A stretch of 64,000 nt of DNA from Streptomyces dengpaensis (GTDB lineage: Bacteria; Actinomycetota; Actinomycetes; Streptomycetales; Streptomycetaceae), in assembly GCF_002946835.1 (NCBI RefSeq), contig NZ_CP026652.1, positions 6,510,001 to 6,574,000 on the forward strand, read 5' to 3'. Positions 1 to 64,000 of this stretch are shown here, piece after piece (positions within the stretch are counted from its first letter, which is position 1; each line of letters begins with the position of its first letter). A program made the position numbers and the translations under genes. The notes below the pieces were generated by a model, which worked only from the letters and a program-made list of their open reading frames with translations, was not told the origin of the DNA and ran no database searches.

Positions 1-46
1 CTAAACGACCCCGGGGAAGTTCAGGCACGCCCCCACGCCGCCCGGC

Positions 47-140
47 ACTCACTCTCGCCGCACCGGACGAAGGCCCAAGTAGCTCCGCTACGAGGGCCTT
101 CGTCCGGCACGCGGAGAGCACGCACCGAACGACGCGGGAA
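47..140. repeat. Dispersed-repeat fragment with strong hairpin
   Basis: This stretch holds a perfect 14-bp inverted repeat (arms 63-76 and 94-107, CCGGACGAAGGCCC and its complement) around a 17-nt loop. The flanking words (CTCGCCGCACCGG before, CCGGCACGC, GAGAG and ACGCAC after) match the core of the element at 13718-13923, so I read it as a degenerate or partial copy of the same family. Being upstream of the trpM-like gene it may also terminate transcription from the left. I see no coding sequence in bases 1-200. Confidence 0.55.
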
Positions 141-200
141 CGCACCCGCACTTCCCCGGAGCCGCTCAGCCGCGGGGACACATACGCCGGGCGCCCCCGC

Positions 201-434
201 GTGCGGTCCGCCGTGCCGCTCCAGGTCGCCTCGGCGGCCCGGGACCCCTACGCCCGCCTCGCTCGCGGCTGCCGTCCGCGGGGGTGCCGCGCGCCCGCGC
301 GGCGTGTGCACGGGCGCCGGGTTCGGTACGTCATCGGGGATGAGCCGGGACAGGTGAACGGCATGCGATGGCCCGAGCGCGTACGCGCGCTCGCTCTCTC
401 TTCTCCGGCCCGGCTCACCCTGCGGGTGGGCTGA
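201..434 (+). CDS. trpM: TrpM-like small basic protein (tryptophan biosynthesis modulator)
   Basis: Small arginine-rich ORF (77 codons from GTG 201; GTG 213 is an alternative) lying directly upstream of trpB. The middle carries GCRPRGCRAPARRVHGRRVR followed by YVIGDEPGQVNGMRW, which I recognise as the conserved part of TrpM, a roughly 60-residue protein encoded between trpC and trpB in Streptomyces coelicolor and reported to modulate tryptophan production and development. Its molecular mechanism is not known to me. The two cysteines and the basic run are the only visible features. No clear Shine-Dalgarno precedes either start, so the start is uncertain. Family assignment rests on remembered sequence and on position. 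Confidence 0.55.
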   Translation: MRSAVPLQVASAARDPYARLARGCRPRGCRAPARRVHGRRVRYVIGDEPGQVNGMRWPERVRALALSSPARLTLRVG

Positions 435-441
435 GCCGGGC

Positions 442-700
442 CCGGCACCGCCGGTCGGCGCCACTCGGCTTCTCGCCGTCGCGGCGGGGACAACCACCCG
501 GGCACGCCCGGTTCCCTGGCGGGTGGTCCCGGCCGGTCCGGCACCGCCGATCTGCGCCGCTCGGCTTCTCGCCGTCGCGGCGGGGAGAACCCAGCCCGGC
601 TGGGGAGAACCCAACGCGGGCGTGGGAGAACCCGACCCGGGCAGGGGGACCCCGACCCAGGTAGGGAGAACCCACCCCAGTGGCCGGGAGAGCCCGCAGT
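442..700. repeat. Repeat-rich spacer between trpM and trpB
   Basis: The 370-bp gap before trpB contains two near-identical copies of a unit of about 49 bp (442-490 and 538-585, sharing CTCGGCTTCTCGCCGTCGCG). These are followed at 582-695 by five or six tandem imperfect copies of a word like GGGAGAACCCNACCCGG. I see no gene in it. The trpB ribosome site GAGG is at 795-798, seven bases before the ATG. The repeats are CG-rich and could fold, so an effect on trpB expression is possible but unproven. Confidence 0.6.
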
Positions 701-804
701 GGGGCGAGTACGGCCCCGCGCCGGAGGCGTTTCGCGTGCGTACGTGGTTAACGTGACCCCAGTCCGACCTGTAACCGGGGCTGTCGCCCCTGCGAGGTAA
801 CCGC

Positions 805-2115
805 ATGCCCAGCGAGTTCTTCATTCCCGACCCGGAGGGTCAAGTTCCCAGCGCCGAGGGATACTTCGGCGCGTTCGGCGGCAAGTTCATCCCGGAGGCG
901 CTGGTCGCCGCCGTGGACGAGGTCGCCGTCGAGTACGACAAGGCGAAGGCGGATCCCGAGTTCGCCCGTGAGCTCGACGACCTGCTCGTCAACTACACCG
1001 GGCGGCCTAGCTCACTCGCCGAGGTACCCCGGTTCGCCGAACACGCCGGTGGCGCCCGCGTCTTCCTCAAGCGGGAAGACCTCAACCACACCGGCTCCCA
1101 CAAGATCAACAACGTGCTCGGTCAGGCCCTCCTCACCAAGAGGATGGGCAAGAAGCGGGTGATCGCCGAGACCGGCGCCGGTCAGCACGGCGTCGCCACG
1201 GCCACCGCCTGTGCGCTCTTCGGGCTCGAATGCACCATCTACATGGGCGAGATCGACACGCAGCGCCAAGCCCTCAACGTCGCCCGCATGCGCATGCTCG
1301 GCGCCGAGGTCATCGCCGTGAAGTCCGGCTCCCGTACCCTCAAGGACGCCATCAACGAGGCCTTCCGGGACTGGGTCGCCAACGTCGATCACACCCACTA
1401 TCTGTTCGGGACCGTCGCGGGGCCCCACCCCTTCCCCGCCATGGTGCGTGACTTCCACCGGGTGATCGGGGTCGAGGCGCGGCGGCAGATCCTCGAGCGC
1501 GCCGGCCGGCTTCCCGACGCCGCCATCGCCTGCGTCGGCGGCGGTTCGAACGCCATCGGCCTCTTCCACGCCTTCATCCCCGACAGCGACGTACGCCTCA
1601 TCGGCTGCGAGCCCGCCGGGCACGGCGTCGAGAGCGGGGAGCACGCCGCGACCCTGACCGCCGGTGAACCCGGCATCCTGCACGGGTCGCGGTCGTATGT
1701 CCTCCAGGACGACGAGGGGCAGATCACCGAGCCTTACTCCATCTCGGCGGGGCTCGACTACCCGGGCATCGGGCCCGAGCACTCCTTCCTCAAGGACAGC
1801 GGGCGCGCCGAGTACCGCGCGGTCACCGACGACGCGGCCATGCAGGCCCTGCTCCTGCTGTCGCGCACCGAGGGCGTCATTCCGGCGATCGAGAGCGCGC
1901 ACGCGCTGGCCGGTGCCCTGGAGGTCGGCAAGGAGCTGGGCAAGGACGGGCTGATCGTCGTCAACCTGTCGGGCCGCGGCGACAAGGACATGGACACGGC
2001 CGCCCGTTACTTCGGCCTCTACGACACCGACGCCGACACGGGTGCCGATGTCGACGCCGTCGTCGAGGCGGACGCCGGCAGCGAGAACGCCGAGATCCAG
2101 GGGGACGCCAAGTGA
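805..2115 (+). CDS. trpB: Tryptophan synthase beta subunit
   Basis: PLP enzyme that condenses indole with L-serine to form tryptophan; works in the alpha2-beta2 TrpAB complex in the cytoplasm. The protein (436 aa) shows the PLP lysine in [10 protein letters not shown] (Lys100), the phosphate-binding [10 protein letters not shown] loop near residue 245, and the usual AETGAGQHG region. ATG 805 is preceded by GAGG at 7 nt. The stop overlaps trpA by four bases (GTGA). The last 30 or so residues are an Asp/Ala-rich tail ([19 protein letters not shown]) beyond the usual end of the fold; similar acidic tails occur on Lgt and LivG in this window. Confidence 0.97.
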
Positions 2116-2927
2116 GCGGCAACATCCAGCTGTTGAGCGACACCCTCGCCGGGGCGAAGGAGGAGGGGCGGTCCGCCCTCATCGCCTACCTGCCGGCCGG
2201 GTTCCCGACCGTCGACGGGGGCATCGCCGCCGTCAAGGCCGTCTTCGACGGCGGCGCGGACATCGTCGAGGTCGGGCTGCCGCACAGCGACCCCGTCCTC
2301 GACGGCCCCGTCATCCAGACCGCCGACGACATCGCCCTGCGCGGCGGCGTCAAGATCGCGGACGTGATGCGGACGGTGCGGGAGGCTTACCAGGCCACCG
2401 GCAAGCCCGTCCTCGTGATGACGTACTGGAACCCCATCGACCGCTACGGCGTCGAGCGCTTCACGGCCGAACTCGCCGAGGCGGGCGGCGCGGGCTGCAT
2501 CCTGCCCGACCTGCCCGTCCAGGAGTCGGCGCTGTGGCGGGAGCACGCCGACAAGCACGGCCTCGCGACCGTCTTCGTCGTCGCGCCCAGCAGCAAGGAC
2601 GCCCGGCTCGCCGAGATCACCGCGGCGGGCAGCGGCTTCGTGTACGCGGCCTCGCTGATGGGCGTCACCGGCACGCGGGAGTCGGTGGGTGCCCAGGCCC
2701 AGGACCTGGTGCGGCGCACCAAGGCCACCACCGAGCTGCCCGTCTGCGTCGGCCTCGGCGTCTCCAACGCCGCCCAGGCCGCCGAGGTGGCCGGCTTCGC
2801 CGACGGCGTGATCGTCGGCTCGGCCTTCGTGAAGCGGATGCTGGACGCGCCCGACGAGCAGGCGGGCCTGGACGCCGTACGCGCCCTCGCGGCCGACCTG
2901 GCGAAGGGCGTGCGCGGGACGGCGTAA
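2112..2927 (+). CDS. trpA: Tryptophan synthase alpha subunit
   Basis: Cleaves indole-3-glycerol phosphate to indole and glyceraldehyde 3-phosphate and channels indole to TrpB. 271 aa, a normal full-length TIM barrel. The catalytic Glu and Asp lie in [18 protein letters not shown] (Glu53, Asp64), and GVTGTRES and GLGVSN match the phosphate-binding loops. Starts with GTG inside the trpB stop (4-nt overlap), so the two subunits are translationally coupled. Confidence 0.97.
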
Positions 2928-2942
2928 CGCCCGTGATGCCCG

Positions 2943-3013
2943 TGACGCGGAGTCCGTCCAGGCACCTACGCCTGCGACGCGGAGTCCGTACAGCCACGTA
3001 ACGCGGAATCCGC
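2943..3013. repeat. Short tandem repeat after trpA
   Basis: Three imperfect copies of a unit of about 27 bp beginning GACGCGGAGTCCGT (third copy AACGCGGAATCCGC) lie between the trpA stop and the terminator. One of several short tandem arrays found in the intergenic spaces of this window. Confidence 0.6.
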
Positions 3014-3036
3014 TCACTCGAAGGGGTGGACCTGGG

Positions 3037-3065
3037 ACCGGGGAGGCGCGCTGCGCCTCCCCGGT
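3037..3065. terminator. Terminator hairpin after trpBA
   Basis: Perfect 13-bp stem ACCGGGGAGGCGC with its complement, loop GCT. Streptomyces terminators commonly lack a U run. It ends the trp transcript and leaves only 14 nt before the GTG of the next gene. Confidence 0.75.
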
Positions 3066-3079
3066 TCGTTCTGCCGGAT

Positions 3080-3856
3080 GTGAGCGAGAAGAACCGTGAC
3101 GGAAAGCGCACCGCCCGCGAGCGGCTTGCGGTCGAGCGAGAGAAGCAGAAGGCCGCGGAGAAGCGCCGACGGGCGCTGATCGTGGGGGCGTCGGTCGTCT
3201 GCGTCCTCGCCCTGGCCGCGGTGATCGGCGTGCTGGCCGCCAACGCCAGCAAGGAAAAGAAGGGCGACACAGCGGGCCCGGTCGTGTCGCCCTCGGGCGC
3301 GACCGGCAAGGGCGCTCTCGCGATCCCCGTCGGCAAGGACGGCGCCAAGTCGACCCTCACGGTGTGGGAGGACTTCCGCTGCCCGGCCTGCCAGTCCTAC
3401 GAGGCGAAGTACCGCTCGACGATCCAGGAACTGGTCGACGCGGGCCAACTGAAGGTGGAGTACCGCCTCGTCACCCTCATCGACGAGATCGCCGGCGGCA
3501 GCGGCTCCCTCCGCGCGGCCAACGCCGCCGCCTGCGCCCAGGACGCCGGGAAGTTCACCGCATACCACGACGTGCTGTACGAGAACCAGCCCCAGGAGGC
3601 CGACGACGCCTTCGCCGACAACAGCAAGCTCATCGAGCTGGCCGGCAAGGTCGAAGGGCTGGACACCCCGGCGTTCCAGAAGTGCGTCAACGACGGCACG
3701 CATGACAGCTGGGTCGTGAAGTCGAACGCCGCCCGCCAGAGCAGCGGCGTCAATTCCACGCCGACCGTGCTGTTCGGCGGCAAGAACATCTACGCGGACC
3801 AGACGATGACCCCCGCCAAGCTGAAGCAGTTGGTGGAGGCGGAGAACAAGGGCTGA
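3080..3856 (+). CDS. Membrane-anchored DsbA-family thioredoxin-like protein
   Basis: Predicted extracytoplasmic thiol-disulfide protein. 258 aa from GTG 3080: a highly charged cytoplasmic head (residues 1-31), one transmembrane segment (about 32-54), a Ser/Gly linker and a DsbA-like thioredoxin domain with the active site WEDFRCPACQSYE (Cys101, Cys104). This arrangement is typical of actinobacterial DsbA/DSBA-like proteins that assist folding outside the membrane. An in-frame GTG at 3026 exists but lies upstream of the terminator hairpin at 3037-3065, so 3080 is preferred. No Shine-Dalgarno is visible before it, so it may be translated from a very short leader. It is followed by lgt, another envelope-maturation gene. 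Confidence 0.85.
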   Translation: MSEKNRDGKRTARERLAVEREKQKAAEKRRRALIVGASVVCVLALAAVIGVLAANASKEKKGDTAGPVVSPSGATGKGALAIPVGKDGAKSTLTVWEDFRCPACQSYEAKYRSTIQELVDAGQLKVEYRLVTLIDEIAGGSGSLRAANAAACAQDAGKFTAYHDVLYENQPQEADDAFADNSKLIELAGKVEGLDTPAFQKCVNDGTHDSWVVKSNAARQSSGVNSTPTVLFGGKNIYADQTMTPAKLKQLVEAENKG

Positions 3857-3974
3857 GCCCTTCGCGGGCATCGGTGCCCCCGGCCGTCGGCACGCCGGGG
3901 GCACCGCACGTTATGGACCCGTTGCCGGGCCACATGCCGTCGGCGGCGTCCGGCACGGTAGCGTCGACCTTGCC

Positions 3975-4940
3975 ATGGAACTTGCCTACATTCCCAGCCC
4001 CTCGCGCGGTGTGCTGTACCTCGGCCCCATTCCGCTGCGCGGCTACGCGTTCTGCATCATCATCGGCGTCTTCGTAGCCGTCTGGCTCGGCAACAAGCGC
4101 TGGATCGCCCGGGGAGGGCGGGCCGGCACGGTGGCCGACATCGCCGTCTGGGCCGTCCCCTTCGGCCTCGTCGGCGGCCGGCTCTACCACGTGATCACGG
4201 ACTACCAGCTGTACTTCAGCGAGGGCCGTGACTGGGTGGACGCCTTCAAGATCTGGGAGGGCGGCCTCGGCATCTGGGGCGCCATCGCGTTTGGCGCGCT
4301 GGGCGCGTGGATCGGATGCCGCCGCCGTGGCATCCCGCTTCCCGCGTACGCCGACGCCGTCGCGCCCGGCATCGCCTTCGCGCAGGCGATCGGACGCTGG
4401 GGCAACTGGTTCAACCAGGAGCTGTACGGCAAGGAGACGGACGTCCCCTGGGCGCTGCACATCACCTCCGCCACGGACGGACGGGTGCCGGGGTACTACC
4501 ACCCGACGTTCCTGTACGAGTCCCTGTGGTGCATCGGCGTCGCCGTCCTCGTCATCTGGGCGGACCGCCGCTTCAAGCTCGGCCACGGCCGTGCGTTCGC
4601 GCTGTACGTCGCCGCGTACTGTGTGGGCCGCGCCTGGATCGAGTACCTGCGCGTCGACGACGCCCACCACATCCTGGGCCTGCGCCTCAACGTCTGGACC
4701 GCGATGGCGGTCTTCCTCCTCGCCGTGATCTACATCGTCCTGTCCGCGCGCAGCCGTCCGGGGCGCGAGGAGATCGTGGAACCGGGAGCGGTCGCCTCCG
4801 GCGATGGTGACAGTGAGGCCGGTTCCAGCGAGGCTGCGGATGAGGCCGACGGTGACTCGGTCGACCTCGGCAAGCCGGCTGACGCCGAGCCCGCGGAGTC
4901 GGCAGTGGAGGACGAGGCCGAGTCGGCCAAGAAGAGCTGA
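3975..4940 (+). CDS. lgt: Prolipoprotein diacylglyceryl transferase
   Basis: Transfers diacylglycerol from phosphatidylglycerol to the lipobox cysteine of prelipoproteins, the first step of lipoprotein maturation in the cytoplasmic membrane. 321 aa with about seven membrane segments and the Lgt signature GRWGNWFNQELYG (about residues 140-152). The first ~255 residues are the enzyme. The last ~60 are a hydrophilic Glu/Ala/Asp-rich cytoplasmic tail, common in Streptomyces Lgt. ATG 3975 has no strong ribosome site. One client encoded in the window is the LivJ lipoprotein. Confidence 0.96.
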   Translation: MELAYIPSPSRGVLYLGPIPLRGYAFCIIIGVFVAVWLGNKRWIARGGRAGTVADIAVWAVPFGLVGGRLYHVITDYQLYFSEGRDWVDAFKIWEGGLGIWGAIAFGALGAWIGCRRRGIPLPAYADAVAPGIAFAQAIGRWGNWFNQELYGKETDVPWALHITSATDGRVPGYYHPTFLYESLWCIGVAVLVIWADRRFKLGHGRAFALYVAAYCVGRAWIEYLRVDDAHHILGLRLNVWTAMAVFLLAVIYIVLSARSRPGREEIVEPGAVASGDGDSEAGSSEAADEADGDSVDLGKPADAEPAESAVEDEAESAKKS

Positions 4941-4948
4941 GTTCTTCC

Positions 4949-5002
4949 GGTACGTCGATGGGGGCGCCGCGACTTGCGATGCGGCGCCCCCATCGACGTA
5001 CC
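4949..5002. terminator. 22-bp perfect hairpin terminator after lgt
   Basis: Left arm 4949-4970 and right arm 4981-5002 are perfectly complementary over 22 bp (starting GGTACGTCGATGGGGGCG) around a 10-nt loop. It begins eight bases after the lgt stop. Unusually long for a terminator. Confidence 0.85.
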
Positions 5003-5153
5003 CGAGCAGGGTTCGGGTGGGCTCGGCACCGCCGAAGACGACCGTCGTGGCTGAGCGCCGTCTGGGCGGAGAAGAGGTGCCCGCCGGGAGAACGGGCACC
5101 TTTTCTCCCACGAACGCGGTCGGCGGTGCCGAACCCTTCGCAACCCGCTCGGG
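5001..5153. repeat. Nested palindrome of about 150 bp
   Basis: Several nested inverted repeats share one centre: CCCGAGC(A)GGGTT at 5001-5013 against AACCCGCTCGGG near 5142-5153; a perfect 13-bp pair TCGGCACCGCCGA (5023-5035) and TCGGCGGTGCCGA (5120-5132); and an inner GGAGAAGAGGTGCCCG (5068-5083) against CGGGCACCTTTTCTCC (5093-5108). The inner hairpin with its T run can serve as a terminator for both lgt and the convergent lyase gene. The nested layout resembles a small non-autonomous element. No gene is visible in 4941-5174. Confidence 0.6.
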
Positions 5154-5174
5154 TCTGGAGCCCCAGGGGACGGC

Positions 5175-6011
5175 TCAGCCCAGGCGGCGGGCCAGCGCGA
5201 GGGTGCGGTGGGCGCCCGTGACCACTGCCGCGTCGATGAAGCGGCCGTCGGGGAGGGCCTGGGCGCCGGGTGCGCCGGCGGCGGCCTTGATGACGGCCTC
5301 GGCAGACTCGATCTCCGCGGGGGTGGGGAGGTAGGCCCGCTCGATGATGGGGAGCTGGCGGGGGTGGATAGCCGCGCGGCCGAGGAAGCCCAGGGTGCGG
5401 CCGTGGGCGCAGGACGCGGCGAGGCCCTCGACGTCGCGGATGTCCGGGTAGACCGACTGGGCCGGCGGCGGCAGTCCTGCCGCGCGGGCGGCCACGATCA
5501 CGCGGGCGCGGCACCAGTCCAGGCCCGCGTCCTCCCGTACGCCCAGGTCCGCCCGCAGATCCGCCTCGCCGAGCGAGATACCGCGCAGCGCCCGGTGAGC
5601 GGAGGCGATGGCGAAGGCATGTTCCACGCCGAGGGCCGACTCCAGAAGGGCGAACAGCGGGATCGCGCCCCCCTCCGCGGGGGTGACGCCCTCCGCGACC
5701 CGGACGACCTCGTCGGGCGAGGTCACCTTGGGCAGGCGGATACCGGACAGGCCGCGGAGCGGGGAGAGGGTCTTGAGGTCGGCCTCCGCCAGGGGGCTGT
5801 CGAGGGGGTTCACGCGGACGTGGACCGGGACGGGCGGCGGCTCGGAGAGGAGGTCCGCCGTGGCCGCGCGGGCGTACTCCTTGCGGTCCGGGGCGACCGC
5901 GTCCTCCAGGTCGATGAGGACGACGTCGGCCCCGGATGCGAGGGCCTTGAGCACGACGTCGGGGTGGTCCCCGGGGACGTACAGCCACGTGAGGGGGAAT
6001 TCCGCGGTCAT
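5175..6011 (-). CDS. CitE-like (HpcH/HpaI family) lyase
   Basis: Member of the aldolase/citrate lyase beta family, Mg-dependent TIM-barrel enzymes that cleave or hydrolyse short acyl-CoA thioesters (citramalyl-, malyl- or similar). 278 aa, close to the family length. Visible motifs: LYVPGDHPDVV at the N-terminus, the metal/substrate strand IDLEDAVAPDRK, the second acidic site ALLESALGVEHA and SLGEADLRADLG. The exact substrate cannot be read from sequence. Its ATG overlaps the stop of the CoA-transferase by four bases, so the two probably act in sequence on a CoA ester; this is the last gene of the seven-gene operon. Confidence 0.85.
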   Translation of the reverse strand: MTAEFPLTWLYVPGDHPDVVLKALASGADVVLIDLEDAVAPDRKEYARAATADLLSEPPPVPVHVRVNPLDSPLAEADLKTLSPLRGLSGIRLPKVTSPDEVVRVAEGVTPAEGGAIPLFALLESALGVEHAFAIASAHRALRGISLGEADLRADLGVREDAGLDWCRARVIVAARAAGLPPPAQSVYPDIRDVEGLAASCAHGRTLGFLGRAAIHPRQLPIIERAYLPTPAEIESAEAVIKAAAGAPGAQALPDGRFIDAAVVTGAHRTLALARRLG

Positions 6012-7210
6012 AGCGCGCCCTCCGCTCGCAGCGCGTCGATCTCGGGCCCCGTCAGGCCGAGTTCGGTGAGTACCGCGTCCGTGTCCGCGCCGTGCGGGCG
6101 GCCCGCCCAGTGGATCGCGCCGGGGGTGGCGGAGAGCCGGAAGAGGACGTTCTGCATGCGCAGGGGGCCCAGCTCGGGGTCGTCGATCGTGGTGATCGAG
6201 TCCAGGGCGTCGTACTGCGGGTCGGCCATGACATCGCGTACGTCCTGGATGGGGGCCACCGCCGCCTCCGCCTTCTCGAAGGCTTCCAGGACCTCGGCGC
6301 GGGTGTGGCGGGCGACCCAGGAGCCGACCGCCTCGTCCAGGATGTCGGTGTGGCGTGCCCGGTCCGCGCCCGTGGCGAACCACGGCTCGGCGATTACGTC
6401 CGGGCGTCCTACCAGCCGCATCACCCGTTCCGCGATCGACTGCGCCGAGGTGGAGACCGCGACCCAGGAACCGTCCGCCGTGCGATAGGTGTTGCGGGGC
6501 GCGTTGTTCGCGGAGCGGTTGCCGGTACGGGGCTGGACGTGGCCCAACTGGTCGTACCAGATGGGCTGGGGACCGAGCACGGTCAGGATCGGTTCGATGA
6601 TCGCCATGTCGACCACCTGGCCCTCGCCGGTGCGGTCGCGTGCCGTCAGCGCGGTCATCACGGCGTACGCCGTCGCCAGGCCCGCGATCGAGTCGGCCAG
6701 GCCGAAGGGCGGCAGGGTCGGCGGGGCGTCCGGTTCGCCGGTGATCGCGGCGAAGCCGCTCATCGCCTCCGCGAGTGTGCCGAAGCCGGGGCGGTGCGCG
6801 TACGGGCCGAACTGGCCGAAGCCGGTGACGCGGGCGAGGACGAGACGCGGGTTCGCGGCCGACAGTTCCGCCCAGCCCAGGTCCCACTTCTCCAGCGTGC
6901 CGGGACGGAAGTTCTCGATGATCACGTCGGCGGTGGCGGCGAGGCGGAGCAGGGTGTCGTGGCCGCCGGGCTTCGACAGGTCGAGGGTGATCGTGCGCTT
7001 GTTGCGGCCCAGCAGTTTCCACCACAGGCCGACGCCGTCCTTCGACGGGCCGTGGCCCCGGGACGGGTCCGGCTTGGCCGGATGCTCGACCTTGATGACC
7101 TCCGCGCCGAAGTCGCCGAGCATCGTGGCGGCGAGCGGCCCGGCGAAGAGGGTGGCGAGGTCGAGGACGCGCAGGCCGGTGAGGGGGCCGCTCTCCGTGT
7201 GCACGTTCAT
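6008..7210 (-). CDS. Family III (CaiB/BaiF) CoA-transferase
   Basis: Moves CoA between carboxylic acids through an enzyme-bound aspartyl anhydride. 400 aa, full length. N-terminal GLRVLDLATLFAGP and GDFGAEVIKVE, the ENFRPG loop (about residues 99-104), and the likely catalytic Asp173 in PFGLADSIAGL fit the formyl-CoA transferase family. Overlaps both neighbours by four bases (ribokinase upstream, CitE-like lyase downstream). The pairing of a CoA-transferase with a CitE-like lyase suggests activation and cleavage of a di- or hydroxy-acid, but the acid is not identifiable. Confidence 0.9.
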   Translation of the reverse strand: MNVHTESGPLTGLRVLDLATLFAGPLAATMLGDFGAEVIKVEHPAKPDPSRGHGPSKDGVGLWWKLLGRNKRTITLDLSKPGGHDTLLRLAATADVIIENFRPGTLEKWDLGWAELSAANPRLVLARVTGFGQFGPYAHRPGFGTLAEAMSGFAAITGEPDAPPTLPPFGLADSIAGLATAYAVMTALTARDRTGEGQVVDMAIIEPILTVLGPQPIWYDQLGHVQPRTGNRSANNAPRNTYRTADGSWVAVSTSAQSIAERVMRLVGRPDVIAEPWFATGADRARHTDILDEAVGSWVARHTRAEVLEAFEKAEAAVAPIQDVRDVMADPQYDALDSITTIDDPELGPLRMQNVLFRLSATPGAIHWAGRPHGADTDAVLTELGLTGPEIDALRAEGAL

Positions 7211-8100
7211 GAGCCGGCCTCGGCGTCGATCTCGGAGCGGTACGGCATCGAGGACGACGCCCCGGGCCGCTGCACCGACAGCGCCGCCGCCGCCGATGCC
7301 CACGCGAGCGCCTCCGGCATCTCCCGGCCCTCGCCGAGCGCCACCGCGAGGGTGCCGACGAAGGTGTCGCCCGCGCCGGTCGAGTCCACGGCGGTCACCC
7401 GGGGCGCGGGCACGGCCAGCGGTGCGGCGCCCCGGGCCGCGTACAGGCAGCCGGCGGCGCCCAGGGTGACGACGACTTCCTGGACCTGGTCGAGCAGGGC
7501 GGCGGCCGCCTCGCGGGGGTCGGTGACACCGGTGAGCGCGGCGGCCTCGTGCTCGTTGGGCACCAACAGGTCTACGGATGTGAGGAGTTGGGGTGGAAGA
7601 GCTTGCGCGGGTGACGGGGTCAGGATCGTACGGACACCGTGCCTGCGTGCGGCCTCGGCGCCCGCGATGACGGCGTCCAGCGGGATTTCGAGCTGGAGCA
7701 GCAGCGCGTCGGCGGCGGCGATGAGGCCCTCGTCGCCGGGGGCGAGGGCGGTGACCGTGCCGTTCGCGCCGGGGATGACGACGATCGCGTTGCCGCCCTC
7801 GTCGTCCACGACAATGTGCGCGGTGCCGGACGGGCCCTCGATGGTGCGCAGATGGCCGGTGTCCACGCCCGAGTGCTCCAGCGTGGAGCGGAGCTGGGTG
7901 CCGAAGGCGTCCGCGCCCACCGCGCCGATCAGCGAGACGTCGGCGCCCGCGTGGGCCGCGGCCACCGCCTGGTTGGCGCCCTTGCCGCCGGGGATCGTAC
8001 GGAACTCCCGTCCCGTCACGGTCTCTCCGCGCTGCGGGGCCTTGGCGACGTACGCGACGAGGTCCATGTTCGTGCTGCCGAGTACGGCGATGTGGGTCAT
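7207..8100 (-). CDS. rbsK: Ribokinase (PfkB family)
   Basis: Predicted to phosphorylate D-ribose to ribose 5-phosphate. 297 aa, standard length, with the sugar-binding start GSTNMDLV, the GGKGANQAVAAAHAG signature, NEHEA, and the PfkB catalytic motif DSTGAGDTF holding the base Asp near residue 250. There is no rbs transporter or LacI repressor nearby, which is unusual for a ribose-uptake rbsK. Instead it is coupled by 4-nt overlap to four ADP-ribosylglycohydrolase genes, so the ribose it handles may come from glycohydrolase action. That link is inference. Confidence 0.85.
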   Translation of the reverse strand: MTHIAVLGSTNMDLVAYVAKAPQRGETVTGREFRTIPGGKGANQAVAAAHAGADVSLIGAVGADAFGTQLRSTLEHSGVDTGHLRTIEGPSGTAHIVVDDEGGNAIVVIPGANGTVTALAPGDEGLIAAADALLLQLEIPLDAVIAGAEAARRHGVRTILTPSPAQALPPQLLTSVDLLVPNEHEAAALTGVTDPREAAAALLDQVQEVVVTLGAAGCLYAARGAAPLAVPAPRVTAVDSTGAGDTFVGTLAVALGEGREMPEALAWASAAAALSVQRPGASSSMPYRSEIDAEAGS

Positions 8101-9566
8101 GGTCGACGGGTCTCCCGATGCGTGAGGTGGGCGAGGGTGTCGAAGCCGATGCCGTTGAAGTCGGCGATCGAGGTGGCCAGCCGGTTCTTGAGGGGGCTGG
8201 TCCAGCGGTCGGGAAGGGCGGCGGGGCCGCCCGCGAGCAGTCCCGCGATGCTCCCCGCCGTCGCGCCGTTCGAGTCGGTGTCGAGGCCGCCCGACACCGC
8301 ACGGCAGATGGAGCCGGTGAAGTCGCCGTCCGCGTGGGTGAGGGCTGCGGCGATCAGGGCGGTGTTGGGGATGGCGTGGACCCAGTGGTAGGCGCGGTGG
8401 GTGGTGTGCAGTTCGTCGACGACCGTGTCGAAGTCGTCCGTCGTACGGGCGAGGTGCACGGCGTGGCGGACCGCCTGGGCCAGCCGGGAGGCGGGCGGGA
8501 CGACGGTGAGCCCGGTGCGCAGGCACGCGTGGACGTCACTCGTTCCGGTGGCCGCGGTGGCGATGGTGGCCGCCGTGAACATCGCCGCGTAGACGCCGTT
8601 ACCCGTGTGGGTGAGGGTAGCGTCGCGGTGGGCTTGCGCCGCGGCGGCGGCCGGGTCGCCGGGGTTCGTCCAGCCGTGTACGTCCGCGCGGATCAGGGCG
8701 CCGATCCACTCGCGGAACGGGTTGCGGTGGCGGGCCGTGCGTGGGGGTTCGATGCCGGTGAGGAGGTTGCGGTAGGCGATGCGCTCCGCGGTGAAGGTGC
8801 GGCCCGCGGGGAGTTCGTCCAGCCAGAGGCCGGCTACGTCCGTGGTGGTGAAGTTCCTGCCGTGGCGCTGGAGCAACAGGATGTTCAGGAGGGGGTAGTT
8901 GAGGTCGTCGTCCTCCGGCATGCCGTCGATGTTCTCAGCGAGGGAGGTTGGGGCGGAGCGATTGTTCCACGGGTACGTGGTCTTGATCGCGTCGGGGACG
9001 CCGCGTGCCGTGAACCAGGTGTGGAGGGGCCAGTTGCCCGCGGCTCGGGCGAGCGCTCGGATCCCTTCCAGGGGGAGTTTTTCCACCGGTTTGCCGAGGA
9101 GGCACCCTACGGCTCGGCCCAGCCAGGCTGCTTCCAGGCGGGGCTGGGTGGGGGCTGGGGTGCGGGTGGGTGCGCAGCCCGGCGCCGACGGGGTGCCGCT
9201 CTCGTTGGGATGGGCGCCGCCCCTAGTGGCACGCATGCCCACAGCTACGACGGACGGCCAGTTCGGGCAGTGGGCCCTGATTCTTGCCAGGTCCGTTGGT
9301 TCCTGGTCCGCCAAACTGCTGGGCAGGTCTGCCAGTTCGTCGAGGAGGTCTTCCGCCAGGACCCGGAGGTACGGGGATGCCGGGGTCGGGGACGCTCCCG
9401 CGCGGAGGGGGGCCTCCTGGCCGCCTGCCGCGCGCCAGCGGGAGGCGATGGCGCCGGGTTCGCGGCCGTCCTGGGCGGCCTGGTGGAGTTCGTGGCCGAC
9501 GAGGTCTTCCGGTTGGACCCAGGTCAGTCGGAGCCCCGGAGTCGTCGGTCTGTCGGCGCAGGTCAT
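8097..9566 (-). CDS. ADP-ribosylglycohydrolase family protein (operon copy 1)
   Basis: DraG/ARH fold, Mg-dependent hydrolases that remove ADP-ribose or cleave related N-glycosidic bonds. 489 aa, longer than the ~300-350 aa core: residues 1-145 are a Pro/Arg/Ala-rich extension of unknown role, and the ARH domain starts near LEAAWLGRAVGCLLGKPVEK. Metal ligands are visible as the acidic cluster MPEDDDLNY and the C-terminal GGLDTDSNGATAGSIAG, the classic DxD(S/T)xG signature. Also present is THTGNGVYAA. The start ATG overlaps the stop of the preceding copy by four bases. Confidence 0.88.
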   Translation of the reverse strand: MTCADRPTTPGLRLTWVQPEDLVGHELHQAAQDGREPGAIASRWRAAGGQEAPLRAGASPTPASPYLRVLAEDLLDELADLPSSLADQEPTDLARIRAHCPNWPSVVAVGMRATRGGAHPNESGTPSAPGCAPTRTPAPTQPRLEAAWLGRAVGCLLGKPVEKLPLEGIRALARAAGNWPLHTWFTARGVPDAIKTTYPWNNRSAPTSLAENIDGMPEDDDLNYPLLNILLLQRHGRNFTTTDVAGLWLDELPAGRTFTAERIAYRNLLTGIEPPRTARHRNPFREWIGALIRADVHGWTNPGDPAAAAAQAHRDATLTHTGNGVYAAMFTAATIATAATGTSDVHACLRTGLTVVPPASRLAQAVRHAVHLARTTDDFDTVVDELHTTHRAYHWVHAIPNTALIAAALTHADGDFTGSICRAVSGGLDTDSNGATAGSIAGLLAGGPAALPDRWTSPLKNRLATSIADFNGIGFDTLAHLTHRETRRP

Positions 9567-10723
9567 CGTGTTCCCGTCAGGACGGCGTACGCCGACTCGT
9601 GGGCCCGGCGGCGGCGTACGTCCCGTTCGAAGATCTCGCGGGTCACCTCGGTGAGCGTCCTCGCCGGGGCGGCCAGGTCGAGGCGGCTCGACTCCGCCAC
9701 CGTTTTCGCCCAGTCGTGGGGGACCTCGGAGCCGAGGGCGCCGGCGAGGGCGCCGGACATCGTGGCGATGGAGTCGCAGTCGCGGCCGTAGTTCACCGAG
9801 CCGGTGACCGCGTGGCGGTAGTCGCCGCCGGAGACCACCAGCATGCCCAGGGCGACGGGCAGTTCCTCGGTGGAGTGGAGGCGGGAGGGGCGGCGGGCGC
9901 CGAGGGACGGGGAGCGGTAGTCGGGGCCGACCGTGTCGTAGGGGGCCACCGCCTTCCGGAGCGGGGTCAGCGCCGACTCGAAGTCCGTGTGGCGGGCGGC
10001 GACTTCGCAGACCGCCTGGATGGCCGAGCGCGTGCCGTCCTTCGCCGCGGCCAGGCAGGCGGCCACGACGGAGTCCGGGGTCGCCCCGGGGGCGCAGGCC
10101 GCCGCCACCGCCGCCGCGAAGACTCCCGCTGCCTCACGCCCGTACGACGACTGGTGGGCGCCCGCGATGTCGAGCGCCTCGGCGTACGCGCCCGCCGGGT
10201 TCGCCGCGTTGACCAGGCCGACCGGGGCCATGTACATCGCGGCACCGCAGTTGACGATGTTGCCGACGCCCGCCTCGCGGGGGTCCACGTGGCCGTAGTG
10301 GAGGCGGGCCACCAGCCACTTCTCCGCGAGGAAGATCCGCTGGAGGGGGAGGGCCTCGGCCTCCAGCTCGGGGATCCAGCGGGGGGTGCCCATGAGGTCG
10401 GGGACCAGGTGCTCGGCGACGGCGTACGCGTCGAGGTGGTCGCGGACGGTGGCATACACCCGTACCAGCGCATGGGTCATCAAGGTGTCGTCGGTGACGT
10501 GCCCGTCGCCCTTGTGGTACGGGGCGATGGGACGGGCGGTACGCCATTCCGCGCCGTTCCAGGGGCCGACGATGCCGTGGACGCGGCCGCCGTGGCGTTC
10601 GGTGATCTGCTCGGGGGAGTACCCCTCGACGGGGCCGCCGAGCGCGTCACCGACGGCGGCTCCGACGAGGGCTCCGGTGATCCGTTCGTCGAGGGTTCCT
10701 GTTCCTTCTCCTTTGGGCGTCAT
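9563..10723 (-). CDS. ADP-ribosylglycohydrolase family protein (operon copy 2)
   Basis: 386 aa, near the core family length. The N-terminal ITGALVGAAVGDALGGPVEG, the metal-binding VTDDTLMT, and the C-terminal YGRDCDSIATMSGALAGA all conform to the ARH/DraG active site, so this copy looks catalytically intact. Seven bases separate its ATG from the stop of the upstream copy and it overlaps the downstream copy by four. Of the four copies this is closest in layout to a canonical ARH; its actual substrate (protein-ADP-ribose, O-acetyl-ADP-ribose, ADP-ribosylated metabolite) is not determinable here. Confidence 0.92.
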   Translation of the reverse strand: MTPKGEGTGTLDERITGALVGAAVGDALGGPVEGYSPEQITERHGGRVHGIVGPWNGAEWRTARPIAPYHKGDGHVTDDTLMTHALVRVYATVRDHLDAYAVAEHLVPDLMGTPRWIPELEAEALPLQRIFLAEKWLVARLHYGHVDPREAGVGNIVNCGAAMYMAPVGLVNAANPAGAYAEALDIAGAHQSSYGREAAGVFAAAVAAACAPGATPDSVVAACLAAAKDGTRSAIQAVCEVAARHTDFESALTPLRKAVAPYDTVGPDYRSPSLGARRPSRLHSTEELPVALGMLVVSGGDYRHAVTGSVNYGRDCDSIATMSGALAGALGSEVPHDWAKTVAESSRLDLAAPARTLTEVTREIFERDVRRRRAHESAYAVLTGTR

Positions 10724-10730
10724 GCCCGAA

Positions 10731-12473
10731 TCATCCCTCTGGGGCGGCCAGGTCTGTAGCTTCCAGCAGATCGGCGAGTCCGATGAGGTCCGTCCCGGTC
10801 AGACGGGGCAGCGCGCAGCCGGAGAGGGTGCGGCAGGCGTCGCGCCAGGCTGCGGGGATGGCGTCGCCGCCGCCGAGGGCGCCGGTGAGCGCGCCCGCGA
10901 GGGCCGGGGCCGAGTCGGCGACCCGGGACAGACACGCGGCGGCGGGCACCGCCTCGGCGATCCGGCCGCGGGCGGCGGTGGCGAGGGCGAGGGCGACCGG
11001 GACGGTTTCCGCTGCCGCGATGCCGTAGCTGTAGACGTGGTCGACGATCTGATGCTCGAGGAGCGGGACGAGGGCGAAGGTGCTCCCGCTGTCGCGGGCT
11101 AGCCTCAGCGCGTGCCGGGCGTTGCGGCCGATCTCGGTCGACTCGGGGAGTTCGGCGAGCGCGGCGTCCGCGCAGGCGTCGACGTCGGCCCCGGCGAGGG
11201 CGAGCGCCACGGCGGCGGCCATGGCGCGGGCGCCGTGCACGCCATCGCCGTCCTGGGTGTAGCGGGCGTCGAACTCGGCGAGTTCCGCGGCCGGCCGGGG
11301 GTCGCCCGGGTGGGCCACGGCGAGTACGCAGGCCCGTACGCAGGCCGCGTCGTCGAAGTAGTGCGGGTTGTCGTGGCCGGTGGCGGGTGGGCGCAGGCCG
11401 GTGGCGAGGTTGCCGAGCCCTGCCCGTACGGAGATGCGGGCGCGCAGCGGGAGGAGCGCGGACTCGACCTCGGGGGCGAGTTCGGCCGCCGCGGCGACCT
11501 CGCTGGCGATGGCGTTCCACGACAGGTCGATGGACGCCCGCATCCGCCGGTCCCGGCTCAGGTCCCCGAGGGCGGCGCTCTCGCCGGCCCGCAGCACGGC
11601 CTCGGCCGCGAACGCCGCCCACTCCGCGTCGTCCGACGGCCCCAGCTTGAGCGGTTCCGGCGGCTGATTCAACGCGATCGGCACCGGCAACGTCGTCGTC
11701 GCGTTCTGCTCCGCGAACGTGTCCAGCTCCCGCGTCAGCCGCCGCGTCCACTCAGGCATACGCGCGGCCCGATGCCTCGCGGCAGGCCACCCGGCGGCGT
11801 CACCCGCGGCGAGCCCGAGAAGCAGCCCCTCGATACGCCGGGCGCGCGCCCGCGCGGGCGCCGCCACCTCCGGGAGCGACGCCGCGCTCGGGGTCGCGGG
11901 GGTGGGGGGCGCGGCGATGTCGGGCTCCGCTGGGCAGGGTGCCGCCGTGCCGAGCGCCCTCGCGAGGCGTTCCTCCATCCCGGGCATCTTCCTGAGGAGG
12001 TCCTCCACGGTGGGCTCCGCCGTGCCGGGTTCCTCCGAGCCGGGCGCAGCGGCGCCGGTCGCCCCCGTGTCGGGCTCCGCCGTGGACGGCGTCGCCGTGC
12101 CGGGTCCCGTCGTGGAGGTCGCCCCCGCGTCCGGCTCTGTTGTGGAGGTCGTCCCCGTGTCGGGCTCCGTCGTGGAGGTCATCTCCGTGCCGGGTCCCGT
12201 CGTGGAGGTCGCCCCCGCGTCCGGCTCTGTTGTGGAGGTCGTCCCCGTGTCGGGCTCCGTCGTGGAGGTCATCTCCGTGCCGGGTCCCGTCGTGGAGGTC
12301 GCCCCCGCGTCCGGCTCTGTTGTGGAGGTCGTCCCCGTGTCGGGCTCCGTCGTGGAGGTCATCTCCGTGTCGGGCTCCGTCGTGGAGGTCGCCCCCGCGT
12401 CCGGCTCCGCCGTAGACGCCACCCCCGCGCCGGCCCCCTCGGCGGGTTCCTCCCCGGCCAAGCCGGGCCTCAC
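10731..12473 (-). CDS. Divergent ADP-ribosylglycohydrolase-like protein with decapeptide-repeat N-terminus (copy 3)
   Basis: 580 aa from a GTG that overlaps the upstream stop as GTGA. Residues 21-140 are a perfect-register decapeptide array (TTEPDAGATS, TTGPGTEMTS, TTEPDTGTTS), followed by a Pro/Ala linker and an ARH-like domain from about residue 205 (RIEGLLLGLAAGDAAGW). The N-terminal acidic pair is present (GPSDDAEW). In the C-terminal signature, however, the first Asp is replaced: the copy reads SRVADSAPALAGALTG where the siblings have GRDADTT or GRDCDSI. Loss of that metal ligand suggests weak or no hydrolase activity, or a binding or regulatory role. The low-complexity head may be a flexible tether. 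Confidence 0.82.
   Translation of the reverse strand: MRPGLAGEEPAEGAGAGVASTAEPDAGATSTTEPDTEMTSTTEPDTGTTSTTEPDAGATSTTGPGTEMTSTTEPDTGTTSTTEPDAGATSTTGPGTEMTSTTEPDTGTTSTTEPDAGATSTTGPGTATPSTAEPDTGATGAAAPGSEEPGTAEPTVEDLLRKMPGMEERLARALGTAAPCPAEPDIAAPPTPATPSAASLPEVAAPARARARRIEGLLLGLAAGDAAGWPAARHRAARMPEWTRRLTRELDTFAEQNATTTLPVPIALNQPPEPLKLGPSDDAEWAAFAAEAVLRAGESAALGDLSRDRRMRASIDLSWNAIASEVAAAAELAPEVESALLPLRARISVRAGLGNLATGLRPPATGHDNPHYFDDAACVRACVLAVAHPGDPRPAAELAEFDARYTQDGDGVHGARAMAAAVALALAGADVDACADAALAELPESTEIGRNARHALRLARDSGSTFALVPLLEHQIVDHVYSYGIAAAETVPVALALATAARGRIAEAVPAAACLSRVADSAPALAGALTGALGGGDAIPAAWRDACRTLSGCALPRLTGTDLIGLADLLEATDLAAPEG
12054..12413. repeat. In-frame tandem repeat, 30-bp units in a 90-bp higher-order unit
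   Basis: Twelve 30-bp units encode ten-residue Thr/Ser/Glu/Pro/Asp repeats. Within them a 90-bp unit (three decapeptides) is repeated nearly base for base about three times, which implies recent expansion. The frame is kept throughout. Confidence 0.9.
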
Positions 12474-13678
12474 GGGCGGACCTCCTCGTCGTCGGCGGAG
12501 TACACGTAGGCGTCCGCGTAGGGGAGGGCGTTCGTATCCGGGGCGGGAAGCGGGGCGTAGGGCAGTGCGGGCGTGTCCGGGGTCGGGGGCGCCCACTTGC
12601 CCGCCGGATCTCGTACGAGACCGCCCGCGCCCCCACCCGGGTGGGCATCTCGTGCGAGTCCGCCGGCCGCCCACTTGCCGTCGTCGCCCGGGGTCAGCAG
12701 TTCCGCCACGTCCAGTACGTGGTGGCCCTCCATCGAGGGCAGGCAGCTGCCGCGTGCCGGGCCGATGGCCGCTGACCAGGTGGGCGGGATCGAGGAGGCG
12801 CCGTGTGTCGCTCCGGCGAGGGCGCCCGCGACCGCGGCGGTCGTGTCCGCGTCGCGGCCCATGTTCACGGCGGTGAGGACGGACTCGGTGAAGTCGCCGT
12901 CGGCGGCCGCGTACGCGCCGAAGGCGAGGGCGACGGCCTCCGGGGCGAGGTCCGTCCAGGGGTAGCCGCCGATGACGACCGCCGAGCGGACCGCCCGCTC
13001 GCCCCGGTGGGCCACCGCGACCGCCCGGCGCAGTGAGCGGGCCGTCCAGGAGTCGTCCGGGATCACCGCGAGCGCGGAGGCGACCACCGCGATGGTGGGG
13101 GCGCCCGCCATCGCCGCCGCGACCCCCGCCGCCACCGCCTGGCCGCCGTAGATGCCCTCCCCGTCGTGGCTCACCGAGCCGTCGATCGCCACGAGCCGGG
13201 CGGCTTCGGCGGGGCGGCCGGCGGCGAACACGCCGAAGGGGGCCGCGCGCATGGCCAGGCCGTCGCTCCAGGCGTGTCGGTGCTGCGCCGAGATCGGGGC
13301 CGCCAGGCCGCGGCGGAGGTTCTCCAGCGTGCCGCGCTCGCTGAAGCCCGCGCCCCGGAACGAGCCCTCGTCCCGGTCCGCGATCCACTGGTGCCAGGCG
13401 GATTCGACATGCGCCACGGTGAGCGCCGAGCCGTGCCGGGCCAGCAGCAGCCCGGAGAAGATCGCGTACTCGGTGTCGTCCGTCCCGGCCGGATGCTCGA
13501 CGACGAACCCCGTGATCCGGCCCCACTTCGCACGGATCTCCGACGGCTTCATGTTCTCGGCGGGCGCGCCCAGCGCGTCCCCGACGGCGAGTCCGAGCAG
13601 CGCGCCGCGCGCCCGTTCGCGGAGACCGGCGGCGTCCCCGGGCGCCGGGACCGAGGGAATGCAGGCGATGGAAGCCAT
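12470..13678 (-). CDS. ADP-ribosylglycohydrolase family protein (copy 4, operon head)
   Basis: 402 aa, first gene of the seven-gene minus-strand operon. ARH domain from RARGALLGLAVGDALGAPAEN, with metal-binding AGTDDTEYAIFSG and the C-terminal NMGRDADTTAAVAGALAGA, so the catalytic ligands are complete. The final ~70 residues (after LTPGDDGKWAAGG) are a Gly/Pro-rich extension ending DAYVYSADDEEVRP. Begins at ATG 13678, 40 bp downstream (in transcription order) of the MITE-like element at 13718-13923, which therefore lies in or near its promoter. Confidence 0.9.
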   Translation of the reverse strand: MASIACIPSVPAPGDAAGLRERARGALLGLAVGDALGAPAENMKPSEIRAKWGRITGFVVEHPAGTDDTEYAIFSGLLLARHGSALTVAHVESAWHQWIADRDEGSFRGAGFSERGTLENLRRGLAAPISAQHRHAWSDGLAMRAAPFGVFAAGRPAEAARLVAIDGSVSHDGEGIYGGQAVAAGVAAAMAGAPTIAVVASALAVIPDDSWTARSLRRAVAVAHRGERAVRSAVVIGGYPWTDLAPEAVALAFGAYAAADGDFTESVLTAVNMGRDADTTAAVAGALAGATHGASSIPPTWSAAIGPARGSCLPSMEGHHVLDVAELLTPGDDGKWAAGGLARDAHPGGGAGGLVRDPAGKWAPPTPDTPALPYAPLPAPDTNALPYADAYVYSADDEEVRP

Positions 13679-13717
13679 ACGTGCCTCTCCTCTCAGGGCC
13701 CCTGTCAGTGCCCGGAC

Positions 13718-13923
13718 CTAGGCCCTGTCGTCAAACTCTCGTCTGCCCCGCGACGCCATCCCCCACTGCCTTAAGGGCGTGGGAGGTGCCCCCACTCGCC
13801 GCACCGGGCCCAGGCCCATGTACATCCAGTACGAGGGCCGGGGCCCGGCACGCCGAGAGTACGCACCTGACGCCGCGGGCCCGCCCTCCGGGCGAACGAC
13901 GGGAGTTTGACGACAGGACCTAG
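13718..13923. mobile_element. MITE-like element with long terminal inverted repeats and CTAG ends
   Basis: About 206 bp bounded by CTAG (13718-13721 and 13920-13923). The ends are an inverted repeat of about 26 bp, GGCCCTGTCGTCAAACTC outward-in on the left and its near-complement GAGTTTGACGACAGGACC on the right. CTAG-type target duplication with such ends is known for IS5-family elements in actinomycetes. No ORF is present, so it would need a transposase in trans. Inside is a further hairpin around GGGCCCAGGCCCAT and GAGGGCCGGGGCCCG. It sits in the spacer between the divergent ADP-ribosylglycohydrolase operon and the VIT gene. Confidence 0.75.
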
Positions 13924-14047
13924 GCGCGCGGAACCCTTTGCGGATCCCTCCCACATTGGCGGTTGACAAGAGCCTCAGCGGCCCTCGTATCACCCGGTCG
14001 ACATCTGTGCGTTGATCATCTCGAATGAGCGATACCCGGTAAAAGCG

Positions 14048-14066
14048 CAGGTTAGCGCAGCCTTTC
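14048..14066 (+). promoter_or_regulatory. Possible iron-regulator (DmdR/IdeR-type) box upstream of VIT gene
   Basis: AGGTTAG (14050-14056) followed by a diverged half AGCCTT resembles the actinobacterial iron box TTAGGTTAGGCTMACCTAA, with the left half good and the right half poor. It is about 90 bp before a VIT-type iron/manganese transporter, a plausible target. Weak match. Confidence 0.3.
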
Positions 14067-14152
14067 CTTGCTGGCGGGCGGGAAATGATCGGCGTACTTT
14101 TGTGGTTGTCGAAAAGTGGAAGCAGTCCAACCAAGTGCCCTGGGGGACAGGT

Positions 14153-14884
14153 ATGGCCATCATCGAGACCGAAGCGGCACTGCACGTGGCGCACCGCGAC
14201 AACCACACCCACCGGGATGTGAACGGCGGTTGGCTGCGCCCGGCGGTGTTCGGGGCGATGGACGGGCTCGTGTCCAACCTCGCCCTCATGACCGGTGTCG
14301 CGGGTGGATCCGTGTCGCACCAGACCATCGTCATCGCCGGGCTCGCCGGTCTCGCCGCCGGCGCCTTCTCCATGGCGGCGGGTGAGTACACCTCCGTCGC
14401 CTCGCAGCGCGAACTCGTCGAGGCGGAACTCGAGGTGGAAAGGAGGGAGTTGCGCAAGCACCCGGGCGACGAGGAGCGCGAGCTCGCCGCGCTCTACGAA
14501 GCCCGCGGTGTCGACCCCGAGCTGGCGAGCGCGGTCGCCGAGCAGCTCTCGCGCGACCCCGAGCAGGCCCTGGAGATCCATGCGCGCGAAGAGCTCGGCA
14601 TAGACCCGGGAGACCTGCCCTCCCCGACCGTCGCCGCCGTCTCCAGCTTCGGCTCCTTCGCGCTCGGCGCCCTGCTCCCCGTGCTGCCGTATCTCCTTGG
14701 CGCGACCACACTGTGGCCCGCGGTGGTGCTCGCGCTCCTGGGGCTCTTCGGGTGCGGCGCGATCGTGGCCAAGGTGACCGCGCGGTCCTGGTGGTTCAGC
14801 GGGCTGCGACAGCTCGCTCTCGGGGGTGCCGCGGCGGGTGTGACGTACGTCCTGGGCAGCTTGTTCGGTACGGCCGTAGGATGA
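14153..14884 (+). CDS. VIT1/CCC1-family iron/manganese transporter
   Basis: Membrane transporter of the vacuolar-iron-transporter family; bacterial members move Fe2+ or Mn2+ across the cytoplasmic membrane, probably out of the cell. 243 aa: first TM region AVFGAMDGLVSNLALMTGVAG, second around IAGLAGLAAGAFSMAAGEYTS, then a Glu-rich cytoplasmic metal-binding stretch (about residues 85-155, VEAELEVERRELRKHPGDEERE) and three C-terminal TM segments. The MDG and MAAGEY motifs with their metal-ligand Asp, Met and Glu are intact. Start ATG 14153 lies in an otherwise AT-richer leader; a possible iron box is upstream. Confidence 0.9.
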   Translation: MAIIETEAALHVAHRDNHTHRDVNGGWLRPAVFGAMDGLVSNLALMTGVAGGSVSHQTIVIAGLAGLAAGAFSMAAGEYTSVASQRELVEAELEVERRELRKHPGDEERELAALYEARGVDPELASAVAEQLSRDPEQALEIHAREELGIDPGDLPSPTVAAVSSFGSFALGALLPVLPYLLGATTLWPAVVLALLGLFGCGAIVAKVTARSWWFSGLRQLALGGAAAGVTYVLGSLFGTAVG

Positions 14885-14922
14885 TGCGCTGAGCACCTAT
14901 GCAAGGGACTGCATAAGTAGCT

Positions 14923-14949
14923 GTTACTCGGCGGTTTCGATTCCTTAAC
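14923..14949 (-). promoter_or_regulatory. GlnR-like nitrogen-regulator box upstream of gltB
   Basis: Read on the minus strand: GTTAA, six bases, GAAAC, six bases, GTAAC. This follows the Streptomyces GlnR a-b-a pattern gTnAc-n6-GaAAc-n6-GtnAC with exact spacing and one mismatch. It lies 303-329 bp before gltB. No experimental evidence for this site is known to me. Confidence 0.45.
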
Positions 14950-15162
14950 CACCGGGCATGAGCCGTAAGCGCCGCTGGCAATGACGCCTGCTCCGCACCA
15001 CCTCGCGACGGACGACGAAGCCTGCCGCGATCCGGGCCGACGGTCACCGATCTGTCCGCTTCGGTCCCCTAACTCCACCGCCGTGCGCGTACCCCCGCTG
15101 CGACACCTGCGGTGTCCGCATGCTGGAACGCCGTATCCGGTTTCCGAGAACGGTCCCATCAT

Positions 15163-15178
15163 GTAACCTGCACGAAAT
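15163..15178 (+). promoter_or_regulatory. Second GlnR-like half site upstream of gltB
   Basis: GTAAC, six bases, GAAAT: one a-b pair of the GlnR pattern with a single mismatch, 74-89 bp before the gltB start. Together with 14923-14949 it makes nitrogen control of gltBD plausible. The rest of the 367-bp gap (14885-15251) shows no gene. Confidence 0.4.
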
Positions 15179-15251
15179 TTTGCACTCCAGCAGAGGGCCA
15201 ACGTCGTCCCTCGGCACTCGCATATGCCACTTGACGACGACGGGAGAGCCG

Positions 15252-19842
<4,591 letters not shown>

Positions 19843-19850
<8 letters not shown>

Positions 19851-21303
19851 CCCCAAGGGCTTTCTCCACCACGGCCGTGAGGTCGCCACGTCCCGCCCGG
19901 TGGGCGAGCGCGTCAAGGACTGGAACGAGGTCTACGTTCCGGGCTCGCTCCTCCCGATCATCTCCAAGCAGGCCAGCCGCTGTATGGACTGTGGCATCCC
20001 GTTCTGCCACAACGGCTGTCCGCTGGGGAACCTGATCCCCGAGTGGAACGACTACGCCTACCGCGAGGACTGGCAGGCCGCCTCCGAGCGCCTGCACGCC
20101 ACGAACAACTTCCCGGAGTTCACGGGCCGCCTGTGCCCCGCTCCGTGTGAGTCGGCGTGTGTGCTCGGCATCAACCAGTCCGCCGTGACCATCAAGAACG
20201 TCGAGGTCGCGATCATCGACAAGGCCTGGGACAGCGGCGATGTCGCGCCCCAGGCCCCGGAGCGCCTCTCCGGCAAGACGGTCGCGGTCATCGGCTCGGG
20301 TCCGGCGGGCCTGGCCGCCGCCCAGCAGCTCACGCGGGCGGGCCACACCGTCGCCGTATACGAGCGCGCCGACCGCGTCGGCGGCCTGCTCCGCTACGGC
20401 ATCCCCGAGTTCAAGATGGAGAAGCGGCACATCAACCGCCGTATCGAGCAGATGCGCGCGGAGGGCACCAAGTTCCGTACGGGCGTGGAGGTCGGCCGCG
20501 ACATCGACGCGGCCAACCTGCGCAAGCGGTACGACGCCGTGGTCGTCGCCGCGGGCGCGACCACCGCCCGCGACCTGCCGGTCCCCGGCCGCGAGCTGGC
20601 CGGCATCTACCAGGCGATGGAGTACCTGCCGCTGTCCAACAAGGTGCAGGAGGGCGACTTCGTGGCGCCCCCCATCACCGCCGAGGGCAAGCACGTCGTG
20701 GTGATCGGCGGCGGCGACACGGGCGCGGACTGCGTGGGCACCGCCCACCGCCAGGGCGCGGCCTCCGTGACGCAGCTGGAGATCATGCCGCGCCCGGGCG
20801 AGGAGCGGAACCCGGGCCAGCCCTGGCCGACGTTCCCGATGCTGTACAAGGTCACCTCCGCGCACGAGGAGGGGGGCGAGCGGGTCTACTCCGTGTCGAC
20901 CACCCACTTCGAGGGCGACGAGGACGGCAACGTCCAGTGGCTGCACCTCGTCGAGGTCGAGTTCACCGACGGCAAGCTGAACCAGAAGCCGGGCACGGAG
21001 CGCAAGATCCCCGCCCAGCTGGTCACGCTGGCCATGGGCTTCACGGGGACGGACGTCGAGAACGGCCTCGTCTCCCAGTTCGGCCTGGAGCTCGACGCCC
21101 GCGGCAACATCGCCCGCGACGCCGACTTCGCGACGAACGTCCCCGGCGTGTACGTTGCGGGTGACGCCGGCCGCGGCCAGTCGCTCATCGTCTGGGCCAT
21201 CGCGGAGGGCCGCTCGGCCGCCCGCGGAGTCGACCGCTTCCTGACCGGCGCGAGCGACCTGCCGGCCCCGATCCGCCCGACGGACCGCTCGCTGATGGTC
21301 TGA
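19843..21303 (+). CDS. gltD: Glutamate synthase small subunit
   Basis: GOGAT beta chain: FAD/NADPH oxidoreductase that feeds electrons to GltB. 486 aa. N-terminal 4Fe-4S cysteines in [17 protein letters not shown] and [12 protein letters not shown]-binding [20 protein letters not shown]-binding [14 protein letters not shown]-terminal FAD site [13 protein letters not shown]. Starts inside the end of gltB (8-nt overlap), giving coupled synthesis. Confidence 0.97.
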
Positions 21304-21350
21304 GCACACCTCAAGAGACGTCCCGTACAACGGCGTACGGAACACAGACG

Positions 21351-21392
21351 GCGCCTGCCCGCCAGTCCCCGACCGGACGACTGGGCAGGCGC
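21351..21392. terminator. Terminator hairpin after gltBD
   Basis: GCGCCTGCCC (21351-21360) pairs with GGGCAGGCGC (21383-21392), extended by AGT/ACT with a bulge. It lies between convergent gltD and the minus-strand operon ending at 21406 and can stop both. Confidence 0.7.
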
Positions 21393-21405
21393 TGTCGCAC
21401 GTGCG

Positions 21406-21852
21406 CTACTTGCCGGGGGCAACCCAGGTGACGATGACGGCGGCGGCCACGGCCAGCACGCCGAGGAGGGCGAGCCAGCGGGCGGCCTCGACCAGGCGCC
21501 AGATCCGCCGGGTTCGCTGCTTCTCGTAGCGCAGCAGCCGCGTGGGTTCCGCGTAGACCTGCTCGCCCGGTCGGCCGTGCACGGCGAGGACGCTGCACCA
21601 GGATGCGGAGATCAGGGCGAGGAAGCCCAGAATGAGCAAGGAGATCACCGCCCAGCGCGGTCCGTGCGGGAGCTTGCTCAGGTTTTCCTGCCCCTTGAGG
21701 ACGAAGACGGCGGTCAGCAACCCGGTCAGTGAGGAGAGGTACGTGCGGTAGCCCTCCGCCTGCTGGAGTGCGAGCCGCAACTGCTGGTGCGGGTCGCCCA
21801 GGGCGTCCGCTCTGGCTTCCGCCTCGCGCAACTGCTCGTCGGTGAAGGTCAT
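21406..21852 (-). CDS. Small three-helix membrane protein of unknown function (caspase-HSP90 operon)
   Basis: 148 aa. N-terminal 30 residues are amphipathic and Glu/Leu/Gln-rich (MTFTDEQLREAEARADALG), followed by TM segments near YLSSLTGLLTAVFVL, WAVISLLILGFLALISASW and WLALLGVLAVAAAVIV, with a basic RYEKQRTRRIWR loop between the second and third. I do not recognise a family. It is the last gene of the three-gene operon, nine bases after the zinc-knuckle gene. A membrane protein beside a caspase-HSP90 gene could be the membrane target or effector of the system, but that is inference from context. Confidence 0.7.
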   Translation of the reverse strand: MTFTDEQLREAEARADALGDPHQQLRLALQQAEGYRTYLSSLTGLLTAVFVLKGQENLSKLPHGPRWAVISLLILGFLALISASWCSVLAVHGRPGEQVYAEPTRLLRYEKQRTRRIWRLVEAARWLALLGVLAVAAAVIVTWVAPGK

Positions 21853-21861
21853 GTCGTTCGG

Positions 21862-22191
21862 TCAGCTCCCGCCGGTCAGGCCGGCCGGCGGCGGCGCGAG
21901 CGTCAGCAGGGCCCCACAGCCCCGTGCGTTCGCCGGCCGTGGCTGGTGGTAGCTCTCGCACCGGCAGGAGGTCGTCCAGGGCTCGGGCCCGGGGTCCTGA
22001 CGGCGGCCGAGGAAGCCGCCCTTGGATATCAGGGGCTGGACGGGGCCGAAGGAGCGCTTCATCGGGCAGTGGCACACCGGGCAGTCCCCGCTGGCGACGA
22101 GTTCCCTGTCGCCCTCGTTGTCCACGGCCGCCCAGGTGAAGGTGACGATGCCGGAATGGCGCTCGCGCCGGTACTCCGTGACGGGGCTCAT
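21862..22191 (-). CDS. Small Cys-rich (zinc-knuckle-like) protein of unknown function
   Basis: 109 aa. Contains GDCPVCHCPMKRS and, later, TTSCRCESYHQPRP with ARGCGALL, a spacing that could bind zinc. A short beta-rich N-terminus (GIVTFTWAAVDNEGD) precedes it. Its ATG overlaps the stop of the caspase-HSP90 gene by four bases, so it is co-translated and probably a partner, adaptor or substrate. No family assignment is possible from the sequence alone. Confidence 0.7.
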   Translation of the reverse strand: MSPVTEYRRERHSGIVTFTWAAVDNEGDRELVASGDCPVCHCPMKRSFGPVQPLISKGGFLGRRQDPGPEPWTTSCRCESYHQPRPANARGCGALLTLAPPPAGLTGGS

Positions 22192-25100
22192 GAGGGCTCG
22201 TCCTTCCTCTCGTCGTTCGTTCCGGAAACGGTGAGATCGAAGAGGGCGGCGTAGCGGCCGAGCCGCTCGCGGACCTTGTCCTCGTCGAGCCCCGTCTCCT
22301 CGGCGCAGAGGGCGATGTGGTCCTCCGTCACCTCTCCGGACAGCACGGGCGCGCGACCGGTCAGCTGCGCGGTGAGCAGGATGACGTCCTCCCAGTGGGG
22401 TTGCAGCTTCGTCTCCTCGGCGTCCGGCTCCCGCACGGTGACGCTCAGCCCGAGGCAGCGGAACGGCGCGTAGCGCTCGTACGTCCGGCCGAGCGGCCAG
22501 CCGAAACGGCCTGCCACCAGAACGAGTTCGAGGGGGCCGAGCGCGCCCGGTCCGAGCAGGCCACGGTCGAAGGCGGCGTGGTCGAAACGGTCCGGCTCGA
22601 AAGCGGCGAGCCGGTCGGCGTCGGGGCCGGTGAAATCGCCAGGGAGCCGTGGCGCACCCAGCGCGGTGAAACCGGCGAGGCGGGCGACGGACTCGGCCAG
22701 CGGGATGTGGCAGCGCGCGGCGTGGGCGAGCACGTCACCGATCGTGAGCTCGGAGCGGAACCGCACGATGGTGAGCACCGAGGTGTCCACACAGAGCGTC
22801 CGGATGTCCTCCGCGGTCGGACGCAGGGCGCGGGCCACGGGGGGAATGTGTGCGATCTGCAGCGGAAGGGGCGTGGCGAGCTCCTTCAGTTCGTCGGCGA
22901 CCGACCCGAGGTCCCTTCCCTCGTCGGCCGCGAGGGCCGCGAGATAGGCGGCCGAGGCGCCTTCCTCGTCGAGGTCGCCGCTGAAGCTGAGGTATGGGCT
23001 GGTGGACAACCTGGAACTGTCGGGGTCCGGGATGAGCAGCCGGTGTGGCGGGCTTGTGGCCTGACGCTCCAGCGACTCGATGCCGGCCTCGCCCCAGTCG
23101 ATCAGACGGCAGTGGTCGAGCATGGTGAGGCTCTCCCGGAGGTCGCCGATCTCGCCTCCCTGACTGATGAACCCGCCGGTCAGCTGCCACGGCCGCAGGG
23201 GAACGCCCGTCGACCCCACCGTGAGGTCCTGTACCGTGTCGGCGACCCACTCCGGCACCTGCCAGTCGGCGGCCTGCTCGGGAATGGCGGGAGCCCGTGC
23301 ACCTGTGATCTCCGTGCCCGCATTGATGCGCTCGGCCACCGCACCCAGGGGCACCTTGAGGAGGTGTGAGGCTCTCAGCAGGTGATAGAGAGGGACATCC
23401 CCCTCGTTCCACGGTGCTGAACGGTCCAGGTCCTCGGCGAGCAACAGTTGCTGATCAGGGGGCAGTGCGCCGAGGCGGCACGCCGCTTCTGTGGGTGGGC
23501 TGTCGAGGCTGAGACCGAACGCGTGCAGCGACTCGATGAGTCGTGCCAGCCGGTCAGGTGTGAACGGCCGCGCGGTCCTGCTGAGCAGATCGGCTTGGCC
23601 CACGGTGCCCGCCAGCCACTGCACTTCGTCGGACCAGGGGGTTCGGAAAGAGGTGCCCTTGACGGCGAGCGCCATCACCTCGGACATGGTCAGGCACTTC
23701 TCGGCAAGTCCGGGATCGAGCGGCGGAGGGACCGGCAGGGAGGGATCCAATCGGTGCAGGCTGTCGAGCAGTTCGGTGACCTCGCCCAGGGCGAGTCCGT
23801 GCAGGGCGGATATGACGAGGAGGGGTGCGTGCTCGGCCGCCGGCCGCCTCCTGCGCAGTTCGTGGTCACGCATGAGGAACCGGTGCGGCGCGGTGTCCTG
23901 CAGCGCCCGGACATGGTCGCTGAGGCTGGTGTAGGCGGAGTACAGGTCTGCTTCGGCCTGGGAGACCGTCAGCTCGTTCAAGGACTCCAGGTCTTCGACC
24001 GACGGGACCGCAAGCCCGGTGACCGCGTAGCGGCGCAGTGCGCGCAGAGCCCCACGGACCGAGGTCTGCGCATAGGCGGCGGCCTGAAGCACGGTGGCCA
24101 ACGCATTCGGGGTGCCCTTCATGAAGATCAACGAGTCGAGACCGATGGGCCGGGGATAACTCTCGGGAGCGAAGCGGTCCTTGGCCTGGCGCAGGCCCAG
24201 CCGGGTGGCCTGCCAGTCGTGGAACAGCTTGCTCTCTTCCGGCCGCTTCTCGTCGAGCTCCGGCGGTGCCCAGTAACCGTTCAGCCAAGCGCTGTCATAG
24301 GGAAGGCATCCGGCCTGGTCCAGCCGCACCTGCCCCACGCCCAAGCGCCTGCCCGTGGTCGACTCCAGCGTCGCGGTGACCTGAGGGGGCAGAGCATCCA
24401 GTACGGCCACGGCCACCGAGGGAGCCGCTCGGGTGAGCTGCCACAGCCACGGGAGGGACACCTCCGTGCAGTCGGCGACGGCCTCCGCCACCCCGTCCAG
24501 GAACTCTTGAGTGACCAACTCCTCGTCGTACGACAGAAGTTTGTTACGGTCCACGCTGGGCGCGGGACTGTGCCGCTCCCGCAGATTGATCACGCGCCCG
24601 AACACAGTCGGGGCTTCGGGCATGCGCACGCCGTCCAGGAGGAGTTGCCCCGGCCCCTGGACCAGCCACAGGTCGCCGTCCACGCCGACTGGCAGGGGGT
24701 CGCCCCGCCAGCCGTCCCGCCCCTCCAGCCGCCCCGGCGGCCACGCGAGTTCCCCGGCCAACTCCCCGGCCTCGCTGAGCTCCGCGGCCGTCACCCGGTG
24801 CTCCGTCACCCACAACAGTTCCCGTAGCGTCTCCACCAGCGACGGATGCTTCTCGCCCTCCCGCGACTCGGCCAGATACAGCCGGACCCTGGTGCCGCCG
24901 TCCTCGGGCACCTCGGCGTCGTGCGAGCCACCGATCTGCAGCATCCCGGAACCCGACTGGATGTCGGCCCGCAGCGCGGGCTCCGCGCTCACCCGGCCGA
25001 ACCGGTCCACCGCTCGGGTCCACACGACGACCTCGTCGGCGAGCATGAAGTAGCTGAACACCCCGATCCCGAAACGAGAGTTCATGGCCGGCACGCTGAT

Positions 25101-27398
25101 GCCCTCGCGGCGCCAGTTGCGCCGTTCCTGGACGAACTCGGGGTCCTGCTCGTAGCGCTTGCCTGCGCGCGCGAACATCGAGGTGAGCTTGGCGCGGGTC
25201 ATGCCGGAGCCGTTGTCGAGGCACTCGATGTACGGCCGCCCCTCGTGCCAGCCCTGGGTCAGGGTGATCGTGCCGTCCCAGGTGGTGCGGAGTCGGCCGT
25301 ACCGGCGGCGCACGTCCCGGTAGCGGCAGGCGTCCAGGGCGTTCTGATACAGCTCGCGGACCGCCAGCATCCGGTCGCCGTACAGTTGGGTGCCCATGAG
25401 GAGCGGACGGATCTCGTCCTCGGCGAGGCGGAAGCGCTCCAGCGGCTCCTTGTACCGGCCGGGCAGGGGCCTTAGCTCATCGGCCGTGACCCGGCTGGGC
25501 AGACCCCGCAGCAGCGGCTGGGCCCTGGCATCCGCGCCGAACGCACGCACCGTGGCATCGGCCGCGAGCGTCAGCTCCTCGAGCGCCGCGTGCAGTGCGG
25601 GGTGCGGGCAGTTGAAGCGCACGGCGAGTCCGTAGGAGTCGGCGGAGGGTCCCTCCGTGATCTCGTAGTCGAATCCGCCGAGCGCCGCGCCGATCTGCCT
25701 GGCCACGATGGGTTCGTGCGCGCCGAGGTGGTCGACCAGCACGCTGGAGAGTCTGCGAGGATCGGCGGCGAGCAGACCCGCCGTCCACAGCAGACGGGCG
25801 ATCTGGTGCCCACGCCACTGATTGCCGCGCACCGGCTTGGTGTCGATCCATTCCTCGCCGTGGGCCGTGTCGCTGATCCGCGGGCCGCGGTCCGGCTTGA
25901 CCGTGAGGTGACCGAGAACCTGACGGACCTGCCGGTCGACCTCCCGTCGCTCCTCGTCGCTGCGCGGTCCCGCGGCGGGACTGTCGGCCGCCGCCTCGAT
26001 CGCCTTCACGACGAGGTCGATCAGCTCGTCGACCGCCGGATAGCCGCCGGGCGGCTCCCACTCCCACAGCCGGTCCCAGTCGGCGATGAAGCGGTGCCGC
26101 AGCCAGTGGTCCGCGGCGGCGGTGGCCTCCTTCAGGTTGCGGCGGCGGAGGGTCTCCGTGGCCCGCAGCACCTGCGGATGAGCGCGGCAGACGTCACGAG
26201 CGGCCTCGCGGACCAGCCCATTGTGGTCGTCGGCCCGCCTGTCCCCGCCACGCGGGCCGGGATCGAGACGGCCGGGCAGCAGTCGGCGCAGTTCGTCCAG
26301 GGCGATGGTCACGACGCCCTCCTGCACCACAGCGGCGGCCAGCAGACAGGCGGTCTCGGCGGGGGAGAGCGACTCGTCGTGCTGCAGCTCCGCCCGGGCC
26401 ACCAGCGCGGAGAGCCGCTCCTCCACCCGGGCCGGGTAGCGCGGATCGGACCAGGGGTCGTCCCGGTGGGCGGCGGTGCCCTCGCTGCTCTCCACGACCC
26501 AGCGCACCAGCTCCACCAGGCGTTCCTTGACCCGCTCGTGCACGGCAGCCTGGCCGGACGTGTGCCGCCACAGCTCCGACTCCCGGACGATCCGGGTCCA
26601 CTCCAGGGTCTGCTCCGACCCCTCGCACACCACCGGGTCGCGGTGTTCGGCATCGCCGGACGGCCAGGGGAGCTGCTTGGCGACGGTGGGCGGCTCGACG
26701 TGCGCGTACTCGTCCGCGATGCGGATCAGTTCCGTGGCCGTGTACCGGGCGACCTCGTGGAAGGTGGTCGGCGGAGTCACCCGGGACAGCGCCTCGGCGA
26801 AGGCCTGCGCGAACCAGCTTCCGGCCACCGGGTCCGCGTAGGAGCGCTGGCCGGCACCGCAGCTGTAGAGCCAGTACGCCTCGTGGTCGGAGAGCCATCC
26901 ACCGGCCTCGTCCCGCTCGTGCCGTTGCGGGCCGCTGGTCCGGCAGATGTCGAGACAGACGACCGCGGTGACGCCCTGCGGGAGACGACGCAGCAGTTCG
27001 CTCGGATCGGCCCTGAGCAGCGTGTTGGTGTCCAGGGCCGGACTTCCGTCCGCGGACGGCCAGTCGGCCTGGCTGTCGGCGAGGACCAGGTGGTCCCGGT
27101 TGTTCACCGTCTCGCCGTGCCCGGAGAAGTACAGGAGAGCCGTGTCGCCCGGCTCGCAGGAGGCGAGGAACCGCGACACGGTCCCGATGACGGGCCCGCG
27201 ACCGGTGTCGTCGGACTTGACCTCGACCTCGTAGTCCGACTCCTCCAGGGCGGTGCGGACCAGCGACAGGTCGCGGTCGACGAAGTCGAGGCTGCCGTAG
27301 CGGACGGCCAGTTCGGGATGCTCCGCGAGATACGGCGTCTCCCGCACGCCGATCAGCAGTGCGCGCCTTCTGCCGCCGGCCGCCTTGTCCCCCGTCAT
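22188..27398 (-). CDS. Caspase-like peptidase fused to HSP90-type GHKL ATPase and C-terminal helical repeats
   Basis: 1,736 aa multidomain protein. Residues about 10-245 are a caspase/metacaspase-like (C14) domain: LLIGV strand, catalytic His94 in YFSGHGE, and Cys152 in VVCLDICRTS. Residues about 250-660 are a helical linker. Residues about 660-900 are an HSP90-type GHKL ATPase: N-box RELYQNALDACRYRD (Glu682, Asn686), ECLDNGSGM (Asp728), and FGIGVFS (about 776). The C-terminal ~650 residues hold degenerate helical units with recurring text such as VPLGAVAERI and IPLAESVARLAGF, like the winged-helix repeats reported in actinobacterial conflict proteins. Start ATG 27398 has GGAGG upstream; an ATG 13 codons earlier lacks one. 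Known relatives are proposed NTP-dependent anti-invader or suicide systems; activity here is inferred. I recall gltD and the chitosanase as near neighbours in S. coelicolor, so this operon may be an insertion. Confidence 0.85.
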   Translation of the reverse strand: MTGDKAAGGRRRALLIGVRETPYLAEHPELAVRYGSLDFVDRDLSLVRTALEESDYEVEVKSDDTGRGPVIGTVSRFLASCEPGDTALLYFSGHGETVNNRDHLVLADSQADWPSADGSPALDTNTLLRADPSELLRRLPQGVTAVVCLDICRTSGPQRHERDEAGGWLSDHEAYWLYSCGAGQRSYADPVAGSWFAQAFAEALSRVTPPTTFHEVARYTATELIRIADEYAHVEPPTVAKQLPWPSGDAEHRDPVVCEGSEQTLEWTRIVRESELWRHTSGQAAVHERVKERLVELVRWVVESSEGTAAHRDDPWSDPRYPARVEERLSALVARAELQHDESLSPAETACLLAAAVVQEGVVTIALDELRRLLPGRLDPGPRGGDRRADDHNGLVREAARDVCRAHPQVLRATETLRRRNLKEATAAADHWLRHRFIADWDRLWEWEPPGGYPAVDELIDLVVKAIEAAADSPAAGPRSDEERREVDRQVRQVLGHLTVKPDRGPRISDTAHGEEWIDTKPVRGNQWRGHQIARLLWTAGLLAADPRRLSSVLVDHLGAHEPIVARQIGAALGGFDYEITEGPSADSYGLAVRFNCPHPALHAALEELTLAADATVRAFGADARAQPLLRGLPSRVTADELRPLPGRYKEPLERFRLAEDEIRPLLMGTQLYGDRMLAVRELYQNALDACRYRDVRRRYGRLRTTWDGTITLTQGWHEGRPYIECLDNGSGMTRAKLTSMFARAGKRYEQDPEFVQERRNWRREGISVPAMNSRFGIGVFSYFMLADEVVVWTRAVDRFGRVSAEPALRADIQSGSGMLQIGGSHDAEVPEDGGTRVRLYLAESREGEKHPSLVETLRELLWVTEHRVTAAELSEAGELAGELAWPPGRLEGRDGWRGDPLPVGVDGDLWLVQGPGQLLLDGVRMPEAPTVFGRVINLRERHSPAPSVDRNKLLSYDEELVTQEFLDGVAEAVADCTEVSLPWLWQLTRAAPSVAVAVLDALPPQVTATLESTTGRRLGVGQVRLDQAGCLPYDSAWLNGYWAPPELDEKRPEESKLFHDWQATRLGLRQAKDRFAPESYPRPIGLDSLIFMKGTPNALATVLQAAAYAQTSVRGALRALRRYAVTGLAVPSVEDLESLNELTVSQAEADLYSAYTSLSDHVRALQDTAPHRFLMRDHELRRRRPAAEHAPLLVISALHGLALGEVTELLDSLHRLDPSLPVPPPLDPGLAEKCLTMSEVMALAVKGTSFRTPWSDEVQWLAGTVGQADLLSRTARPFTPDRLARLIESLHAFGLSLDSPPTEAACRLGALPPDQQLLLAEDLDRSAPWNEGDVPLYHLLRASHLLKVPLGAVAERINAGTEITGARAPAIPEQAADWQVPEWVADTVQDLTVGSTGVPLRPWQLTGGFISQGGEIGDLRESLTMLDHCRLIDWGEAGIESLERQATSPPHRLLIPDPDSSRLSTSPYLSFSGDLDEEGASAAYLAALAADEGRDLGSVADELKELATPLPLQIAHIPPVARALRPTAEDIRTLCVDTSVLTIVRFRSELTIGDVLAHAARCHIPLAESVARLAGFTALGAPRLPGDFTGPDADRLAAFEPDRFDHAAFDRGLLGPGALGPLELVLVAGRFGWPLGRTYERYAPFRCLGLSVTVREPDAEETKLQPHWEDVILLTAQLTGRAPVLSGEVTEDHIALCAEETGLDEDKVRERLGRYAALFDLTVSGTNDERKDEPS

Positions 27399-27430
27399 CG
27401 GCACCGTCCCCTCCGAGCTGAACCGGACCC

Positions 27431-27459
27431 ACATCATGACAGCAAAGAGCCGGTGACAA
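27431..27459 (-). promoter_or_regulatory. Possible promoter of the caspase-HSP90 operon
   Basis: On the minus strand TTGTCA, 17-bp spacer, TGATGT. The -35 is one base from TTGACA; the -10 is poor. It would start transcription about 25 bases before the preferred ATG. Confidence 0.25.
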
Positions 27460-27477
27460 AGGGGAGTTGGTGCTGGC

Positions 27478-28329
27478 CTACGGCACCTTGTACGTCTCCC
27501 CGTACACGCTCCACACCAGCGGCGTGTCCAGGTTCAGGTTCCCGTCGTACAGGAACCGCCGCTGGGCCGTGTCGATGCGGGTGGTGTCGCGGTGGGCGTC
27601 CTTGGACTTCATGGCTTCTCGGCGGACGTCGAGGAAGATGTCGAGGTAGGCCTTCTCGGAGCCGCCCTCGGCGGGGGTGTCGGCCTGGGCCATGGCGTGG
27701 GTGCGCAGGCCGTAGAAGCCGTCCGCACTTGTGCCAGGTCCGTGCATGACCATGGCGTCGTAGTAGATGAACTGGCCCAGCGTGCCGAGGCCGTCGAGTC
27801 CGGCGCGGCGGACCGCGGGGTCGAAGTAGACGCGGTCCCGCTCGGCGTCCTGGGCCCTGCGGAAGGCCGGCACCGAGGCCTCCTTGCGCCACGCGGTGGG
27901 GAAGCCCGGGTCGAGACCCTCATGGGAGTCCGTGCCGTCGACCTCGCGCAGGGCGGGCAGGTAGCGGGCGAGCCCGTTGTCCGGGTGGTCCTCCGTGTAC
28001 GCCTCGACCACGGTGAGCAGGTCGTGGGTGCCGGTGCAGAAGCCGATGATGCCCGCCGTGTATCCCTGGCCGTCGCCGATGTCCTCGATGTAGGCGTACG
28101 CGCTGCGCCAGTTCAGCGTCGAGTTCTCCGCGCTCGCCACGATCTGCTGGGCCAGCTCCTTCTTCTCCGGGGCGGCGAGGCCCTCGCCGTCCCGGCGCTC
28201 CGCGTCCTGGCCCGTCCGTGGACGCTCGTCGGCCGGGCCCGGGTCCTCCGAGGACCCGGGGGTGATGAAGAAGACCGCCGTCGCGACCAGGGGGACGGCC
28301 GACAGCAGCAGGAGACGACCACGCTTCAT
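27478..28329 (-). CDS. csn: Secreted GH46 chitosanase
   Basis: Endo-beta-1,4-glucosaminidase of glycoside hydrolase family 46, hydrolysing chitosan outside the cell. 283 aa: N-terminal signal-like segment MKRGRLLLLSAVPLVATAVFF, a disordered Asp/Glu/Pro linker (about residues 25-55), then the catalytic domain with the GH46 signature QIVASAENSTLNWRSAY and YIEDIGDGQGYT, which carry the catalytic Glu and Asp, and GIIGFCTGTHD. Length and motifs match characterised Streptomyces chitosanases. It is monocistronic or co-transcribed with the rhomboid gene 20 bp upstream. Confidence 0.94.
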   Translation of the reverse strand: MKRGRLLLLSAVPLVATAVFFITPGSSEDPGPADERPRTGQDAERRDGEGLAAPEKKELAQQIVASAENSTLNWRSAYAYIEDIGDGQGYTAGIIGFCTGTHDLLTVVEAYTEDHPDNGLARYLPALREVDGTDSHEGLDPGFPTAWRKEASVPAFRRAQDAERDRVYFDPAVRRAGLDGLGTLGQFIYYDAMVMHGPGTSADGFYGLRTHAMAQADTPAEGGSEKAYLDIFLDVRREAMKSKDAHRDTTRIDTAQRRFLYDGNLNLDTPLVWSVYGETYKVP

Positions 28330-28349
28330 GGGCCCAGCGTAGGGACCGG

Positions 28350-29342
28350 CTACGCCGCCCCGTTCCTCAGTGCCGCGACCTTCAGCACCGCGAGGACCAT
28401 GAGGAGTACGAAGAGGCCCGCGCATACCGCCCCCTGGACCAGCGTGCGACGGCGGTCGCGGGGTGCGTACGCGTACGCGACCGTCACGACACCGCCGGCC
28501 AGCAGACCGCCGAGGTGGCCCTGCCATGAGGTGACCGCCGCCGAGATCACCAGCCACAGCAGCAGACCCGCGAGGAAACGGTTGACGTTCCGCATGTCCG
28601 CGCCCAGCCGGCGGGCCATCACGTAGTACGCGGCGCCGAGGCCGAAGATCGCGCCGGACGCGCCGACGGTGGGGGTGTCCGGGGCGATCAGCAGGACGAG
28701 GACCGAGCCGCCGAGCGCCGAGAGGAGATACAGGGTGAGGTAGCGGGCCCGGCCGAGCTGGGCCTCCACGGCCCGGCCGATGTTCCACAGCGACACCATG
28801 TTCATCACGATGTGCAGGATCCCGAACGTGCCCTCGGTGGGCGGCAGATGGAGGAAGGCGCCGGTCAGCATCCGGTACCACTCGCCGTCGACGACGCCCT
28901 CCGGGTGGAAGCCGGACGGGTAGACGTCCTGCCACAGATAGTGCCCGCCGTCCGGCCCCGCGAGGCCGGCGCCCAGCATCTCGAACCGGTCCACGATCGC
29001 CGGGCGGACCAACTCGCCGAGGTAGGCGAGGACGTTGAGACCGATGAGGACGTACGTCACCACGGGTGCCGTCGTGATCTTGCCGCCGAAGGCCGTGCGC
29101 GCCTGGCGTATCGACCGGGCGCCCTCCTTCACGCAGTCCGGGCACTGGTGGCCGACGGCCGCCTCGCGCATGCAGTTCGGGCAGATGTAGCGGTCGCACC
29201 GGGTGCAGCGCACATGGGACTCCACCTTGGGATGGCGATAGCAGGTGGTGACGGCGGACTCGGGCTCCACGGCCGGCTCCTCGGGAGGTACGTGAGTGAT
29301 GTGACTGACGTGCGATGACTGCCGGGGGGCGGCGGCGAACAA
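28350..29342 (-). CDS. Rhomboid-family intramembrane serine protease with N-terminal zinc finger
   Basis: Cleaves transmembrane substrates within the membrane. An N-terminal B-box-like zinc finger (CYRHPKVESHVRCTRC, ICPNCMREAAVGHQCPDC) is followed by six or seven TM segments with the catalytic Ser in TVGASGAIFG, the catalytic His in SWQGHLGGLLAGG, and the oxyanion region HIVMNMVSLW. The family, with cytosolic zinc finger first, is common in actinobacteria. The first start in frame is a TTG at 29342; a GTG at 29270 with GAGGAG six bases upstream may be the real one and would give 306 residues. Substrates unknown. Confidence 0.9.
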   Translation of the reverse strand: MFAAAPRQSSHVSHITHVPPEEPAVEPESAVTTCYRHPKVESHVRCTRCDRYICPNCMREAAVGHQCPDCVKEGARSIRQARTAFGGKITTAPVVTYVLIGLNVLAYLGELVRPAIVDRFEMLGAGLAGPDGGHYLWQDVYPSGFHPEGVVDGEWYRMLTGAFLHLPPTEGTFGILHIVMNMVSLWNIGRAVEAQLGRARYLTLYLLSALGGSVLVLLIAPDTPTVGASGAIFGLGAAYYVMARRLGADMRNVNRFLAGLLLWLVISAAVTSWQGHLGGLLAGGVVTVAYAYAPRDRRRTLVQGAVCAGLFVLLMVLAVLKVAALRNGAA

Positions 29343-29439
29343 AATAGCGAACGCGGGTGTACGGGTGGGACGGCAGGGCCTGTGGTGACGTAACCTCGGC
29401 GTTCCCGCAACCCTCGCGTGTGCGGGGCGCCGCCCCAGA

Positions 29440-29544
29440 TTTCCAGCCCGTCCGGCGCTTGTGGACGAGCGCGAAGCGCGACAGCGGGGGTCTGGGGGCG
29501 GCAGCCCCCAGTACGGGACGGGTAGGGGCGGAGGGGGCGAAAGA
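29440..29544. repeat. Dispersed 3'-end repeat, copy A
   Basis: About 105 bp, from CAGCCCGTCCGGCGCTT through a GGGGGCGGCAGCCCCC hairpin to GGTAGGGGCGGAGGGGGCG and AAAG. It ends four bases from the stop of the fadE32-like gene (minus strand). Copies B (40646-40773) and C (45894-45980) share the same internal order. The rest of the gap 29343-29439 shows no gene. Confidence 0.85.
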
Positions 29545-29547
29545 ACC

Positions 29548-30546
29548 TCACCCGCACAGGACCTCCGCCCGGCACGCGGCCGGGGTCCCCCACGCCGCCC
29601 GCAGGGCGCGCGCCTTGGTCAGCCACAGGGACAGGTCGTACTCGTCGGTGTAGCCGACCGCCCCGTGCAACTGGAGCGCGGTACGCGCGGCGACGTACGC
29701 CGCCTCGCAGGCCGCGACCTTGGCGGCGGCGACATGGGCGGGGGCCATGGACAGAGCGGCCCCGAAGAGCAGCGGTCGAGCGAACTCCAGGCCGATCAGC
29801 GCGTCGGCGAGCCGATGCTTGACGGCCTGGAACGAGCCGACGGGCACCCCGAACTGCCGGCGCTGCTTCACGTAGCCGACGGTCCGGTCGAGAAGGGCGA
29901 GCCCGACACCGAGGGCTTGGGCGGCGGTGGCGAGGCGTGCCCAGATGAGCGCGTGGGCGGCGGCACGGGCCACGTGAGGGCCGGCGGCAAGGAGTTCACC
30001 GCCGGAATGGGGGAGAACCAGCCGCCGCGCGGGGTCGAGGGAGGCACGCGGGGCGGAGGAGGCACCGACCGGTGTAGGTGTCAGGTGCAGGCCGGCCGTC
30101 GCGGACGTCGCGGCTCGCACCGTCAGATGGACGTCCGCCACGTCCCCGTCCAGCACGTACGTCCCCCCGCCCGGCAGGGCCACCGTCGCCATCGTCTCAC
30201 CGGACGCGAGGGAAGGCAGGAGCCGCTTGGCCGGCCCCGACTCGTCGAGGCCGGAGAGCAGCGCGGCGGCCGCCACCGTCTCCACCAGGGGGCCCGGTAC
30301 GCCATGGCGGCCCAGTTCCACGAAGGCGACGGCCAGTTCGACGGGCAGGGGGCCCACCCCGTCGTACGCCCCGGGCACCGCCAGCGCGAAGACGCCCGCG
30401 CCGGCGAGGCGGGACCACAGGGCGCGGCCGGGGGCGTGATCGCCGGTGGCCCAGGCCCGTACGACGGACGGGGTGTCCGCCGAGGTCAGCATCGCGTCCA
30501 GGGAGGCGGCGAAGGCGCGCTGCTCGGTGTCGAGGAGGAAGCGCAT
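29548..30546 (-). CDS. Acyl-CoA dehydrogenase, short subunit (FadE32-like, steroid cluster)
   Basis: 332 aa acyl-CoA dehydrogenase-fold protein (MRFLLDTEQRAFAASLDAML start; C-terminal AVKHRLADALIGLEFARP and ALQLHGAVGYTDEYDLSLW). In mycobacteria FadE31, FadE32 and FadE33 act on late intermediates of steroid C/D-ring breakdown and form mixed complexes, and this gene follows fadE31 with a 1-nt overlap (TGATG), so I take it as the partner subunit. The middle region is shorter and more diverged than in the partner, consistent with a subunit with an incomplete active site. Whether it equals FadE32 or FadE33 cannot be settled by eye. Confidence 0.8.
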   Translation of the reverse strand: MRFLLDTEQRAFAASLDAMLTSADTPSVVRAWATGDHAPGRALWSRLAGAGVFALAVPGAYDGVGPLPVELAVAFVELGRHGVPGPLVETVAAAALLSGLDESGPAKRLLPSLASGETMATVALPGGGTYVLDGDVADVHLTVRAATSATAGLHLTPTPVGASSAPRASLDPARRLVLPHSGGELLAAGPHVARAAAHALIWARLATAAQALGVGLALLDRTVGYVKQRRQFGVPVGSFQAVKHRLADALIGLEFARPLLFGAALSMAPAHVAAAKVAACEAAYVAARTALQLHGAVGYTDEYDLSLWLTKARALRAAWGTPAACRAEVLCG

Positions 30547-31691
30547 CAGCGGCGGCCCTTCGGGAGGCCGAGCAGGCGCTCGGCGATGATGTCGCGCTGG
30601 ATCTCGTTGGTGCCCGCGTAGAGGGGACCGGCGAGGGAGAAGACGTACCCCTCGGACCAGTCGGTGTCCGCCAATTCGCCCTCCGGGCCGAGGAGGTCGA
30701 GCGCCGTCTCGTGCAGCGCGATGTCGTACTCGGACCAGAAGACCTTGTTCAGGCTGGCCTCCGCGCCGATGCTCTCGCCGTCGAGGAAGCGGGAGGCGTT
30801 GGCGTAGGTGAACAGCTGGTAGGCGCGGGCGCCGATCACCGCGTCGGCGACCCGGTCGCGCAGGGCCGTGTCCGCAGGGTCCGCGCGGCTGCGCCACAGG
30901 TCCACCAGCCGGTCGGCAGAGGCCAGGAACCGGCCCGGTGAGCGCAGCGTCAGCCCTCGTTCGTTGCCCGCCGTCGACATGGCGACCCGCCAGCCCCGGC
31001 TCGGCTCGCCGATCACATCCTCGTCCTGGACGAACACGTCGTCCAGGAACAGCTCCGCGAAGGCCGGTTTGCCGTCCAGGCGCCCGATCGGGCGGACCGT
31101 CACGCCCGGCGCGCGCAGGTCGAACATCAGGTAGGTCAGGCCCTGATGGGGTTTCGGGGTGTCCGGCTCGCTGCGGAACAGGCCGAACGCGCGGTCGGCG
31201 AACGCGGCCCGCGACGACCAGGTCTTCTGCCCGCTGAGCAGCCAGCCGCCGTCCGTACGCACCGCGCGGGACGTCAGCGAGGCCAGGTCGGAACCCGCCT
31301 CCGGCTCGGACCACGCCTGCGCCCAGATGACCTCGCCCGAGGCCATCGACGGCAGCACGCGCGCGCGTTGCTCCAGCGTCCCGTGCTCGAAGAGCGTCGG
31401 CGCGAGCAGGCTGATGCCGTTCTGGCTGACCCGTCCGGGCGCGCCCGCCGCGTAGTACTCCTCCTCGAAGACCAGCCACCGGACGATGTCCGCGTCCCGC
31501 CCGCCGTACGCCGCCGGCCAGGACACCACCGACCAGCGGTCCGCGGCCAGTTCGGCCTCCCACGCGCGGTGGGCGGCGAAGCCCTCCTCGGTCTCCAGCG
31601 AGGGGAGGGCAACGCGCGGGACATGGGCGTCGAGCCAGGCCCGCGCCTCGGCACGGAACGCCTCGTCGGCGGGGGAGTGGGCGAGATCCAT
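30546..31691 (-). CDS. fadE31: Acyl-CoA dehydrogenase FadE31-like
   Basis: 381 aa. Very close in wording to mycobacterial FadE31: EEYYAAGAPGRVSQNG, IWAQAWSEPEAGSDLASL, SGQKTWSSRAAFADRAFGLF and the C-terminal PLYAGTNEIQRDIIAERLLG. FAD-dependent alpha-beta oxidation step on a CoA ester from the last steroid rings. The position that holds the catalytic Glu in many acyl-CoA dehydrogenases (Y-E-G-T) reads YAGT, so the base may come from elsewhere or from the partner subunit. Start ATG 31691 faces the divergent ipdF gene across a KstR2-like operator; an upstream in-frame extension crosses that operator and is rejected. Confidence 0.87.
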   Translation of the reverse strand: MDLAHSPADEAFRAEARAWLDAHVPRVALPSLETEEGFAAHRAWEAELAADRWSVVSWPAAYGGRDADIVRWLVFEEEYYAAGAPGRVSQNGISLLAPTLFEHGTLEQRARVLPSMASGEVIWAQAWSEPEAGSDLASLTSRAVRTDGGWLLSGQKTWSSRAAFADRAFGLFRSEPDTPKPHQGLTYLMFDLRAPGVTVRPIGRLDGKPAFAELFLDDVFVQDEDVIGEPSRGWRVAMSTAGNERGLTLRSPGRFLASADRLVDLWRSRADPADTALRDRVADAVIGARAYQLFTYANASRFLDGESIGAEASLNKVFWSEYDIALHETALDLLGPEGELADTDWSEGYVFSLAGPLYAGTNEIQRDIIAERLLGLPKGRR

Positions 31692-31730
31692 CGGCGGCAC
31701 CTTCCGGGGCGACCTGCGGCGACAACCTTC

Positions 31731-31750
31731 CCTAACAAGTGTTTGGTAGG
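31731..31750. promoter_or_regulatory. KstR2-like operator 1, fadE31/ipdF divergent promoter
   Basis: The 14-bp core AACAAGTGTTTGGT fits the mycobacterial KstR2 motif AnCAAGnnCTTGnT with one mismatch, inside an imperfect palindrome running from CCTAACAAGT to GTTTGGTAGG. It lies 40 bp before fadE31 and 14 bp before ipdF, a position that would block both. Confidence 0.75.
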
Positions 31751-31763
31751 TTAGCGTCAGGTC

Positions 31764-32555
31764 ATGAGCGACGTCGAGAGCCCGGCGTACGTACCCGGGC
31801 ACGGGCTGCTGAAGGACCGCACCGCCGTGATCACCGCGGCGGCGGGCGCGGGCATCGGCGGCGCCACGGCACGCAGGTTCCTGGAAGAGGGCGCGCGCGT
31901 GCTGATCAGCGACGCCCACGCGCGCAGACTCAAGGAGACCGAGCGGGCACTCGCCGAGGAGTTCGGCACCAGCCGCGTCACCTCACTCCCCTGCGAGGTC
32001 ACGGACGAGGACCAGGTCCAGGCCCTCTTCGACACAGCGGCCCAGCTGCACGGCGGCCTGGACATAGTCGTCAACAACGCGGGCCTGGGCGGCACTTCAC
32101 CGCTCGTCGACATGACCGACGAGCAGTGGACGAAGGTCATCGACGTCACGCTGAACGGCACCTTCCGGTGTACGCGGGCGGCCCTGCGGCTCCTGAAGGA
32201 CAAGGGCGGCGGAGGCGTCCTCGTCAACAACGCCTCCGTCGTCGGCTGGCGCGCTCAGACCGGGCAGGCGCACTACGCCGCGGCCAAGGCCGGGGTCATG
32301 GCGCTCACCCGGTGCGCGGCCGTCGAGGCCGCCGCGTACGGGGTGCGCGTCAACGCCGTGTCGCCGAGCCTCGCCATGCACCCGCACCTCGTGAAGGTGA
32401 CCACGCCCGAGCTCCTCGAGGAGCTGACCGCGCGTGAGGCCTTCGGGCGGTACGCCGAGCCCTGGGAGGTGGCCAACGTGATCGTGTTCCTGGCCTCCGG
32501 CTACTCCTCGTACATGACCGGAGAAGTCGTCTCCGTCAGCAGCCAGCGTGCGTAG
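31764..32555 (+). CDS. ipdF: Short-chain dehydrogenase IpdF-like
   Basis: 263 aa classical SDR with NAD-binding TAAAGAGIGGATA, NNAG, catalytic Ser in NNASVVGW and the YAAAK Tyr/Lys pair. The opening PGHGLL and the stretch GWRAQTGQAHYAAAKAG match IpdF of mycobacteria, reported to oxidise the 5-hydroxy group of the HIP-CoA indanedione intermediate. The usual glycine-rich motif TGxxxGIG appears as TAAAGAGIG, as in IpdF homologues. Divergent from fadE31 and upstream of kstR2. Confidence 0.88.
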   Translation: MSDVESPAYVPGHGLLKDRTAVITAAAGAGIGGATARRFLEEGARVLISDAHARRLKETERALAEEFGTSRVTSLPCEVTDEDQVQALFDTAAQLHGGLDIVVNNAGLGGTSPLVDMTDEQWTKVIDVTLNGTFRCTRAALRLLKDKGGGGVLVNNASVVGWRAQTGQAHYAAAKAGVMALTRCAAVEAAAYGVRVNAVSPSLAMHPHLVKVTTPELLEELTAREAFGRYAEPWEVANVIVFLASGYSSYMTGEVVSVSSQRA

Positions 32556-32566
32556 GGGAGCAGCCG

Positions 32567-32645
32567 ACAGGTGCAGGCGAGCAGCTGGCATGTGCAGGCG
32601 GGCAGCCGGCATGCGCAGGCGGGCAGCCGGCATGCGCAGGCGCGA
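32567..32645. repeat. Tandem repeat before kstR2
   Basis: About three and a half copies of a 21-22-bp unit containing CATGCGCAGGCGGGCAGCC between ipdF and kstR2. It could carry folded RNA or a spacing effect; no motif for a regulator is evident. Confidence 0.8.
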
Positions 32646-32699
32646 GACAGTGGTCGCCGCCATGCCTGGCCCTGAGGGCGGGAGGACCACAATGGACCC

Positions 32700-33311
32700 G
32701 TGCCTACCAAGAAGAAGCCCCAGGTGACCGCCTCGCCGGAGCGGCGCCGTGAACTGCTCGACACCGCCGCCGAGGTCTTCGCCGAGCAGGGCTACAACGC
32801 CACCACCGTACGCAAGATCGCGGACGAGGCCGGGATGCTCGCGGGCAGTCTCTACTACCACTTCGACTCCAAGGAATCGATGCTGGAGGAGATCCTGCGG
32901 ACCTTCCTCGACGAGCTGTGGAATGGATACGACGCTGTCCTGGACGCCGAACTCGGGCCCCGGGAGACCCTGGAGGCCCTGGTCACCGAGTCCTTCCGGG
33001 AGATCGACCGGCACCGTGCCGCCGTCGCCATCTACCAGAAGGAGTCCAGACACCTCGCGGCCCAGCAGCGCTTCGCGTTCCTCGCCGAGTCGCAGCGCAA
33101 CTTCGAGAAGGCGTGGCTGAGCACGCTGGAGCGCGGTGTCGGCGCCGAGGTCTTCCGGCCCGACCTCGACATCCGGCTCACCTACCGGTTCGTGCGCGAC
33201 ACCGTGTGGGTCGCCGCGTCCTGGTACCGCCCGGGCGGGCAGCACAGCCCGGAGGAGATCGCCCGCCAGTACCTGACGATGGTGCTCGACGGGATCGCCG
33301 TACGTACGTAA
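32700..33311 (+). CDS. kstR2: TetR-family repressor KstR2
   Basis: 203 aa. N-terminal TetR helix-turn-helix (LLDTAAEVFAEQGYNATT, then IADEAGMLAGSLYYHFDSK) and a ligand domain whose text closely parallels Mycobacterium KstR2: AVAIYQKESRHLAAQQRF, EVFRPDLDIRLTYRFVRD and VAASWYRPGGQHS. KstR2 binds HIP-CoA and represses the genes for steroid C/D-ring breakdown. All surrounding genes are members of that regulon and two matching operators occur (31731-31750, 38861-38880). Start is GTG 32700. Confidence 0.92.
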   Translation: MPTKKKPQVTASPERRRELLDTAAEVFAEQGYNATTVRKIADEAGMLAGSLYYHFDSKESMLEEILRTFLDELWNGYDAVLDAELGPRETLEALVTESFREIDRHRAAVAIYQKESRHLAAQQRFAFLAESQRNFEKAWLSTLERGVGAEVFRPDLDIRLTYRFVRDTVWVAASWYRPGGQHSPEEIARQYLTMVLDGIAVRT

Positions 33312-33346
33312 CCCACGTAACTCACGGGATGCACTGGGGAGTTGAC

Positions 33347-34504
33347 ATGGCCGAGGCCTACATCATCGAAGCGGTCCGCACACCCGTCGGACGGCGCGGG
33401 GGAGGCCTGAGCGGTGTCCACCCGGCCGACCTGGGAGCGCATGTCCTGAAGGCCCTGGTCGAGCGGTCCGGTGTGGACCCGGCCGCCGTCGAGGACGTGG
33501 TCTTCGGCTGCCTGGACACGGTGGGACCGCAGGCCGGGGACATCGCCCGCACCAGCTGGCTGGCGGCCGGGATGCCCGAGGAGGTGCCGGGCGTCACCAT
33601 CGACCGGCAGTGCGGGTCCTCCCAGCAGGCCGTGCACTTCGCCGCCCAGGGCGTCCTGTCCGGCACACAGGACCTGGTGGTCGCCGGCGGCGTCCAGAAC
33701 ATGTCCCAGATACCCATCGCCTTCGCCTCCCGCCGGGCGACGGAGCCGCTGGGGCTGACGGTCGGCCCCTTCGCGGGCAGCGAGGGCTGGCGGGCGCGCT
33801 ACGGCGACCGGCCCGTCAGCCAGTTCCACGGCGCCGAGCTGATCGCCGCCAAGTGGGGCATCAGCCGCCGCGACCAGGAGGAGTTCGCGCTCCGCTCCCA
33901 CCAGCGGGCGATCCGCGCCATCAACGAGGGCCGCTTCATGCGCGAGACGGTCGCGTACGGGGAGGTCACGGTCGACGAGGGTCCGCGCCGCGACACCTCG
34001 CTGGAGAAAATGGCGGGCCTGAAACCGGTCGTCGAGGGCGGCACCATCACCGCCGCCTGCTCCTCCCAGGTCTCCGACGGCGCCGCCGCGATGCTGCTCG
34101 CCTCCGAGCGGGCGGTACGGGAGCACGGGCTGACCCCGCGCGCCCGCGTCCACCACCTCTCCGTGCGCGGCGAGGACCCCATCCGCATGCTGTCCGCGCC
34201 CATTCCGGCCACCGCGTACGCCCTGAAGAAGACCGGCATGTCCCTCGACGACATCGACCTCGTCGAGATCAACGAGGCCTTCGCCCCGGTCGTCCTCGCC
34301 TGGCTCAAGGAAACCGGCGCCGATCCCTCGAAGGTCAACGTCAACGGCGGCGCCATCGCGCTGGGCCATCCGCTCGGCGCCACCGGCGTGAAGCTCATGA
34401 CCACCCTCCTCCACGAACTGGAGCGCACGGGCGGCCGGTTCGGCCTCCAGACCATGTGCGAGGGCGGCGGCCAGGCGAACGTGACGATCATCGAGAGGCT
34501 CTGA
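33347..34504 (+). CDS. fadA6: Acetyl-CoA acyltransferase FadA6
   Basis: 385 aa thiolase that releases acetyl-CoA from a beta-ketoacyl-CoA. The nucleophile Cys is in VTIDRQCGSSQQAVHF, the second Cys in LQTMCEGGGQAN, and the catalytic His residues are in NEAFAP and GGAIALGHPLGATG. Wording (YIIEAVRTPVG, QNMSQIPIA, GLKPVVEGG) matches mycobacterial FadA6, the thiolase of the KstR2 regulon. ATG 33347 is chosen because GGGGAG lies seven bases upstream. Ends in a strong hairpin. Confidence 0.93.
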   Translation: MAEAYIIEAVRTPVGRRGGGLSGVHPADLGAHVLKALVERSGVDPAAVEDVVFGCLDTVGPQAGDIARTSWLAAGMPEEVPGVTIDRQCGSSQQAVHFAAQGVLSGTQDLVVAGGVQNMSQIPIAFASRRATEPLGLTVGPFAGSEGWRARYGDRPVSQFHGAELIAAKWGISRRDQEEFALRSHQRAIRAINEGRFMRETVAYGEVTVDEGPRRDTSLEKMAGLKPVVEGGTITAACSSQVSDGAAAMLLASERAVREHGLTPRARVHHLSVRGEDPIRMLSAPIPATAYALKKTGMSLDDIDLVEINEAFAPVVLAWLKETGADPSKVNVNGGAIALGHPLGATGVKLMTTLLHELERTGGRFGLQTMCEGGGQANVTIIERL

Positions 34505-34509
34505 GGAGC

Positions 34510-34565
34510 CGTCAGGGGCGAACGCCCGCGTTACCCGAGGGTGTCGCGGGCGTTCGCCCCTGACG
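34510..34565. terminator. 21-bp perfect hairpin terminator after fadA6
   Basis: Arms 34510-34530 and 34545-34565 are perfectly complementary (starting CGTCAGGGGCGAACGCCCGC), loop of 14 nt. Placed between convergent fadA6 and the SIMPL gene; can serve both. Confidence 0.9.
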
Positions 34566-34574
34566 ATGTGCGGG

Positions 34575-35216
34575 TCAGCGGCTGAGCGAGAAGCCCAGCA
34601 TCACGCCGGCGTGGACCTCCACCATGCCTGGTGCCAGATCACCCTCGGAGCTGCCGCCACCGCCGCCGTGCCCCCGGTGACCGCGGAACTCCCACGACTC
34701 GGCGTCCACGTCCTGCACATGGAGCACCGTGCCCAGCGAGACGCCCGCCGCCTCCGCGTAGACCTCCGCCTTGCGGCGGGCCGCGGCCACCGCCTTGCGC
34801 CGGGCCTCGTCGCGCATCGCGGGCTTGTCGCGCACGTCGAAGACGACGTCGTCGACACGGTTGGCGCCCGCGTCGACCGCGTCGACGATGAGCTGCTGCA
34901 GGTCATCGATCGTCCCGGTCTCGATGACGTACGACGCCTGACAGCGGTAGCCGAGGAACTTCCGGCCCGTTCCGTAGCCGTCGTACTCGGAGTTGAGCGA
35001 GAGCTTGGATCCGGAGACCGACGCGTCCGGTATCCCGTGCCGGCGCAGTGTCTCGCGCAGTCGGGACACCGCCGTGCCCGCCTCCTGGAACGCCTTGTCG
35101 GGCGACGGTTGCAGCACGTCCACCGCCAGCTTCACACGCACCAGCTGGGGTTCCGCCCGCACGCTTCCCGCACCGAACACGCTGAGGCCCCACGGCTCTC
35201 TGATGGATTGACTCAT
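34575..35216 (-). CDS. SIMPL-domain (DUF541) protein, last gene of the ipd operon
   Basis: 213 aa of the SIMPL/BP26 family: VFGAGSVRAEPQLVRVKLAV, internal Ala-rich helix KAVAAARRKAEVYAEAAGVSLG, and beta-rich core. No signal peptide is visible. Function of the family is poorly defined (oxidative-stress or envelope-related in other bacteria). The ATG overlaps the ipdC stop by four bases, making it the fifth gene of the echA20-ipdA-ipdB-ipdC operon; I do not recall such a gene in the mycobacterial KstR2 regulon. A second SIMPL gene is at 50528-51277. A Gly-rich loop (HRGHGGGGGSSE) lies near the C-terminus. Confidence 0.85.
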   Translation of the reverse strand: MSQSIREPWGLSVFGAGSVRAEPQLVRVKLAVDVLQPSPDKAFQEAGTAVSRLRETLRRHGIPDASVSGSKLSLNSEYDGYGTGRKFLGYRCQASYVIETGTIDDLQQLIVDAVDAGANRVDDVVFDVRDKPAMRDEARRKAVAAARRKAEVYAEAAGVSLGTVLHVQDVDAESWEFRGHRGHGGGGGSSEGDLAPGMVEVHAGVMLGFSLSR

Positions 35217-36286
35217 CCGGGCATTGAATCATCCGGGACGGCAAGGGACTTGAGGGTTTCCCCGGCCTCGGCCATCACGCGGTCGATCAGCTCCTGGCAT
35301 GACGGCAGATCCCCGATCACCCCAACGACCTGCCCCGACGCCATCACCCCCACATCCGTCCGCCCGTCCACCATCGAGGACTTGAGAAGCATCGGCGTAT
35401 TGGCCGCGAGCAGCACCTGGCTCCAGGAAAGGTGCCTGCCATGCCTCCCACGCTTCATGGCGAGCCCCTCCCGAACCATCTGCGGCCAGGAGAGGCCGGA
35501 TATCTTCCTGAAACCGGCGGCCCGGCGCACGGCCTGGACAAGGGCCCTCGTACGGCCGGACTTCTCGAGGGAACCGACCAGCTCCGTACGGAGCATGCGG
35601 TGCGGAAGTCCGTCGACGGCCGTCGTGACCGTGACGTCCCTGACCGTCGCCGCCAGGTACCTCGCCTTCACCGCGTCGGGGACGGTGGAGTCGGAGGTGA
35701 GCAGGAAGCGTGTGCCCATGGCGATGCCCGCCGCCCCGTACGCCAGCGCCGCCACCAGCCCCCGCCCGTCGCAGAAACCGCCCGCCGCCACCACCGGAAT
35801 GTCCACCGCGTCCACCACCTGCGGCAACAGCACGGTAGTCGCCACCTCGCCGGTGTGCCCGCCGCCCTCGCCGCCCTGCACGATCACCGCGTCGGCCCCC
35901 CAGGCTGCCACCTTCTCCGCGTGCCGGCGCGCCCCGACGGACGGGACGACGACCACGCCCGCCTCCTTCAACTCGGCGATCAGCTCGCGCGAGGGGGCGA
36001 GGGCGAACGACGCGACGCGCACGCCCTCGTCGATGATGATCCGCACCCGGTCGCCCGCGTCCCCGGCATCCGCGCGCAGATTCACGCCGAACGGCTCGTC
36101 CGTACGGGACTTGACCTCCCGTACGGCGTCCCGCAGCCGGTCGAGCGTCATCGTCGCGGAGGCCAGGATGCCCAGCGCGCCCGCGTTCGCCGTGGCGGAG
36201 ACCAGGCGCGGGCCCGCCACCCAGCCCATGCCGGTCTGCACGATGGGATGGCGGACACCGACGAGCCTGGTCAGCGCGGTCTCCAT
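35213..36286 (-). CDS. ipdC: IpdC-like flavin oxidoreductase (NPD/nitronate monooxygenase family)
   Basis: 357 aa FMN TIM-barrel of the 2-nitropropane dioxygenase superfamily: HPIVQTGMGWVAG start, VQGGEGGGHTG and VAAGGFCDGRG phosphate-binding loops, GTRFLLT. In isolation it would be called a nitronate monooxygenase. Placed between ipdB and a SIMPL gene in a KstR2-type cluster it is best read as IpdC, an NADPH-dependent reductase/dehydrogenase of the HIP pathway. Its ATG shares one base with the ipdB stop (TGATG). Confidence 0.88.
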   Translation of the reverse strand: METALTRLVGVRHPIVQTGMGWVAGPRLVSATANAGALGILASATMTLDRLRDAVREVKSRTDEPFGVNLRADAGDAGDRVRIIIDEGVRVASFALAPSRELIAELKEAGVVVVPSVGARRHAEKVAAWGADAVIVQGGEGGGHTGEVATTVLLPQVVDAVDIPVVAAGGFCDGRGLVAALAYGAAGIAMGTRFLLTSDSTVPDAVKARYLAATVRDVTVTTAVDGLPHRMLRTELVGSLEKSGRTRALVQAVRRAAGFRKISGLSWPQMVREGLAMKRGRHGRHLSWSQVLLAANTPMLLKSSMVDGRTDVGVMASGQVVGVIGDLPSCQELIDRVMAEAGETLKSLAVPDDSMPG

Positions 36287-37155
36287 CAGCGCCGGGCCGC
36301 GTCTGCCGCGGGGACCTCGCGATCCCGCGTGCCCTTCGGGTCGATGACCTCACGGATCAACTTCAGCTCCTCATCCGTTGGTTCACGTGTGTACGGCACC
36401 TCGTCGGGGACGGTCAGTTCGAAGCCCGTGGCCTGTCGCACCTGATCGACCGTGACGCCCGGGTGCAGCGAGGCGAGGCGCATCGAGTGGTCGGGCGTGG
36501 CGAAGTCGAGGACTGCGAGGTCGGTCACCACGCGCGGGATGCGGTGGAAGCGCGTGGCGCTCGGCCCCGCGGCGGCGGCACGGTCGTACCCCACCCCGCA
36601 CACCATGTCGACCCGCTCGACGAACACGCGCGGCGAATGCCTCGGGACCCAGTAACTGGTCTGGTTGTTCAGGGTGTTGACCGGAGCGCCGCGCACGCCC
36701 AGGAGCTGGCGGTCGGGCCTGGCCCAGTCGCCTATGCAGGAGATGTTCTGGTTGCCGAAGCGGTCGAGCTGGCTCGCGCCCATCATCACGTGCCGACGCC
36801 CGCCGGTGACCATCGTCAGATGCTGCCGGTACGGCAGCCAGCCCTCCGGTGTGCCGTCGAGGCCGACGAGCATCGCCTCGCCGTCCGTCAACAGCAGGTC
36901 GGGCGAGAAGGTGCGCTTGGCGAGGCGCGCGCCGATGGACGGGATCGGGCCCATGGGGCTGGCGAGCACCTCGCCGTTGTCCCGCCAGGCCTCGGCGCAG
37001 GCGATCACGCAGTACTCAGGCCGGGTGGGCGGGGAAGAAGGCGCGCGGGTGGGCGCGGGAGACGACGGGTGGGTGGGGGCGGGAGACGACGGGTGGGTGG
37101 GGGCGGGAGACGACGGGTGGGTGGGGGCGGGAGACGACGTACGGCGGACACTCAC
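36286..37155 (-). CDS. ipdB: IpdB-like CoA-transferase-family subunit
   Basis: 289 aa, beta subunit partner of IpdA. In Mycobacterium and Rhodococcus, IpdAB looks like a CoA-transferase but hydrolyses the ring of COCHEA-CoA, the last carbocycle of the steroid nucleus. Core motifs: VIACAEAWRDNGEVLASPMG, ILLTDGEA-like LLLTDGEAMLVG, RHVMMGASQLDRFGNQNIS, PDHSMRLASLHPGVT and EVIDPKGTRDRE. GTG 37155 overlaps the ipdA stop (GTGA). Unusual: residues 7-36 are an octapeptide repeat (SSPAPTHP) absent from the homologues I remember, so the enzyme starts at about residue 46. Confidence 0.9.
   Translation of the reverse strand: MSVRRTSSPAPTHPSSPAPTHPSSPAPTHPSSPAPTRAPSSPPTRPEYCVIACAEAWRDNGEVLASPMGPIPSIGARLAKRTFSPDLLLTDGEAMLVGLDGTPEGWLPYRQHLTMVTGGRRHVMMGASQLDRFGNQNISCIGDWARPDRQLLGVRGAPVNTLNNQTSYWVPRHSPRVFVERVDMVCGVGYDRAAAAGPSATRFHRIPRVVTDLAVLDFATPDHSMRLASLHPGVTVDQVRQATGFELTVPDEVPYTREPTDEELKLIREVIDPKGTRDREVPAADAARR
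37060..37137. repeat. 24-bp in-frame tandem repeat at the start of ipdB
   Basis: Three perfect and one partial copy of a 24-bp unit (GGGTGGGTGGGGGCGGGAGA plus CGAC on the plus strand) encoding SSPAPTHP. Near-identical copies indicate recent slippage. Confidence 0.9.
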
Positions 37156-38018
37156 TGGCGCTGCTCCTTCCGCCAGGCCTGGACGGCGCTCTGGTAGGCG
37201 TGTTCGCCGCCGTCGAGGAAGCGGTCGGCGAACTCGGCGTACGGCGTGGTGGCGTACAGCTTCTGGAAGGCCTCGTCGCGCCCGTGGTCGGGGACGCACG
37301 AGGTGAAGTGCGCGCCGTTCGGTGCCTCGACGACGGCCGTCACGCTCGACCGCTTGAGCAGCAGCGTCTGCGGCGCGGCCTCCTTGGTCAGCTCCGCCGT
37401 GTCGACGACGCGCTCGCAGGAGACATACGCCGCGTCGGCCGCCTCGCAGAACAGGTCGTCGAAGTACGGGTCCGGGCCCAGATACTGGCCGTTGCCGGCA
37501 CGGTCCGCGCGGTTCATGTGCACCAGGGCCGCGTCCAGACGCAGAGCGGGCATGGCGACGAACTCTTCCCGTATCCCCGAGGCCTCGTCGGCGTACGGCG
37601 AAGTGACCGTCCGCAGGGCCGGATTGACCCGCATCACGTCCGAGCCGATGCCCGCCCGCACCGGCAGGAAGGGCAGCCGGTTCGCGGCGGCGTGCAACCC
37701 CCACATGAACATCGCCTCGTCGACCTCCATCAGCTCGAAGGCGCCGCTCTCGCGCGCCGCGCGGTAGTGCGGTTCGAGCGGGATGGAATCCAGCGTGACG
37801 AAGGCGGTGACGAGCTTCCGTATCCGTCCGGCGGCGGCGAGCAGACCCACGTCCGGGCCGCCGTACGAGACCACCGTGAGATCGGTGATCCCGGTGCGGA
37901 GCAGTGCTCTCACCAGCGCCATCGGCTTGCGGCGCGAGCCCCACCCGCCGATACCGATCGTCATGCCGCTGCGCAGGCGCGCGACGACGTCCTCGGCGGT
38001 CATGGTCTTGTCGGTCAC
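37152..38018 (-). CDS. ipdA: IpdA-like CoA-transferase-family subunit
   Basis: 288 aa, alpha subunit of the IpdAB hydrolase. Motifs: VARLRSGMTIGIGGWGSRRK, VVSYGGPDVGLL, EVDEAMFMWGLHAA with the expected Glu, and PYFDDLFCEAADAAYVSCE. GTG 38018 overlaps the echA20 stop as GTGA and the gene overlaps ipdB in the same way. The two subunits plus EchA20 carry out successive ring-opening steps in the known pathway. Confidence 0.92.
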   Translation of the reverse strand: MTDKTMTAEDVVARLRSGMTIGIGGWGSRRKPMALVRALLRTGITDLTVVSYGGPDVGLLAAAGRIRKLVTAFVTLDSIPLEPHYRAARESGAFELMEVDEAMFMWGLHAAANRLPFLPVRAGIGSDVMRVNPALRTVTSPYADEASGIREEFVAMPALRLDAALVHMNRADRAGNGQYLGPDPYFDDLFCEAADAAYVSCERVVDTAELTKEAAPQTLLLKRSSVTAVVEAPNGAHFTSCVPDHGRDEAFQKLYATTPYAEFADRFLDGGEHAYQSAVQAWRKEQRQ

Positions 38019-38842
38019 GGGCGCTGCTCCTTTCCGGGGGTGCCGGACGTGTCGTTTCCGGGTGCGCCGGAGGCGGCGCGTCCGGGTGCCCCGAAGGTGT
38101 CGCGTACGCGGCCGGCGACGCCGCTCAGGTTCGCCTCGAAGGTGAAGCCCTGCTCGAAGCGGTAGCTGCGGCGCACGTCGACGGGGTCGATGCCGTTGAT
38201 CGCGGCCTTGGCCAGCCGGATCAGGACGCCGTCCTTGGCGGCTATCTCGTGCGCCAACCCGAGGGCCTCGACGAGAAGTTGCTCTCGGGGTACGACCTTC
38301 CACACCGAGCCGTGCGCGTGCAGCTCGGCGGCCGTGGCGGTGCGCGAGGTGTAGTACAGGGCGCGCATCAGGTGCTGAGGGACCAGCCGGGCCAGATGCG
38401 TGGCCGCGCCGAGCGCGCCGCGGTCCAGTTCGGGCAGCCCGAAGGCCGCGTCCTCGCTCGCCACGATCGCGTCCGCGTTCCCCACGAGCCCGATCCCGCC
38501 GCCCAGGCAGAAGCCCTGCACCGCCGCGACGACGGGCACCTCGCACTCGTACACCGCGGCGAAGGCCTCGAAGCAGCCGCGGTTTGCGCCTATGAGGGCG
38601 CGATGACCCTCCGCGTCGCGCCCCATCTCCGTATCGCGCCGCATCTCCTTGATGTCGACGCCCGCGTTGAAACCGCGCCCCTCGGCCCTCAGCACGACGC
38701 AGCGGATCTCCGGGTCGCGGCCCGCCGCGCGGACGGCGTCGGCGAGGTCGAACCAGCCCCGCACCGGCAGCGCGTTCACCGGCGGGAAGTCGACTGTGAC
38801 GACCGAAATCCCCTTTTCCGGGGACGAGGTGGAGACACCCAT
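38015..38842 (-). CDS. echA20: EchA20-like ring-opening crotonase
   Basis: 275 aa crotonase-fold protein; EchA20 in mycobacteria hydrolyses a carbon-carbon bond of the steroid D-ring remnant. VTVDFPPVNALPVRGWFDLA, RAEGRGFNAGVDIKEMRR (oxyanion loop), VQGFCLGGGIGLVGNADAIV and GALGAATHLARLVPQHLM match EchA20 closely. The last ~25 residues are an Ala/Gly/Pro/Ser-rich tail not needed for the fold. First gene of the five-gene minus-strand operon; a KstR2-like operator lies 19 bp upstream. Confidence 0.92.
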   Translation of the reverse strand: MGVSTSSPEKGISVVTVDFPPVNALPVRGWFDLADAVRAAGRDPEIRCVVLRAEGRGFNAGVDIKEMRRDTEMGRDAEGHRALIGANRGCFEAFAAVYECEVPVVAAVQGFCLGGGIGLVGNADAIVASEDAAFGLPELDRGALGAATHLARLVPQHLMRALYYTSRTATAAELHAHGSVWKVVPREQLLVEALGLAHEIAAKDGVLIRLAKAAINGIDPVDVRRSYRFEQGFTFEANLSGVAGRVRDTFGAPGRAASGAPGNDTSGTPGKEQRP

Positions 38843-38860
38843 GGGCGCATCAGCTACCTT

Positions 38861-38880
38861 TCCACCAAACGTTTGTTAGG
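38861..38880. promoter_or_regulatory. KstR2-like operator 2, echA20/SDR divergent promoter
   Basis: ACCAAACGTTTGTT core fits AnCAAGnnCTTGnT with two mismatches that keep the palindrome. Reverse-complemented it matches operator 1 at 17 of 20 positions. It lies 19 bp before echA20 and 46 bp before the SDR at 38926. Confidence 0.75.
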
Positions 38881-38925
38881 CGATGTCTCGAAGCTAGCAG
38901 CGAACGCATCCGCGCGGGAGGCCCT

Positions 38926-39708
38926 GTGGACAACGCGGACACCACGGATTTCGGAGGCAGCAGGAACGCGGATCTCGGAGGAAGGACCGTCGTCGTCACA
39001 GGCGGCACCCGAGGGGTCGGCGCCGGGATCGCGTGGGCATTCGCGCGGGCGGGCGCCCAGGTCGTGGTCTGCGCGCGCAGGCCTCCCGAGAAGCCGCAGG
39101 CCGGCATCGGGTTCGCGGCGCTCGACCTGCGGGACCCGACGGCCGTCGGCTCGTTCTTCGACGGGCTGGCCCGCGTCGACGTCCTGGTCAACAACGCCGG
39201 CGGCACGCCCTACCGCTCGCTGGCACAGGCGGACGCCGTACGCCACGCGCGCGTGATCGAACTCAACCTCACCGCGCCGCTCACCGCGTCGATCGCCGCG
39301 TACGAGCACCTCAAGCGGGCCCAGGGCTCGATCGTGATGATCGGCAGTGTCAGCGGGACGCGGCCGTCGCCCGGCTCGGCGGCCTACGGGGCGGCCAAGG
39401 CGGGCCTGGAGAACCTGGCCCGTTCGATGGCCGTCGAATGGGCCCCCGACATCCGGGTCAACACCCTCGTCGTCGGCATGGTCCGCACCGAACTGGCGCA
39501 CCTCCACTACGGCGACGAGGACGGCATCGCCGCCGTCGCGCGCACCGTCCCGCTGGGCCGCCTCGCCCAGCCGTCCGACATCGGCGAGGCCGCCGTCTTC
39601 CTCGCCTCGGATGCCGCCGCGTACATCAGCGGGGCCTCGCTGCTCGTCCACGGGGGCGGGGAGCGGCCCGCCTTCCTCGACGCCGCAACCGCCAACAAGC
39701 AGAAGTGA
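38926..39708 (+). CDS. Short-chain dehydrogenase of the steroid cluster (Rv3549c-like)
   Basis: 260 aa SDR: TGGTRGVGAGIAWAFARAG nucleotide site, LVNNAGG, catalytic Ser in MIGSVSG and YGAAKAG. GTG 38926 start. Divergent from echA20, the same arrangement as the SDR pair beside echA20 in Mycobacterium tuberculosis. Probable alcohol/ketone step in HIP degradation; exact substrate unknown. Confidence 0.88.
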   Translation: MDNADTTDFGGSRNADLGGRTVVVTGGTRGVGAGIAWAFARAGAQVVVCARRPPEKPQAGIGFAALDLRDPTAVGSFFDGLARVDVLVNNAGGTPYRSLAQADAVRHARVIELNLTAPLTASIAAYEHLKRAQGSIVMIGSVSGTRPSPGSAAYGAAKAGLENLARSMAVEWAPDIRVNTLVVGMVRTELAHLHYGDEDGIAAVARTVPLGRLAQPSDIGEAAVFLASDAAAYISGASLLVHGGGERPAFLDAATANKQK

Positions 39709-39727
39709 CAACAAGGAGAGAGGTGAG

Positions 39728-40645
39728 ATGAGCGCACCGTTGCTGTGCCAGGGGCGTGTCGTGATCGTCACGGGCGCGGGCCGCGGACTCGGCAGGGCGC
39801 ACGCGCTCGCGTACGCCGTCGAGGGCGCGAGCGTCGTCGTCAACGACCTCGGCGTCGGCCTCGACGGCACGCCGGGACCGGACAGCCCCGCCCGGCAGGT
39901 CGTCGACGAGATCCGCGCGGCGGGCGGCGAAGCCGTGGCCCACGGCGGGGACATCGCGACGGCCGAGGGCGCCGCGTCGCTCATACGCGCCGCCCTGGAG
40001 ACGTACGGCCGCCTCGACACCCTCGTCAACAACGCCGGGTTCCTGCGCGACCGGATGCTGGTCAGCCTCGACGAGGACGACTGGGACGCGGTGACGCGCG
40101 TCCATCTGAAGGGTCACTTCTTGCCGCTCAAGCACGCGGCGGCACACTGGCGCGCGGAGGCGAAGGCAGGCCGCACACCCTCGGCCCGGGTCGTCAACAC
40201 CAGCAGCGGAGCGGGCCTGTTGGGCTCGGTCGGGCAGGGCAACTACAGCGCCGCGAAGGCCGGGATCATCGCTCTGACCCTGGTCGCGGCGGCCGAGCTG
40301 GGCCGGTACGGCGTCCAGGTCAACGCGGTCGCTCCCGCGGCCCGTACCCGGATGACCGAGCGCATCTTCGCCGACACCATGGCGGCACCCGGCACCGGCT
40401 TCGACACCATGGCACCCGAGAACGTCTCTCCCCTGGTGGTCTGGCTCGGCTCGCCCGCGAGCACGGGCGTCACCGGGCGCGTCTTCGCCACCGAGGGCGG
40501 CCGGATCACCGTCATGGAGGGCTGGCGACCGGGCCCGAGCGCGGACAAGGGCGCCCGGTGGACGCCGTCGGAGGCGGGCGAGACGACATTGAAGCTGCTG
40601 GCGGACGCGGAGGATCCGGGGCCGGTGTATGGGGCGGGGGAGTAG
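39728..40645 (+). CDS. Short-chain dehydrogenase, MFE2-type (Rv3548c-like)
   Basis: 305 aa, resembling the hydroxyacyl-CoA dehydrogenase part of peroxisomal multifunctional enzyme 2: VTGAGRGLGRAHALAYAVEG, VVNDLGVGLDG, LVNNAGFLRDRM, NTSSGAGLLGSVGQGNYSAA with the Tyr/Lys pair in YSAAKAG. ATG 39728 has AAGGAGAGAGG upstream. 19 bp after the previous SDR, probably co-transcribed and under operator 2. Confidence 0.9.
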   Translation: MSAPLLCQGRVVIVTGAGRGLGRAHALAYAVEGASVVVNDLGVGLDGTPGPDSPARQVVDEIRAAGGEAVAHGGDIATAEGAASLIRAALETYGRLDTLVNNAGFLRDRMLVSLDEDDWDAVTRVHLKGHFLPLKHAAAHWRAEAKAGRTPSARVVNTSSGAGLLGSVGQGNYSAAKAGIIALTLVAAAELGRYGVQVNAVAPAARTRMTERIFADTMAAPGTGFDTMAPENVSPLVVWLGSPASTGVTGRVFATEGGRITVMEGWRPGPSADKGARWTPSEAGETTLKLLADAEDPGPVYGAGE

Positions 40646-40773
40646 TTTCAGCCCGTCCGGCGCTTGAGCTTTTCAGCCCGTCCGGCGCTTGAGGACGAGC
40701 GCGAAGCGCGATACGGGGGGTCTGGGGGCGGAGCCCCCAGGTACGGGACGGGTAGGGGCGGAGGGGGCGAAAA
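40646..40773. repeat. Dispersed 3'-end repeat, copy B
   Basis: About 128 bp. The opening TTTCAGCCCGTCCGGCGCTT is present twice in tandem, then GGACGAGCGCGAAGCGCG, the hairpin TGGGGGCGGAGCCCCCA and the tail ending GAGGGGGCGAAAA. It fills the gap between the convergent SDR and metallopeptidase and ends seven bases from the metallopeptidase stop. Confidence 0.88.
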
Positions 40774-40779
40774 CAGCTC

Positions 40780-42713
<1,934 letters not shown>

Positions 42714-42753
42714 CGCCACCATCACCGCACGACACGCAGGACGACAACGGAGC

Positions 42754-42783
42754 GGGTGCCCGTGACCACGGTCGCGGGCACCC
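42754..42783. terminator. Terminator hairpin after the trypsin gene
   Basis: GGGTGCCCG (42754-42762) pairs with CGGGCACCC (42775-42783), loop 12 nt, 41 bp after the stop. Confidence 0.65.
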
Positions 42784-42836
42784 CACCCGCCCCCGCCCGC
42801 CGCGTCGGCCACTGACAATCCGCCCGAAATCGCGCA

Positions 42837-42893
42837 CCGGCACGCCCCGTAGAAGCCCCCGCACGCCCCGTAGAAGCCCCCGCACGCCACGTA
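42837..42893. repeat. 22-bp tandem repeat before chorismate mutase
   Basis: Two full and one partial copy of GCACGCCCCGTAGAAGCCCC plus CG, ending 13 bp before the chorismate mutase ATG, so it lies within its leader or promoter. Confidence 0.8.
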
Positions 42894-42905
42894 GGGTTGG
42901 ATGTC

Positions 42906-43250
42906 ATGACCACCAGCAAGCCCCAGGAAGTCGACCCCGCCGTCAGCGCCGAACTCGCCCGGCTGCGCGACAGCATCGACAACATCGACGCCGCCGTCGT
43001 CCACATGCTCGCCGAGCGCTTCAAATGCACCCAGCAGGTCGGCCACCTCAAGGCCGCCCACCAGCTCCCGCCCGCCGACCCGTCCCGCGAGGCCCACCAG
43101 ATCGCCCGGCTGCGCTGCCTCGCCGAGAACGCCAAACTGGACCCGGCCTTCGCGGAAAAACTCCTCAATTTCATCATCGCCGAGGTCATCCGCCACCACG
43201 AGCGCATCGCCGACGACGCGGGCAGCGGCACGGCCGACCCGGGGGAGTGA
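42906..43250 (+). CDS. AroQ-class chorismate mutase
   Basis: 114 aa all-helical protein catalysing chorismate to prephenate, first step to Phe and Tyr. ELARLRDSIDNIDAAVVHML, ERFKCTQQVGHLKA and KLLNFIIAEVIRHHERI supply the Arg, Lys and Glu/Gln residues of the AroQ active site. ATG 42906 preferred over an in-frame TTG at 42897. Monofunctional and lacking a signal peptide. Confidence 0.9.
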   Translation: MTTSKPQEVDPAVSAELARLRDSIDNIDAAVVHMLAERFKCTQQVGHLKAAHQLPPADPSREAHQIARLRCLAENAKLDPAFAEKLLNFIIAEVIRHHERIADDAGSGTADPGE

Positions 43251-43252
43251 CA

Positions 43253-43289
43253 CCGCGCCCACGCGCCCACGCGCCCACGCGCCCACGCC
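43253..43289. repeat. GCGCCCAC short tandem repeat
   Basis: Four to five copies of the 8-9-bp word CGCGCCCAC directly after the chorismate mutase stop. The remaining ~110 bp before pepN show no gene. Confidence 0.75.
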
Positions 43290-43399
43290 CCGCGCAGGAA
43301 CGAACTCCCCGAGGGCATCACGACAGGACCCCGTCAGGACAAAGGCCGCACAGGGGACCACCCCTGTGCCCTGTCAGCGGCATCAGGCAGCATGTCCCC

Positions 43400-45892
43400 A
43401 TGTCCGTACTGACGCGCGACGAAGCGCAGACCCGTGCCAAGCTCCTCGACGTCCACCACTACGGGATCGAACTCGACCTGACCCGCGGGGACGAGACCTT
43501 CGACTCCCGCACCGTCATCCGGTTCACCGCCCGCACCGACGCGGACACCTTCGTCGAGCTGAAGCCCGCCGACCTGCGCTCCGTCACCCTCGACGGACAA
43601 CCCCTCGACCCCGCAACCCTCACCGAGAACCGCCTGCCCCTGCGCGACCTGACCGCGGGCGAACACGAACTGCGCGTCGACGCCGCCATGCGCTACTCCC
43701 GCACCGGCGAGGGCATGCACCGCTTCACCGACCCCACCGACGGCGAGACCTACCTCTACACCCAGCTCTTCATGGAAGACGTCCAGCGCGTCTTCACCGC
43801 CTTCGACCAGCCCGACCTGAAGGCCGTCTTCGACCTGACCGTCACCGCCCCCGACGGCTGGACCGTCCTCGCCAACGGCATCACCGAACACCTCGGCGAA
43901 GGCCGCTGGAAGGCCGCCCCCACCCCGCTGATCTCGACCTACCTCGTCGCCATCGCCGCCGGCCCCTGGCACTCCGTACGCACCGAACACCGCGGCCTGC
44001 CCTTCGGCATCCACTGCCGCCGCTCCCTGGCCCCCCACATGGAAGCCGACGCCGACGAAATCCTCGACGTCACCCGCGCCTGCTTCGACCGCTACCACGA
44101 GAAGTTCGACGAGCCCTACCCCTTCGACTCCTACGACCAGGCGTTCGTCCCCGAATTCAACGCCGGCGCCATGGAAAACCCCGGACTCGTCACCTTCCGC
44201 GACGAATTCATCTACCGCTCCGCCGTCACCGACACCGAGCGGCAGACCCGCGCCATGGTCATCGCCCACGAAATGGCCCACATGTGGTTCGGCGACCTCG
44301 TCACCCTGCGCTGGTGGGACGACATCTGGCTCAACGAGTCCTTCGCCGAATACATGGGCTACCAGACCCTCACCGAAGCCACCCGCTTCACCGACACCTG
44401 GACCGACTTCGGCGTCGCCCGCAAATCCTGGGGCTACGACGCCGACCAGCGCCCCTCCACCCACCCCGTCGCCCCCGACCCGGACGCCGTCCCCGACACC
44501 GCGTCCGCCATGCTCAACTTCGACGGCATCTCCTACGCCAAGGGCGCCTCCGCCCTGCGCCAACTCGTCACCTGGCTCGGCGAAAAAGACTTCCTCACCG
44601 GCATCAACACCCACTTCGCCCGCCACAAGTTCGCCAACGCCACCCTCGCCGACTTCATCGACTCCCTCGCCGCAGCCACCGAACGCGACGTCCACGCCTG
44701 GGCCGACGCCTGGCTGCGCACCACCGGCGTCGACACCCTCAAGCCCACCATCGCCGAGACCGACGGCCACGGGCACCTCACCGTCGAACGCGACGGCAGC
44801 CGCCCGCACCGCATCGCCGTCGGCACCTACGACACCGTCCCCGGCGACGACGGCCACCTCGTCCTGCGCGACCGCCTCGAACTCGACGTACCGCACGCCG
44901 ACCCCATCGACCTCGGCCCCGGCCGCCGCCCCGCCCTGCTCCTCCTCAACGACGGCGACCTCACCTACGCCAAGGTCCGCTTCGACCCCGCATCCTTCGA
45001 AACCGTCCGCGCGGCACTCTCCGGCCTGCCCGACCCGCTCACCCGCGCCGTCATCTGGAACGCCCTGCGCGACGCCGTACGCGACGGCGAACTCCCCGCC
45101 ATGACCTACATCCACGCCGCCCGCACCCACCTCCCACGCGAAACCGACCTCGCCCTCGTCCAAGGCGTCCTGTCCTTCGCCACCGCCCACATCGCCGACC
45201 GCTACCTCGCCCCCGAAGACCGGCCCACCGCCCTCGCCACCCTCACCGACCTGTGCCGCGACCTCATCCGCCGCACCGAGGACGGCTCCCACCCCGGCCT
45301 GCGCCTCACCGCCGTACGCCACTACATCGACGTCGCCGCCCACCCCGACACCATCAGCGCCTGGTTCTCCGAAGGCACCGTCCCCGGCGGCCCCGAACTC
45401 GACCCCGAACTGCGCTGGCGCATCCTCGGCCGCCTCGCCGTCCTCGGCGCCGTCGACGACGCCGTCATCGACGCCGAACTCGTCCAGGACCCCAGCGCCA
45501 CCGGCCAGGAAGGCGCCGCCCGCTGCCGCGCCGCCCTGCCCGACCCGGACGCCAAGCGCCGCGCCTGGCACGACATGTTCGAGAGCGACGACCTCTCCAA
45601 CTACCTCTTCACCGCCACCGCCCAAGGCTTCTGGCAGCCCGAACAGGCCGACCTCGTACGGGAGTACGTCGAGCGCTACTGGGCAGACGCCGTGGCCGTC
45701 GCCGCCCGGCGCGGGCCCGCCATCGCCGAAGCCGCCGGACGCTGGGCCTTCCCCGCGTACGCCGTCGCCCCCTCAACCCTCGACCTCGGCGAGACCTGCC
45801 TCCGCGACGCCGAGCCCATCCCCGCCCTCCGCCGCAAACTCGCCGACCAGCTCGACGACCTGGGCCGCGCCCTGCGGGTCCGGGAGGCCTAG
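43400..45892 (+). CDS. pepN: Aminopeptidase N (M1 family)
   Basis: 830 aa zinc aminopeptidase removing N-terminal residues from peptides in the cytoplasm. Substrate-anchoring FNAGAMENPG, zinc site VIAHEMAHMWFGDLVT with the third ligand in WLNESFAEYMG, and a catalytic Tyr in GISYAKGA; long ERAP1-like helical C-terminal domain. ATG 43400 chosen from the conserved start SVLTRDEAQTRA. Codon choice is unusually rich in GAA and AAA for the genome. The gene is immediately followed by repeat copy C. Confidence 0.95.
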   Translation: MSVLTRDEAQTRAKLLDVHHYGIELDLTRGDETFDSRTVIRFTARTDADTFVELKPADLRSVTLDGQPLDPATLTENRLPLRDLTAGEHELRVDAAMRYSRTGEGMHRFTDPTDGETYLYTQLFMEDVQRVFTAFDQPDLKAVFDLTVTAPDGWTVLANGITEHLGEGRWKAAPTPLISTYLVAIAAGPWHSVRTEHRGLPFGIHCRRSLAPHMEADADEILDVTRACFDRYHEKFDEPYPFDSYDQAFVPEFNAGAMENPGLVTFRDEFIYRSAVTDTERQTRAMVIAHEMAHMWFGDLVTLRWWDDIWLNESFAEYMGYQTLTEATRFTDTWTDFGVARKSWGYDADQRPSTHPVAPDPDAVPDTASAMLNFDGISYAKGASALRQLVTWLGEKDFLTGINTHFARHKFANATLADFIDSLAAATERDVHAWADAWLRTTGVDTLKPTIAETDGHGHLTVERDGSRPHRIAVGTYDTVPGDDGHLVLRDRLELDVPHADPIDLGPGRRPALLLLNDGDLTYAKVRFDPASFETVRAALSGLPDPLTRAVIWNALRDAVRDGELPAMTYIHAARTHLPRETDLALVQGVLSFATAHIADRYLAPEDRPTALATLTDLCRDLIRRTEDGSHPGLRLTAVRHYIDVAAHPDTISAWFSEGTVPGGPELDPELRWRILGRLAVLGAVDDAVIDAELVQDPSATGQEGAARCRAALPDPDAKRRAWHDMFESDDLSNYLFTATAQGFWQPEQADLVREYVERYWADAVAVAARRGPAIAEAAGRWAFPAYAVAPSTLDLGETCLRDAEPIPALRRKLADQLDDLGRALRVREA

Positions 45893-45893
45893 G

Positions 45894-45980
45894 TTTTTTC
45901 GCCCCCTCCGCCCCTACCCGTCCCGTACCTGGGGCTCCGCCCCAGACCCCGCTCCTCAAACGCCGGAGGGGCTGATTTTC
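45894..45980. repeat. Dispersed 3'-end repeat, copy C (inverted relative to A and B)
   Basis: Begins two bases after the pepN stop with TTTTTTCGCCCCCTCCGCCC, then CTACCCGTCCCGTACC, hairpin GGGGCTCCGCCCC and CTCCTCAAACGCCGG. Reverse complement of the B tail and core. The orientation relative to the preceding gene is the same as for A and B. Confidence 0.88.
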
Positions 45981-46051
45981 CTTGGGGGCGGACGGGGCGG
46001 ACGGGGCGGAGAGGGCGAAAAACCCACATTCCCTCCGTACAGCAGTACCCC

Positions 46052-46095
46052 TTTCGGGTCGGATCGTTGTCCCCCACGGGTGCGCCGACCCGAAA
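46052..46095. promoter_or_regulatory. Perfect 11-bp inverted repeat upstream of the interrupted decarboxylase operon
   Basis: TTTCGGGTCGG (46052-46062) and CCGACCCGAAA (46085-46095) with a 22-nt spacer, both followed outward by a GTAC. In the pre-insertion locus it would lie about 49-92 bp before the decarboxylase ATG, suited to an operator. No iron box is visible. Confidence 0.45.
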
Positions 46096-46131
46096 CGCGT
46101 ACAGGCTTGAACCACCTGCCGCGCGCCCACC

Positions 46132-46148
46132 GGAGGACCACTCATGAG
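46132..46148 (+). promoter_or_regulatory. Orphaned native ribosome binding site and start codon of the decarboxylase
   Basis: GGAGG (46132-46136), seven bases, then ATGAG. Joining this to the CACGCCG after 47629 recreates a normal start ATG-AGC-ACG-CCG. The IS110 element now separates this ribosome site from the reading frame it served. Confidence 0.7.
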
Positions 46149-46164
46149 TTTCCTGAGTCAACCT

Positions 46165-47418
46165 CTATGCCGCCAGAGGCTCGTCGGCGGGTGCGTTGAT
46201 CTTGTCGTTGGCTTGGTGGATGGCGGGGTCGTAGCAGGTTCCGTCGCGCCAGCAGGCCCACATCACGCGCAGCCAGGCACGGGCCAGGATGCGGATGGCG
46301 TGGGGGTGTCGCTTCTTGCGGGCTCTGGCGTCGTTGTAGATCTTGGCGGCCCAAGCGCTGCCGTGGCGGCTGTTGTCGACGAAGGTGGTCAGCGCGACGC
46401 GGGCCCTGCGGTTGGTCGCGAAGCGGAAGGCGACCGTGCGGGACTTGCCCGAGGCGCGGGTGACGGGGACGACGCCGGCCTCGGCGATGAGCTGTTCGCA
46501 GCTCTGGGCGCGTTCCAGGATCGGGCCGATCTCCCCGATGACCTGGCCGAGGCTGACCTTGCCGATGCGCGGCATGGTGGCGAACAATGGCGCGTAGGGA
46601 TGCGTCCCGGTGGCCTCGGTGATGGCCTTGTCCAGCGTGCGGATGGTCGCGCGTATGCCCTGCACGAGCTGGATTTGGACGCGGACGAGTTGTTCGGCGA
46701 CGGCATCGCTCAGGCGGGACGCGGCCTTCGGGGCCGAGCGCAGGCGTTCGATGAGGACACTGCCGGGCTTCTTGCCGGAGTAGCCGCGGCGTTTGCACCA
46801 CGCTTCGAGGCGTCCAGCGGTGAGCTTGGCCGCTTTGGTGGGGGTGGGGTAACGCTCCAGGAAAGCCATGGCGATGTCGCTGTCGAGGTCGGCGAAGACG
46901 GCCTTGCCGCCGGGCCAGTGCTCGTCCAGCAGCGAGGCGAGCTGGTTGACAGCGGCGACCTTGGCTTCGATGTGGTCGGCCCGCTGCCGGGTGAGTGCCT
47001 GCAGGTCCAAGGTAGCCTGCTCAGTGGGCTCCAGCCGGGGCAGGAGATGCCCGTCGGTGCGCAGGTAGTCGGCGAGTTTCATGCTGTCGCCGGCGTCCGT
47101 CTTGGCCTTGGAGGCACCCCAGCGTGCCCGCATCGCGTTGAAGGCGTTGGGGTGGACCGGCACGACGGGGTGGCCGGCGGCGAGCAGTCTGTCGACGGCC
47201 AGGCCGCGGCTGGTCTTGATGGCCACGGGCAGATCCGCCGGGGCTCCGTGCTTGCGCAGCCGGGCCAGGGTCTTGGTGAACCCTTCTTCGGTATGGGCGA
47301 GTTCCCACCGATCGATGCGCTTGCCGGTGGCGTCCATGACCGTCACGTCATGGGTCTCAGTCGCCCAGTCCCATCCGATGAACACGTGCGTCGTACTCCA
47401 AGGCGGTTCGAGGAGCAC
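46165..47418 (-). CDS. IS110-family transposase (DEDD/RuvC-like with C-terminal Tnp_20 domain)
   Basis: 417 aa. N-terminal RuvC-like DEDD domain: first Asp in FIGWDWATETHDVTVMD, then IKTSRGLAVDRLL and SKAKTDAGDSMKLADYLR with further acidic residues; C-terminal domain with MPRIGKVSLGQVIGEIG and the catalytic-Ser region VPVTRASGKSRTVAFR. Family members recombine DNA guided by an RNA from the element's non-coding end. Start GTG 47418 is the longest; GTG 47385 has GGAG ten bases upstream and may be used. No frameshift or stop, so the element looks intact. Confidence 0.92.
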   Translation of the reverse strand: MLLEPPWSTTHVFIGWDWATETHDVTVMDATGKRIDRWELAHTEEGFTKTLARLRKHGAPADLPVAIKTSRGLAVDRLLAAGHPVVPVHPNAFNAMRARWGASKAKTDAGDSMKLADYLRTDGHLLPRLEPTEQATLDLQALTRQRADHIEAKVAAVNQLASLLDEHWPGGKAVFADLDSDIAMAFLERYPTPTKAAKLTAGRLEAWCKRRGYSGKKPGSVLIERLRSAPKAASRLSDAVAEQLVRVQIQLVQGIRATIRTLDKAITEATGTHPYAPLFATMPRIGKVSLGQVIGEIGPILERAQSCEQLIAEAGVVPVTRASGKSRTVAFRFATNRRARVALTTFVDNSRHGSAWAAKIYNDARARKKRHPHAIRILARAWLRVMWACWRDGTCYDPAIHQANDKINAPADEPLAA

Positions 47419-47624
47419 CTGCCCGGTGGTGAGGTCGTCTGCCGGGAGCTCATTAATCGGCCCTCAGCGGGGCGTGTCCCTGAAGCCGATCAGACGGCCT
47501 CGGCCCGGCAGGGCTGGCGGAACTCATGCTGGGCGTCGAACGGCTCGCACACTTGGCCATGCACCCACCGGGACCGAGAGGTCACAACCCTACTCGTGAG
47601 GGCTGCAGAAGGGATGGTCCTCTA
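47419..47624 (-). ncRNA. Putative bridge (seek) RNA segment of the IS110 element
   Basis: Non-coding 5' segment of about 206 bp. By analogy with IS110-group elements, whose left-end non-coding region encodes the guide RNA for donor and target, this is the expected locus. It contains ACTCATG (47522-47528, plus strand), the same seven bases found at the insertion target (46140-46146), which would suit a target-binding loop. Structure was not computed. Confidence 0.45.
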
Positions 47625-49025
47625 ATGAGCACGCCGCCCCTCGCCTCAGGCCCCGAAGGCCCCGACGCACTGCGGCCCCTGCTCGACACCGTCCTCGACG
47701 CCCTCCGCGAAGGCACCGCGGCACGCCACGGACCCCTCCCCGCCGGCGGACCCGAAACCGTGGCCCGGCAGGTACAGGACGCCATCGGCGACGTACTGCC
47801 CCCGCACGGAGACGAGAACGCCCTACGACTCGTCGTACGCACCCTCGCCGAAGGCTCCGCCGACCCAGCCGACCCCCTGTGCGCCGCCCACTTGCACTGC
47901 CCACCCCTCGCCGTCGCCACCGCCGCCGACCTCGCCGCCTCCGCCCTCAACCCCTCCCTCGACTCCTGGGACCAAGCCCCCGCCGCCTCCGAACTGGAAA
48001 CACTCGTCACCCGCGCCCTCGCCCGCGAGGTATACGCCGATGGTGACCAAGGCGACGCCCTGATCACCACCGGCGGCACCGAATCCAACCTCCTCGCCCT
48101 CCTCCTCGCCCGAGAAGCCCACAGCAGCCCACAACTCGTCTGCGGCGCGAGCGCCCACCACTCCCTGCACCGCGCCACCTGGCTGCTCGGCCTCCCCGAC
48201 CCCGTCGTCGTCCCCGCCCCCGCCGGCACCCTGGACCCCGCCGCCCTCGACGAAGCCCTCACCCGCTGTGCCGACCAGCGGCTCCGCCGCGGGCACGGCC
48301 CGCGCGGATCCCTCCTCGTAGCCGCCACCGCAGGCACCACCGACGCCGGACTCATCGACCCACTCCCCGACATCGCCGACCTCTGCGAAGCCCACGGCGC
48401 CCGCCTCCACATCGACGCCGCCTACGGCGGAGGCCTCCTCTTCAGCGACCGCCACCGCGACCGACTCCACGGACTCGACCGCGCCCACACCGTCACCCTC
48501 GACCTGCACAAACTCGGCTGGCAGCCCATCGCCGCCGGACTCCTCGCCGTACGCGACACAAACAACCTCGCCGTAATCCACCACCACGCCGACTACCTCA
48601 ACGCCGACGACGACACCGAAGCAGGCCTCCCCGACCTCCTCGGCCGCTCCCTGCGCACCACCCGGCGCCCCGACATCCTCAAAATCGCCGCCACCCTCAA
48701 AACCCTCGGCAGACAAGGCATCGGCGCACTCGTCGACCAAGTCTGCGACCACGCCCAGGAACTGGCCGACCTCATAGCCGGCCACCCCCGCTTCGAGCTC
48801 TACGACCGGCCCGCCATCAGCACCGTCCTCTTCCGGCCCGCCGGGGCCACCGACGACACCGTCGCCGCCGTACGCCGCACCCTCCTCAACCAAGGCCGCG
48901 CCGTCCTCGGCCGCGCCACACTCGACGGCCGCCTCTGGCTCAAAGCCACCCTCCTCAACCCCCACACCCGCCCCGGCGACCTCGCCACCCTCCTGAAACT
49001 GGTGGAAGGACACACACCCGCATGA
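47625..49025 (+). CDS. PLP-dependent (group II) amino-acid decarboxylase, 5' signals displaced by IS110
   Basis: 466 aa, DOPA/glutamate/diaminobutyrate decarboxylase family. PLP contacts: TTGGTESNLLALLLA, HIDAAYGGG with the Asp that pairs with PLP nitrogen, and the Schiff-base Lys in TLDLHKLGWQP. Paired by 4-nt overlap with a lysine/ornithine-type N-hydroxylase, so the likely substrate is lysine, ornithine or diaminobutyrate, giving a diamine for hydroxamate chemistry. The reading frame is complete but the native GGAGG and promoter are now 1.48 kb away; only a weak GAAGGGA lies upstream. The ATG is embedded in TAATG. Confidence 0.85.
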   Translation: MSTPPLASGPEGPDALRPLLDTVLDALREGTAARHGPLPAGGPETVARQVQDAIGDVLPPHGDENALRLVVRTLAEGSADPADPLCAAHLHCPPLAVATAADLAASALNPSLDSWDQAPAASELETLVTRALAREVYADGDQGDALITTGGTESNLLALLLAREAHSSPQLVCGASAHHSLHRATWLLGLPDPVVVPAPAGTLDPAALDEALTRCADQRLRRGHGPRGSLLVAATAGTTDAGLIDPLPDIADLCEAHGARLHIDAAYGGGLLFSDRHRDRLHGLDRAHTVTLDLHKLGWQPIAAGLLAVRDTNNLAVIHHHADYLNADDDTEAGLPDLLGRSLRTTRRPDILKIAATLKTLGRQGIGALVDQVCDHAQELADLIAGHPRFELYDRPAISTVLFRPAGATDDTVAAVRRTLLNQGRAVLGRATLDGRLWLKATLLNPHTRPGDLATLLKLVEGHTPA

Positions 49026-50452
49026 TCCCGACGCCCCACCCCCCACGCCCCGCCGCCGAAGCACCCCGCGACCTGGTGGGCATCGGCATCGGCCCCTTCA
49101 ACCTCTCCCTCGCCGCCCTCGCCCACCCCCTCACCGAACTCGACACCGTCTTCTACGAACAACGCCCCGGCTTCGACTGGCACCCCGGCCTCCTCATCGA
49201 CGGCGCCACCCTCCAAGTCCCCTTCCTCGCCGACCTGGTCACCCTCGCCGACCCCGCCAACCCCTGGTCCTTCCTCAACTACCTCAAAGCCCGCGAACGC
49301 CTCTTCCCCTTCTACTTCGCCGAGCGCTTCCACATCCAACGCGCCGAATACGACGCCTACTGCCGCTGGGTCGCCGACAACCTCCCCGGACTCCACTTCG
49401 CCCACCAAGTCGACGCCGCCCGCTGGAACCCCGAACGCACCCTGTTCGAAGTCGACTTCACCCAACTCGACACCGAAGGCCAAGCCGAAGCCCTCAGCCG
49501 CACCTACACCCGCAACATCGTCCTCGGCGTCGGCACCGAACCCAACATCCCCGAACCCCTCAAACCCCTCGTCGAAGCCCCCGGCGTGCCCGTCATCCAC
49601 GCCGCCGACTACCTCCAGCACCGCGAACAACTCCTCACCGCCGACCACATCACCGTCATCGGCGCCGGACAATCAGGCGCCGAAGTCTTCCTCGACCTCC
49701 TGCGCAACCGCCCCACCGGACACGAAAAAATCCACTGGCTCGCCCGCACCGAAGCGTTCGCCCCCATGGAGTACTCCAAACTCGGCCTCGAACACTTCAC
49801 CCCCGACTACACCCACTACTTCCACGCCCTCACCGAACCCGTCCGCGACCGCCTCGTCGCCGCCCAATGGCAACTCCACAAAGGCATCGACGCCGACACC
49901 ATCGCCGCCATCCACGACGAGCTCTACCGCCGCACCCTCCACGGCGGCTGGCCCGACGCCGTCCTCACCCCCGCCGTCACCGTCCGCACCGCCGGACGCG
50001 TCGCCACCACCAAAGTCGAACTCCACCTCGAACACACCCAACAAGGCGCCCGCACCCGCCTCACCACCGACGCCGTCATCCTCGCCACCGGCTACCGCGA
50101 ACGCCCCCTCGACCGCATCCTCGCCGGACTCGACCCCCACCTACGCCGCGACAGCAGCGACCGCCCACGCATCGACGACCAGTTCCGCATGATCCTCGAC
50201 CCCACCGTCACCGGCACCGGCTGCAACGTCTACGTACAGAACGCCGAACTCCACACCCACGGCGTCGGCGCCCCCGACCTCGGCCTCGCCGCCTGGCGCA
50301 GCGCCACCATCCTCAACGCCCTCACCGGCAAAGACCCCTACCCCCTCCCACACCGAACCGCCTTCACCACCTTCGGACTCGAACCCCACCCACCCATCCC
50401 ACCCGCACGCCACACCGCCCACACCCTCACACCCCTCATCGAGGAACGGTAA
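49022..50452 (+). CDS. Lysine/ornithine N-monooxygenase family protein
   Basis: 476 aa flavin N-hydroxylating monooxygenase, as used in hydroxamate siderophores. FAD site GIGIGPFNLSLAALA, substrate region PFLADLVTLADPANPWSFLNYL, NADPH site VIGAGQSGAEVFLDLL, ATGYRERP near the C-terminus. Overlaps the decarboxylase stop (ATGA), so the two form an operon resembling desA-desB of desferrioxamine synthesis, but no acyltransferase (desC) or NIS synthetase (desD) is in the window. The pathway product is unknown. Expression is probably affected by the upstream IS110. Confidence 0.9.
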   Translation: MIPTPHPPRPAAEAPRDLVGIGIGPFNLSLAALAHPLTELDTVFYEQRPGFDWHPGLLIDGATLQVPFLADLVTLADPANPWSFLNYLKARERLFPFYFAERFHIQRAEYDAYCRWVADNLPGLHFAHQVDAARWNPERTLFEVDFTQLDTEGQAEALSRTYTRNIVLGVGTEPNIPEPLKPLVEAPGVPVIHAADYLQHREQLLTADHITVIGAGQSGAEVFLDLLRNRPTGHEKIHWLARTEAFAPMEYSKLGLEHFTPDYTHYFHALTEPVRDRLVAAQWQLHKGIDADTIAAIHDELYRRTLHGGWPDAVLTPAVTVRTAGRVATTKVELHLEHTQQGARTRLTTDAVILATGYRERPLDRILAGLDPHLRRDSSDRPRIDDQFRMILDPTVTGTGCNVYVQNAELHTHGVGAPDLGLAAWRSATILNALTGKDPYPLPHRTAFTTFGLEPHPPIPPARHTAHTLTPLIEER

Positions 50453-50527
50453 AGAACCCCTCCGAACCCCGCCGACGGCTGCCCCGCGGGCACCCCAACC
50501 GGCGCTCCCGGTGACAGAGTGGAACGT

Positions 50528-51277
50528 ATGGCCTCCACCTCAGATACCACCGCCGGTACGAGCGCCCACTCAAGCGCCGAGGGACCCCACCCCGCCGTCC
50601 CGTACGGCACCCCTGAAGCACCCCGCATCGCCGTCTGCGGCGAAGCCCACCTCGAAGTCGACCCCGAAATCGCCCGCATCGGCATCACCGTCACCGCCCG
50701 CGGAACCAACAGACGAGACGCCCTCACCGACCTCACCCGCCGCAACGCAGCCGCCCTGGACCTGGTGAAAACCTACGGCGACGCCGTCGAACACGTCGAA
50801 ACCGGCGCCTTCTCCATCAGCCCCGAACTCACCAAACACGGCCACGGCGAACGCATCCGCGCCTACCACGGCCGCGTCCACATCACCGCCGAACTCACCG
50901 ACTTCACCGCACTCGGCGAACTCACCACACGACTCGCCGACATGGAACTCACCCGAGTCGACGGCCCCTGGTGGGCACTCCGCCCCGACTCACCCTCCCA
51001 CCGCCAAGCCCGCCAACAAGCCGTCCACGAAGCCGTCCAACGCGCCCGCGAATACGCCGAAGCCCTCGGCACCACCCTCACAGCCCTCGTCGAACTCGCC
51101 GACATCGGCGCCGAAAACCCCCAGCCCTACCCCGCCGCCACCGGCCGCGCCATGCGCTCCATGGCCTACGCCGAAGCCGCCCCCGACGAAGCCGCACCCC
51201 TCGACCTCGAACCCCAACGCCAACACGTCTACGCCCAAGTCAACGCCCGATTCACCATGGCACCACCCCGGCTGTAG
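50528..51277 (+). CDS. SIMPL-domain (DUF541) protein, second copy
   Basis: 249 aa. ICVCGEAHL-like opening (PRIAVCGEAHLEVDPEIARI), NRRDALTDLTRRNAAALDLV, and the family's Ala-rich helix QAVHEAVQRAREYAEALG. No signal peptide. ATG 50528 chosen over GTG 50519 because GAGTGGA lies just before it. Related to but clearly different from the copy at 34575-35216. Function undefined; it is upstream of pyk with its own spacer. Confidence 0.85.
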   Translation: MASTSDTTAGTSAHSSAEGPHPAVPYGTPEAPRIAVCGEAHLEVDPEIARIGITVTARGTNRRDALTDLTRRNAAALDLVKTYGDAVEHVETGAFSISPELTKHGHGERIRAYHGRVHITAELTDFTALGELTTRLADMELTRVDGPWWALRPDSPSHRQARQQAVHEAVQRAREYAEALGTTLTALVELADIGAENPQPYPAATGRAMRSMAYAEAAPDEAAPLDLEPQRQHVYAQVNARFTMAPPRL

Positions 51278-51325
51278 ATAATTCCACGCTCATCAGAGCA
51301 GCCATACGCACAATTCAACACTTGT

Positions 51326-51352
51326 CAATAACCCTTCACGCAAAGGTTGTTG
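51326..51352. promoter_or_regulatory. Inverted repeat in the pyk leader
   Basis: CAATAACCCTT (51326-51336) and AAAGGTTGTTG (51342-51352) pair at 9 of 11 positions around CACGC. It sits in an AT-rich stretch 54-80 bp before the pyk ATG and could be an operator or a 5'-UTR hairpin. Confidence 0.35.
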
Positions 51353-51405
51353 AGTAGACATGCACGACCAATTCTCTACCCGCCGGTAAGGCCTAGGCTC
51401 AAACC

Positions 51406-52842
51406 ATGCGCCGAGCAAAGATCGTCTGCACACTGGGCCCCGCCACCGACTCGTACGACCAGATCAACGCCCTGGTCGAAGCCGGAATGGACGTAGCCCG
51501 CTTCAACCTCAGCCACGGCACCTACGCCGAACACGAGGAGCGCTACCAGCGCGTACGCAAGGCCTCCGACGAGACCGGCCACAGCGTCGGCATCCTCGCC
51601 GACCTTCAAGGCCCGAAGATCCGACTCGGCCGCTTCACCGAAGGCCCCGTACTCCTTGAACGCGGAGACACCTTCACCATCACCGTCGAAGAAGGCGCCG
51701 AAGGCGACCGCCACACCTGCGGAACCACCCACGCAGGCCTCGCAGCCGACGTCACCAAAGGCGAACGCATCCTCGTCGACGACGGCAAAGTCTGCCTCGA
51801 AGTCACCGACGTCGACGGCCCCCGCGTCCACACCGTCGTCATCGAAGGCGGCATGGTCTCCGACCACAAAGGACTCAACCTCCCCGGAGTCGCCGTCTCC
51901 GTCCCCGCACTCTCCGACAAAGACGAAGCAGACCTCCGCTGGGCCCTGCGCATGGGCTTCGACGTCATCGCACTCTCCTTCGTCCGAAACGGACGCGACA
52001 TCGCCGACGTCCACCGCATCATGGACGAAGAAGGCCGCCGCCTCCCCGTCATCGCCAAAGTCGAAAAACCCCAAGCCGTCGACAACATCGACGACATCGT
52101 CGCCGCCTTCGACGGCATCATGGTCGCCCGCGGCGACCTCGGCGTAGAAATGCCACTGGAACAAGTCCCCATCGTCCAAAAGCGCGCCATCAAACTCGCC
52201 AAACGCAACGCCAAGCCCGTCATCGTCGCCACCCAAATGCTCGACTCGATGATCGACAACTCCCGCCCCACCCGCGCGGAGGCATCGGACGTCGCGAACG
52301 CGGTGATCGACGGCACGGACGCCGTGATGCTGTCGGGCGAGACCAGCGTAGGCAAGTACCCCGTCGAGACGGTCAAGACCATGGCCCGCATCGTCGAAGC
52401 GGCCGAGGAAGACATCCTCACCAACGGCCTCCCGCCCCTGACCGAACGCAACAAGCCCCGCACCCAGGGCGGCGCCGTAGCCCGCGCAGCGGCCGAGATG
52501 GGCGACTTCCTGGGCGCCAAATTCCTCGTCGCCTTCACCCAGTCGGGCGACACCGTCCGCCGCCTGTCCCGCTACCGCTCCCCGATCCCGCTCCTGGCCT
52601 TCACCCCGACCCCGGAAACCCGCTCCCAGCTGAACCTGACCTGGGGCGTCGAAACCTTCCTCGGCCCCCACGTCGACTCCACCGACGCCATGGTCCAGCA
52701 GGTCGACGAACTCCTCCTCAAGTACGGCCGCTGCCAGAAGGGCGACATCGTGGTGATCACGGCGGGCTCACCGCCCGGAGTCTCCGGCTCGACGAACCTC
52801 GTACGCGTGCACCACATCGGGGAGGACGACAGCCCTATGTAG
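51406..52842 (+). CDS. pyk: Pyruvate kinase
   Basis: Converts phosphoenolpyruvate and ADP to pyruvate and ATP, last step of glycolysis. 478 aa. RRAKIVCTLGPATDS start, ARFNLSHG, LADLQGPKIRLG, the active-site strand VIAKVEKPQAVDNID, the metal loop MVARGDLGVEMP, ATQMLDSMI, GTDAVMLSGETSVGKYPVE; C-terminal allosteric domain complete. Codon style changes near 52275: GAA/AAA/CAA prevail before, GAG/AAG/CAG and GTG after. The 3' end overlaps the convergent truncated gene by eight bases. Confidence 0.97.
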   Translation: MRRAKIVCTLGPATDSYDQINALVEAGMDVARFNLSHGTYAEHEERYQRVRKASDETGHSVGILADLQGPKIRLGRFTEGPVLLERGDTFTITVEEGAEGDRHTCGTTHAGLAADVTKGERILVDDGKVCLEVTDVDGPRVHTVVIEGGMVSDHKGLNLPGVAVSVPALSDKDEADLRWALRMGFDVIALSFVRNGRDIADVHRIMDEEGRRLPVIAKVEKPQAVDNIDDIVAAFDGIMVARGDLGVEMPLEQVPIVQKRAIKLAKRNAKPVIVATQMLDSMIDNSRPTRAEASDVANAVIDGTDAVMLSGETSVGKYPVETVKTMARIVEAAEEDILTNGLPPLTERNKPRTQGGAVARAAAEMGDFLGAKFLVAFTQSGDTVRRLSRYRSPIPLLAFTPTPETRSQLNLTWGVETFLGPHVDSTDAMVQQVDELLLKYGRCQKGDIVVITAGSPPGVSGSTNLVRVHHIGEDDSPM

Positions 52843-53233
52843 GCCGGGGCCAGCGGACGCGGCAGACGGAGTTGTCGGGGAAGACCGCGCGCATCGCTTG
52901 CTCACAGTCGTCCATGAGGCCAGGCCACGATTCGGCGCAGGTGATCATGAGGTTGGGCACGCGGTGCTCGGAGTAGCGGCTGATGTGGCCATCCCCTAAA
53001 TACAGGCCGAGCAGGTAGCTGTATGCGGGCTCGTCCAGCTCTCGTCCGTCACACTGGGGACACTTCGGGTCGTGCTTTCCTGGGCACTCGCCACGTTTCG
53101 CTCGGTCCATGTGCTTCCAGTAGCCGACCGTGCCGAGCGGGACGTTGAACGTCCGCGCCATATCCGCGTTCCTCGCGCCGCCGCGCAGCAGCGTGAGCGC
53201 CTGCTGTCGAACCTCAGTTCCGTGAAAGATCAT
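52835..53233 (-). pseudogene. Truncated LAGLIDADG-type/HTH protein next to tRNA-Leu
   Basis: 132 aa from ATG 53233 (a GTG at 53251 is possible). N-terminal helix-turn-helix (RQQALTLLRGGARNADMART, VPLGTVGYW), a zinc-ribbon-like CPGKHDPKCPQC, then one LAGLIDADG-like motif, YLLGLYLGDGHISRYSEHRV. Homologues I recall in Streptomyces, also beside tRNA genes, continue about 100 residues with a second motif (a G-L-I-H-S-D-G box). Here the protein stops after VFPDNSVCRVRWPRPT, right at the pyk end. I read it as a 3'-deleted remnant rather than an active endonuclease or regulator. Confidence 0.65.
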
Positions 53234-53320
53234 GCGGCCACTCTGTGTCACTGATCGTGACCGTGTGCAGCAAAAAGCGGATGTTCACGAGAACGTGGAC
53301 ATCCGCTTCTGGTTCAAAGG

Positions 53321-53406
53321 TGCCCGGTGTGGGATTCGAACCCACACGCCCAAAAAGGGCACGGCGGTTTGAGCGCCGCGTGTCTCGCCTGTTCCACCAA
53401 CCGGGC
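53321..53406 (-). tRNA. tRNA-Leu (anticodon CAA)
   Basis: 86 nt. Acceptor pairs GCCCGGT and ACCGGGC (7 bp), anticodon arm CGGCG-CTCAAAC-CGCCG giving CAA, long variable arm GTGCCCTTTTTGGGC typical of Leu tRNA, T arm GTGGGTTCGAATCCCAC, discriminator A. The CCA end is not encoded. Confidence 0.95.
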
Positions 53407-53509
53407 TGGTCGTGTAGCTGCTCGGAAGCATACCGGGTCACCGCAGCTCGCTGCAGCTAGGTAGGCTCTGGAGCAGCAGTACATGCCCGGCCCGTAATGA
53501 GGAGCCCCC

Positions 53510-54166
53510 GTGACCGCCCCCGAGTCGCCCCAGCCCGTAGACGCGCCCGACGACGACAAGGCGCACGTGCCTCCGCTGACGACCCGTGTTGTCATCGCTG
53601 AGGACGAGGCGCTGATTCGTCTCGACCTCAAAGAGATGCTGGAGGAGGAGGGCTACTCCGTCGTCGGTGAGGCGGGTGACGGTGAGGAGGCCGTCGAGCT
53701 GGCCCGGGAGCACAAGCCGGACCTCGTGATCCTTGACGTGAAGATGCCGAAGCTGGATGGGATCTCGGCGGCGGAGAAGATCGCCGAGGAGTCCATCGCT
53801 CCGGTGCTCATGCTGACCGCGTTCTCGCAGCGCGACCTGGTGGAGCGTGCGCGTGACGCGGGTGCGATGGCGTACCTGGTGAAGCCGTTCAGCAAGAGTG
53901 ACGTCGTACCGGCGATCGAGATGGCGGTGTCGCGGTTCACGGAGCTGAAGGCGCTGGAGAAGGAGATCGCGGATCTCTCGCAGCGGTTGGAGACGCGGAA
54001 GCTGGTGGACCGTGCGAAGTCGGTGCTTCAGACGGAGTACGGGCTGACTGAGCCGGCTGCCTTCCGGTGGATTCAGAAGACGTCGATGGACCGTCGTATG
54101 TCGATGCAGCAGGTTGCTGAGGCGGTCATTCAGGACGCTCAGGAGAAGAAGTCCTCGAAGGGCTAG
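53510..54166 (+). CDS. pdtaR: ANTAR-domain response regulator PdtaR
   Basis: 218 aa. Receiver domain (VVIAEDEALIRLDLKEML; phospho-acceptor Asp in DLVILDVKMPKLDG; Thr in LMLTAFSQ; Lys in YLVKPFSK) joined by a helix to an ANTAR RNA-binding domain (RAKSVLQTEYGLTEPAAFRW). PdtaR acts as a transcription antiterminator when phosphorylated by its sensor kinase PdtaS, which is not in the window. GTG 53510 with GAGGAG upstream. Ends in a strong terminator. Confidence 0.94.
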   Translation: MTAPESPQPVDAPDDDKAHVPPLTTRVVIAEDEALIRLDLKEMLEEEGYSVVGEAGDGEEAVELAREHKPDLVILDVKMPKLDGISAAEKIAEESIAPVLMLTAFSQRDLVERARDAGAMAYLVKPFSKSDVVPAIEMAVSRFTELKALEKEIADLSQRLETRKLVDRAKSVLQTEYGLTEPAAFRWIQKTSMDRRMSMQQVAEAVIQDAQEKKSSKG

Positions 54167-54187
54167 TCCCGGCCCCAAGATCGGCGA

Positions 54188-54220
54188 GAGGCCCGCACCC
54201 CGGCGAGGGGTGCGGGCCTC
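54188..54220. terminator. 14-bp perfect hairpin terminator between pdtaR and livF
   Basis: GAGGCCCGCACCCC and GGGGTGCGGGCCTC with loop GGCGA, followed by TTCG. Works for both convergent transcripts. Confidence 0.9.
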
Positions 54221-54255
54221 TTCGTGTGACCGTGCGGCCGTTCGGCCACGGGGGC

Positions 54256-54972
54256 CTAGTCCTCGCCGAGGTAGGCCTTCCGTACGGATTCGTCGTGCAG
54301 GAGGTCCTGTCCGGTGCCGGAGAGGACGATGTTGCCGACCTCCATGACGTGTCCTTGGTCGGCGAGGGAGAGCGCGGCTTGGGCGTTCTGCTCGACGAGG
54401 AGGATGGTCGTGCCGGAGGCTTTGAGCTCGGTGATGGTGGACATGATCTTCTGCATCATGATCGGCGAGAGGCCCATGGAGGGTTCGTCGAGCATGAGCA
54501 GCTTGGGCTGGGACATGAGGGCGCGGCCCATGGCCAGCATCTGCTGTTCGCCGCCGGAGAGGGTTCCGGCGGCTTGCTTACGGCGTTCGCCCAGGATGGG
54601 GAAGAGGTCGTAGGCGCGCTGGATGTCCTTCTCGATGCCTGCCTTGTCGGTGCGCAGGAAGGCTCCGAGTTGGAGGTTTTCGGCGATGGTGAGCCGGGGG
54701 AAGATGTGGCGTCCCTCGGGGGAGTGGGCGAGGCCGAGGGCGACGATTTTGTGGGCGGGGACGCCGCTGAGTGGTTGTCCGTCGAAGAGGATGCGGCCGC
54801 TGTTGGGCTTGAGGAGTCCGGACAGGGTGCGCAGGGTGGTCGTCTTGCCGGCGCCGTTGGTGCCGATGAGGGTGACGATCTGGCCTGCTTCGACGGTGAA
54901 GGAGATGCCCTTGACGGCTTCGATCTTGCCGTAGGCGACCTTGAGGTCTTCGACCTCCAGCAGTGCGGTCAC
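54256..54972 (-). CDS. livF: Branched-chain amino-acid ABC transporter ATPase LivF
   Basis: 238 aa ATPase of the high-affinity Leu/Ile/Val importer. Walker A GTNGAGKTTT, signature LSGGEQQML, Walker B LLMLDEPSMGLSP, switch His in EQNAQ region; the specific LivF word LAHSPEGRHIFP. GTG start overlaps livG as GTGA. Last gene of the livJHMGF operon. Confidence 0.95.
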   Translation of the reverse strand: MTALLEVEDLKVAYGKIEAVKGISFTVEAGQIVTLIGTNGAGKTTTLRTLSGLLKPNSGRILFDGQPLSGVPAHKIVALGLAHSPEGRHIFPRLTIAENLQLGAFLRTDKAGIEKDIQRAYDLFPILGERRKQAAGTLSGGEQQMLAMGRALMSQPKLLMLDEPSMGLSPIMMQKIMSTITELKASGTTILLVEQNAQAALSLADQGHVMEVGNIVLSGTGQDLLHDESVRKAYLGED

Positions 54973-55919
54973 TGGGCGTTTCCTTCCTTGCGGGTGCTGC
55001 TCTGCGCGTCGTCGGCGTCGGACGCGTCGGAGGACTCGGCGGCGTCCGAGGCCTCTGCGGCGTCCGTCGCCGCTGCCTCTGCCGCCTCCGCGGCTTCGAC
55101 TTCGGCGACTTCCTCGGCGCCGGGGGCGCCTTCGAACGGTTCGCCGAGGTACGCGGCGATGACGCGTTCGTCGCCCTGGACGACTTCCGACGTTCCCTCG
55201 ACGAGCTTTTCGCCCTGGACGAGGCAGGCGACGCGGTCCGAGAGGTTGAAGATGAAGCGCATGTCGTGCTCGATGACGAGGACGGCGATGCCCCTGTCGC
55301 GGATGGCGAAGACCAACTCTTCGGTTGCCCGTGTTTCTTGGGGGTTCATGCCGGCGGTGGGCTCGTCGAGCAGGAGCAGTCCCGGTTCGCTGGCCATGGC
55401 GCGGGCGATTTCGAGCTTGCGCTGTTCGCCGTAGGGGAGGTTGCGGGAGAGGTGGTCGGCCTTGTGGTCGAGGCCGATGAACTCCAGCAGTTCCATGGCG
55501 CGTTCGCGGGAGGCCGCTTCGGCTTTGCGGAAGCCGGGGCCGCGAAGGAGGGCGGACCAGAGGCCTTCCTTGGTGCGGGTGTGGCGGCCGACGAGCACGT
55601 TTTCGAGGACGGTCATGTTGGAGAAGAGGCGGATGTTCTGGAAGGTGCGGGCGATGCCTGCGCTGGTGACCAGGTGTGGTTTGGGCGGCAGGACGGTGCC
55701 TTTGTAGGCGACCTTGCCCTCGGTGGGGATGTACAGGCCGGTGAGGCAGTTGAAGAAGGTGGTCTTGCCCGCGCCGTTGGGGCCGATGAGGCCGACGATC
55801 TCCCCGGTGTTGACGGTGAGGTCGACGCTGCGTACGGCGGTGAGGCCGCCGAAGCGCATGGTGACGCCGGTGGCTTCGAGGACGGGGGTGGTGGCCGTGG
55901 TGGTGGTCATGTGGGTCAC
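54969..55919 (-). CDS. livG: Branched-chain amino-acid ABC transporter ATPase LivG
   Basis: 316 aa. Walker A GPNGAGKTTFFN, LivG-specific ARTFQNIRLF, signature LPYGEQRKLEIARAMA, Walker B LLLLDEPTAGMN, switch VIEHDM. About 60 C-terminal residues are a Glu/Ala/Ser/Asp-rich tail (AEEVAEVEAAEAAEAAATDA) not needed for ATPase fold. GTG 55919 is preferred over ATG 55910 because it gives the GTGA overlap with livM seen throughout the operon. Confidence 0.95.
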   Translation of the reverse strand: MTHMTTTTATTPVLEATGVTMRFGGLTAVRSVDLTVNTGEIVGLIGPNGAGKTTFFNCLTGLYIPTEGKVAYKGTVLPPKPHLVTSAGIARTFQNIRLFSNMTVLENVLVGRHTRTKEGLWSALLRGPGFRKAEAASRERAMELLEFIGLDHKADHLSRNLPYGEQRKLEIARAMASEPGLLLLDEPTAGMNPQETRATEELVFAIRDRGIAVLVIEHDMRFIFNLSDRVACLVQGEKLVEGTSEVVQGDERVIAAYLGEPFEGAPGAEEVAEVEAAEAAEAAATDAAEASDAAESSDASDADDAQSSTRKEGNAQ

Positions 55920-57694
55920 GCCCCTGCCTTGGTGACGCCGACGGTGGTGTCGGGCAGGCCTTGTTCGGGGATGTCGAGTTGGCCGGTCTCGTGGAATTCG
56001 AGTTGGCGGCGGCGGTTGGCGATGATGCCTTCGGGGCGGAAGCGCATGAGGATGACGAGTGCGATGCCGAAGGCGAGGAGCTGGTACTCCTTGAGGAAGC
56101 TGAGCTTCTCGGGGAGGAGGTAGAGCAGGGTGGCGCCGAGGATGGGTCCGTTGACGGTGCCCATGCCGCCGAGGACGACGGCGGCGAGCAGGAAGGCGGA
56201 GTTCGGGGGCACGGAGCCGGCGAACTGGTACGGGGCCGGGTTGACGCTGTAGCCGACGTGGGCGCTGACGGTTCCGGCGAGGCCTGCCAGTGAGGCACCC
56301 AGCGCGAAGGCGATGAGTTTGACGCGGAAGCCGTTGATGCCCATGGCGGTGGCGGCGGTTTCGTCTTCGCGGATGGCGATCCAGGAGCGGCCGATGCGGG
56401 AGTCGGCGGCGCGGTTGAAGACGATCACGACGAGCGCGGTGATGAGCAGCATCAGGAGGAAGTAGTTCGCGAATCGGCCGAGGGTGATTCCGCCGCCGAC
56501 GTCGTGGCTGCTTCCGAAGTTGAACCCGAAGATGTTGAGGTCGGGGATCATGGAGATGCCGTTGGGGCCGTTGGTGATGTTGGGCCCGGAGGAGCCGTCC
56601 ATGTTGTTGACGGCGATGCGGAAGATTTCTCCGAAGCCGAGGGTGACGATGGCGAGGTAGTCGCCGCGCAGTCGCAGGGTTGGGGCGCCGATGAGGACGC
56701 CGAAGACGAGCGATGCGGCCATGCCGGTGAGCATGGCGGCCCAGAAGGGGAATTGGACGCCGGAGAAGCGGGAGAACTCGGAGCCGGAGACGAGGGCTGC
56801 GGCGTAGGCGCCGACGCCGAGGAAGGCGACGTATCCGAGGTCGAGGAGTCCGGTGAGGCCGACGACGATGTTGAGGCCGAGGGCGACGGTGGCGACGACG
56901 AGGATGTTGACGCCGAGGTTGGCGTTGTGTTCGTCGTTTTCGACGAAGGGGAAGATGGCCGCGGCGAGGAATGCCATGGAGGTGGCGAATCCCTTGTGGC
57001 GGGCGTTGAGTTGGGCGAAGCGGTCGAAGAGTCCGGCGGTGAGCAGGGCCCAGGCGCCGAAGACGACGAGGAGGAGGTAGCCGAGGAACGTTTCGCTTGC
57101 TTCGGGGTCGACGCCGATGCCGTAGGTGAAGACGATGAGGGCGGTGGCGGTGGCGGCGGTGATGACGAGGCGTTCGCCCCAGGCGGGGAGTTTGGCGGCC
57201 GGGGGGATGGTGTCCGGCTTGGTGACGTAGTCCTTGAAGGTGTCGCCGGGCTTGGGGAGTGCGAGGGCGCCGATGAGGGCGGTCAGCGAGCCGACGGCGG
57301 CGATGTAGGCGCCGGGGTCGAGGGCGATGAGGCCCTTGAGGTCGACGGCGATGGCGATGGCGCTGAACCAGCTGACGGCGAACGCGGAGGCGGCGGCGAG
57401 GACGACGGGCTGGGTGGCGCCTGCGGGGTTGAGCCAGCCGAGGCCGCGGATGTTGAAGAGGGTGAGGGCGTAGAGAAGGGTGAGGGCGCCGGCGACGAGG
57501 TCGAGGGTCTGGAGTCCGGCCGGGGAGCCGTAGTAGGTGAGGTCCCCGGGGAAGTCGGACGAGTAGGTCCAGGCCATGAAGGTGCTGGCGATGGTGGCGA
57601 TGGCGCCGATGGCGATGAGGGCGCGGGCGGCGGTCTGCGGGAGTGCGATGAGGCCGCGGGCGTTGGTGGTTTCGGTGGTTGCCATGGTGCTCAC
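55916..57694 (-). CDS. livM: Branched-chain amino-acid ABC transporter permease LivM, extended
   Basis: 592 aa membrane protein, longer than the 320-420 aa usual in other bacteria. The C-terminal ~320 residues carry the permease core (GLNIVVGLTGLLDLGYVAFLGVGAYAAAL and RIGRSWIAIREDETAA, the coupling-helix EAA-like loop). The N-terminal ~270 residues are an extra set of TM helices common in actinobacterial LivM. GTG 57694 overlaps the livH stop as GTGA. Confidence 0.93.
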   Translation of the reverse strand: MSTMATTETTNARGLIALPQTAARALIAIGAIATIASTFMAWTYSSDFPGDLTYYGSPAGLQTLDLVAGALTLLYALTLFNIRGLGWLNPAGATQPVVLAAASAFAVSWFSAIAIAVDLKGLIALDPGAYIAAVGSLTALIGALALPKPGDTFKDYVTKPDTIPPAAKLPAWGERLVITAATATALIVFTYGIGVDPEASETFLGYLLLVVFGAWALLTAGLFDRFAQLNARHKGFATSMAFLAAAIFPFVENDEHNANLGVNILVVATVALGLNIVVGLTGLLDLGYVAFLGVGAYAAALVSGSEFSRFSGVQFPFWAAMLTGMAASLVFGVLIGAPTLRLRGDYLAIVTLGFGEIFRIAVNNMDGSSGPNITNGPNGISMIPDLNIFGFNFGSSHDVGGGITLGRFANYFLLMLLITALVVIVFNRAADSRIGRSWIAIREDETAATAMGINGFRVKLIAFALGASLAGLAGTVSAHVGYSVNPAPYQFAGSVPPNSAFLLAAVVLGGMGTVNGPILGATLLYLLPEKLSFLKEYQLLAFGIALVILMRFRPEGIIANRRRQLEFHETGQLDIPEQGLPDTTVGVTKAGA

Positions 57695-58623
57695 GCCCTG
57701 TCCGCGACGCGTTCGCCGACCAGGCCTTGTGGTCTGAACAGCAGTACGAGGATGAGGAGGACGAAGGCCCAGACGGAGGCCCAGCCGCCGCCGCCGAGCT
57801 GCTGCATGCCGGGGATGCCGTCGATGTAGCTGGTGGCCATGGTTTCGGCGAGGCCGAGGACGAGGCCGCCGATCATGGCGCCGTAGATGTTGCCGATACC
57901 GCCGAGTACGGCTGCGGTGAAGGCTTTGAGGCCCATCTGGAAGCCCATGTCGTATTTGATCTGTCCGTAGCGCAGGCCGTAGGCGACGGCGGCGATGGCG
58001 GCGAAGAGGCCGCCGATCGCGAAGGCGATCACGATGATGCGGTTGGTGTCGATGCCCATGAGCTGGGCGGTGTCCGGGTCCTGTGCGGTGGCCTGCATGG
58101 CGCGGCCGGTGCGGGAGAAGCTGACGAAGAGGGCGAGGGCTGCCATGCAGAGGGGGGCGGCGATGATGACGAAGACGGAGCCGCTGCTGATGCTGATGGA
58201 GCCGAGGTGCCAGGGGCCGAAGTCCAGTTGCGGGAAGTTGCGGTCGGTCTTGGCGTCCGGGTACGCGTTGAAGACGATCTGCTGGAGTGCGAGGGAGAGA
58301 CCGATGGCGGTGATGAGGGGGGCGAGGCGTGGTGCTCCGCGTAGTGGTCGGTAGGCGAAGCGTTCGGCCCCGACGGCGATGAGGACGGCGACGAGTCCGC
58401 CGCCTATGAGCATCGCTGGGAGGGCTATCCACATGGATGTGCCGTCGGGCAGGACGTAGAAGTAGACCGTGAGTGCGCCGAAGCCGCCGGTCATGAAGAT
58501 CTCGCCGTGGGCGAAGTTGATGAGCTGGACGATGCCGTACACCATCGTGTAGCCGATGGCGATCAGCCCGTACATCGAGCCGAGGAACAGCCCGTTGGCC
58601 AGCTGCTGCGGCAGGGTGTTCAC
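57691..58623 (-). CDS. livH: Branched-chain amino-acid ABC transporter permease LivH
   Basis: 310 aa, about eight TM helices. QLANGLFLGSMYGLIAIGYT, NFAHGEIFMTGGF and the EAA-like loop FSRTGRAMQATAQDPDTAQLMG mark LivH. GTG 58623. Separated from livJ by a 301-bp gap that contains a MITE-like element, so livHMGF may have its own promoter or rely on readthrough. Confidence 0.95.
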   Translation of the reverse strand: MNTLPQQLANGLFLGSMYGLIAIGYTMVYGIVQLINFAHGEIFMTGGFGALTVYFYVLPDGTSMWIALPAMLIGGGLVAVLIAVGAERFAYRPLRGAPRLAPLITAIGLSLALQQIVFNAYPDAKTDRNFPQLDFGPWHLGSISISSGSVFVIIAAPLCMAALALFVSFSRTGRAMQATAQDPDTAQLMGIDTNRIIVIAFAIGGLFAAIAAVAYGLRYGQIKYDMGFQMGLKAFTAAVLGGIGNIYGAMIGGLVLGLAETMATSYIDGIPGMQQLGGGGWASVWAFVLLILVLLFRPQGLVGERVADRA

Positions 58624-58723
58624 CGCATGGCCTCCATGTGGTGGGGAGAGTGTTGAGCAGGGCGTATGAAGCGGGCCGCGCGGTGACGTGTGGTCTTGGC
58701 CGCGCGGCCCTGGGGTGGTGCTG

Positions 58724-58910
58724 GGGGCCTGTCCAGCGGATCAGACCGGGGCCGCGGGGTCTGGCACGCACATCTGCGGCGTTGTCGTTGGTCGCCGACG
58801 CTCCGCGTCGACTCCCTCCTCCGCCTTGCAGCTGCACGCACCAGACCCCGCTCACCTGTGCCTGTCAGGCACCGTGGCCTGGAGTCGGCCTGATCCGCCG
58901 GACAGGCCCC
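58724..58910. mobile_element. MITE-like element with 24-bp inverted ends between livJ and livH
   Basis: GGGGCCTGTCCAGCGGATCA (58724 on) and its near-complement TGATCCGCCGGACAGGCCCC (ending 58910) match at all but two positions of 24. Inside are CGACGCTCCGCGTCG and GCACCGTGGCC palindromic words but no ORF. The same type of end is found on small elements elsewhere in Streptomyces, from memory. The gap 58624-58723 shows nothing further beyond a CCGCGCGG palindrome. Confidence 0.7.
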
Positions 58911-58924
58911 GCGGCGTGAAGGGC

Positions 58925-60145
58925 TTAGCCGTTGAACGTGCCGCTCTTGACGGCCTTCCACTCGCCCTTGACGACCTGGTAGACGGTGAGCTGCTTGTTG
59001 GTGGTGTCGCCGTATTCGTCGAAGGAGACGGGTCCTGCGATGCCGTCGAACTTGGTGTTCTGGACTTCGGCGACGATCTGGGCGCGGGCGTCGTCGGGGA
59101 CCTTGCCGTCCTTCACGACGTTGCCGATGGCCTTGATGATGGCGGTGGCGGCGTCGTAGGAGTAGCCGCCGTAGGTGCCGTAGTCGCCCTTGAGGCCGGA
59201 GGCCTTGTACTTCTTGATGAAGTCGGCGGCGGAGGGCAGGGAGTCGACGGGCTGGCCGACGGAGGTGACGAGGTCGCCTTCGGAGGTCTTGCCGGCGGTC
59301 TCGATGTAGGTCGGGGTGAACATGCCGTCACCGCCGAAGAGCGGGATCTTGGCTCCGCCGTCCTTGAGCTGCTTGGTGAGCTTCTCGGACTCGTCGTACT
59401 GGCCGCCGTAGTAGACGAGGTCGGCCTTGGAGTTCTTGATCTTGGTGACGAGGGCGGAGAAGTCGGTGTCGCCGGTGTTGACGTGGTCTTCGCCGGCGAC
59501 CTTGCCGCCGGCCTTGGTGAAGCCGGCCTTGAAGAGCTTGGCGAGGCCGGCGCCGTAGGTCTGCTTGTCGTCGACGACGAAGACCTTGCGCTTCTTGAGC
59601 GTGTTGTAGGCGTAGTCGGCCGCGAAGCCGCCCTGGAGGGCGTCGGTGGTGGCGGTGCGGAAGTACGTCTTGAAGGGGCGCGTCTTCGATGTCTGCCAGT
59701 TCTTGCCCTGGGTGAGCTCGGGCGCCGTGTTGGACGGCGAGATCTCGACCAGGTTGGCGGTGGCGAAGACCTGCTGCATCTGGGTGGCGACGCCGGAGTT
59801 GAGCGGGCCGACGACGCCGAGGACCTTCTCGTTCTGGACGAGCTGGGTGGCGTTCTGCTGGCCGCTGGCCGGGATGGCCTTGTCGTCGAGAGCGAGGACC
59901 TTGAAGGTCACGCCGGGGACGGTGTTGTTCTTGTTGGCGTCGTCGACGGCGATCTGGACGCCGCCCTGGATGCCGAGGCCCGTGGCGGAGTTCTGACCGG
60001 TCAGCGGCGCGTCGACGCCGATGATGATTTCGGTCTTCTTGCTGCTCTCGCTGTCCCCGCCCTCATCGCGCGATCCGCAGGCGGTCAGCGTGAGTGCTCC
60101 CGTGGTGAGCACGGAGGTGAGTATGACCAAAGAACGGTGTCGCAC
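58925..60145 (-). CDS. livJ: Branched-chain amino-acid-binding lipoprotein LivJ
   Basis: 406 aa periplasmic-binding-fold type I lipoprotein. Signal peptide with lipobox LTLTACG (Cys near residue 23), acid linker, then the binding domain (IIIGVDAPLTGQNSATGLG, VVGPLNSGVATQM, YGGYSYDAATAIIKAI). Captures Leu/Ile/Val outside the membrane for LivHMGF. GTG 60145. It is the first gene of the operon in transcription order. Confidence 0.94.
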   Translation of the reverse strand: MRHRSLVILTSVLTTGALTLTACGSRDEGGDSESSKKTEIIIGVDAPLTGQNSATGLGIQGGVQIAVDDANKNNTVPGVTFKVLALDDKAIPASGQQNATQLVQNEKVLGVVGPLNSGVATQMQQVFATANLVEISPSNTAPELTQGKNWQTSKTRPFKTYFRTATTDALQGGFAADYAYNTLKKRKVFVVDDKQTYGAGLAKLFKAGFTKAGGKVAGEDHVNTGDTDFSALVTKIKNSKADLVYYGGQYDESEKLTKQLKDGGAKIPLFGGDGMFTPTYIETAGKTSEGDLVTSVGQPVDSLPSAADFIKKYKASGLKGDYGTYGGYSYDAATAIIKAIGNVVKDGKVPDDARAQIVAEVQNTKFDGIAGPVSFDEYGDTTNKQLTVYQVVKGEWKAVKSGTFNG

Positions 60146-60543
60146 GTTGAATCCTCTCCCTGGCGCGGTCCCTCATGGTGAGGGCCGTGTGTCTCGCCGG
60201 GCCGTACTGGGTGAAACAGGCAGTGCAGCAGACGCGCCCGGCGGCGCGGTGACTGGCCGTGACTATAAGCGCAGGTAAGGGGAGTGGGGAGGAGCGCGGG
60301 GAAGGCTGTGACGCTCTTGTTATGCGGTGGGTGTCCTGGCGTTGCGCGGGCTTGAGGAGCGGAGGATTTCGGAAGACCGTCCTGGGGTGACTGCGTGTTC
60401 GCATCGTGAGAACGCCCTGTTCCGGTTCATGGGGTGGAGGGGTTTTCGGCCATGACGGCGGTGGGGGCGGGGCGTTGTGCCGGTTGCGGCGCGGGGGTGC
60501 CGTGGCGTGAACATTGCTTTATTACGCCAGAGGTAACGGACTG
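60146..60543 (-). promoter_or_regulatory. livJ upstream region
   Basis: 398 bp without a convincing gene. On the minus strand TATAGT (60262-60267) is a fair -10 and would leave a leader of about 110 nt to livJ; no clear -35 is seen. A GGTAAC/GTTACC hairpin (60533-60549) at the right end may end the upstream transcript. Confidence 0.3.
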
Positions 60544-61206
60544 TTACCTTCGTGTGAGGTCGCGCCAGGGGTCCCGGGCGGGGGAGGTGGGTGCGGGAGA
60601 GCCCTGGTGGGGGAAGCAGTGGGCGCGCAGGTCGGTCCACAGGTGGTGCGGGTAGGTGCCGCCGAAGACGAAGCTTTGCTGTTGCTGTGAGTTCTTGTTG
60701 CTGAACAGCAGGTCGAGGTGGGGGAGTTCGAGGGCGGGCGGCAGGTCGGCGCACTTGTATACGGAGATGCTGACGGTGATGAGGCGGGGCGATCCGGTCT
60801 TCACTGTCAGTGGCAGCGGGGGTGTGGTGGTGGCGCGCAGCGTGGGGAGTCCTGCGCCGATTTGGTGGATGGTGACGGGGCTGCCGCGGGCGACGTCGAC
60901 CGTGAATCGGTAGGTCAGGGGGGTGGGTGCTCGGCCCTGGTAGTGGAGGGTGGTGACGCCGGCGGGCCAGGGGTAGGGGTTCGGGGTGGCCTGGGTCGCC
61001 GGTGCGGGGCGAAGCGCGAAGAAGGCGGCGGTGGCGGCCGCGGCGACGATCAGGGCCTGGGCGATGCGGCGGCGGGAGCGAGGGAGGGCGGCCCAACGGG
61101 CGGTGGCGGGTGAGGATTTCGACCACAGCAGGTCGGTCGGTGCGTTCTGGTGGGGGCCGTCGGTGTCATCGGGGTGGTACGGCTCGACGGGCCCGATGCC
61201 GGTCAT
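60544..61206 (-). CDS. Membrane-anchored protein of unknown function
   Basis: 220 aa. Pro/Asp-rich N-terminal 50 residues (MTGIGPVEPYHPDDTDGPHQ), one TM helix (RIAQALIVAAAATAAFFAL), then a beta-rich extracytoplasmic domain of about 145 residues (VTTLHYQGRAPTPLTYRFTV, LITVSISVYKCADL, CFPHQGS) with two cysteines that may pair. I do not recognise a family. It lies upstream of livJ in the same direction but with a long gap. Confidence 0.75.
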   Translation of the reverse strand: MTGIGPVEPYHPDDTDGPHQNAPTDLLWSKSSPATARWAALPRSRRRIAQALIVAAAATAAFFALRPAPATQATPNPYPWPAGVTTLHYQGRAPTPLTYRFTVDVARGSPVTIHQIGAGLPTLRATTTPPLPLTVKTGSPRLITVSISVYKCADLPPALELPHLDLLFSNKNSQQQQSFVFGGTYPHHLWTDLRAHCFPHQGSPAPTSPARDPWRDLTRR

Positions 61207-61309
61207 GCTTCACGCTATGCCGGGGGGTGGGGCTTTGCCAATGGGGGGTGGGGGCTGGGGAGTTGGCCGCCGTGTGGGGCCGGCGGCCGAGGGGTGTGAC
61301 GTGCGTTGC

Positions 61310-61380
61310 GGGTGTCAGGTCGTGGGGTGTCAGCTCGCGGTTTCGGGTCGTGGGGTGTCAGGTCGCGGGGTGTCAGCTCG
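61310..61380. repeat. Tandem GGTCGTGGGGTGTCAG repeat after the thioesterase
   Basis: Four imperfect copies of a 17-26-bp word (GGGTGTCAGCTCGCGG, GGGTCGTGGGGTGTCAGG). The last copy runs into the stop codon region of the thioesterase gene. Confidence 0.75.
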
Positions 61381-61834
61381 CGGGTGCGTCCTTGAGGACG
61401 CAGGTGAGGCGAGCGCTGCAGACGCGCTTGTCGTTCTCGTCGGTGATGACGATCTCGTACGTCGCTGAGGTGCGGCCGCGGTGTACGGGGGTGGCGACGC
61501 CGGTGACGAGGCCGGAGCGGACTCCGCGGTGATGGGTGCAGTTCAGGTCGACGCCGACGGCGATCTTGGTGCTGCCGCCGTGGAGCATCGCGCCGACGGA
61601 GCCGATGGTCTCGGCGAGGACGGCGGAGGCGCCTCCGTGGAGGAGACCGTAGGGCTGGGTGTTGCCCTCGACGGGCATGGTGGCGACGACGCGGTCCGCG
61701 GAGGCCTCCATGATCTGGACGCCCATACGGGTGCCGAGGTGGCCCGCGGAGAACAGGGCGGGCAGGTCGACGCCGAGGGCCGCGTACTCGTCGATGACCT
61801 CTTGCGGAAACTTCACGGTGTGCTGCTCGCCCAT
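61373..61834 (-). CDS. PaaI-type hotdog thioesterase
   Basis: 153 aa acyl-CoA thioesterase of the 4HBT/PaaI family. The helix-loop QPYGLLHGGASAVLAETIGS supplies the Asn/Gly oxyanion and the catalytic Glu, and VGVDLNCTHHRGVRSG the substrate loop. Full length. No paa catabolic genes are nearby. A perfect inverted repeat (61899-61918) lies 65 bp upstream and could be its operator. Confidence 0.88.
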   Translation of the reverse strand: MGEQHTVKFPQEVIDEYAALGVDLPALFSAGHLGTRMGVQIMEASADRVVATMPVEGNTQPYGLLHGGASAVLAETIGSVGAMLHGGSTKIAVGVDLNCTHHRGVRSGLVTGVATPVHRGRTSATYEIVITDENDKRVCSARLTCVLKDAPAS

Positions 61835-61898
61835 GGGGCCCGACTCCGTTCGTCGTGGATCGTCTGGTCGTCGATCACTTCGTGGTGTGGATCTCTCT

Positions 61899-61912
61899 GA
61901 CTGAGCAAACGC

Positions 61913-61918
<6 letters not shown>
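61899..61918. promoter_or_regulatory. 8-bp perfect inverted repeat, TetR-operator-like
   Basis: GACTGAGC-AAAC-GCTCAGTC. It overlaps the stop codon of the oxidoreductase (61913-61915) and is upstream of the thioesterase. Shape fits a TetR-type operator; a terminator role is the alternative. Confidence 0.45.

Positions 61919-64000
<2,082 letters not shown>

Follow-up and report, generated by a model that had tools for sequence, protein, structure and literature searches.

In bacterial gasdermin systems, a small membrane-acting protein is encoded next to a caspase-like protease. Another arrangement, the EACC1–caspase two-gene membrane systems, is actinobacterial (Kaur et al. 2020, PMC7159879), and the accessible part of that paper also describes MoxR–vWA ternary systems and EAD1 coupling. 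Sensor-controlled caspase-like proteases further include the TPR-CHAT proteases, such as that of the type III-E Craspase, according to the available portion of the source (PMC9729208). Large proteins with iHD-CE, HSP90 and wHTH-HSP90_Na-assoc domains are named in Pfam (PF24401, PF24391, PF24410), and we take the source of these families to be Nicastro et al. 2023, NAR. In the literature searched, we found no measurement of the output of bacterial HSP90-type switches. The initial annotation of the locus studied here had credited the prediction of caspase-HSP90 fusions to comparative work on conflict systems, but the term HSP90 is absent from the accessible text of the 2020 paper (PMC7159879).

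We analyzed a three-gene unit of a soil bacterium, with all open reading frames on the minus strand, located in a window of 64,000 nucleotides (the whole stretch of DNA that was analyzed; Table 1). The operon had been described as encoding a 1,736-residue protein, a Cys-rich protein (here, the Cys protein) and a membrane protein (TM3). All three ORFs were confirmed, as was a stop/start overlap coupling the large gene to the Cys gene; an ORF overlapping with the same offset (-3) was present in 11 of 17 relatives. The spacing between the Cys and TM3 genes is 9 bp. An ATG further upstream (27437) provides an alternative start for the large gene and would give 1,749 aa. We propose, at a probability of about one half (0.52), that the locus is a protease-gated conflict unit serving self-limitation or immunity, in which a sensor frees the caspase, the caspase cuts the Cys protein and TM3 acts at the membrane.

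Table 1. Positions in the window of the three-gene unit, its domains and its neighbors
Feature	Position	Strand	Basis or remark
Caspase–iHD-CE–HSP90–wHTH protein, 1,736 aa	22188..27398	-	ORF and domain searches
Caspase domain (Peptidase_C14), residues 10-247	26658..27371	-	Pfam 3.2e-16; His94, Asp150, Cys152
iHD-CE domain, residues 267-644	25467..26600	-	Pfam 3.5e-77
GHKL ATPase region of HSP90 type, residues ~650-845	24864..25451	-	Motifs ELYQN, DNGSG, FGIGVFS
wHTH-HSP90_Na-assoc repeat, residues 1667-1716	22251..22400	-	Pfam 1e-17, best of 2 stretches
ATGA overlap, large-gene stop / Cys-gene start	22188..22191	-	Sequence
Cys protein, 109 aa	21862..22191	-	CPxC ... CxC ... H ... GCG; without family match; candidate protease substrate/adaptor
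Lys57 codon	22021..22023	-	Start of disordered loop 57-65; candidate basic P1 residue, putative cleavage site
TM3 protein, 148 aa	21406..21852	-	Three hydrophobic helices; candidate membrane effector
gltD	19843..21303	+	Convergent neighbor at insertion site; context only
GH46 chitosanase	27478..28329	-	Upstream of large gene, co-directional; context only

The large protein combines iHD-CE, an HSP90-type ATPase and wHTH-HSP90_Na-assoc in one polypeptide, and its chassis is of a kind already named in Pfam. It thus resembles the known iHD-CE/HSP90/wHTH proteins in chassis and Pfam families, and differs from them in its Cys–TM3 partner, for which no Pfam, NCBIfam or PADLOC family was found above cut-off. 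The caspase domain matched Pfam C14 with the residues of an active member in place, His94 in YFSGHGE (residues 90-96) and Cys152 in VCLDICR (residues 147-153). Alignment of 64 distinct caspase–HSP90 proteins, of which 60 have TM3 at the locus and four do not, showed that His94, Asp150 and Cys152 are identical in every one, as are the HSP90 motif residues E682, N686, D728, G730, G732, G777 and G779. Both the caspase-like domain and the intact ATP motifs recognized at the outset were well founded. The ATPase itself was weakly detected by Pfam (HATPase_c 0.016, below cut-off). NCBIfam recognized it as HSP90-like (2.5e-12), at a score far short of the equivalog cut-off of the model, and solved HSP90s matched the region at 7e-6. 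What had been called a helical linker proved to be the iHD-CE domain, and wHTH repeats are among the C-terminal helical repeats. Residues 1001-1500 were the most variable part of the protein, with the commonest residue accounting on average for a share of 0.28-0.32, which would be expected of a sensor. PADLOC returned only a weak caspase match for the large protein (4.6e-4), and the 8.7 Mb searched in this genome contained only two C14 and three CHAT matches.

MALT1 paracaspase and metacaspases cut after basic residues. Among solved structures, the nearest relatives found with the caspase profile were of these two kinds (MALT1, 1.7e-9; metacaspase-4, 3.6e-7). Because Asp150 stands two residues ahead of Cys152 in 64/64 proteins, the caspase is expected, by analogy with MALT1 and metacaspases, to be of the paracaspase/metacaspase sort and to cleave after a basic residue.

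TM3 was detected in all 18 genomes of the genus with a strong large-protein match (E <= 1.5e-90; all 18 cover the caspase) versus 5 of 181 other genomes (Fisher 2e-21, kinship not corrected for). The unit is patchy across the genus and not universal, as had been anticipated. The five exceptions were G011, G041, G082, G091 and G102; in the last, the large gene is interrupted by contig ends. Among 88 distinct TM3 loci, a caspase–HSP90 gene was nearby in 66 (18 of them originally found via the large protein) and a CHAT gene in nine, a ratio that is biased because the profile used to scan named genomes was built mostly from HSP90-partnered TM3. The 70 loci found via TM3 itself comprised 48 with caspase–HSP90, nine with CHAT and 13 with neither. 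The Cys gene was present in 65/66 caspase–HSP90 and 9/9 CHAT loci, and the predicted co-conservation of the small genes with the large one was borne out, except that other caspase–HSP90 genes of the genus, at L048-L050, lack both small genes. Caspase–HSP90 proteins without Cys–TM3 occur in genomes G140, G193 and G097, so the switch can do without the module. Conversely, eight of the 88 loci (one at a contig start) had neither a Cys gene nor a peptidase nearby, so TM3-like proteins can exist alone, and at L082 both Cys and TM3 were present with no recognized peptidase.

Three hydrophobic segments support the description of TM3 as a three-helix membrane protein, although it was modelled as four helices, three of which contain a hydrophobic segment. 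Its expected topology is N-in/C-out. No curated match above cut-off was found for TM3 in Pfam or NCBIfam, and the structure and fold searches listed no solved relative, a lack that rules nothing out, a gasdermin relationship included. Each of the 32 long TM3 proteins has at least two Cys within its final 70 residues, and a positive-inside reading places these ends outside. It is conceivable on these grounds that TM3 and the Cys protein form a membrane docking or sensing station rather than the effector. TM3, with a disulfide-type outer domain in its long forms, would sense the envelope and signal via the Cys protein to the protease, which would then cut other proteins of the cell; the TM3-like proteins without a protease fit as well, as does the recurrence of the pair beside several proteases, which a shared input would also show. 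However, 26 of 58 TM3 rows are of 180 residues or less, and the window's TM3 and its close kin have no outer domain, which makes an outer sensor dispensable. In addition, the large proteins already possess a large variable C-terminal part, and such a station would not account for the Lys in the Cys protein's disordered loop. We regard it as unlikely.

The Cys–TM3 pair is a portable module, which is new in this analysis. It was also found beside CHAT proteases, one caspase–STAND–WD40 protein and EAD1-trypsin proteins. In 21 further loci from another family, TM3 was adjacent to CHAT in 12, to caspase–HSP90 in five and to caspase–STAND–WD40 in one. Three loci fell outside these groups: at L196 the CHAT gene is truncated; L201 has an EAD1-trypsin gene together with MoxR-type AAA and vWA genes; the neighbors of L204 resemble those of L201, with a CHAT–STAND–TPR protein about 4 kb away. 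At these two loci and at L161, Cys and TM3 are fused as one ORF, and ten fused proteins were found, the query's own included. The chassis family also has exchangeable N-termini, as relatives with other N-termini were seen. Since protease switches of quite different kinds have this small pair beside them, the pair looks like a common device, of putative function, for shutting down the membrane on a protease trigger. A wider proposal, which we offer tentatively, is that Cys–TM3 is an unnamed general actinobacterial membrane effector, unrelated to gasdermins and activated by proteases in at least four chassis (HSP90, TPR-CHAT, STAND–WD40 and MoxR–vWA/EAD1-trypsin). In this proposal, the 3-TM protein would disable the membrane once the protease had cut an exposed loop of the zinc-type protein (for caspases, at Lys–Gly).

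Several known systems share features with this arrangement. With the TPR-CHAT proteases such as that of Craspase, as presented in the available portion of PMC9729208, it has in common a sensor-controlled caspase-like protease, and at some loci Cys–TM3 has a CHAT protein as its partner instead. The MoxR–vWA/EAD1 systems are related in that such genes (described in the accessible part of PMC7159879) adjoin some fused Cys–TM3 proteins (L201, L161); no MoxR, vWA or EAD1 parts were seen by Pfam in the window's unit. The EACC1–caspase systems of the same source, as far as its text was available, also have an N-terminal caspase and a small membrane partner in actinobacteria; EACC1, however, has one TM helix and is the 5' gene, whereas TM3 has three and is 3', with the Cys gene between. 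Identity with these systems was rejected: NCBIfam caspase_w_EACC1 scored 36.5 bits versus a cut-off of 140, the 5' neighbor is the chitosanase rather than a single-TM gene, and the membrane gene, with its three hydrophobic segments, is 3'. A Pepco-partnered caspase–HSP90 system was also excluded, as Pfam found no Pepco in either small protein or in the chitosanase; a Pepco gene does lie beside the large gene at L048. Like the gasdermin systems, the locus has a small membrane protein beside a caspase-like protease, but TM3 is short and helical, Pfam gives it no gasdermin match, and the cut proposed here falls within another protein.

The suggestion in the initial annotation that the caspase cleaves one of the small partners gains indirect support. 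The evidence on the substrate points to the Cys protein, and that on the membrane component to TM3. The pattern of the Cys protein, which has six Cys in 109 residues, was found in 90 ORFs near TM3 versus 0 of 13,532 other ORFs. In the structure model, loop 57-65 is the only segment with pLDDT under 50, and Lys57 lies at its start. A Lys at offset 15-19 after CPxC was near-invariant in caspase-partnered Cys proteins, occurring in 62 of 65 in the discovery set and in all six found later (5/6 at the strict offsets 16-18 of the discovery set), as opposed to 0/18 CHAT-partnered proteins; the background share of Lys is 1.8% of residues. Lys57 is thus a candidate site of caspase cleavage. This rule may represent a single evolutionary contrast: caspase-partnered rows group together in the TM3 tree, so common descent, and not the kind of protease, may account for the Lys. 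A parallel rule conjectured for CHAT partners (Arg/Lys at offset 14) applied to 7/9 loci at first and then to only 3/9 later ones.

In the proposed conflict unit, the large protein would be a cytosolic switch, with gating comparable to that by STAND/NLR NTPases elsewhere: the HSP90-type ATPase, the C-terminal wHTH-bearing part and the inactive-HD domain would sense a trigger and keep the N-terminal caspase off. Upon triggering, the caspase would cut the disordered loop of the Cys protein, with the bond after Lys57 as the most probable site. The Cys protein and TM3 may form one functional unit at the membrane, so that cleavage would release or re-arrange TM3, which would permeabilize or otherwise disable the membrane and stop the cell, which might protect against phage or other invaders. 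In a variant of this scheme, somewhat improbable in our view, the Cys protein would be an antitoxin-like inhibitor or chaperone that the protease removes from a TM3 toxic on its own. In its favor, the conserved loop Lys sits in the Cys protein, whose gene accompanies that of TM3 at nearly all loci; however, simple degradation of an inhibitor fits less well with the natural Cys–TM3 fusions, even if a linker cut would still work. If the conflict-unit reading is true, bacterial caspases gain a non-gasdermin execution step, with a two-part membrane module and different proteases as triggers. The output of HSP90-type switches would also become testable by a simple cleavage assay, since both substrate and residue are named.

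No defence-island context was found among 93 neighbor proteins, which gave scattered PADLOC matches only (PDC-S48 in three, DEDDh in three, others one each). The anti-invader role in the initial annotation therefore rests on analogy. The commoner Pfam families among the neighbors are metabolic, and at the gltD site the unit is stable in one clade; both would suit a non-lethal regulatory unit, in which proteolysis of the Cys protein alters gene expression or envelope physiology in development or stress. Binding of nucleic acid by the C-terminal wHTH repeats, which is conceivable, would suit it too. Such a role is doubtful, as very patchy presence and several broken copies are unlike a developmental regulator, and the chassis family has exchangeable N-termini.

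The unit had also been thought to be inserted between gltD and the chitosanase. At least 32 genomes have a closed site, in agreement with this view, but the unit has stayed beside gltD, with losses, in one TM3 clade of eight rows and is thus not a recent arrival. The gap carries other cargo in other genomes, which might suggest chance retention of three genes at a hotspot; the genes co-occur elsewhere beyond chance, and their co-conservation extends to many further sites and to other families, which makes such hitch-hiking very improbable. Damaged copies were seen in several places: G128 has a transposase-like pair (IS3 type by eye) within the large gene, G041 retains a Cys and TM3 remnant, the large gene of L136 is reduced to a C-terminal piece, and those of L132 and L137 are split.

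The three-gene caspase–HSP90 operon proposed in the initial annotation was confirmed: all three ORFs are present, and the caspase and HSP90-like parts of the large protein were recognized by Pfam, NCBIfam and solved structures. Pfam read this protein, a single copy in the genome, as Peptidase_C14, iHD-CE and wHTH-HSP90_Na-assoc, and its GHKL part was matched to HSP90 by an NCBIfam model (2.5e-12, short of the equivalog cut-off) and by HSP90s of known structure. For the six-Cys protein (Cys) and the three-helix membrane protein (TM3), neither Pfam nor NCBIfam gave a curated family that passed its cut-off, PADLOC gave no match, and no relative was found among solved structures.

ORFs of the caspase–HSP90 operon
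ORF	Length (residues)	Position in window	Strand	Junction
Large protein	1,736	22188-27398	minus	
Cys	109	21862-22191	minus	four-base overlap with large ORF
TM3	148	21406-21852	minus	nine bases beyond Cys ORF

The caspase His and Cys and the HSP90 ATP motifs, annotated as intact, were unchanged in relatives. In 64 distinct caspase–HSP90 proteins (60 from TM3-bearing loci and four, L048-L051, from loci without TM3), chosen on length and similarity to the caspase/HSP90 regions and not on these residues, caspase His94, Asp150 and Cys152 and HSP90 E682, N686, D728, G730, G732, G777 and G779 were invariant. A profile of 25 caspase regions matched, among solved structures, MALT1 paracaspase at 1.7e-9 and metacaspases at 3.6e-7 or weaker. 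These enzymes cut after a basic residue, for which the expected acid is an Asp two residues before the catalytic Cys.

Of 199 genomes examined in the genus, 67 had a match to the large protein, many weaker matches covering only the HSP90 or caspase part; in 18, the window's included, the match extended over the caspase and reached E <= 1.5e-90. TM3 relatives occurred in 23 of the 199, including all 18. The other five were G102 (in which contig ends cut the large gene and no caspase part was seen), G011, G041, G082 and G091. The anticipated co-conservation of the small genes was borne out, as Cys and TM3 accompany the large gene in 18/18 cases (17 fetched relatives and the window), although in G128 the large gene is interrupted. 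At this locus (L035), a transposase-like pair (96 and 287 aa, IS3 type by eye) lies within it at about 7554-8734, a natural inactivation of a gltD-site copy. TM3 was absent from G140, G193 and G097 (loci L048-L050), whose caspase–HSP90 matches were weaker.

A TM3 profile built mostly from HSP90-partnered sequences yielded 62 loci in named genomes of Streptomyces, Streptacidiphilus, Kitasatospora, Micromonospora, Actinomadura and Acrocarpospora; in a search across the class, 17/394 genomes and 10/137 genera had TM3. Among 88 distinct TM3 loci (left from 101 rows after dropping 12 identical copies and one row listed twice), the nearby partner was caspase–HSP90 in 66, CHAT in nine and neither in 13; the limit was several kilobases, and the actual gap was within about 350 bases except in three loci with a broken large gene (L035, L132 and L137). 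Since 18 of the 66 came from the large-protein search, the 70 loci found by TM3 were also counted: 48 had caspase–HSP90 and nine had CHAT. All seven CHAT partners inspected had the His and LSAC Cys motif. The Cys pattern was found in 90 ORFs <=1.5 kb from TM3 versus 0 of 13,532 other ORFs. Chance adjacency of protease and TM3 is improbable, because the window's entire genome contains just two matches to C14 and three to CHAT. Judged by sequence, Cys–TM3 is a module and not the private pair of one protease. Counter-cases were TM3-like proteins without a protease and caspase–HSP90 proteins without Cys–TM3.

Five of the 13 loci with neither partner had a Cys gene: L077 (the gltD remnant), L125 (contig start), L136 (large gene reduced to a C-terminal piece), L161 (adjoining an EAD1-trypsin protein) and L082, whose scanned neighbours (EF-G and a protein matching M48 at borderline level) included no recognised peptidase. 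The other eight (L081, L117 at a contig start, L141, L152, L153, L155, L162 and L163) lacked it. Gene order is altered to Cys, TM3, caspase–HSP90 in L106 and L128, where we take the adjoining genes to be argG-like. The three-gene unit of L109 and L135 is followed, beyond a 311-325 aa gene, by another caspase–HSP90 gene (1,682 and 1,699 aa).

In an out-of-sample test, a CHAT-type TM3 profile was run in two families: 35 genomes of one gave four matches, all already known, and 150 of the other added 21 new loci among 22 matches. By profile, the partner in the new loci was CHAT in 12, caspase–HSP90 in five and another caspase protein in one (L208), in which Pfam detected a caspase (18.9 bits, under the 21.4 cut-off, with GHG and DCC motifs in place), an AAA/STAND-like region and WD40. 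Among the 12, CHAT lies at 807 bases in L205, whose TM3 is only a fragment. In the remaining three loci, L196 has a truncated CHAT piece and L201 has EAD1-trypsin with MoxR-type AAA and CoxE-type vWA proteins; the neighbours of L204 look similar, with a CHAT–STAND–TPR protein some 4 kb off. The Cys pattern had no match in L194, L196, L200 and L205; in L194 and L196 a small CxxC gene occupies the Cys position. Cys and TM3 form one ORF in L161, L201 and L204, and a search returned ten proteins of this fused type (305-316 residues, the query's own included), those named being hypothetical proteins of Dactylosporangium and Actinoplanes. In L161, a 1,484-aa protein (5930-10384) that carries ricin-type lectin repeats and ends in a weak Tox-REase-5 match adjoins the fused gene and the EAD1-trypsin gene.

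The Cys–TM3 module is thus exchangeable between switches. The varied N-termini and partners on iHD-CE–HSP90 show that N-terminal effector and partner are likewise exchangeable on one switch: L048 has iHD-CE–HSP90 with a caspase and a Pepco neighbour (L049 and L050 look alike), L051, L054, L061 and L064 carry a different caspase (by eye; L054 by Pfam), and some iHD-CE–HSP90 proteins of the genus have none. L048-L050 share one neighbourhood, with Pepco (L048) or a similar gene upstream of caspase–HSP90 and, in L049, a gene resembling murQ. A DoxX/DoxD-like membrane gene, another candidate membrane partner, follows the large gene in L054 and L061.

In 79 distinct Cys proteins, invariance of CPxC, CxC and GCG was partly forced by the search pattern; a His (His82 in the window's protein), absent from that pattern, was present in 79/79. 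Lys makes up 1.8% of Cys-protein residues, and 62 of 65 caspase-partnered proteins had one at offsets 15-19 after CPxC (missing in L109, L135 and L160), as did 6/6 found later; at the stricter 16-18, all 62 and five of the six fit. Lys–Gly occurred at the Lys57 position in 51/65 and 6/6, respectively. The corresponding Lys (offsets 15-19) was found in 0/9 and 0/9 CHAT-partnered proteins (first and later set) and in none of the fused L201, L204 and L161. The window's Cys protein was modeled as beta-rich (mean pLDDT 83.3), and its sole stretch under 50, residues 57-65, starts at Lys57. We infer that this conserved loop Lys is the protease cleavage site; shared descent could alternatively cause the contrast between caspase- and CHAT-partnered proteins. 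A loop rule for CHAT-partnered Cys proteins failed its test.

TM3 was modeled with helices at 5-18, 21-53, 63-92 and 103-144 (mean pLDDT 80.2). Basic residues averaged 5.9 in the N-terminal part and 5.8 in the loop preceding the last helix, compared with 0.9 for the first loop. This distribution suggests an N-in, C-out topology; the bias is modest, as acidic residues crowd the same two regions (5.3 and 4.5). Long TM3 forms had at least two Cys within the last 70 residues in 32/32.

The operon had been described as apparently inserted between gltD and the GH46 chitosanase. gltD was present in 198/199 genomes of the genus, being missed only in G079, whose completeness is 78%, and 148/199 had a related chitosanase; among the matches listed, counted by eye, they were <=1 kb apart in at least 32 genomes (L078-L080 are fetched examples), so the closed site is common, which agrees with insertion. 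The operon lies between the two genes in the window and G128 and beside gltD in five further close relatives; in G041 only Cys and TM3 are left at gltD. However, these eight gltD-site members form one clade of the TM3 tree (100/98), so a single old arrival followed by losses is a better account than recent insertion. In L077, Cys and TM3 are retained at 9944-10728 and the large gene is absent. Six genomes (L070-L075) have three to five other genes between gltD and chitosanase, in two kinds of cassette; the gap is a small insertion hotspot.

The suggested anti-invader role was not supported by the operon neighbours, whose commoner Pfam families are metabolic and which gave only scattered PADLOC matches. 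Elsewhere in the window, at least two of the tandem genes at 9563-13678 look like ADP-ribosylglycohydrolase relatives, by N-terminal motif, and a transposase-like ORF occupies 46165-47385, which we take from its N-terminus to resemble the IS110 type.
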